In this document: positions 1 through 29,222 of the stretch, piece by piece
How the letters are laid out: each line of letters starts with the position of its first letter
Position numbering within the stretch: position 1 is the stretch's first letter
Origin: a virus
Virus record (IMG/VR): IMGVR_UViG_3300006810_000266
Location: 1 to 29,222 of that record
DNA length: 29,222 bases
Strand: one strand, 5' to 3'
The notes under the pieces: model-generated
Seen by the model: only the letters and a program-made list of their open reading frames with translations
What the model was told of the DNA's origin: nothing
Database searches by the model: none
Program-made: the position numbers and the translations under genes

Positions 1-1
1 T

Positions 2-3000
2 AAATTATTAGAGGGGAAAGACTTAACGAAAGGTACTGCGGTACAACACATGCCTGAAATCAAACAGGAGGTTAGTCGATTCTCTAAAGAATTAGATGTA
101 AATGTAACCTCCCAAATGCAAGATTTTGGGTTGGTAGAAACCGATTTTAGCACTAATAACCTCAATAAAAGCTTAGGTCAATGGGCGGTAATCCGCAGAC
201 CTGCTGCTACTAAAGTACTTGAGGAAATCGTAGGTGCTAACGTCAGAGGGGAAGGAACACTAAGCAGGCGTATCCAAGGTCTCGGCGCTAACGAACTTAA
301 GCGCATTCAAGCCACTATTACAAAAGGCTTGCGGGAAGGGTGGGACAACAAACAGCTAGTCCGCTCGGTTATAAAAACAACAAGATTGACCGAAGCCCAA
401 GCATCCGCATTAGTGAGAACTGCCGTAACTAAGACGCAAACTACAGCTCAATTAGCTTCATTCCAAGAGAATAGAGCAATTCTTAAGGGCATGCGCTTTA
501 CCGCAGTATTGGATAATCGTACATCAGCCATTTGTGCTCATCACGATGGGGAAATCTACGACCTAGATGACCTCCGCTTTGTTCCTCCTTTACACTGGAG
601 GTGTCGTAGCACACTAGTACCTGTTGTTAAGTCTTATGATGAGCTCTTAGCTAGTACTTCCCCTGACGTAAAAAAGAAAGCTCTTAAAGCTATTAAACAA
701 ACTAATATTAAAAAGTTCGATGGTATTGGGCCAAGTAGGGAAACCTATGGACAATGGCTCACAAGGCAACCTAGAGAAACTAAGGTTCGCCATTTTCAAG
801 GAGATATACAGAAAGTAGATCTTTTTGATTCTGGACAACTCCCGCTTACAAGTTTTACTACAGCAAGTGGGAAACCTATTTCATTACAAGCACTTCGAAG
901 GCTGGATAATAAAAATACAAACTTCACACCAGTAAAGCAGAAAGCTTTAAGTGCAACCGCTATTAATAATTTGAGAGTGGATGCTTCAAGACCACAGACT
1001 TTGATTCGTAATAAAGACGTTGAGAACCAACTTAAAGTCTTTTACAGGGCAGAGGCACACAATAATTCCTCCGCCTTGGCTGTTGTGGATTATAGAGGTA
1101 CATCTCTTGCGGGTAAACGTGCTACTCGACGGAGAGCAAATAATCAATTCGATGAAAGGAATGTGGGAGTTGATCCATTAACCGGAGAACAAAAATCAAC
1201 ACTGATTTATAGTCCTGATTTTGAAGTATACCAAGAGAGAATAGACTTTGTAAATAGATCTAAACTACTAACGACAGAACAGAAAGCTTGGATTACAGGT
1301 TTTGTAGATTCATTGGAAGATGAAGGATTATCTGTCAATCAGAGAACTGCTGTTGCTGAAAACCTTAGAATTGTATTCGAAAGGTACGCAAAAGATAAGA
1401 CTCCGTGGGTAAATCTTTCTAGCGTTCTTAAAGCAGAACTCAAGAACTCAGTAGTGAACACTTCTAGAATTCTAGATAGAAGATCTAGATTACGAGGAAA
1501 TATATTTCGTTTTGGCAATAAAGAAGAAGATGCTCAAGTTCAGATATTAGGAGAATGGACTTCTTTTGATGACTTGTCGGACAGGACATTATCAAATCAG
1601 AGATACGTAGATGAGTGGGCAGTTAAAAATGGATTACCTTTAGCTAGAGATTTATATATTAAAGGTAGATCACCGCTTAGGCTTTATTTCCCAAGAGTAC
1701 CTGCTTACATTCCTACTAAGAAATCTATTAGAAAGAAAATTAAGAAAGAAATTGAGAGTTTACCTTTTGGGAAGGCTTTTCTAAAGAGATATAATGGGGA
1801 ACCTTCAGATGATCTTATAACTCGCTTTTTACAAGCTGGTAATGAGAGAAAAAGAAGGATTCTAGATCTTGAATGGATATATGCCAGGAAAAGAGAAGAC
1901 TTTATACAAAGAGAGCTTACTCCTGATTTCTTAAAGAAACGTACTAAGCTATTATCTGAGATAATGGCAGACATAGCAACAGGCGAGTCTACAGACTATG
2001 ATTTGTTAGCTATTAGGATTGGTAAGAAGATTTATGAAGCGGAGGCTAACGACTTCGATATATTCTTTAAACCACCAACAGTTAAAAATTATCATAAAGT
2101 AGGATCAGATATTCTTGATGGTCTTAAGGACCAAGGCAAAATCAGAATTGGCATGAGAGGTGTTACTCGTAGAGGCATCATCGATGTCGAATCCGGAAGG
2201 CCGGGAATAGGCTCTTATGCGGATACCATCTCCCGGGAAGTCCAGATTATTGACCCTGAAATGCTCAAACTGCAGAGGGCATATCAGGAGTTAGTATACT
2301 CTAGACGAATTGGTATCATAAGAGAAAGGGATATGCTTACTGTGAAGGCAGGATCAAAGACGTTCTTTGATTCTAGAGGTCGTAAAACAGGGCTTAGTGT
2401 AATAACACGAAGAGCCTCTGGTAATTATGATCAAAACCTGATCGATAGGGATTTCTCTAGAATGCTTAATCACGCCATGGATTTTGAATGGGAAGTTGAT
2501 GATGATTTTGCCTCTTTCTTTGAATCTCTTATGTATTTCAGAGACCCCAGAGGAAGAGTTGCCTACTATGATGAGCTAAACGGTTTTCGAAAGATTGTTC
2601 TTCAAAGAGGAGAAGCAGGCGCAGGCATGATGCAGTCCTTAAGGTGGCATCGCGTTAATAAACAATCTTGGAGGAATTGGGCGCAGATAGACGGTAGAGG
2701 ACGATTATATACCCAAGGGTATCTTCACCCTGCAGGAGGGGAGTTCATACGACCCTTCTTAAATACCAAAGTATCTAAACAAATTCGTCCTGAGACTGTT
2801 AATGAACTTCGATTGCAATTAGGAACACTCGTAGGAGATCCTTTCAATACTCTGACTAATGAGGGAAGACTAAGAGCCTTTAGAGAAAATGAGAAGGCAC
2901 TCAGAGAGATAGGGGAGTTGATGTTAGCAGAAACTCAAAGGGATCGTAGGATCCGGGAGTTCCTAGAGCATCCTCTTATTAGGGCAACTGAACCTGAAGA

Positions 3001-4330
3001 AGTTCCAAAACTAGCTCGACTTGCTCTTGAATATACACGTATCTATAAGCATGTAGATGGTGATTTTACTGACAATAGAAAATTAAAAGGTTATTTCACA
3101 CAATTAGCAAACGAAAATGACGCTTCTGCTTCAGGAGCTCAGTTAATTGCCCTAAGCACAAGGGATAGGCAGTTAGCTCAGGCTTCTAATATTCTAAAAA
3201 CAAAAAGAAAGAATCGTCTTTATGATATTGTAGCAGAAAGAACCTTATCTGATCCAGACTTCCATAAAATAAATCCATTAGGAAACGACTTAGACTTTGG
3301 TGATTTATCTAAGGCAGCTAAAGGTCAATCGATGGTAGCTTTTTATGGTGCTGGACAAGCAACACAAGCAGGGGCTATTGAAGCTAAATTAGCTAAAGTT
3401 CTTGCTAAGAAAAATTTTGTAGTAGTAACTGCTGATGAATTAAGAGACTTTAATAAAGGCATTGATAATGCGATTAAAGCAGCGGAGAAATCTAATGCGT
3501 CGTCTGTGGCGGCGTCTCTAAGAGAACTTAAAACAGAAGTAAACTACTCTATAACTAACAATGTTCCAATCGGGAAAAAGCTCTTGGCACACGCTAGAGA
3601 CGTTCACCCTGATTCGGAGCTTTTTGTAGCCAAGCTGACCAACGTTAAAGGTGGCATTGTAGGCCCTCAACAATTTAAAGAGGTAGCCCGTATTATGTCA
3701 AAACACCTTAAAGACGTTGCTCCGGTAACGGAGAACTTTATTTCATATTGGAAAAAAGTTGCGGAGGTTTACATTACTGAATCAGGAAAGGTAGACATAC
3801 CTTGGGTTACAGTAGACGGTAAACTCTTGTATCAGCGATACCGTCCTACAGTTCAAGAAAGGATCTCTTTTATCGATCCTGTAACTGGAAGGAGGGTGAG
3901 TAATGTCTACGAGGTAGCGATAACCGACTCTAAATATTTAGGAAGGTCATCGATTATTGATGCTCGTAGCGGTCTAGGAGTAAATGGAAACCACATGAAT
4001 GACGCATCCATTGTTCGCAAATTCCACTTATGGGGTAGAGCGAATAACGTGAACACAGCGACTATTCATGACGGATTCTTTACTAACATCGTTGATTCTA
4101 CAGATGCTAAATGGGCATTACGTAGAATATATGCGGATGCGGTAGAGGGTCAAACACTCCTTCGTACCCTCAAGGAAATGAGGAAACAAGGGCTTTCTAA
4201 AGAGTCCTATGAAAGACTTCTTAAGGAAGCAGAAGAGTTGGGTCTCTTAAACCCCAAGGATGGTATTACAGCCGAAGACATATTGGAATTGATCCTAGAA
4301 GGAGAAGACTGGTATGGAATTGGCCCATAA
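2..4330 (+). CDS. MuF-like minor head protein fused to a T7/N4-type single-subunit RNA polymerase (5' partial)
   Basis: The frame is open to the left edge and the ATG at 50 has no ribosome binding site, so the gene very probably starts upstream; 1442 residues are visible. Numbering below counts from the ATG at 50. Residues 1-286 look like a MuF/SPP1 gp7 minor head protein: CAHHDG at 162-167, HWRCRS at 182-187, then the YGQWLTRQP and QALRRLD segments usual at the end of such proteins. The C-terminal part carries the ordered landmarks of single-subunit RNA polymerases: DGRGRLY (D881-Y887; T7 DWRGRVY), motif A DASASGAQ (D1024; T7 D537), motif B K1091 with Y1099 eight residues on (T7 K631/Y639), HMNDAS (H1315; T7 H784) and IHDGF (H1340, D1341; T7 H811/D812). 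The motif B arginine (T7 R627) is replaced by S1087, with K1088 beside it. Residues 290-800 are unassigned and may be a polymerase N-terminal domain. Both catalytic aspartates are present, so activity is plausible. Family A DNA polymerase is less likely because DxxGR and HxxD are present. Confidence 0.88.
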   Translation, partial: KLLEGKDLTKGTAVQHMPEIKQEVSRFSKELDVNVTSQMQDFGLVETDFSTNNLNKSLGQWAVIRRPAATKVLEEIVGANVRGEGTLSRRIQGLGANELKRIQATITKGLREGWDNKQLVRSVIKTTRLTEAQASALVRTAVTKTQTTAQLASFQENRAILKGMRFTAVLDNRTSAICAHHDGEIYDLDDLRFVPPLHWRCRSTLVPVVKSYDELLASTSPDVKKKALKAIKQTNIKKFDGIGPSRETYGQWLTRQPRETKVRHFQGDIQKVDLFDSGQLPLTSFTTASGKPISLQALRRLDNKNTNFTPVKQKALSATAINNLRVDASRPQTLIRNKDVENQLKVFYRAEAHNNSSALAVVDYRGTSLAGKRATRRRANNQFDERNVGVDPLTGEQKSTLIYSPDFEVYQERIDFVNRSKLLTTEQKAWITGFVDSLEDEGLSVNQRTAVAENLRIVFERYAKDKTPWVNLSSVLKAELKNSVVNTSRILDRRSRLRGNIFRFGNKEEDAQVQILGEWTSFDDLSDRTLSNQRYVDEWAVKNGLPLARDLYIKGRSPLRLYFPRVPAYIPTKKSIRKKIKKEIESLPFGKAFLKRYNGEPSDDLITRFLQAGNERKRRILDLEWIYARKREDFIQRELTPDFLKKRTKLLSEIMADIATGESTDYDLLAIRIGKKIYEAEANDFDIFFKPPTVKNYHKVGSDILDGLKDQGKIRIGMRGVTRRGIIDVESGRPGIGSYADTISREVQIIDPEMLKLQRAYQELVYSRRIGIIRERDMLTVKAGSKTFFDSRGRKTGLSVITRRASGNYDQNLIDRDFSRMLNHAMDFEWEVDDDFASFFESLMYFRDPRGRVAYYDELNGFRKIVLQRGEAGAGMMQSLRWHRVNKQSWRNWAQIDGRGRLYTQGYLHPAGGEFIRPFLNTKVSKQIRPETVNELRLQLGTLVGDPFNTLTNEGRLRAFRENEKALREIGELMLAETQRDRRIREFLEHPLIRATEPEEVPKLARLALEYTRIYKHVDGDFTDNRKLKGYFTQLANENDASASGAQLIALSTRDRQLAQASNILKTKRKNRLYDIVAERTLSDPDFHKINPLGNDLDFGDLSKAAKGQSMVAFYGAGQATQAGAIEAKLAKVLAKKNFVVVTADELRDFNKGIDNAIKAAEKSNASSVAASLRELKTEVNYSITNNVPIGKKLLAHARDVHPDSELFVAKLTNVKGGIVGPQQFKEVARIMSKHLKDVAPVTENFISYWKKVAEVYITESGKVDIPWVTVDGKLLYQRYRPTVQERISFIDPVTGRRVSNVYEVAITDSKYLGRSSIIDARSGLGVNGNHMNDASIVRKFHLWGRANNVNTATIHDGFFTNIVDSTDAKWALRRIYADAVEGQTLLRTLKEMRKQGLSKESYERLLKEAEELGLLNPKDGITAEDILELILEGEDWYGIGP

Positions 4331-4346
4331 CCTATTTTATATTTAA

Positions 4347-4359
4347 AGGTCTGTGACCT
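4347..4359 (+). promoter_or_regulatory. Short perfect hairpin with 3-nt loop in the gap after the MuF-polymerase gene
   Basis: AGGTC-TGT-GACCT forms a 5-bp stem with a 3-base loop in the 66-base gap between the polymerase fusion and the scaffold gene. No T-run follows, so it is a poor terminator. N4 virion RNA polymerase recognises small hairpins with 3-nt loops as promoters, which makes the site worth recording beside this gene. A 5-bp stem can arise by chance, and early promoters would be expected elsewhere in the genome. Confidence 0.2.
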
Positions 4360-4396
4360 AAAACGAAATTACTGGGCCGTGCCCAAGGAGCTTAAA

Positions 4397-5074
4397 ATGT
4401 CACAAAAAGAATTAGATGAAAACCAAAACTCTCAAGGGGATGATGAGAATTCCCAAAGCCAAAATGATACTCCGTCTAGTGAAGAGCTAGCGAAGATTGT
4501 TGAAGCTAGGGTTAATGAAGAACTCTCAGGTATCAAGGAAAAACTTGATGCTGCTTATGAAGCCCGTGATGAAGCAGTCCGAAAGGCTGTTGCATACGAG
4601 GAAGAAAGAAAGCAACGAGAGATTCAACAACTCGAAGAAGAGGGTAAACATAAAGAAGCCGCCGATCTTAAGTTGGCAGAACTGACTGCACGACTCGCAG
4701 AGAAAGACAAGCAGATTACTGAACTTACTCGCGATAATGTCGTGAGGAATGCTCTCAAAGGCTTGGATTTCAGAAACGACACTGCAGCAGACTTTGCTTA
4801 CAAAGATGTCGTATCTCAACTTGTTCAAGACGAGAAAGGTCAGTGGGTTCACCGTACTGGCGCTTCCGTTAAAGATTTCATCGAATCTTTCCGCAAAGAC
4901 GAAGACAAAGAGTTCTTATTTAAACCAAAACAATCCTCTGGCTCTGGACAAGAGAATATTACACAGTCCGGTCAAGGGTTTGATCATAATAAGCCACTAG
5001 AAGAAATGTCTACCGAAGAAATTATGGCTGCAGCCGCAGCAGGTCGATTCGATGGAACAGGGAAGTGGCAGTAA
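4397..5074 (+). CDS. Capsid scaffolding protein
   Basis: A 225-residue, highly charged protein directly upstream of the major capsid gene, the standard position for a scaffold that guides procapsid assembly and is then lost. The N-terminus is rich in Asn, Gln, Ser and acidic residues. A long Glu/Lys/Ala-rich stretch (about 25-115) looks like a coiled coil, and the C-terminal part ends in an Ala-rich helix (IMAAAAAGRF). This resembles the DUF4355/gp20-like scaffold type. I chose ATG 4397 because AAGGAG lies six bases before it (4385-4390); a GTG at 4379 would add six residues and has no ribosome binding site. No prohead protease is visible in the window, so the scaffold may be removed without cleavage or by a protease encoded elsewhere. 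Assignment rests on position and composition. Confidence 0.8.
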   Translation: MSQKELDENQNSQGDDENSQSQNDTPSSEELAKIVEARVNEELSGIKEKLDAAYEARDEAVRKAVAYEEERKQREIQQLEEEGKHKEAADLKLAELTARLAEKDKQITELTRDNVVRNALKGLDFRNDTAADFAYKDVVSQLVQDEKGQWVHRTGASVKDFIESFRKDEDKEFLFKPKQSSGSGQENITQSGQGFDHNKPLEEMSTEEIMAAAAAGRFDGTGKWQ

Positions 5075-5105
5075 CATTTAATTTTTCTCGATTGGAGACT
5101 AAATA

Positions 5106-6293
5106 ATGGCAATTTCCTCAAGTGCATTTGGCACACTTAATAAAGCAATCTCGGGTTACACTGATGAAATGTACACTCGAGCTAAGAAGATCGTTGGTAC
5201 TGCTCTCGTAGGTTCTGACGCTCAGATTAATCCTAACGGCGAAGACTTTATCGGTCAGGTTCGCTTCTACAAGCCTCTTGGTGCCTACGCTGTAGGCGCT
5301 ACTGGTGGTGCTAGTGAAGACGTAACAGGTAGCTCAAACGCTGTTGTTAACGTTGCTTCTCAGAACGAAGACTACGGTAAGACCACGAACATCAGCACTG
5401 AAGTACAGACCTACATTAAGACGGTTCGTACCCACGGTGCTAACGAGTACATGGTTCAGTCTGTAATCTCGGGTGAAGACGGTCTGGGCAAGATTGCTCG
5501 TGACTTCGCTGAGACTCGTTCAGAAGACGAAGACCAAGCTCTCCGTTCAGTCCTGAATGGTGTAATGAACGCCGAACTCAAGACTGCTAATGATTTGGCC
5601 CCTACCAACTATACAGAAGCATGGGCTGGTAACTCTGTTGACGCTGATGGCTCTAAGGCTTTCGGTTATGTAGCATCTAGCTCTGACACGGTTGGTACTG
5701 GTTCTTCTATTGAAGGTCTGGTTGACCTGACTCAGACTGTTCCCGGTCGTCGCGTTGAGCACATTATTCGCGCAATGGGTGCATGGTCTGATTATACTCC
5801 TGACTTCGTATACATGGTTATCTCTCCTGAAGATTACCTCGATGTCAAGGTTGCTAACCTCGTAGACGACGAGCGTGTTGTCGACGGTAACGTTTCTTTC
5901 GAAACTATCCTTGGTGGTGTTGTTCGACTGATCGTATCACGAAACTTTGCTGTTTCTCTTGGTACGGTAACTTATGCTGGTCTGTCTGGTGTAACTCAGA
6001 TGACTACGCTGAAGTGCTCCTTTATGATGCTCCCTGGTTCTGTATTCATGCATAACGTATCAGTACCCAACCCTGTTGCTGTTGATCGCAACGAACACGT
6101 TGGTATGGGTTCTGGTCGTACGACTGCTTGGTACCGTTGGGGTTACGTAATGCATCCTCGCGGCTATAGCTTCACCGGCACAAGCACTGCGTTTGCAACT
6201 AACGCTACGCTGGCTGGCTCTGCAGCTACGCCTACTTGGGACCGTAAAGTCGATCTGCTTAACCTCGGCATTCTGCCTATCTTCCACATTTAA
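5106..6293 (+). CDS. Major capsid protein
   Basis: A 395-residue protein between the scaffold and the head-tail connector genes, the expected size and place for a HK97-fold coat protein forming the capsid shell. GGAG lies eight bases before the ATG. Segments such as the acidic DFAETRSEDEDQALRSVLNG helix, the VYMVISPEDYLDVKV strand/helix and the GYVMHPRGYSF segment near the end are typical of coat proteins with a long spine helix and a P-domain. The codons (frequent CGT, CTG, GGT, AAC) differ visibly from neighbours rich in AGA, TTA and ATA, as expected for the most heavily translated virion gene. No clear cleavable N-terminal delta domain is seen, which fits a separate scaffold. The fold is inferred, not computed. 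Confidence 0.9.
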   Translation: MAISSSAFGTLNKAISGYTDEMYTRAKKIVGTALVGSDAQINPNGEDFIGQVRFYKPLGAYAVGATGGASEDVTGSSNAVVNVASQNEDYGKTTNISTEVQTYIKTVRTHGANEYMVQSVISGEDGLGKIARDFAETRSEDEDQALRSVLNGVMNAELKTANDLAPTNYTEAWAGNSVDADGSKAFGYVASSSDTVGTGSSIEGLVDLTQTVPGRRVEHIIRAMGAWSDYTPDFVYMVISPEDYLDVKVANLVDDERVVDGNVSFETILGGVVRLIVSRNFAVSLGTVTYAGLSGVTQMTTLKCSFMMLPGSVFMHNVSVPNPVAVDRNEHVGMGSGRTTAWYRWGYVMHPRGYSFTGTSTAFATNATLAGSAATPTWDRKVDLLNLGILPIFHI

Positions 6294-6315
6294 TCATCAT
6301 AGGAGGTAACTGACT

Positions 6316-6837
6316 ATGGCACTAGTAAAGGGTACTAACTGTTATGTCACCTTGAACGAGGCTGACAGTTACTTCGATGATCGCATGGACGTTGCAGCAT
6401 GGGATAACGCTGATTGTGATTTGAAGGAGCAGGCTCTTATTACTGCTACTTCTTACTTGGATGAAATGGATTATTTGGGAAAGGTAGCTGATACCTCCCA
6501 ATTACTCGCATTCCCTCGCGCTGGATCTTTCAGAGATACCAGCCGGGGGGTCCAAGATGAATTCAGCTCTACTTATACTTTTACTGCGGATAACGATGAA
6601 ACAGAATCTAGTCTTAATAGAGATATCCAATTAATTCGTAGGGCAACCTATGAATTGGCATATCATTTAATCAATAATGACGGATTATGGGATCGTACTG
6701 GATCGTTTGAAAACATCAAGGTGGGATCTATTGAGATTACAGAGGTGCAGAACGCATCACTGTTTCCTAGTAGCATTCGTAGATTCTTAAAACCTATTCT
6801 CAGAGGAAGCGGTAGATATTGGCGAAGCGGGTGGTAA
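6316..6837 (+). CDS. Head-tail connector (adaptor) protein, DnaT-like family
   Basis: A 173-residue protein with a strong AGGAGG ribosome binding site (6301-6306), first after the capsid gene. The N-terminus (NCYVTLNEADSYFDDRMDVAAW) followed by a helical segment with ATSYLDEMDYLG and LLAFPRAG matches the phage adaptor family often annotated as a putative DnaT-like ssDNA-binding protein; in virions such proteins form the ring beneath the portal. The C-terminal IRRFLKPIL is common in this family. A Ser/Thr/acidic stretch (about 75-98) probably forms a loop. The DnaT label reflects a database name rather than a demonstrated replication role, so the adaptor function is preferred here on context. 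Confidence 0.78.
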   Translation: MALVKGTNCYVTLNEADSYFDDRMDVAAWDNADCDLKEQALITATSYLDEMDYLGKVADTSQLLAFPRAGSFRDTSRGVQDEFSSTYTFTADNDETESSLNRDIQLIRRATYELAYHLINNDGLWDRTGSFENIKVGSIEITEVQNASLFPSSIRRFLKPILRGSGRYWRSGW

Positions 6838-6840
6838 TTT

Positions 6841-7188
6841 ATGTCTATAAGATCAAAGATTACTACAGCTGTCAATCTCGCTTTTAAAGGAGTAGGAGAT
6901 TTAGCAGAAACGGTTACTCTTAAAACCCAATCTGGTAGATCATATAATTTTTCAACAGGTGTGGCTACTGCTACAGAAACGGAGACGTTTGTCACCGCTA
7001 TTGTTATTGCTCAGGAAGAGAATAACACTGAATCTAAGAACACACCGATTAAGGAAGTTTATATAAAAGAATCTGACTTGCCTGACCCTAAACTTTATGA
7101 TACTATTACTATTAGTTCTCAGGATTATTCTATCTTGTCTTACAAGCTGGAACCTGGATTAATTGTAATGCAAGTAACGGAGGGTTAA
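6841..7188 (+). CDS. Probable head closure (stopper) protein
   Basis: A small, mostly beta-rich protein of 115 residues that starts three bases after the adaptor gene and is followed without any gap by the next gene, so it is part of the connector operon. Position (second after the capsid gene), size and composition fit the stopper ring that closes the filled head before tail joining. The C-terminal stretch with YDTITISSQDYSILSYKLEP reads like the edge-strand ending of such proteins. I recognise no catalytic motif. It could instead be another neck protein; the assignment is contextual. Confidence 0.6.
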   Translation: MSIRSKITTAVNLAFKGVGDLAETVTLKTQSGRSYNFSTGVATATETETFVTAIVIAQEENNTESKNTPIKEVYIKESDLPDPKLYDTITISSQDYSILSYKLEPGLIVMQVTEG

Positions 7189-7584
7189 ATGGCTAAATAT
7201 GTAGATTCACAAAGAGACATTGAGGCTCTGTTCGCCAGTTCAACGTGGACATCTTTAAACATCTCTGCTTACCCTGTAAATTATCAAATCCCAAGTACAG
7301 ATACCGAATTTGTAAAAGTAGAATATCTTCCATTGAAAACTGATCAATCTTATTCTAGATCAGGAATCTCAGGTTTTGTTATCGTACAAATCTATGTTCC
7401 TGCAGATCAGGGTTCTAAACGTCTAATGGAAATCGCAGACTCCCTAGATACTCTCTTAGAGAACAAGACCCTAACTAACGGCACTAAAACAGCTGCAAGC
7501 AGGCTTAATATTATGGGTCCAGATAGCGACAACCCTTCTTTGTTTAGAGGGGATTATGAAGTCGATTTTAAATTTTTTAACTAA
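7189..7584 (+). CDS. Probable tail terminator protein
   Basis: A 131-residue protein starting at the base after the previous stop codon, so translation is probably coupled. It has an N-terminal helix (YVDSQRDIEALFASSTW), a strand with EFVKVEYLPLKT, a GFVIVQIYVPADQGSKRLMEIADSLDTLL strand-helix unit and a final strand (GDYEVDFKFF). This alpha/beta layout is typical of the DUF4128/lambda gpU-like tail terminators that cap the tail tube and join it to the head. Its place between the stopper and the tail tube gene supports this. Confidence 0.7.
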   Translation: MAKYVDSQRDIEALFASSTWTSLNISAYPVNYQIPSTDTEFVKVEYLPLKTDQSYSRSGISGFVIVQIYVPADQGSKRLMEIADSLDTLLENKTLTNGTKTAASRLNIMGPDSDNPSLFRGDYEVDFKFFN

Positions 7585-7599
7585 CGAGGTTAACAAATA

Positions 7600-8208
7600 A
7601 TGGCACACATTACTTCAATTAGTGCGTCTAAGTTCAGTACTCTGGACTACGTACCTAATACGGCAAATGATGCGCTGGACAGTGCTGGTACTCTCCACGC
7701 CTTGTTTGTATCGAATAGCGCGACTATTCTTGCTACTCAAGTAGCTACTGACGAAACCATTGAGGGCGCAGTAGTTCACGTAGGTAACATTCGGGAATTC
7801 CCTTCTCTGGGTACTCCTGCTAACGTTGTAAACGTACCTGTCTATGGCCAGGCTACGTCATCTCAGGTTGCTGGTCAGTCAGATGCTCCTTCTTTGGAAT
7901 TCTCTCTGAACTATGTACCTTCAGATCACGCTGCAATTGATACTCTGCGTAAAGCGGGTACTCGTTGCTGCTTCCGCGTTCGTGTAACTGACTCCGACCT
8001 AGCTACGGATGGTAACGGTGTAATCACGGCAGATAACGCTGATCTGTTTGATGACTTTTATTTCTTTGGCACGGTTGCTTCTTTCGAAGTACAACCCGGG
8101 CTGACGGATTCTATGCAGGCCACGATGACCCTTACGATTGATGGTGACTTTAACGGTCCTTTCTCTCTGGTTGCTGGTACTACTACGTCTACGTACGCTC
8201 TGCCTTAA
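7600..8208 (+). CDS. Major tail tube protein
   Basis: A 202-residue beta-rich protein that follows the tail terminator and precedes a strong terminator hairpin and the tail chaperone genes, the diagnostic place for the tube subunit of long-tailed phages. The region with SLEFSLNYVPSDHAAIDTLRKAG and the FGTVASFEVQPGLTDSMQATMTLTIDG segment near the end match the usual tail tube pattern of a central helix between strands and a final beta hairpin. Like the capsid gene it uses CGT, CTG, GGT and AAC codons much more than its neighbours, consistent with high expression. GAGG in the sequence before ATG 7600 serves as the ribosome binding site. Confidence 0.85.
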   Translation: MAHITSISASKFSTLDYVPNTANDALDSAGTLHALFVSNSATILATQVATDETIEGAVVHVGNIREFPSLGTPANVVNVPVYGQATSSQVAGQSDAPSLEFSLNYVPSDHAAIDTLRKAGTRCCFRVRVTDSDLATDGNGVITADNADLFDDFYFFGTVASFEVQPGLTDSMQATMTLTIDGDFNGPFSLVAGTTTSTYALP

Positions 8209-8221
8209 TAAAGAATAATGA

Positions 8222-8242
8222 GGGGGCTCTTCGGAGCCCTTT
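8222..8242 (+). terminator. Intrinsic terminator after the tail tube gene
   Basis: GGGCTC-TTCG-GAGCCC forms a perfect 6-bp stem capped by a UUCG tetraloop closed by C-G, extended by two G-T wobble pairs and ending in TTT. It lies in the 53-base gap between the tail tube gene and the small tail gene. The T-run is short, so it may be a partial terminator or a 3' end stabiliser that raises the level of upstream capsid and tube messages over downstream tail genes. Confidence 0.8.
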
Positions 8243-8261
8243 CATAATACAGGATACTAAA

Positions 8262-8504
8262 ATGGAAGATAGAAAACCTCCTTTTGATAAGTCTTTTGTC
8301 CTTACGACAACGTTAAGGAATATGAAGAAAGATATTGATTTTTCATCAAGGAAAACCTTTGATCGGTATAAAGATTTCTCTGATGAACAAGATCCGGAAC
8401 AACTTTCTAAGCGACAGGAAATCTTTGAGACACTCGATGTACTCAATAAGATGCATACTCTCTTAGACGAATTTAAAGCAAATAATGAACATCTATTTAA
8501 TTAG
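8262..8504 (+). CDS. Small charged hypothetical protein preceding the tail chaperone
   Basis: An 80-residue hydrophilic protein with no recognised domain. It is rich in Asp, Glu and Lys and reads as two or three helices (KRQEIFETLDVLNKMHTLLDEF). It begins 20 bases after the terminator hairpin, has a weak AGGAT-type site upstream, and ends nine bases before the chaperone start, so it is co-transcribed with the tail assembly genes. A helper role in tail assembly is possible on context alone. Confidence 0.6.
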   Translation: MEDRKPPFDKSFVLTTTLRNMKKDIDFSSRKTFDRYKDFSDEQDPEQLSKRQEIFETLDVLNKMHTLLDEFKANNEHLFN

Positions 8505-8513
8505 GATAAAATA

Positions 8514-8810
8514 ATGAAAGAATTTGTAGGTCGTAAAATGACTAAGAAACTCCCGTTTATGGACGGTGAAGTTGAAGTGAAGGTTCTTACAGTCGCCGAC
8601 GCTAAAGAAATTGAAGCCAAAACTAAGAAAGCTAAAGAGGACGATCCTAAAGCTCAATTAGACTTGCTTCGGTTTGTTATTCGAAAAGCGGTTATTGGAG
8701 CAGAAGACCTTACTGATGACGAAATTGATGATTTTCCTGTTACTGAGCTTACTAAGCTCTCAGAAGGAATCATGGGTGTAGAAGCCCCATCAGAACAGGG
8801 AAACGACTAA
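8514..8810 (+). CDS. Tail assembly chaperone, short form (lambda gpG-like)
   Basis: A 98-residue protein between the tail tube and tape measure genes. It starts with a small beta segment (KKLPFMDGEVEVKVLTVADA) followed by acidic helices, as in lambda-G-like chaperones that coat the tape measure and recruit tube subunits. It ends in frame 0 just after a GGGAAAC slippery heptamer, and the -1 frame continues as an extension of the same family. The short form is therefore the majority product and the long form the frameshift product. Confidence 0.82.
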   Translation: MKEFVGRKMTKKLPFMDGEVEVKVLTVADAKEIEAKTKKAKEDDPKAQLDLLRFVIRKAVIGAEDLTDDEIDDFPVTELTKLSEGIMGVEAPSEQGND

Positions 8811-9148
8811 GCTCCGCTGATTTATTCTTATATGATTTGGCATTCCATTTAGGGATCCCAGTATACATAATAGAAAATGAAATGCCAGCGGAGGAATTAA
8901 GAAAGTGGTCTAAATATTTCCAAGCAAGGCCAATAGGGTGGCGAGAAGATAATAGAACCGCCAAACTATTGACTGTTCAGGGAGTAAAGAAATCACCTAA
9001 AGAATTATTTCCTTCATTAGCTGCAGTAGACTCATATGATAGTGAAAGACCAGAAGAAGAAGCTATGGTGTCTTCATTAAAGTCTTCAGTATTCGGTATG
9101 AAGTTTGCCCAAGCTATGAAAGGTAAAGGAGAAGAAAATGGCAGTTGA
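8514..9148 (+). CDS. Tail assembly chaperone, -1 frameshift fusion (lambda gpGT-like)
   Basis: Slipping one base back on GGGAAAC (8798-8804) joins the first 97 residues to 114 residues of the -1 frame, giving a product of about 211 residues. The -1 frame has no good start of its own (only TTG at 8837) yet is open through the slip site. It reads RLSSADLFLYDLAFHLGIP, then MPAEELRKW and PIGWREDNRTA, which is the conserved pattern of the T part of GT chaperones. In lambda the T part binds the tube protein while G binds the tape measure. The end overlaps the next gene by 11 bases. The frameshift is inferred from sequence; its efficiency is unknown. Confidence 0.85.
8798..8804 (+). other. Programmed -1 ribosomal frameshift site GGGAAAC
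   Basis: The heptamer reads G GGA AAC in the frame of the short chaperone, the X XXY YYZ slippery form, and lies two codons before its stop (TAA 8808-8810). The same place in lambda holds GGGAAAG. The -1 frame is open well upstream and downstream and encodes the conserved T domain. I did not identify a convincing downstream stimulatory structure. Confidence 0.88.
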
Positions 9149-9536
9149 GGTTAAGATTAAAGGGGTTAAAGACACCTTTGATGAACTAGATGAAGAGATA
9201 ATTGTACTTATAAACCAAGCACAAAGATCTGGTGCCTTAGCTGCTACTTCTGAACTAGTGCAAGTTACTCCAGTAGATACAGGGAGAGCTAGAAGCTCTT
9301 GGCTACTTAGTAAGAATGCACAACTTGTGAACAAAATTTCTACAGATACTAATGTTTCAGTTAGTGTTTTAGGCCCTATACCAAAAAACAAAATAGAAAC
9401 ATTATATATCACTAACGGAACACCTTATATTCAACAACTTAATGCAGGTTCCTCTAGACAAGCTCCGGCTAGGTTTATCGAGAGAACTATCTCTAAGTAC
9501 TTTGAAGTATCTGGTAATTTTGTTAGAAGGAGATAA
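9138..9536 (+). CDS. HK97 gp10-like tail/neck protein
   Basis: A 132-residue protein whose start overlaps the end of the chaperone fusion and has a GGAG site (AAAGGAGAAGAAAATG). The core ATSELVQVTPVDTGRARSSW, the YITNGTPYIQQLNAG segment and the APARFIERTI ending are the recognisable pattern of the HK97 gp10-like family of neck or tail-completion proteins. Such genes usually sit among the connector genes before the tail tube gene; here it lies between the tail chaperone and the tape measure, which is unusual. A role in joining or completing the tail is inferred from the family. Confidence 0.75.
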   Translation: MAVEVKIKGVKDTFDELDEEIIVLINQAQRSGALAATSELVQVTPVDTGRARSSWLLSKNAQLVNKISTDTNVSVSVLGPIPKNKIETLYITNGTPYIQQLNAGSSRQAPARFIERTISKYFEVSGNFVRRR

Positions 9537-9544
9537 TATCATTC

Positions 9545-9597
9545 TACCCCAATGGCAGATTGCATTCCAAAATGTATCTACCAAAGGGGTATTTTAT
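9545..9597 (+). terminator. Possible hairpin/attenuator before the tape measure gene
   Basis: TACCCC..TGG (9545-9555) can pair with CCA..GGGGTA (9581-9591): six plus three base pairs around a 2x2 internal loop, with a 25-base loop, followed by TTTTATT. It fills the only real gap between the gp10-like and tape measure genes. The large loop makes it weak as a terminator; it could be a regulatory hairpin or chance. Confidence 0.3.
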
Positions 9598-9609
9598 TAG
9601 GAGAGCTTG

Positions 9610-12600
9610 ATGGCTTTAGAAATTGAGATAACTTCCAATTCCAAACAAGCCCAGTCTGACCTTAATAGGCTTAATAAATCTGTTGACAGAATCGCTGACA
9701 GTGCAGAAAGGACTAGTAGTACTTTATCTACTACATTTACTATACTAGCAGCGGGAGCAACCGCTCTTGTAGGTGCAGCGGGGCTTAAAGGAGTAACGGA
9801 TAGTTTTACTAGAATTAATAACCAAATTGCTTTGACCACAGGTAGAACTAACAGGCTCATTGTAACACAAACAAAACTGTTAAATACCTCACGAAGAGTT
9901 AGAGTACAATTAGAAGAAACAACAAACTTATATTCTTCTCTTGCTAGGAATACTAAATTATCCGCTGACGAATCACTTAAACTAACAGAGGTTCTTTTAA
10001 AAGCAGCTAAGATTGGTGGGGGTTCCGCTCAAACTATTAGCGGTTCTTTGATCCAGTTACAACAAGGTTTAGCCTCTGGTGTTCTTAGAGGACAGGAATT
10101 AAACTCTGTCTTAGAGGGTACACCTAGGATTGCTCAAGCAATTGCTAAAGAATTAGACGTAGATATAGGTCAGCTACGCAGGCTTGCAGAGCAAGGAAAA
10201 GTGACAGCTAGAGTAGTGCAGAGAGCACTTCTTGGGGCTGCTGATGAAATTGATGAAGAATATAGTAAGATTAATGTAACTATCTCTAATGCATTCTCTA
10301 ATGCAAGAAGGGAGATAGGTGTTGGCATTAATGATATCTTCAAAGTATTAAACACCGGTAGATTAGGACCGGTTATTGAAAGACTAGGGGTGGCAATAGG
10401 GGAAACGTTGTCAACCTTAGCAGTAAGACTCAGAGTTTTACAAACAGAATTCTTATTAATTAGACTAAGATTGGCACCGATTATTGATGATCTTGCTAAA
10501 TTACCTATTGATACCTTTGATAGAATCACAAGTATGGTGGTTAGGTTTACAGATAGGTTAAAAGAAGCTACTTCCTATATTTCAGATTTTGCTCAGGATG
10601 TTAAAGACATCTTTTATGATTTGTATATCTATGTAGTGGGGGCCTCTGTATGGCCAGATTTAATAATAGGTGTTATTTCTTGGTCTAAAACAATATTTAA
10701 AGCAATAGCAATATTAACTGCTTTTAAATTAGCTGTTCTAGCTATATTTACTAGTATAGTTGATATTGTATTTGATATGCCCTTATTTACCTCTTTTAGT
10801 TTCTTATTTCAGTTAGAGTTAGCTGCAACAACACTTATCTTAGAGGGATATTGGTTTAGAATAAAAAAGGCAATAGTATCGAATCATAATGCAGTTGCAA
10901 ATAGTACTAGAGACTTTATTAGCGCTATTAGAAACGAAAATGGTGAGCTCACTAAGTTCGGAGAAGGTGTTAAGAAGTTAGCTAACCAAACTGCAGTATA
11001 CTGGTCAGATTTTATAGATAATGCATTATCCTCCGCTTCCTCTACTATAAGTTCCGTTTTGTCATATATAGGAAACTTTGCTAGCAATATTGGCGGTGTC
11101 CTTAACGATGTAATTGATGATTTAAAAAGGGCTATTACTCTAATAAGGCTACTTCCTGCTATTATTAATATAGAATATGGAGATAAAATCCGACAAATCA
11201 CAGATCAAATAATCGGAGTGTCTCTTGATGCTATTTCTGGTATTGCAGGAACCATTCTTATCTTTATAGGTCTTGCAGCTGCTGCAGCAGGTAACGCGGT
11301 ATTAGCTACGCTTACTATCGGTCTAGGAGGGTTTTTAAAAGGGTTCTCTAAGCAACTAGAAGAAGAGAATTTATTTGGCGATGATGCTATTCCTCTTGAA
11401 GAAGAATTAAGAAAACAAACCAATATCTTACAAAAAGTATCTGATGGTATCGGCTCTCTTATTCAACAATCTACACAAATATTTGGAGTAGATGAGGGAT
11501 TGTTAGCAGATGCTATTGAATTTATTTCTGAAAACCTAGTAGGCACCCTTACTGCATTGTACTTCAGTAAAGAAGCTCTTAGACTAGGTGGTGGTGGTCT
11601 TTCTAGATTACTCTTTCCTAATCCCGAAGCAGGCGCATCATCACTATATGCAGCCAGGGGTGTTAGGGCAGGATCAGAAGCATTTAGAGGTCTGGAACAG
11701 CAGTTAACAACACTTGAAGCAGACCTTGGTGGTCTTAAAGAAGCATCTAGGGCTTCTCAGCTGCAATTAAAATCAGGTACAATTACTCAAGAGCAATATG
11801 ATGCTGCTAAAAAAGAATCTCAAAAGATTGAGAAAGGTATCATAAGGCAACAACAAACCTTACGAGACCAAGTAAGACTCTCTGGTGATATCTATAGAGA
11901 CTCTACTGGCAGAATCGCTAAAGCAGCTTCTGCAGGTGCAGCTGCACTAGGTACTCTTGGTGCTTCCATTGGTGGTGTATTCGGTGGTATCGCTGGTTCT
12001 TTCTTAGCCACTGAATTTGCTAGGAAGGTAGGTGCAAACTCTGCACAACAATTTGTTATAACCTTAGCTACCTATAGGCTTGGTGAGGTAATTGGTAGTT
12101 CATTACTTGGTTATATAGCAGGTAGACTTGGCGGGATTCTCGCTACAGCTACAGCCTTAGCGTTCTCGCCTGGGGGTATAGCTATCTTATTAAAACCAGT
12201 CGGAACACTAATTGTAGCTAGTTGGGCGAAAGCTATGCTCCTTGTTAGAACTAAACTATTAGCTACCGCTATATTAGCGGGTTCAAGATACGTAGCTATT
12301 ACTTCCGCAGGAACAATTGCTGCCAGTATTAAAGGAGCACTGGCCTGGGTTGCTACTATGACAGTAGGGTTATTACCTGCTATGCTTAGGGCAGCCTCTC
12401 TGTTTGTTACTACAATTATAGGCGCATCTAGTCTACTTACTTTCTTTGTAGGAGCAAGTTTGGCAGCAGCAGTTGTATCTGCTTTTAGAAGTTCCACTGT
12501 TAGACAAATAGGTAGTGACATAGGGAAGGCGCTATTCGAAGCCATAGGCGATATAAGAGAATGGGACGATATTGCTGCTAATTTTGCTAAGAAGTTTTTC

Positions 12601-14364
12601 GCTTTCTTCGCTGAAGGTTATGAAGAGATAGTAGCTATCGGAACGGACATTGGTAAGAAGATTATTGAAGCCTTAACCGCTTTTGATGCTAAAACTTGGT
12701 TCTTTGGGGCTCAACAGAGACAAGAAAGAATCCCTGTAGAATCTGGATCTAACCCTTCCAATCCCGGTTTCGCTATGGGTGGCCGTGTTATAGGACCCGG
12801 GACAGGAACGTCAGACGATATCCCTGTATTACTCTCTAATGGAGAATATGTAATTAGAGAAAGGGTAGCTAGTCGTTACCTTCCTTTCTTGGAGGCCTTA
12901 AACAGAACAGGTAGACTCCCTAGGTTTGCTACTGGTGGTTTAGTAGGAAATTCTGGTAATATTAATAGCAGTGATATTCTTGACTCTTTATTAGAGTCTA
13001 TAACTGTTTTGATTAAGAGTGCAATTGGGGAAGAGAATTTTAGCAGTGCTGCAGGCTTTTTAGCAAGTGTTAAAACCTTCTTCCAAGATGCTCTTGCTTC
13101 GTTCAATAAACCAGATGAAGAACCTACTCAAGAGTTCTTTGATACTATTTCTTTTGCCGCAGCAATCAAGGATCTTATTCAAGAGAATACTCCTAATGCT
13201 GTTATTGATACTACTAAACTTAGGGAATTCCTTGATGATAATGCAAAAGAAACTCAAAACCTATTAGCCTTATTTGAATCAGGTAATAAAGTACAACAAG
13301 AGATAGCCAGGTTAACAAAACAAGGACTCCCTGTATCTCTTGACCTATTAACTCAACAAAGAGTTATTGGGGAAGATATTATTGGTAGATTAGGAGAACT
13401 AGTAGTACTCCAAAATGAAAATAATGCTCTTACTAAACAAATTAGTGAATTTTCCAAAACACAAGGGGAAGTTGCAGCTGGAGAATTTAGAGATGATTTC
13501 CAAGGAGGGCTTACTAGTCTTCTTAAAGGAGAATCGGATCTAGGTGATTTTGGTACTAACTTGTTTGAATCTTTCCGAGACAAAGTTATTGAGTCCCTAT
13601 CCGCTGGTATCACTGAAGGTATATTTGGTGGTGAAGAAGGACAAGGTGGTCTCCAATCACGATTAAGTGGCTTGTTTGGAAAGGTTACACAAACAGGAGA
13701 GAACATAGGAGAAGGTCTTTCTGCTCTGGGTTCATCTGCAGCTAAGCCTTTATGGGTTCAGATTGTAGGATCTGGTGGAAAAGGAGACCCCCTAGATATC
13801 GCACTTCCCGGTGGAACAGAAGGTTTACCGGAAGGGGGTGCTGATCCTACGGGTTCTACTACAGGAGAAATCCCTGCGGAAGGCACTAGCGCGGCAGAGA
13901 CCGCTGCGGGTGGCGTAGAGTCCGGAGGTGAGAAAGCTGCTGGTGGTTTCAAACAAGTATTTGAAAGCTTTACTTCTAAATTTAGTTCTATATTTGATGG
14001 ACTCATCGGTAAGCTTGGTGGATTCTTAGGAAGTATCGCTAATACTCTTGGAAGTTTATTTAGTAGTATTGGTAGCGGTATTGGCTCTTTCTTTGGTTTA
14101 TTCTTCCATAACGGAGGATTAGTACCAGATGGAGGAGGTTACCATAAACTTAATGGTGGTGAAATGGTTCTTACAGAAGCTCAACAAACAGAACTCTTTG
14201 CTGCTGCTAAAGGTAATACTATGAGGTCTGATAGCCAAAACCAAGTAGTAAATAACATTCATATCACTGGTGATATTTCTAGACAAACCAAGAAAGAAAT
14301 TATACAGATGCTTCCCACAATTGCTGGTGGGGTAAATCAGTATAATCGTGAAAACTTACGTTAA
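9610..14364 (+). CDS. Tape measure protein
   Basis: At 1584 residues this is the long tail-length ruler, directly after the chaperone and gp10-like genes. The N-terminal region has the tape measure domain pattern (GGGSAQTISGSLIQLQQGL near 136-156, GQELNSVLEGTPRIAQAIA near 162-180). Several long hydrophobic segments follow (about 355-390, 545-575, 777-803, 860-958), as in tape measures that insert in the host membrane at DNA entry. Near 1057 is GGRVIGPGTGTSDDIP followed by LLSNGEYVI, and near 1501-1522 a second copy, GGLVPDGGGYHKLNGGEMVL, both common in tape measure C-termini. I see no peptidase or lysozyme motif. ATG 9610 is chosen because AGGAG lies six bases upstream (9599-9603); TTG 9607 is the alternative. 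By the usual 0.15 nm per residue the tail would be roughly 240 nm long. Confidence 0.9.
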   Translation: MALEIEITSNSKQAQSDLNRLNKSVDRIADSAERTSSTLSTTFTILAAGATALVGAAGLKGVTDSFTRINNQIALTTGRTNRLIVTQTKLLNTSRRVRVQLEETTNLYSSLARNTKLSADESLKLTEVLLKAAKIGGGSAQTISGSLIQLQQGLASGVLRGQELNSVLEGTPRIAQAIAKELDVDIGQLRRLAEQGKVTARVVQRALLGAADEIDEEYSKINVTISNAFSNARREIGVGINDIFKVLNTGRLGPVIERLGVAIGETLSTLAVRLRVLQTEFLLIRLRLAPIIDDLAKLPIDTFDRITSMVVRFTDRLKEATSYISDFAQDVKDIFYDLYIYVVGASVWPDLIIGVISWSKTIFKAIAILTAFKLAVLAIFTSIVDIVFDMPLFTSFSFLFQLELAATTLILEGYWFRIKKAIVSNHNAVANSTRDFISAIRNENGELTKFGEGVKKLANQTAVYWSDFIDNALSSASSTISSVLSYIGNFASNIGGVLNDVIDDLKRAITLIRLLPAIINIEYGDKIRQITDQIIGVSLDAISGIAGTILIFIGLAAAAAGNAVLATLTIGLGGFLKGFSKQLEEENLFGDDAIPLEEELRKQTNILQKVSDGIGSLIQQSTQIFGVDEGLLADAIEFISENLVGTLTALYFSKEALRLGGGGLSRLLFPNPEAGASSLYAARGVRAGSEAFRGLEQQLTTLEADLGGLKEASRASQLQLKSGTITQEQYDAAKKESQKIEKGIIRQQQTLRDQVRLSGDIYRDSTGRIAKAASAGAAALGTLGASIGGVFGGIAGSFLATEFARKVGANSAQQFVITLATYRLGEVIGSSLLGYIAGRLGGILATATALAFSPGGIAILLKPVGTLIVASWAKAMLLVRTKLLATAILAGSRYVAITSAGTIAASIKGALAWVATMTVGLLPAMLRAASLFVTTIIGASSLLTFFVGASLAAAVVSAFRSSTVRQIGSDIGKALFEAIGDIREWDDIAANFAKKFFAFFAEGYEEIVAIGTDIGKKIIEALTAFDAKTWFFGAQQRQERIPVESGSNPSNPGFAMGGRVIGPGTGTSDDIPVLLSNGEYVIRERVASRYLPFLEALNRTGRLPRFATGGLVGNSGNINSSDILDSLLESITVLIKSAIGEENFSSAAGFLASVKTFFQDALASFNKPDEEPTQEFFDTISFAAAIKDLIQENTPNAVIDTTKLREFLDDNAKETQNLLALFESGNKVQQEIARLTKQGLPVSLDLLTQQRVIGEDIIGRLGELVVLQNENNALTKQISEFSKTQGEVAAGEFRDDFQGGLTSLLKGESDLGDFGTNLFESFRDKVIESLSAGITEGIFGGEEGQGGLQSRLSGLFGKVTQTGENIGEGLSALGSSAAKPLWVQIVGSGGKGDPLDIALPGGTEGLPEGGADPTGSTTGEIPAEGTSAAETAAGGVESGGEKAAGGFKQVFESFTSKFSSIFDGLIGKLGGFLGSIANTLGSLFSSIGSGIGSFFGLFFHNGGLVPDGGGYHKLNGGEMVLTEAQQTELFAAAKGNTMRSDSQNQVVNNIHITGDISRQTKKEIIQMLPTIAGGVNQYNRENLR

Positions 14365-14373
14365 GGAGGAATA

Positions 14374-14970
14374 ATGGCAGCATATCAATTCTTAGGATAT
14401 GACATTGTTGCCCCATTTCAAATTACATCTAATGAACCGGTATTCTCCTCTGACTCAGTATCCCTGAAGACGAGGAGAGTATCCCAAAATGCTCAAAGAT
14501 GGGAATTAGAATTTGGGATAGTAATGCAGGATGCTTCTAGCTTTTTACCTGACATGTTATTAGGCTGGAGCGATACAGTTACAATGACTATGCCTCAGCT
14601 TAACGTTAGAGGGACAACTATTAGTTCTGGCACTTCTACTAGTGCGGTTACTGTATCCGGTGCTCACTCAGCAGGTGATAGTACTATTACACTAACAGGA
14701 GCTAATGGTACAATAGCAAAAGGTAGATTTATTAAGTTTGCTAACCATGATAAAATTTATCTTGTAACTTCAGAATACTCTGGATCGGGGGATATAAACA
14801 TTTACCCCTCATTAAGATCTGCAGTACCAGATACAACTGCTTTAGCTTATAGAGATTCTGATAATATTATACTTACGGCATACCGTGATGTTACTAATGT
14901 AACTGGTATTACGTTTGCAGATGGTGTCCTTAGTGACGCTGGAACAATTAACCTTATTGAGGCACTGTAA
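14374..14970 (+). CDS. Distal tail / minor tail protein
   Basis: A 198-residue beta-rich protein first after the tape measure gene, with an AAGGAGG site just before its ATG. The middle contains SAGDSTITLTGANGTIAKG, then FANHDKIYLVT and IYPSLRSAVPDTTAL. This small barrel module is frequent in siphovirus tail-tip proteins. Position suggests a ring or adaptor joining the tube end to the central tail protein (distal tail or gpM-like role). It is followed after one base by the next tail-tip gene, so the three genes here are translated as a unit. Confidence 0.65.
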   Translation: MAAYQFLGYDIVAPFQITSNEPVFSSDSVSLKTRRVSQNAQRWELEFGIVMQDASSFLPDMLLGWSDTVTMTMPQLNVRGTTISSGTSTSAVTVSGAHSAGDSTITLTGANGTIAKGRFIKFANHDKIYLVTSEYSGSGDINIYPSLRSAVPDTTALAYRDSDNIILTAYRDVTNVTGITFADGVLSDAGTINLIEAL

Positions 14971-14971
14971 A

Positions 14972-15523
14972 ATGAAGAATACTCCAAGTTCAATCATTAC
15001 AGGTTTGGTTGCTGGTGTTTCAGAACCTTATCTTATTTTGGATATGGAATTCTCAGGCGGAACAGTTAGGTTAACAGATGCTCCTTACGATTTATCCGTA
15101 GGAGGCAATACTTATACTTCTGATGGGGGGCTTACTAAATTTGCCCCTCCTCAGTTAACTAATGTAGCCGACAGAGAAATATATAGGCTGGAATTAGTTG
15201 ATTTCAATAATGAATTTAAAGGATACTTCGATAATAATGCAGTCGGTACAGATGTTACCGTCAGATTAGGGTTGTTAGGGAATACTACTGATTTAGATAT
15301 TCTCTATAAAGGCAGGATAGATGGTGTTTCAATCGAAACTAATCCAGCCGAAGGAACTAAGAACGCTATAATCGAATGTTCTTCTCCTTTTGGTGCTCTG
15401 GATCGTACTAATGAGAGAATTAGTGATAGCTATGTCCAAAAACTTATTGATGCAACAGATACCTGCTTTGATAATATTTATAAGAACACAGATTCAATTA
15501 AGATTAGATGGGGTAAGAAATAA
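14972..15523 (+). CDS. Tail-tip protein, DUF2163/gpL-like
   Basis: The start at ATG 14972 (183 residues) follows the previous stop by one base; an in-frame ATG at 14915 would overlap the upstream gene by 56 bases and is rejected. The protein reads as a beta-rich tail-tip hub component: EPYLILDMEFSGGTVRLTDA, then YTSDGGLTKFAPP, YRLELVDFNNEFKGYF and a C-terminal part with ECSSPFGALDRTNERISD. This arrangement is typical of the DUF2163-like proteins found just before the gpJ-like gene. It ends in a TAATG overlap with the next gene, indicating translational coupling. It lacks the multiple cysteines of iron-sulfur gpL, so an Fe-S cluster is not supported. Confidence 0.65.
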   Translation: MKNTPSSIITGLVAGVSEPYLILDMEFSGGTVRLTDAPYDLSVGGNTYTSDGGLTKFAPPQLTNVADREIYRLELVDFNNEFKGYFDNNAVGTDVTVRLGLLGNTTDLDILYKGRIDGVSIETNPAEGTKNAIIECSSPFGALDRTNERISDSYVQKLIDATDTCFDNIYKNTDSIKIRWGKK

Positions 15524-18500
15524 TGGTATTAGATATTATTCTAGCTGTAATATCGATTGTAACTAGTGTTATTCAACAAAGAAAACAAAGGAAAGCCCAG
15601 AAGAAAGCAGAAGCAGAAGCGGATGAAAGAAAAGGTTTTCAGTTAACTATTAAAGGAGAATCTTCCCCTATACCTATTGTGTATGGTAGGCAGATGGTTG
15701 GTGGTATTCTTGCTGATGTGATTACACAACACGATCATATCTATGCAGCAACACCGGGAGCGGATTCCACTTGGTTATCAAATTCAAGGTTTACTGTAGG
15801 CACCAATCTTGATTATAAAGATAGAAAGCATAGAAATAGATTTCTCATAGGACAATATGCAATTTGCCAAGGTGAGATTGAAGAAGTTAAGTACATTCAA
15901 GTAGATGACTTGCCTTATAATGATAAAGAGTTTACTAGAGCTCAAGATGAAGAAGGCGGACATATTATTGTCCAATATAATAATGGAGGAACAGCTTGTC
16001 CTTTAGCAACAGCTAACGGTATGCTATCTACCAACAAGTTCACAGATTTAGCTTTTTGTACTACTTCATTTTGGCTTGATAGAGATAATCCACAATACTA
16101 CCAAATTCCTGACTTAAAGTTTTATGTAAAAGGTAAAAAGATACCGCAAGTCGTAGATGCAGGTGGAGGCAACTATACTTATAACCGCGCAGGCACTTTA
16201 ACATACACTAATAATCCGGCATTAGTTCTATTAGATTATATGACCGGTGATTATGGAATGGGTTTAGATAATTCTGAAATTGATTTGGAATCCTTCTATA
16301 ACGCTGCTGTTACTTGCGCCCAAACTGTAAACCCTGCTGCAGGATTAGGAACGGTTGAGAGAAGGGGTTATATATGGCAAGGTAACTCCGCATCCTATAC
16401 AAATACTCCGCTCTATGGTAGAACTATTGGAGGTAATAACTATATCTCTATATTTTTACCAAAGAATCAAATTTCAGTAGAAGACGTATCAACTATCCAG
16501 GCTAATTTAGCAGCTGCAGGATATGTAGGACAAATCGTGCATGAAGATGGTGGTCACTATGATATCGATTTTACTAACTCTACATATGATATAGGTAATG
16601 ACGAGATTCAAGTTCCTCTTACAGAGGTGACAGAAGTAGATGGTGCTCCTACTATGGATACCGCTGCGGATATTGAAGAAATCCAACTTAGTGCAATGAT
16701 CGATAAGATCAATACACAACCGGATACTCTACCTTTATATGAGTGTAATATTACTATTGATCCCTCATTGCCTGTTAGAGAGAATATTCAAGATATTCTT
16801 AACTCTATGCCTAATGCAGATCTTATTTGGTCTGAGGGTAAGTTTAAATTACAATTAGGATACTGGACCTCTCAAGCTGCTCTTAAGGCAGAAGCAGAAA
16901 GCAACCTTATTGTAACAGATGATATTCTAAAGAATAGTCAAATTAAAACTACTTATCCTAATAAGGATATTAAACTTAATGAAGCTTCTGTTCGTTATCT
17001 TGATGAACAAGATAATTTCAAGGCGAAGACACAAACATGGCCTGAGAAAAATGGGGCAGTAAGTACCACATACCTAAGTGAAGATAATGGTGTAGTACTT
17101 AACGCTCAATTAGATGGAGCCGGTTATACAGACCCCTATCATGCTAGAGCCTTAGCTGAACAAACAGTAAGGGAATCCCGTAGAGCGGTTCAATATGAAT
17201 TTGAGTGCTTTTCAGAAGCGTATAATCTTGAACCGGGAGATGTAATTAAACTAAATAGTGTTATCAATAGCTTAACCAGCGATGATGATATTATGCGGGT
17301 AGATCGTGTAGAACTAACTGAACTCCTTACCGTAAAAGTTTCAGGTACTCGAATTAATTCCTCTGATTTCGCATGGAATATCACTGATGAAATCGTGAGT
17401 CCTTATGATAGACACATTTCATTTGAAATCTTCCCACCTACTCTTACTAATACAGAAATCTCAGAAGCTAATATTGATAACCCTACTTCTTATGGGTATC
17501 GTGTATTACCTACTGAATCTGCAGTATTCTTAAGATTTGAAGTAAGCAATAGTAATGCTTTTGATTACTATGAAATTGAATGGGCTAAATCGAATAGCAC
17601 AGATGACGATGATTGGTTTATAGCAGGTCGTACTAAGAACGAACAGTTTACCATTAACATTGGTGAACCTGAAGAAGATGTTTATATCCGTGCTAGATCA
17701 GTATCTCAAACAGGCAAACGCTCAGATCCTTCTGAGGTAGTCATTGGTCCAGTTAATGTGGTAACCGCTGCAGCTTCAGCTTGGAGTTTTGCTTGGGATA
17801 TTCAAAATATTTCTTGGGTAGAGCAATCAGGTGGTGGATACACTTCACCTGATGCTACAGCAAGATTAGAAGCGTTTATTGGTGCACAAGAGATGACCCG
17901 TATTGATTATACGGGAGATACTAATGATCTTGGTGATTTCGAGTGGTGGGTGTCTAGTGTTTCTAATACAGGAACTTTTACTAGATCAGACACAGCTTAT
18001 ACTTTAGGTCAAAATTATTTTGAGACTACTACTAGTAACTTTAGTGCTAGCGGTATTATCTCTGTTACATTACAGTTAAAATTACCAGGGTATGCTGTAT
18101 TCACCACAACAAGAAAACTGGCTGTAACAGGAGTAGAGATTGGTACTAATGGTGCCAATGTAAATATCATATTCCAAAGAAGCGTAAGTGCTCCGTCGAC
18201 TCCTGCACCCTCTACAGGTATTCCCGCAGGATGGGCAGATACCCCTTCCGGTACTACAGGTACAGATACTTTATGGGCTTCTCAAGGGACTACTCCTGTA
18301 GATAGCGATACATATACATGGGATACTCCTTTTCAAATTGAAGGTAATGCTACTGCTGAAGTTTATATCTATAGGAAAAATGATAATACTCAACCTACAG
18401 GAGGATCATACAACTTTACTAACAGTACACTCACTAATCCTACTCCTACCGGAGTAGATGGTTGGGATGATAGCATTCCTGCTCTAACATCCAACGGTGA

Positions 18501-20922
18501 TACTGTATATGTGTCTGTAGGTTTATTCGTAGGGTCTAATATAGAAACAGCAGCTACAACCACATGGTCTTCCCCTACTATCTATGCTCAAAGAACAGAC
18601 GGGTTAGCTGGTGCTCCCGGTGCTCCCGGTGCGGCAGGAGCTAATGCTGTTACTGTAAAATTAACTGCAACTCAATATTTTATTGACTATGATAAAGATG
18701 GAGATCTTAATTCTCCTACATCCATTACCCTCACTGCAACGGCTCAGAATGTTAGTAATGGTTACTTTAAATTTACTGGTGATGGTTTTTCTGATGAGGT
18801 ATCTTTTACAGATGGAGCTACCGCTACAACCGATACTTTTGTGTTTACTGTACCAGATCCTGACTCTGGTCCTTACACTATAAGGGTTGGAGTTGCCGAT
18901 GGAGATCAAGTAGAACTAGCGTATGATACAATAGAAATAGCTAGTTTGTCTCCTAATAATATTACTGCTTACTTAACTAATGAATCTCACTCCATACCAA
19001 CAGATGATACTGGTGTTGGAGACACATTAGCTGCAGGTAACAGCTACTTAGGTGCTCAAGGTATATTCCAATTATTTGATGGATCTACTAATAAACGATC
19101 TGAAAGTGCAGTAACCTATAGTATTGTTAGTACTGCTACTCAAGACGGCCTTACGATGAACATGACTTCACCGGGAGGAACTTATTGGGTAACAGGAACC
19201 CCCACAGCTACCACTGCTCCTATCACATGGACCCTTCGTGCTACTTATGGTGGGGTAAACTATGATAAGGACTTTACACTTACTAAATCGTTAGAGGGTG
19301 TAGCAGGTCTTAACCAAGCTACTGTAGAAATCTTTAAGAAATCGACGTCAAGTGGCGGGGCTGTTACCAAACCTATTGGGAATACTACCTATACATTTGC
19401 TGATGATTCTGTTGTATTTAGTGATGCACAGGGATGGTCTACTACTGCTCCTAACGTAGATGCTACTGAAAAGTACTTGTATAAAAGAACAGCTCCAGCA
19501 ATCGGGGTAGGAACCACTGCTACTATTGCTGATACGGAGTGGTCTTCAGGTTCTCTTATTAGCTCTTGGGGAGCGCAAGGAGATCCCGGAGATATAGGTC
19601 TTAAAACTAAGACAGGTTTCGTTTATTATCAGCTTACAGGAGATCCCGGTGCAAATCCTACAGCTACTAGTTACACATTCTCTACAGGGGCATTCGTAGG
19701 GTTAACTAGCAATTGGAGTACAACTCCTCCCGCTATATCGGGTGATAGCTATTATGCAGCTAAATATGAAGTGACAGAATCGGCTTCTGGGAGTAATACA
19801 GGTTCTCCGAGTTTCTCTGGTAGATTCCAGAATTTTAATTTTACTTCTCTTGTAACTTTTACTGATTTAAGCACTAGTGGCGCTACTACTATTCATGGGG
19901 ATAATATCACTACAGGTGTAATTGAATCTACAGATTACTCTTATACTTCTGGTAATTTTAGTAATGCAGGAACCGCTATCTACCTTAACGGCAATGGTGT
20001 AATTAGAAGTCAAAACTTTAATGTTGACTCCTCTGGTAACCTCCGTCTTAAAGGTTCTGTGATTTGTAGCTCTGCTGCGATATCTGGATGGACTTTTGAA
20101 GCTAATGGTATGTATATCGGAACAGGACAGGATGCTTATGAGTTTAATGGCCAATCCGGTATCTCCATGGGTAATAATGCTACTTATGGAGCATATATAA
20201 CCCACCCTAACTTTTATGTTATGACTGCCTTAAGTGGTACCCCCTCCTACCCTCAAGTAGGGATTAAAGGAGGTACTATGTCCCAATCTGGTGGTTCAAT
20301 TACAGGTAGTGGTATTTGGTTAAGGAAGAGAGACATTCTTGCTACAAGTGGTACTGATGCTGCATACGATTTCGCTGTTGGTGATAAATCTGGTGATTAC
20401 TTAGAATGGAAAGGAAAAGAAGGAACCCTTACTGTAGGGGGTGACATCATCGCTACTGGTAATATAAAAGCTAGCAATATCACTAACTCCTTAATGGCAG
20501 ATGATTCGGTAGATACCGCTGAGTTATTTGATAACGCTGCTACAGCAGGTAATGCAGATGCTACTATATTTACAAGCTTGTTGGATGATTCAGGTACTTA
20601 TGAAGATGTTTTCTCCTTCTCCATGGACGTAGAAGCCACAGGTACTACCTTAATATATTGGTGGGTAATGGAGGTAGAAGCTTCTACCGTTACTGCTAAT
20701 ACTATGATGGTAAGGATTTCAGAAGGTTCTCCAGGATCTAATGCGCAATACAGTCCAGCATTAACGGTTCCCCTAACTAAGAGAACAGTATCATATATGG
20801 GTACTTTCACTTCTTCAGGAAGCGGCACTAGGACTTTTTATTGTCATGCTAGACCTATATCTAACGTCAATGACATTACAGTGAACTCTGGTTGTTTCAC
20901 TATTATACAGTTAAAGAGGTAA
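15523..20922 (+). CDS. gpJ-like central tail / host specificity protein
   Basis: A 1799-residue protein at the tail tip. It opens with a hydrophobic helix (VLDIILAVISIVTSVI) and a Lys/Glu stretch, then a hub domain with SSPIPIVYGRQMVGG and RFLIGQYAICQGEIEEV, as in lambda J-type central tail proteins. A fibronectin type III-like domain lies near 650-746 (FDYYEIEWAK..VYIRARSVSQTGKRSDPS). Later come beta modules, a short collagen-like run GAPGAPGAAGA near 1030-1040, further GDPG turns near 1355 and 1373, and a C-terminal fibre part (GDIIATGNIKASNI) with a final Ser/Thr-rich domain that probably contacts the receptor. The TAATG overlap couples it to the preceding gene. The hub end is well supported; receptor specificity is inferred from the family. 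Confidence 0.85.
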   Translation: MVLDIILAVISIVTSVIQQRKQRKAQKKAEAEADERKGFQLTIKGESSPIPIVYGRQMVGGILADVITQHDHIYAATPGADSTWLSNSRFTVGTNLDYKDRKHRNRFLIGQYAICQGEIEEVKYIQVDDLPYNDKEFTRAQDEEGGHIIVQYNNGGTACPLATANGMLSTNKFTDLAFCTTSFWLDRDNPQYYQIPDLKFYVKGKKIPQVVDAGGGNYTYNRAGTLTYTNNPALVLLDYMTGDYGMGLDNSEIDLESFYNAAVTCAQTVNPAAGLGTVERRGYIWQGNSASYTNTPLYGRTIGGNNYISIFLPKNQISVEDVSTIQANLAAAGYVGQIVHEDGGHYDIDFTNSTYDIGNDEIQVPLTEVTEVDGAPTMDTAADIEEIQLSAMIDKINTQPDTLPLYECNITIDPSLPVRENIQDILNSMPNADLIWSEGKFKLQLGYWTSQAALKAEAESNLIVTDDILKNSQIKTTYPNKDIKLNEASVRYLDEQDNFKAKTQTWPEKNGAVSTTYLSEDNGVVLNAQLDGAGYTDPYHARALAEQTVRESRRAVQYEFECFSEAYNLEPGDVIKLNSVINSLTSDDDIMRVDRVELTELLTVKVSGTRINSSDFAWNITDEIVSPYDRHISFEIFPPTLTNTEISEANIDNPTSYGYRVLPTESAVFLRFEVSNSNAFDYYEIEWAKSNSTDDDDWFIAGRTKNEQFTINIGEPEEDVYIRARSVSQTGKRSDPSEVVIGPVNVVTAAASAWSFAWDIQNISWVEQSGGGYTSPDATARLEAFIGAQEMTRIDYTGDTNDLGDFEWWVSSVSNTGTFTRSDTAYTLGQNYFETTTSNFSASGIISVTLQLKLPGYAVFTTTRKLAVTGVEIGTNGANVNIIFQRSVSAPSTPAPSTGIPAGWADTPSGTTGTDTLWASQGTTPVDSDTYTWDTPFQIEGNATAEVYIYRKNDNTQPTGGSYNFTNSTLTNPTPTGVDGWDDSIPALTSNGDTVYVSVGLFVGSNIETAATTTWSSPTIYAQRTDGLAGAPGAPGAAGANAVTVKLTATQYFIDYDKDGDLNSPTSITLTATAQNVSNGYFKFTGDGFSDEVSFTDGATATTDTFVFTVPDPDSGPYTIRVGVADGDQVELAYDTIEIASLSPNNITAYLTNESHSIPTDDTGVGDTLAAGNSYLGAQGIFQLFDGSTNKRSESAVTYSIVSTATQDGLTMNMTSPGGTYWVTGTPTATTAPITWTLRATYGGVNYDKDFTLTKSLEGVAGLNQATVEIFKKSTSSGGAVTKPIGNTTYTFADDSVVFSDAQGWSTTAPNVDATEKYLYKRTAPAIGVGTTATIADTEWSSGSLISSWGAQGDPGDIGLKTKTGFVYYQLTGDPGANPTATSYTFSTGAFVGLTSNWSTTPPAISGDSYYAAKYEVTESASGSNTGSPSFSGRFQNFNFTSLVTFTDLSTSGATTIHGDNITTGVIESTDYSYTSGNFSNAGTAIYLNGNGVIRSQNFNVDSSGNLRLKGSVICSSAAISGWTFEANGMYIGTGQDAYEFNGQSGISMGNNATYGAYITHPNFYVMTALSGTPSYPQVGIKGGTMSQSGGSITGSGIWLRKRDILATSGTDAAYDFAVGDKSGDYLEWKGKEGTLTVGGDIIATGNIKASNITNSLMADDSVDTAELFDNAATAGNADATIFTSLLDDSGTYEDVFSFSMDVEATGTTLIYWWVMEVEASTVTANTMMVRISEGSPGSNAQYSPALTVPLTKRTVSYMGTFTSSGSGTRTFYCHARPISNVNDITVNSGCFTIIQLKR

Positions 20923-20924
20923 TT

Positions 20925-21374
20925 ATGAAATATATTTTATATCATCCAGACACAGGAAGGATCAAAAAGCTAATCACTATGGGCGTCCCTGCAATTAAAG
21001 GTCGTCCTGTAGCAGAACATCATAGACAATCTATAGAGGCTTCTACAGGTGAGACTTTAGCTTATTTAGAATTAGCACACGATTCTACTGTTGAGTATTT
21101 AACTCACTATGTAGACATTAATACCATGATGGTAATCCCTAAAACTCAATTTCAAGGTTCTTGGAATAAACTAGAGATTACAGCAGATGGCATCGACGAG
21201 GCTATCCTGTCTGGATTACCGGAAGGAACTGTTATTAGGGTAGATGGTAAAGACATAGTAGTAAACGATGGATCTTTTGAGTTCTCTACAGAACAATCAG
21301 GATTCTATCGTATTGATCTTGTATCTGCCCCTTACTTACCAGAGAGATGGGAAATTATAGCTAATGAAGTATAA
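20925..21374 (+). CDS. Small tail-associated protein of unknown function
   Basis: A 149-residue protein starting two bases after the gpJ-like stop; AGAGG lies before ATG 20925, while an in-frame ATG at 20892 would overlap the upstream gene and is rejected. It begins MKYILYHPDTGRIKKL and has a beta-rich C-terminal half with ILSGLPEGTVIRVDGKDIVV, DGSFEFSTEQSGFYRIDLVS and a final YLPERWEIIANEV. Proteins of this shape often follow gpJ-like genes in marine-type siphophages, annotated as hypothetical or tail-associated. A role in fibre assembly or as a small tip component is possible; no motif proves it. Confidence 0.65.
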   Translation: MKYILYHPDTGRIKKLITMGVPAIKGRPVAEHHRQSIEASTGETLAYLELAHDSTVEYLTHYVDINTMMVIPKTQFQGSWNKLEITADGIDEAILSGLPEGTVIRVDGKDIVVNDGSFEFSTEQSGFYRIDLVSAPYLPERWEIIANEV

Positions 21375-21537
21375 AGGAAATAAAAAGCCAGAAGTCCAAC
21401 AAAGACTTCCTATGGAGAAGCTTATTAGAATGTCTCCAGAAGAGATTGATTTACAGTTGCAAAGTATGAGCTTGATTGAACTAAGATCATTCGTAGGTAT
21501 CTTAGCCAAAATCGTAGTAGAGCAATTAAAGAATTGA
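21364..21537 (+). CDS. 57-aa hypothetical protein overlapping the previous stop
   Basis: An ORF from ATG 21364 to TGA 21535-21537 encodes 57 residues: a basic N-terminus (MKYKGNKKPEVQQRLPMEKL) and a helical amphipathic C-terminus with SLIELRSFVGILAKIVVEQL. It overlaps the end of the upstream gene by 11 bases, as coupled phage genes often do, and fills the space up to the structured intergenic region. No family is recognised. The LxxLSLxELRxFxxxLAKI type of helix and MSPEEIDLQLQSMS look protein-like, supporting a real gene, but the ribosome binding site is weak. Confidence 0.5.
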   Translation: MKYKGNKKPEVQQRLPMEKLIRMSPEEIDLQLQSMSLIELRSFVGILAKIVVEQLKN

Positions 21538-21553
21538 TCACCCTATAGAAGAT

Positions 21554-21595
21554 GGCCCCGGGGGTTATTAATGATCATTAATGCCCCCTTAGGCC
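21554..21595 (+). promoter_or_regulatory. Large inverted repeat with a 16-bp perfect palindrome
   Basis: ATTAATGATCATTAAT (21567-21582) is a perfect palindrome, enclosed by GGGGG (21560-21564) and CCCCC (21584-21588), and further out by GGCC (21554-21557) and GGCC (21592-21595). It could be an operator for a dimeric repressor, a cruciform, or an RNA hairpin acting as processing or pause site. Near-copies CCCTATAGAAG (21541) and CCCTATAAGAA (21594) flank it in the same orientation. No T-run follows directly. Confidence 0.6.
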
Positions 21596-21602
21596 CTATA
21601 AG

Positions 21603-21657
21603 AACCCCTTAGCGGAAGCTACTAAGGAATCCATATATGAAGGGGTTATTGTTATTT
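21603..21657 (+). terminator. Possible terminator/antiterminator pair
   Basis: AACCCCTT (21603-21610) can pair with AAGGGGTT (21640-21647), followed by ATTGTTATTT. The alternative stem CCTTAG (21607-21612) with CTAAGG (21622-21627) uses the same CCTT bases, so the two folds exclude each other, as in attenuators. This stands just before the ribosome binding site of the next gene (AGGGAG). Whether it terminates or only controls access is not known. Confidence 0.4.
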
Positions 21658-21684
21658 AACCTAATTAATTAAAGGGAGAACCTA

Positions 21685-21981
21685 ATGTCTGATAAGAACA
21701 AAAGGTTTAAGGTTTTTCAAACCGCAGATAATACTGTATCCTATACGAGTGGGATACTGTATTTCGATCCGCACGATAATCAAACATCAGTATTTCAAGC
21801 AAACATGAATAGCGGAGACACTCTAGTTCTTAAAGGGCGTATTGATGAGTCTCTTCCTTTCGTAAACATCTTAACCGTAAAAGGTTGTGATATCATTCAG
21901 GAAGTGGTTACCGTTAGTGAATATCAGGTAGTGGTAACTAATACATCAGGTTCAGCTGTAGTTGCAGCTATTACTATTTAG
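21685..21981 (+). CDS. Small beta-rich putative virion protein
   Basis: A 98-residue protein with AAAGGGAGAACCTAATG upstream, the first gene after the structured intergenic segment. It is predicted to be all-beta from its alternating pattern (KFKV-type strands, TLVLKGRIDES, YQVVVTNTSGSAVVAAITI). It is followed after eight bases by the 409-aa structural gene, so the two probably act together. Size and place fit a small fibre or decoration component; no known family is recognised. Confidence 0.6.
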   Translation: MSDKNKRFKVFQTADNTVSYTSGILYFDPHDNQTSVFQANMNSGDTLVLKGRIDESLPFVNILTVKGCDIIQEVVTVSEYQVVVTNTSGSAVVAAITI

Positions 21982-21989
21982 AGGATAAT

Positions 21990-23219
21990 ATGACTATTGA
22001 ATTTAATTCACCCGGGGTGATTCCCGGTGGGTGGTCTTGGACCCCTGCTCCTACAGGAGCTAATGATGCTTTTGGTAGACAAAGGGTTAGTCAGGTTACC
22101 ACTTTACTTGATGTAAAACACCCTAATAGTAAGAATCCAGCATTAGTAGATGAAGAACTAAATGGTACTGCTACTAGCGTACATAGTACTACTAACGCCT
22201 CTGTTAACATGACTACTGCTGCAGATGCAGATTATGTCATCAGGCAAACTTTCCAGAGAGCACCTTATTTTGCAGGTAAGGGTCAACAAGCTTTCTTAAC
22301 TTTTTGTAATTTTGTTAATGAAACAAATGTAACAAAGAGAATTGGATTATTCCAATCAGCGACTACAGGAACTTTTAGTACTAATATTGATGGTATCTTT
22401 ATTGAATCTGATGGTTCAGATTATTATTGTTGTATCTATAAGAGCGGAACTCAGACTGCAAGGATTGCAAGAGCAGACTGGACAGACCCTATGGATGGTT
22501 CAGGACCATCAGGAATCACTATAGACTTCACTAAATCACTCATTCTCCAAATAGACTATGAGTGGTTAGGGGTAGGTTCTGTAAGATTCTGCGTGGTTAT
22601 TGATGGTGTAATGTATGAAATAGCTAGGTATAATCACTCCAATGCGGGTGTTAGTACCTATATGACTCACTCTAACCAGCCTATTCGCTATGAGATTAGA
22701 CAAGCCGGTGAGGGTAGTGGCTCTTTGGAGATGGTATGCTCTACTATTGGTACTGAGGGCGTTAATCAGATAGGTGAAGACGGTACAGTTAATCAGGGAG
22801 TTATCCATACAGATGCAGACTCTACCACTAACACCTATGCCCTTTGTGGGATAAGGTTGGATACTGCTAAACCTAATATTCATCTCCATATAAGCGGGAT
22901 CTCTATCCTTAGTACTACCAATGATAACTTTCTTTGGTCTATTATTAGAAACCCTTCAGTTGCAGGTACTTTTACTTTTGCATCTAATAATGGAGTACAA
23001 ACAGCAGTTGCTGCAGGTAATACTAACATCGTAACTGGTGGTACAGTATTAGCAAGCGGATACGGAGCTGCTAATAGTGAAATCACATTTGCTCACGATA
23101 CAGCATTACACCTAGGAATCTCTATCGATGGTACACCCGATGAGTTTATACTGTGTGTTAGAGCAACAGGAGTTAATTCTGATTTGATTGGTGCAGTTAA
23201 CTGGTTTGAAGAAATCTAA
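21990..23219 (+). CDS. Virion structural protein of a widespread phage family, function unknown
   Basis: A 409-residue protein of a type common in tailed phages of aquatic bacteria and annotated mostly as hypothetical or structural. The recognisable pattern is: FGRQRVSQVTTLLDVKHP near the start, VIRQTFQRAPYFAGKGQQA, RIGLFQSATTG, DGIFIESDGSDYYCCIYKSG, IDYEWLGVGSVRFCVVIDG, and MTHSNQPIRYEIRQ with CSTIGTEG. The IDFEWLGVG and PIRYEI signatures suggest a jelly-roll or lectin-like beta sandwich, perhaps a capsid or tail decoration or a fibre part. It lies among fibre-type genes here. The family recognition is from memory; its role is unproven. Confidence 0.7.
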   Translation: MTIEFNSPGVIPGGWSWTPAPTGANDAFGRQRVSQVTTLLDVKHPNSKNPALVDEELNGTATSVHSTTNASVNMTTAADADYVIRQTFQRAPYFAGKGQQAFLTFCNFVNETNVTKRIGLFQSATTGTFSTNIDGIFIESDGSDYYCCIYKSGTQTARIARADWTDPMDGSGPSGITIDFTKSLILQIDYEWLGVGSVRFCVVIDGVMYEIARYNHSNAGVSTYMTHSNQPIRYEIRQAGEGSGSLEMVCSTIGTEGVNQIGEDGTVNQGVIHTDADSTTNTYALCGIRLDTAKPNIHLHISGISILSTTNDNFLWSIIRNPSVAGTFTFASNNGVQTAVAAGNTNIVTGGTVLASGYGAANSEITFAHDTALHLGISIDGTPDEFILCVRATGVNSDLIGAVNWFEEI

Positions 23220-23220
23220 T

Positions 23221-23316
23221 ATGTTTATTAAACTGCTCAATGCAGAAAGGGTGGGATTCCCTTTTTATAATTTAACTTTTATTGCCCATCTGAGGATCGG
23301 CAAAGGAGAAAACTAA
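23221..23316 (+). CDS. Possible 31-aa leader-type ORF coupled on both sides
   Basis: ATG 23221 lies one base after the previous stop (TAATATG) and its own TAA overlaps the next ATG (TAATG), giving a 31-residue reading frame with a basic C-terminus. There is no clear ribosome binding site for it, and a terminator-like hairpin lies inside. The exact fit between two genes could be chance; it is listed at low confidence. Confidence 0.2.
   Translation: MFIKLLNAERVGFPFYNLTFIAHLRIGKGEN
23246..23266 (+). terminator. Probable intrinsic terminator after the 409-aa structural gene
   Basis: AAAGGG (23246-23251) pairs with CCCTTT (23259-23264) around the loop TGGGATT, followed by a T-rich run (TTTTTATAATTT). 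It fills the 96-base gap before the next gene. The stem is only six pairs, three of them A-T, so read-through to the following genes is likely. Confidence 0.6.
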
Positions 23317-23783
23317 TGGCTAGAAGTACATCTACCAGCGCTGATGGACGCGCACGTATTACTTCCCCTAGTAAGGACTTAACGGAAGATAATGGTTCTG
23401 TATTATGTTCCGTAGTCCATGGTGAGCAGATTCATCTAGAGTTTACAGCTAACTGGATGACTAACATGAATGGTGCCACTGTGACTGCTAAAGTAGTCGA
23501 AGGGGATAATGATGGGTTAGGTACCCAACCTACTGCTCCAAGAGCGGGTGGTACAATCACATCATTACCTATTATTGATGATGATACTACCGATAATATT
23601 TTTAAAGTAGTAGTTACAGATGATTTAATTGCTACTTGGGCCACTGAACCCGAACCTAATAAGCCTGTCTATGGCTTCTTCGATTTAGAGATCGTAGATG
23701 CAGGGATAGGCGATGGACAACAAATTTGGAAACCCGTTAGAGGACTTATAGAAGTCCTTTATAGCCCAACTGAGGAGGTGTAA
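23316..23783 (+). CDS. Putative fibre-associated structural protein
   Basis: A 155-residue acidic, beta-rich protein with AAAGGAG upstream of its ATG. It begins with a Ser/Thr-rich lead (MARSTSTSADGRARITSPSK), then strands such as GEQIHLEFTANWMTNMNGATVTAKVVEG and a C-terminal YGFFDLEIVDAGIGDGQQIWKPVRGLIEVLYS. Proteins of this plan (an Ig-like BppU-type domain at the start of an upper-baseplate or fibre block) often come just before a long fibre gene, and here the next start follows after one base with an AGGAGG site. The BppU/Ig-like comparison is a suggestion only. Confidence 0.55.
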   Translation: MARSTSTSADGRARITSPSKDLTEDNGSVLCSVVHGEQIHLEFTANWMTNMNGATVTAKVVEGDNDGLGTQPTAPRAGGTITSLPIIDDDTTDNIFKVVVTDDLIATWATEPEPNKPVYGFFDLEIVDAGIGDGQQIWKPVRGLIEVLYSPTEEV

Positions 23784-23784
23784 A

Positions 23785-26700
23785 ATGGCAGATGGAATTA
23801 AAGTAGAAAATGTCCAATATAAAATCTCCTTATCTAGAGTTGGAGCTCAAGGTACTAAAGGGGATTCAATTACCAACGTTGTTATTAATGAACTTAATGA
23901 GATGGTTATTACTATCTCTGACGCTGGTGGAAATGTGGTTCAAACTATTAATACCGGAGATATCTTTACTAATGGTGTAGAGATAGAGGAGATTAATGGT
24001 ATTAATCTTACTGACCCTACTTCAGGGGAAGTATTAACTTATGACTTTGCTAATTCGGAATTCATTAACCAAACATTAGCAGAAGCAGATATTCAAGCAG
24101 CTTCTAACACAGAAGCAGACGCTAGGGCAGCTATTAGTGTAGTTGCAGGTAAGCTCACCTATGATTCCGGAACAGGTATCATTGGGTTAGATCCTGACGC
24201 TGTAACCCTTGCTATCGCTCTTGCAGCGGGGGCCAATTCGGGCGCTAATGATCTGACTATGCAGGCAGGCCAACAACTTCTTACAAATACCATTAATGAA
24301 ACCACTTTAAACACTGGTGTTACTATTGATAACACCCTTATCAAAGATGGTGAGGTATACTTAAAGAACAATAACAACCTCTTTGGTTACGAAACAGGTA
24401 ATACTGTTACTCGTAACTTGATATACATGAACTCTAGCAATAACATTGTTATTGGTGAAGGAGCCAATGATATCTCCCTGTTGGGCAATGGTTTTGTAAC
24501 TATTAGCGCTAATGGTGGAGAAGTGGTTGTTAATGACAACATGAAGATTGATGTCATTGATGAGAATACTCTGAACCTTGGTGTTACTATTGATAGTGTT
24601 CTTCTTAAAGATGGTGGGATTAATCTATTGACCGGGGTAACCGTTAATGCTATCCTTGATGAAGATACTCTTATAAGTAATAGCGCAACTGCGCTTGCTA
24701 CTCAGCAGTCTATTAAGGCTTACGTGGATTCGCAGATCGCCGGGAACAATGAACTTTTTGAAATCCTCGCCAACGGCAACACTACTGGCGCGAACAATAT
24801 CATTGTCACTGCTGGACAGCAGATCACCACCGACACAATCAACGAAACCACGGCTGCGGCTGGTGTAACCATCGACGGCAATCTGCTGAAAGATGGCGGG
24901 ATCACTCTCGGCACTGGCGGGGCGTTCAATACGTTGCTGGATGATGACACTTTCGCAACAGCTTCAACAACCAGCATTGCAACCACCGAGTCAATAAAAG
25001 CCTACGTTGATACCGTGGCAGCGGCGCAAAACGAGTGGTCAGAAATCCTCGCCAACGGCAATATCTCAAACGGTAACAACGTCATCGTTTCCGCTGGCGA
25101 CATTCTGACCGCCGACACAATCAACGAAACCACGGCTGCGGCTGGTGTAACTATCGACGGCAATCTGCTGAAAGATGGTGGCATTACTCTCGGTACTGGT
25201 GGCGCATTCAATACCCTGCTAGATGACGATACCTTTGCCACCGCTTCGACTTCCAGCATTGCAACAACCGAGTCGATTAAAGCCTACGTCGACACCGTGG
25301 CGGCGGCACAAAACGAATGGTCAGAAATCCTCGGTAATGGAAACACATCGGGGGGCAACAACGTCATCGTTTCCGTAGGTGATCAACTGACGGTTGACAC
25401 AATCAACGAAACGACCGCAGCCGCAGGCGTGACGATTGATGGAGTGCTGCTGAAAGATGGTGGCATTGAAGTAAATGGTTCTGCCGAATTTAATACTGGT
25501 GCGGGGGGGCTTGCCGCCTTTTATCATTCGTCCGGTGCAGGTGGTATAAATATCGCTGGACCTTCAGATTTTTCTAGCGCCTTTCTAATCCTTGGGAACG
25601 GTGTCACCACTACACCGAAAGATATCTACACAATAAATGTAGAAGGTTCCACCGACAGTTTGCAAATTCGCAGCGGAGGAACGTCTGGAACCTTGCGGGC
25701 AGATTTCCGAAGCGACGGGGATTTTAGGTTATATGATGCGGCAGGGTCTGCAGTTAGAGCCTCATGGGAAGCTACAACCGAAGCATTGTTGATTGACACG
25801 ATCAACGAGATAACGGCAGCCGCAGGCGTCACGATTGAAGCTGTCAAGCTGATTGACGGCACTATTGAAATCGGCAGCACTGGCGTTACAACTGCAACAG
25901 AAAAGATTTCGGTTAGTGGGCCTGTCGGCATTGAATCTGATTCTGCAAACGGTGCTTTGTCGTTAAAGCAGTTGGCGACTGATTCTAAGATGCTGCGCCT
26001 GATAAATACGGGCGGCGTCGAGCGATGGCATAACTACATAAAAAGCGATGGCAATGATAGCTATGCACAGCGCTTAGGATTCGCGTCTGCCAAATTCATT
26101 TGGGAAAACTCAAGCGGCGCTCAGATTATGTCGTTGGATTCGTCGGGCAATGTTATTTTAGCCGATGGTGCATCGCTCGACGTTGACACAATCAACGAAG
26201 CTACTGCCGCCGCAGGCGTGACGATTGACGGCGTATTGTTGAAAGATGGTGGGTTGACAGCAACGGCTGATTTAAACATTGCCGACGCGACACACATTTA
26301 TTTCTCTGGCAGTTCTGGCGATTACGGTCGCATGGGTTTCACTGACGGCGACCCTGATGTTTTTGTGTGGGAGTACTTCCAGAACAGCGGGAGCAGGAAT
26401 TACGTCGAGTTTACGTCAACCAGCGAAGCGGCTGGCGACTCACTATTTAATATTGGCATCGGTGGCTCTGACGTTATTTCAATAACAAACGCCAGCGAAA
26501 CTTCAATAACAAATAACCTTTACGTAGGCCCATCAGCCACGGGCGCACAGCTGGCGGTCAAAACGAACGCCAGCGAAACGACGCTGCTAGTCGATCAGGA
26601 TGCAAACGGGCGCAGCTTAGAGGTAGATTCAGAATCTACAACAGCCGATGTTATCTACATCGTAGCAGGGCCAACGACAACAGGCCGAGTTATCAATGCG

Positions 26701-29222
26701 AATGCCAACGGTTTAACCACTGGTAAGCTGATGGAGCTATATTCAAACTCAGCCGATACCAGTTCAAGGCCATTGGTCTTTTTGCACAATGACAATACGC
26801 TGGCGACAGGTACAACTGTTCTCAGCGTCAGGAACGACAGCACCGGGAACGCACTTGATGTAACAGGCGCTTCAAATTTCAGCGGAAATTTTGGCATCGC
26901 TGGCACCCTCAGCGTGACACAGAACGCGGTTTCTCGTGGCGTCAACATTTACCAGAACACCGACTCGACTGCGCTCTACATTGACACTGCTGCCACGGGT
27001 AACGCCGGGATTCTGTTTCCCTCACCAGCGCAAACAACCGGCAGGGTTGTCGATATTTCTGGCGCTAGCAGTCTCACCAGTGGGCGAGCGCTGGCGATCC
27101 AATCCAACAGCGCCGACACTAACAGCCGCAACCTTGTCGAAATTGTCAATGACAATGCAAGTGCGACTGGCGCGACTCCGCTCCGTATCCAGCAAGACGC
27201 TGCCGCTGACGGAATCTACATTGAGCATAATGCTGACGCTTCACCCGCTTCCGCTGTGCGCGTTGATCTTAATGCAAATACCGCCGCATTTTTGGCTGAT
27301 GACGCTGGCACAACGACGCGCAATGTCTTGAACATCAATACAGCTAACGCGCTCACTTCAGGATCTACAGCGCTGTTTTCCTCCAACAGCGCCGACACAT
27401 CGAGTCGCAACCTTGTTGAAATTGTCAATGATAATACGCTGGCTACGGGCGCGGTCGGCCTTGTTGTTCGTCAAGATAGTTCTGACTATGCCGCCCACTT
27501 TATTACCTCTGGTGGCGGCAAAGCCGTTTTAGTTGATCAACGATCGAACGCTGACGGCCTTAGCATTACAAAAGGGCAAACAGGGTTCGGCAACGTCTTT
27601 ACTGTCTCTAACGGTGGACAAGGCGCGGCGGCGTTCTTGGATCAAAATGGCAATGGCACAGCCCTGCTTATCGACAGTGAAAGTACGTCAGCCAGCGTCT
27701 TTAACGTCACATCACCGGCAACCACAACGGGTTATGTTTTTGTAACGGGCGGTGCAGACGCGCTGACCGCCGGAGCCATTCAACGGCTACGCTCAAATGG
27801 CGCCGACACCAACAGTCGCAACCTTGTCGAGATTATCAATGACAATACGCTGGCGACAGGTGCGACGGTTCTAAACGTAAGCCAAGATGCCGCGCAGCGT
27901 GCATTGTTTGTTCAGATGAACGGCGGCGATAACGCCATAGAAATTGACAACAACGGGTACGATTCAAGAGCGCTCTATATTGATAGCCAGTCAACCACGG
28001 TTTCAACGGTTTGGATTGATACGCCGGTTAATACATCCGGTAATGTGTTGTTGATTGAGAATGCCAACAGTCTGACAACCGGCGCTGCTTTGAAGTTGAC
28101 CAGCAACAGCGGCGACACCAGCACTCGCAATCTTGTCGAAATCGTCAATGACAACGGCGCGGCAGGCAACAATATACCGCTGTATGTTCGCAACGATGCT
28201 GGCTCTGGATATGGCATTGAAGTGGTTGTTGCGGCAACGTCAACGGCGCTAAACATTGATCACAACGGGAACGGTCATGCAATTAGCGTCCAAGACGCGC
28301 AAGCAACAACGGCGAACATCGCTAGAATTGAATCGGCTGATGCGCTTACAACAGGTGGCAATCTCAGAATCCAATCAAATAGCGCCGACACCAACAGCCG
28401 CAACCTTGTCAAAATCGTTAATGACAACACGTTGGCAACTGGCACGACCGCTTTAAGTGTTACCCAAGACGCCAACGCGGTAGCGCTTCAAGTTACCGCT
28501 AATGGAGCAACAAATAATGCATTGGTTGTTGCAGGCAGCAATTTAACAACGGGCCGCTTGGCGTCGTTTTATTCAAACTCGTCATCTACAGGCACGAAGA
28601 ACCTTGTTCAGATTACAAACGACCATACGTCGGCAACAGGAACAACCGCGCTGGCGATCCTTCAGGATGCTGCACAACGAGCAGTATTTGTTGACCAAAA
28701 TGCCAACTCTAACGCGCTTCAGATAGACGGTGCCAACACGACAGCACATACCATACAGATGACAACGCATGCTGTGACCACTGCGAAGGTGATGAACATC
28801 AATTTGGTGGATTCGCTGACAACAGGTGGGATTTTCTACTTGGCCAGCAATAGTGCTGACACTGGAACTCGCAGCCTTTTGAATTTGATCAATGACAATA
28901 CCTTGGCAACTGGCTCAACCGTCGCCACGTTCAGGCAGGATGCTGCAAAACAAGCAGTATTTGTTGACCAAAATGCTGGCGCACCGGCTATTGAAATTGA
29001 CACCGAAGCAAGTGGCAATGCGCTGCAATTCACTGGCCCCGCTACCAGTACGGGGCATGTTGTAGCCAATGGCGATGCAAACACATTAACCACAGGCGGC
29101 AACGCGATATTTGGCTCCAACAGCGCCGACACCAACACGCGCAACCTTGTCGAGATCGTGAATGACAATTCGGCTGCTGTTGGGGCAACGCCTTTGCGTA
29201 TTCAGCAAGACGCAGCAAAGGA
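23785..29222 (+). CDS. Very long repeat-built tail fibre / virion surface protein (3' partial)
   Basis: ATG 23785 with AGGAGGTG upstream opens a frame with no stop to the right edge, at least 1812 residues. The protein is built of beta-strand repeats: a module TINETTAAAGVTIDG..LLKDGG occurs in several copies (gac at 24832, 25114, 25396, 25795 and 26185, with looser forms near 24286 and 24568), two of them inside a near-identical 94-residue tandem repeat. From 26743 on, nine copies of SNSADT..RNLVEIVNDNTLATG alternate with ..QDA..AVFVDQNA.. and ..ALTTG.. elements at spacings of 66-137 residues. Asn, Asp, Thr, Ala and Gly dominate and cysteine is rare, as in long fibres. Composition changes near 24,700 from AT-rich to GC-rich codons without loss of frame. 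Receptor binding is a plausible role; a C-terminal tip or chaperone lies outside the window. Confidence 0.8.
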   Translation, partial: MADGIKVENVQYKISLSRVGAQGTKGDSITNVVINELNEMVITISDAGGNVVQTINTGDIFTNGVEIEEINGINLTDPTSGEVLTYDFANSEFINQTLAEADIQAASNTEADARAAISVVAGKLTYDSGTGIIGLDPDAVTLAIALAAGANSGANDLTMQAGQQLLTNTINETTLNTGVTIDNTLIKDGEVYLKNNNNLFGYETGNTVTRNLIYMNSSNNIVIGEGANDISLLGNGFVTISANGGEVVVNDNMKIDVIDENTLNLGVTIDSVLLKDGGINLLTGVTVNAILDEDTLISNSATALATQQSIKAYVDSQIAGNNELFEILANGNTTGANNIIVTAGQQITTDTINETTAAAGVTIDGNLLKDGGITLGTGGAFNTLLDDDTFATASTTSIATTESIKAYVDTVAAAQNEWSEILANGNISNGNNVIVSAGDILTADTINETTAAAGVTIDGNLLKDGGITLGTGGAFNTLLDDDTFATASTSSIATTESIKAYVDTVAAAQNEWSEILGNGNTSGGNNVIVSVGDQLTVDTINETTAAAGVTIDGVLLKDGGIEVNGSAEFNTGAGGLAAFYHSSGAGGINIAGPSDFSSAFLILGNGVTTTPKDIYTINVEGSTDSLQIRSGGTSGTLRADFRSDGDFRLYDAAGSAVRASWEATTEALLIDTINEITAAAGVTIEAVKLIDGTIEIGSTGVTTATEKISVSGPVGIESDSANGALSLKQLATDSKMLRLINTGGVERWHNYIKSDGNDSYAQRLGFASAKFIWENSSGAQIMSLDSSGNVILADGASLDVDTINEATAAAGVTIDGVLLKDGGLTATADLNIADATHIYFSGSSGDYGRMGFTDGDPDVFVWEYFQNSGSRNYVEFTSTSEAAGDSLFNIGIGGSDVISITNASETSITNNLYVGPSATGAQLAVKTNASETTLLVDQDANGRSLEVDSESTTADVIYIVAGPTTTGRVINANANGLTTGKLMELYSNSADTSSRPLVFLHNDNTLATGTTVLSVRNDSTGNALDVTGASNFSGNFGIAGTLSVTQNAVSRGVNIYQNTDSTALYIDTAATGNAGILFPSPAQTTGRVVDISGASSLTSGRALAIQSNSADTNSRNLVEIVNDNASATGATPLRIQQDAAADGIYIEHNADASPASAVRVDLNANTAAFLADDAGTTTRNVLNINTANALTSGSTALFSSNSADTSSRNLVEIVNDNTLATGAVGLVVRQDSSDYAAHFITSGGGKAVLVDQRSNADGLSITKGQTGFGNVFTVSNGGQGAAAFLDQNGNGTALLIDSESTSASVFNVTSPATTTGYVFVTGGADALTAGAIQRLRSNGADTNSRNLVEIINDNTLATGATVLNVSQDAAQRALFVQMNGGDNAIEIDNNGYDSRALYIDSQSTTVSTVWIDTPVNTSGNVLLIENANSLTTGAALKLTSNSGDTSTRNLVEIVNDNGAAGNNIPLYVRNDAGSGYGIEVVVAATSTALNIDHNGNGHAISVQDAQATTANIARIESADALTTGGNLRIQSNSADTNSRNLVKIVNDNTLATGTTALSVTQDANAVALQVTANGATNNALVVAGSNLTTGRLASFYSNSSSTGTKNLVQITNDHTSATGTTALAILQDAAQRAVFVDQNANSNALQIDGANTTAHTIQMTTHAVTTAKVMNINLVDSLTTGGIFYLASNSADTGTRSLLNLINDNTLATGSTVATFRQDAAKQAVFVDQNAGAPAIEIDTEASGNALQFTGPATSTGHVVANGDANTLTTGGNAIFGSNSADTNTRNLVEIVNDNSAAVGATPLRIQQDAAK
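24760..25470 (+). repeat. 282-bp (94-aa) tandem repeat in the long fibre gene
   Basis: Two near-identical copies, 24760-25041 and 25042-25323, and a diverging third from 25324 share GAAATCCTCGCCAACGGCAA-type starts and the ACAATCAACGAAACCACGGC segment exactly 282 bases apart (24832, 25114, 25396). Spacing is a multiple of three, so the frame is kept. The high DNA identity of the first two copies points to recent duplication or ongoing recombination. Confidence 0.9.
26743..29222 (+). repeat. Nine copies of the SNSADT..RNLVEIVNDN module
   Basis: Copies of the module begin at 26743, 27103, 27382, 27793, 28102, 28375, 28573, 28846 and 29116. Protein-level spacings are 120, 93, 137, 103, 91, 66, 91 and 90 residues, with 90-93 as the commonest unit. 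Each is preceded by an ALTTG-like segment and followed by a QDA or VDQNA segment. The array continues beyond the right edge. Confidence 0.9.

Follow-up and report, generated by a model that had tools for sequence, protein, structure and literature searches.

The window, a stretch of viral DNA of 29,222 nucleotides, begins within a gene that joins a MuF-type head protein domain and a T7-type single-subunit RNA polymerase (ssRNAP). It is likely that the product is a virion-packaged early RNA polymerase working in a two-polymerase relay, and we infer that the fusion protein is present in the virion, injected and active. The fusion is shared by a large group of long-tailed phages from the sea and from fresh water, most of them uncultured. 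On balance we also lean slightly towards a wider reading, namely that virion RNA polymerases of this kind, T7-type enzymes placed in the head by MuF fusion, form a widespread and previously unrecognised class, and that a relay of two polymerases and two promoters frees an entire family of aquatic long-tailed phages from host RNA polymerase, from the first to the last transcript; in members with dU-DNA it may also solve the transcription of a uracil-containing genome.

The fusion gene, its neighbours and its relatives

The frame on the plus strand is open over its whole length in the window (2-4330). Its start is seen on a twin contig (L002), 100% identical to the window over a 5,762-bp overlap, at 122 bp upstream of the left edge of the window, and the full protein has 1483 amino acids. 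The ATG at position 50, which the earlier note had taken as the start, is thus internal. Residue numbers are counted here from this ATG, residue 1 being residue 58 of the 1483-residue protein. The genes and domains are the following.

2-4330, plus strand: MuF-RNA polymerase fusion gene, 1442 of 1483 codons in the window, 5' end outside, first internal ATG at 50
302-616, plus strand: Phage_Mu_F domain, residues 85-189 (Pfam PF04233, E 2.4e-15; PHROG head families)
827-952, plus strand: linker that joins MuF to the polymerase, residues 260-301, modelled with low confidence and probably flexible (model positions 1-42, nearly all with pLDDT below 50)
953-4327, plus strand: ssRNAP part, residues 302-1426 (AF2, Foldseek, Pfam RNA_pol, phrog_414)
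4379-5074, plus strand: head scaffolding protein (phrog_206, E 5.6e-13)
5106-6293, plus strand: major capsid protein (phrog_247, E 6.6e-22)
6316-7584, plus strand: head-tail adaptor, head closure (weak match) and tail terminator (PHROGs 477, 161, 179)
7600-8208, plus strand: major tail protein (phrog_158)
9607-14364, plus strand: tail tape measure protein, a gene separate from the polymerase (phrog_3336, E 4.4e-51)
14374-20922, plus strand: distal tail and tail-tip genes (PHROGs 1302, 2048, 37728)

The MuF domain and the siphovirus setting proposed in the earlier note are both borne out, the former by a Pfam score of 57.7 bits against a curated cut-off of 29.6 and by a match of the fusion protein to a head morphogenesis family of the PHROGs (E 1.6e-51), the latter by the tape measure, distal tail and tail-tip genes. 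The single uninterrupted frame also holds: the same fusion is present in L002 and in 56 full-length relatives on independent contigs, and two isolate genomes have one frame as well. No gene boundary or sequencing error thus separates the two parts, and an artefact of assembly or annotation, in which two genes were wrongly joined, has a negligible probability, being ruled out by the 56 independent copies and by the identical twin contig.

The isolated roseophages DSS3_VP1 and DSS3_PM1 (Naomviridae, dU-DNA) encode the fusion as a full-length orthologue, and have a second RNA polymerase and the early (E) and late (L) motifs described below. The Naomviridae are a candidate family for the window phage, with the same gene order, 37% identity for the major capsid protein and 45% for the MuF-RNAP; the order portal, MuF-RNAP, scaffold, major capsid protein is found in DSS3_VP1 and relatives, the window itself showing scaffold and capsid protein. 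The records of the two roseophages label the protein head morphogenesis or minor head protein-like, with no mention of a polymerase role. Since DSS3_VP1 was isolated on a laboratory strain of Ruegeria, the idea is directly testable. The sister phage Kolga is without the fusion and carries a short MuF protein and a single canonical RNAP.

The polymerase part

The AF2 model of residues 260-1426 (pLDDT 80.5, pTM 0.71) has the right-hand fold of ssRNAPs, which is the outcome that the earlier note had expected of structure prediction. T7 RNAP is its best Foldseek match (E 1e-19); all 50 listed PDB matches are ssRNAPs, and the target-normalised TM score reaches 0.58 among them. Pfam RNA_pol (PF00940) matches residues 1012-1388 (E 3.5e-7, 29.8 bits against a curated cut-off of 22) and is above cut-off in 19 of 20 records, phrog_414 (RNA polymerase) matches residues 879-1121 (E 2.3e-24), and T7 RNAP is found both by phmmer (9e-4) and by the family profile (9e-5). 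The motifs of the enzyme are located as follows.

2690-2704, plus strand: DxxGR motif D881-R885, T7 D421-R425 (T7 alignment; D, G and R invariant in 37 relatives)
3119-3121, plus strand: motif A catalytic aspartate D1024, T7 D537 (alignment, invariance)
3320-3346, plus strand: motif B, K1091 to Y1099-G1100, T7 K631 to Y639-G640 (K and Y invariant)
3992-4072, plus strand: H1315xxD and catalytic H1340-D1341, T7 H784 and H811-D812

No substitution is seen among 37 dereplicated relatives (36-72% identity) at D881/R885, D1024, K1091, Y1099, H1315, H1340 or D1341, and the alignment places D881, D1024, H1315 and D1341 on T7 D421, D537, H784 and D812. The earlier note had the motifs in T7 order and close to T7 spacing; alignment and invariance uphold the motifs, while the spacing is only roughly T7-like (143 residues against 116 from D881 to D1024, 67 against 94 from motif A to B, and 242 against 173 from motif B to HD). 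Judged from sequence and model, the polymerase part is a complete T7-type ssRNAP and a predicted enzyme.

Structural alignment to T7 RNAP gives only 14% identity, which is very divergent, and activity is deduced from sequence; both would suit a non-catalytic structural or DNA-binding relic, with the polymerase fold serving as a head or ejection protein. Against such a relic, which we find hardly credible, stand the invariance of all catalytic residues over relatives this diverse and the group I introns which in relatives interrupt the gene at the codons of motif B. Active-site codons are a usual place for such introns. For the EBPR intron a targeted search gave 40.5 bits, under the cut-off of 50, and Rfam at the gathering threshold gave no match.

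The second polymerase, the two motifs and the proposed relay

A second, canonical T7-like RNAP (RNAP2) is encoded in the early region of DSS3_VP1, DSS3_PM1 and the relatives that reach this region; the window stops before it, at the tail genes, and RNAP2 is known from the relatives. A recent duplication of RNAP2 is not supported, as the family profile of the fusion barely matches the RNAP2 of DSS3_VP1 (E 0.035). Contig G052 was rejected as the early region of the window phage itself, its tape measure being merely 52% identical.

Upstream of the RNAP2 gene and always co-directional lies the E motif, a promoter-like sequence of about 30 bp with 137 non-redundant copies and the consensus AAAAAGTGAGAAAA-n5-GYATCTATAAT. 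It has a conserved GTGAGAAAA box, an A-rich upstream block and, in nearly all copies, a perfect TATAAT; a scan with a 6-base gap gave no match, the gap being 7. All 18 tested contigs with the motif carry an RNAP and 12 carry the fusion; the other six also lack the portal-capsid region, and the fusion is never missing from a motif-bearing contig that spans portal and capsid. The window has no E motif because the contig ends in the tail region. The motif is absent from Kolga (best score -12 bits, against 40-54 for motif copies). Against a tie between motif and fusion, it is also absent from a 30%-identical relative that has both RNAPs, and EBPR siphovirus 1, on whose contig RNAP2 was not seen either, yielded no copy.

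In 73 of the 137 copies the base directly behind TATAAT opens a hairpin, whereas shuffles give 3.0 such copies and arm swaps 39.4 (maximum 49 of 300). The hairpins, which come after the conserved box, differ from each other in sequence, and the remaining copies have none; we read them here as putative 5' RNA hairpins.

The L motif differs from the E motif, varies between lineages and stands before structural genes, in many cases immediately ahead of the portal-MuF-RNAP operon. The window has a copy, which would be read by RNAP2.

21534-21549, plus strand: L-type promoter-like motif TTGATCACCCTATAGA, an exact match to the repeated motif of the close relative G001/G040

In the proposed relay the MuF domain would dock the fusion at the portal within the procapsid, as MuF biology suggests, and the C-terminal ssRNAP would be packaged with the DNA and then enter the next host cell, a folded enzyme of 1483 residues passing through a siphophage tail. 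MuF-RNAP would recognise the E motif, with RNA beginning at the first purine after TATAAT, and many early mRNAs would thereby start with a hairpin. The early block, where the gene is seen in relatives, would supply RNAP2, which would recognise the lineage-specific motif before later genes including the portal-MuF-RNAP operon, and new virions would be reloaded. The two polymerases would form a closed relay, and the phage could be largely independent of host RNA polymerase. The packaged, early role gains support because a second canonical RNAP sits in the early region of relatives, because the E motif accompanies the fusion and is missing in Kolga, which has no fusion, and because late-type motifs lie upstream of the operon of the fusion. 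The relatives thus show what is expected of the functional class of virion RNAPs, RNAP2 in an early block behind a distinct motif tied to the fusion.

We infer the assignment of each polymerase to its motif from position and co-occurrence. Host RNA polymerase could instead read the E motif, with TATAAT as the -10 box, and MuF-RNAP would be active but late, or only during DNA entry, e.g. as a transcription motor pulling the DNA in. The nearly universal TATAAT fits sigma70, the A-rich block could serve as an UP element, and most phages begin transcription with host RNA polymerase. However, there is no TTGACA-like -35 at 16-18 bp, and the GTGAGAAAA box and some 30 bp stay the same in phages with only 37-50% identity between their capsid and polymerase proteins; furthermore, if sigma70 set the start, some 7 nt further on, the 5' arm of the hairpin would for the most part not be transcribed, and Kolga lacks the motif. 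We consider this reading improbable. An exchange of roles, RNAP2 reading the E motif and MuF-RNAP the late motif, is very improbable. Both motifs occur in phages with both enzymes and co-occurrence alone assigns neither, but over eight lineages the divergence of the L motif follows that of RNAP2 (rho 0.76) better than that of MuF-RNAP (rho 0.37), Kolga has a canonical RNAP and no E motif, and an enzyme encoded behind the E motif cannot be its first user.

Comparison with known systems

The fusion of MuF to an effector is a described arrangement, in which the enzymatic domain lies C-terminal to MuF and is brought by it into the capsid, to be delivered (PMC5512222; SPP1 gp7, PMC6316719). The protein described here likewise has an enzymatic domain behind MuF, whereas toxins, RNases, RelA/SpoT and phosphoribosyltransferase domains are among the cargoes on record (PMC5512222); a polymerase now joins this list. 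A survey of 2017 placed N4-like RNAP modules in N4-like phages only (PMC5512222). Our literature searches turned up no account of a MuF-RNAP fusion, and an earlier mention may exist.

In coliphage N4 and the Schitoviridae the early genes are read by the virion RNAP gp50, and among them are the genes of gp15/gp16, a second RNAP (PMC12633501, PMC5512222). The ssRNAP superfamily is shared, and so would be a packaged enzyme for early genes including that of the second RNAP. N4 differs as a podovirus with a vRNAP of 3500 residues, which has N- and C-terminal domains of its own, no MuF, and extruded DNA-hairpin promoters. The family profile of the fusion matches N4 gp15/gp16 weakly and does not report N4 vRNAP. 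Membership of the N4-like group (Schitoviridae) was rejected on the length of 1483 residues against about 3500, the MuF N-terminus and the siphovirus tail genes.

In the Thermus siphophage P23-45 the virion RNAP is gp96 and the non-virion RNAP gp64 (PMC10770324). It resembles the present phages in being a siphovirus whose virion RNAP is joined to a structural protein, in encoding a second RNAP with its first genes, and in having two classes of promoter and a motif missing from fusion-less relatives. Its RNAPs, in contrast, are two-barrel enzymes related to cellular RNAP, with fusion to the tape measure (PMC10770324), whereas here a T7-type ssRNAP is fused to MuF; with this fold and a separate tape measure gene, membership of the P23-45 type was rejected. 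The earlier note knew of no siphovirus system of this design, which has to be narrowed: for a siphophage the fusion of a virion RNAP with a structural protein is described, with a polymerase of an unrelated superfamily.

From the analysis two new T7-like enzymes gain predicted promoters, and a protein of cultured roseophages labelled as head morphogenesis is reassigned. If true, the fusion would be the third separately built virion RNAP, after the N4-type ssRNAP and two-barrel enzymes such as that of P23-45, and phages would repeatedly couple a polymerase to whichever structural protein gets into the cell.

Fusion gene, its setting and its relatives

The frame joining the MuF minor-head domain to a T7-type single-subunit RNA polymerase (ssRNAP), here MuF-RNAP, is open over its entire length in the window and is completed by a twin contig (L002), identical to the window over a 5,762-bp overlap. 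This contig supplies the missing 5' end, with the start ATG 122 bp upstream of the window edge, a full protein of 1483 aa and, in the frame preceding the start, a portal-like C-terminus. The ATG at 50 taken as the start in the earlier note is in frame but corresponds to residue 58 of the full protein; residue numbers are counted from it, as in that note.

2-4330 (+), MuF-RNAP gene, cut by the left edge
23785-29220, open-ended ORF of at least 1812 aa

Phage_Mu_F (residues 85-189) and RNA_pol (residues 1012-1388) both score above the curated Pfam cut-offs, and the PHROGs matches are head morphogenesis (1.6e-51) and RNA polymerase phrog_414 (2.3e-24). Downstream in the window are found scaffold, major capsid, adaptor, closure (weak), tail terminator, major tail, tape measure and tail-tip genes, a siphovirus late module which bears out the setting first proposed. 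The ORF at 23785-29220, with a G+C content near 50% versus near 40% in the remainder and no PHROG match, is a probable tail fibre acquired separately.

By tblastn, four phage records cover MuF-RNAP at full or near full length, those of the isolated roseophages DSS3_PM1 and DSS3_VP1 (two records) at 45% and EBPR siphovirus 1 at 32%; their homologues are labelled only as head protein or similar. Viral contigs yielded 79 loci, and the fusion within one frame, as claimed from the window, recurs in 56 full-length copies. A divergent lineage (L070, L071 and L067; 36-40% identity) has ORFs of 1839-1984 aa with extra sequence, which in L070 and L071 includes an insert of more than 300 aa between residues 1385 and 1387, close to the C-terminus, that matches nothing in Pfam. 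A 74-kb phage-like contig in a gammaproteobacterial MAG (L429-L432) encodes a canonical RNAP together with a MuF-RNAP of 30% identity.

Catalytic residues, predicted fold and introns

The residues assigned earlier to DxxGR, motif A, motif B, HxxD and HD (D881, R885, D1024, K1091, Y1099, H1315, H1340 and D1341) are invariant in the 37 copies below 95% identity, and profile alignment pairs D881, D1024, H1315 and D1341 with D421, D537, H784 and D812 of T7 RNAP. An AlphaFold2 model of residues 260-1426, built from 26 homologues (pLDDT 80.5, pTM 0.71), has the expected ssRNAP fold: the 50 PDB matches listed by Foldseek consist entirely of ssRNAPs from T7 or mitochondria (E 1e-19; target-normalised TM up to 0.58). 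Among viral models the top match is a 1463-aa protein, the same length as the DSS3 protein; phage RNA polymerases come next. The low-confidence residues 260-301 look like a linker in the model.

A catalytically dead polymerase fold would be an alternative; against it, three relatives carry group I introns at motif B of the MuF-RNAP gene. Group I introns favour invariant active-site codons, and finding them here suggests a working site.

Group I introns in MuF-RNAP genes of relatives
G043, residue 1092/1093
G051, residue 1095/1096
EBPR siphovirus, near 1096/1098, below Rfam's cut-off

G043 (L391, L393; a 79 kb contig) has three group I introns, in MuF-RNAP, inside its second polymerase gene and near the DNA polymerase gene, and the recurrence of a core sequence points to a fourth.

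Second polymerase and two motif classes

DSS3_VP1, DSS3_PM1 and those relatives that extend into the early region have a further, canonical T7-like polymerase, RNAP2, which shows barely any sequence relationship to MuF-RNAP. In most of them it is about 722-766 aa long (E values from about 1e-74 to 1e-88). Genome order is similar across relatives, with the mapped genes all on the same strand: early block, RNAP2, DNA polymerase, exonuclease and primase-helicase, terminase, portal, MuF-RNAP, scaffold, capsid, tape measure. Two contigs, G001 and G040 (overlap 14,276 bp at 99.97%), make up the window's nearest long relative and jointly carry the fusion, both motifs and RNAP2. In G037 and G042 (L378-L380, L406-L408) the RNAP2 match lies in a 471-aa frame versus about 730 aa elsewhere, and the gene is possibly split or interrupted. 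Many relatives, including DSS3_VP1 (L081), G040 (L382) and G031 (L158-L160), carry a homologue of dCMP/dCTP-deaminase, and dU-DNA may therefore be widespread in the group; no such homologue was seen in G037 and G042.

Reading of intergenic stretches upstream of RNAP2 revealed an early motif, E, on the same strand as RNAP2, with the consensus AAAAAGTGAGAAAA-n5-GYATCTATAAT (176 distinct copies, 137 non-redundant). Its weight matrix gives 40-54 bits in genomes with the early region and below 0 in all others. A scan of the core over 2.9 million viral contigs returned 115 stretches; the 18 long records newly taken from it all encode an RNAP and 12 encode MuF-RNAP, the other six all being without the portal-major capsid protein region, as in the earlier record set. 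The control for co-occurrence was the sister Pelagibacter phage Kolga, whose capsid is homologous and whose MuF protein has only 633 aa; its complete genome encodes one canonical RNAP and has neither fusion nor E (-12 bits). The argument parallels that made for P23-45, where relatives lacking the fused RNAP also lack its motif (PMC10770324). E was not seen in the L429-L432 contig, which has a weakly similar sequence some 2.5 kb ahead of its RNAP2 gene.

In 73 of the 137 copies the base directly after TATAAT is the first of a perfect hairpin with 4 bp or more; these hairpins have 15 different 5' arms. Shuffles give 3.0 such copies and arm swaps between copies 39.4 (maximum 49 of 300). A hairpin formed in the mRNA would require transcription to begin at that base, and we infer such a start. 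The TATA-like melting region of ssRNAP promoters abuts the start, while the sigma70 -10 box lies about 7 nt upstream of it; judged from sequence, the putative start suits an ssRNAP better. The serious rival, use of E by the host RNA polymerase, has against it both this hairpin position and the lack of a TTGACA at the proper distance from TATAAT. Early leaders at many E loci have in common a second stretch like CCAAGTGGAAACCAAGAGGAGA between hairpin and start codon, which may serve as a signal for translation.

The second motif, L, precedes structural genes and differs between lineages; it emerged when repeats enriched in intergenic stretches were sought without a guide. It reads CTAATAGGTTACGTTAAAGA in DSS3_VP1, TACCAGGGGACGCTAAAGA in G002 and relatives, AAATACTGCCGCCTAATGA in G044 and TTGATCACYCTATAGA in the window's lineage.

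21534-21549, exact single copy of L in the window (motif defined in the relative G001/G040, not blind to the intergenic sequence of the window)

L lies immediately upstream of the portal gene in DSS3_VP1, DSS3_PM1, G038, G041, G042, G044 and G046; in G001 it sits between the portal and MuF-RNAP genes. Across eight lineages its divergence correlates with that of RNAP2 at Spearman 0.76 and of MuF-RNAP at 0.37, the pairs not being independent. This argues against reversed roles of the two polymerases and, with the placement of the motifs, points to a probable division in which RNAP2 transcribes MuF-RNAP as one of the late genes and E drives RNAP2 as an early one.

Proposed mechanism and known systems

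Directly supported are the fusion, the conserved catalytic set, the ssRNAP fold, the two polymerases and the two motif classes with their placement. MuF-RNAP would dock at the portal, by analogy with SPP1 gp7, a portal-binding protein of which few copies enter the procapsid (PMC6316719); it would then be injected into the host and recognise E, where RNA would start.

A 2017 survey of MuF and polyvalent proteins recorded N4-like RNAPs exclusively from N4-like phages (PMC5512222), and no description of the fusion was found in the literature searched, which did not include the primary DSS3_VP1 paper. MuF-RNAP is proposed to work similarly to the N4 polymerase, but size, domains and virion rule out an N4-type protein; the same holds for P23-45, but MuF-RNAP is not a two-barrel, tape-fused enzyme, which rules out that type. 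By analogy it would function like both systems, as a member of neither.
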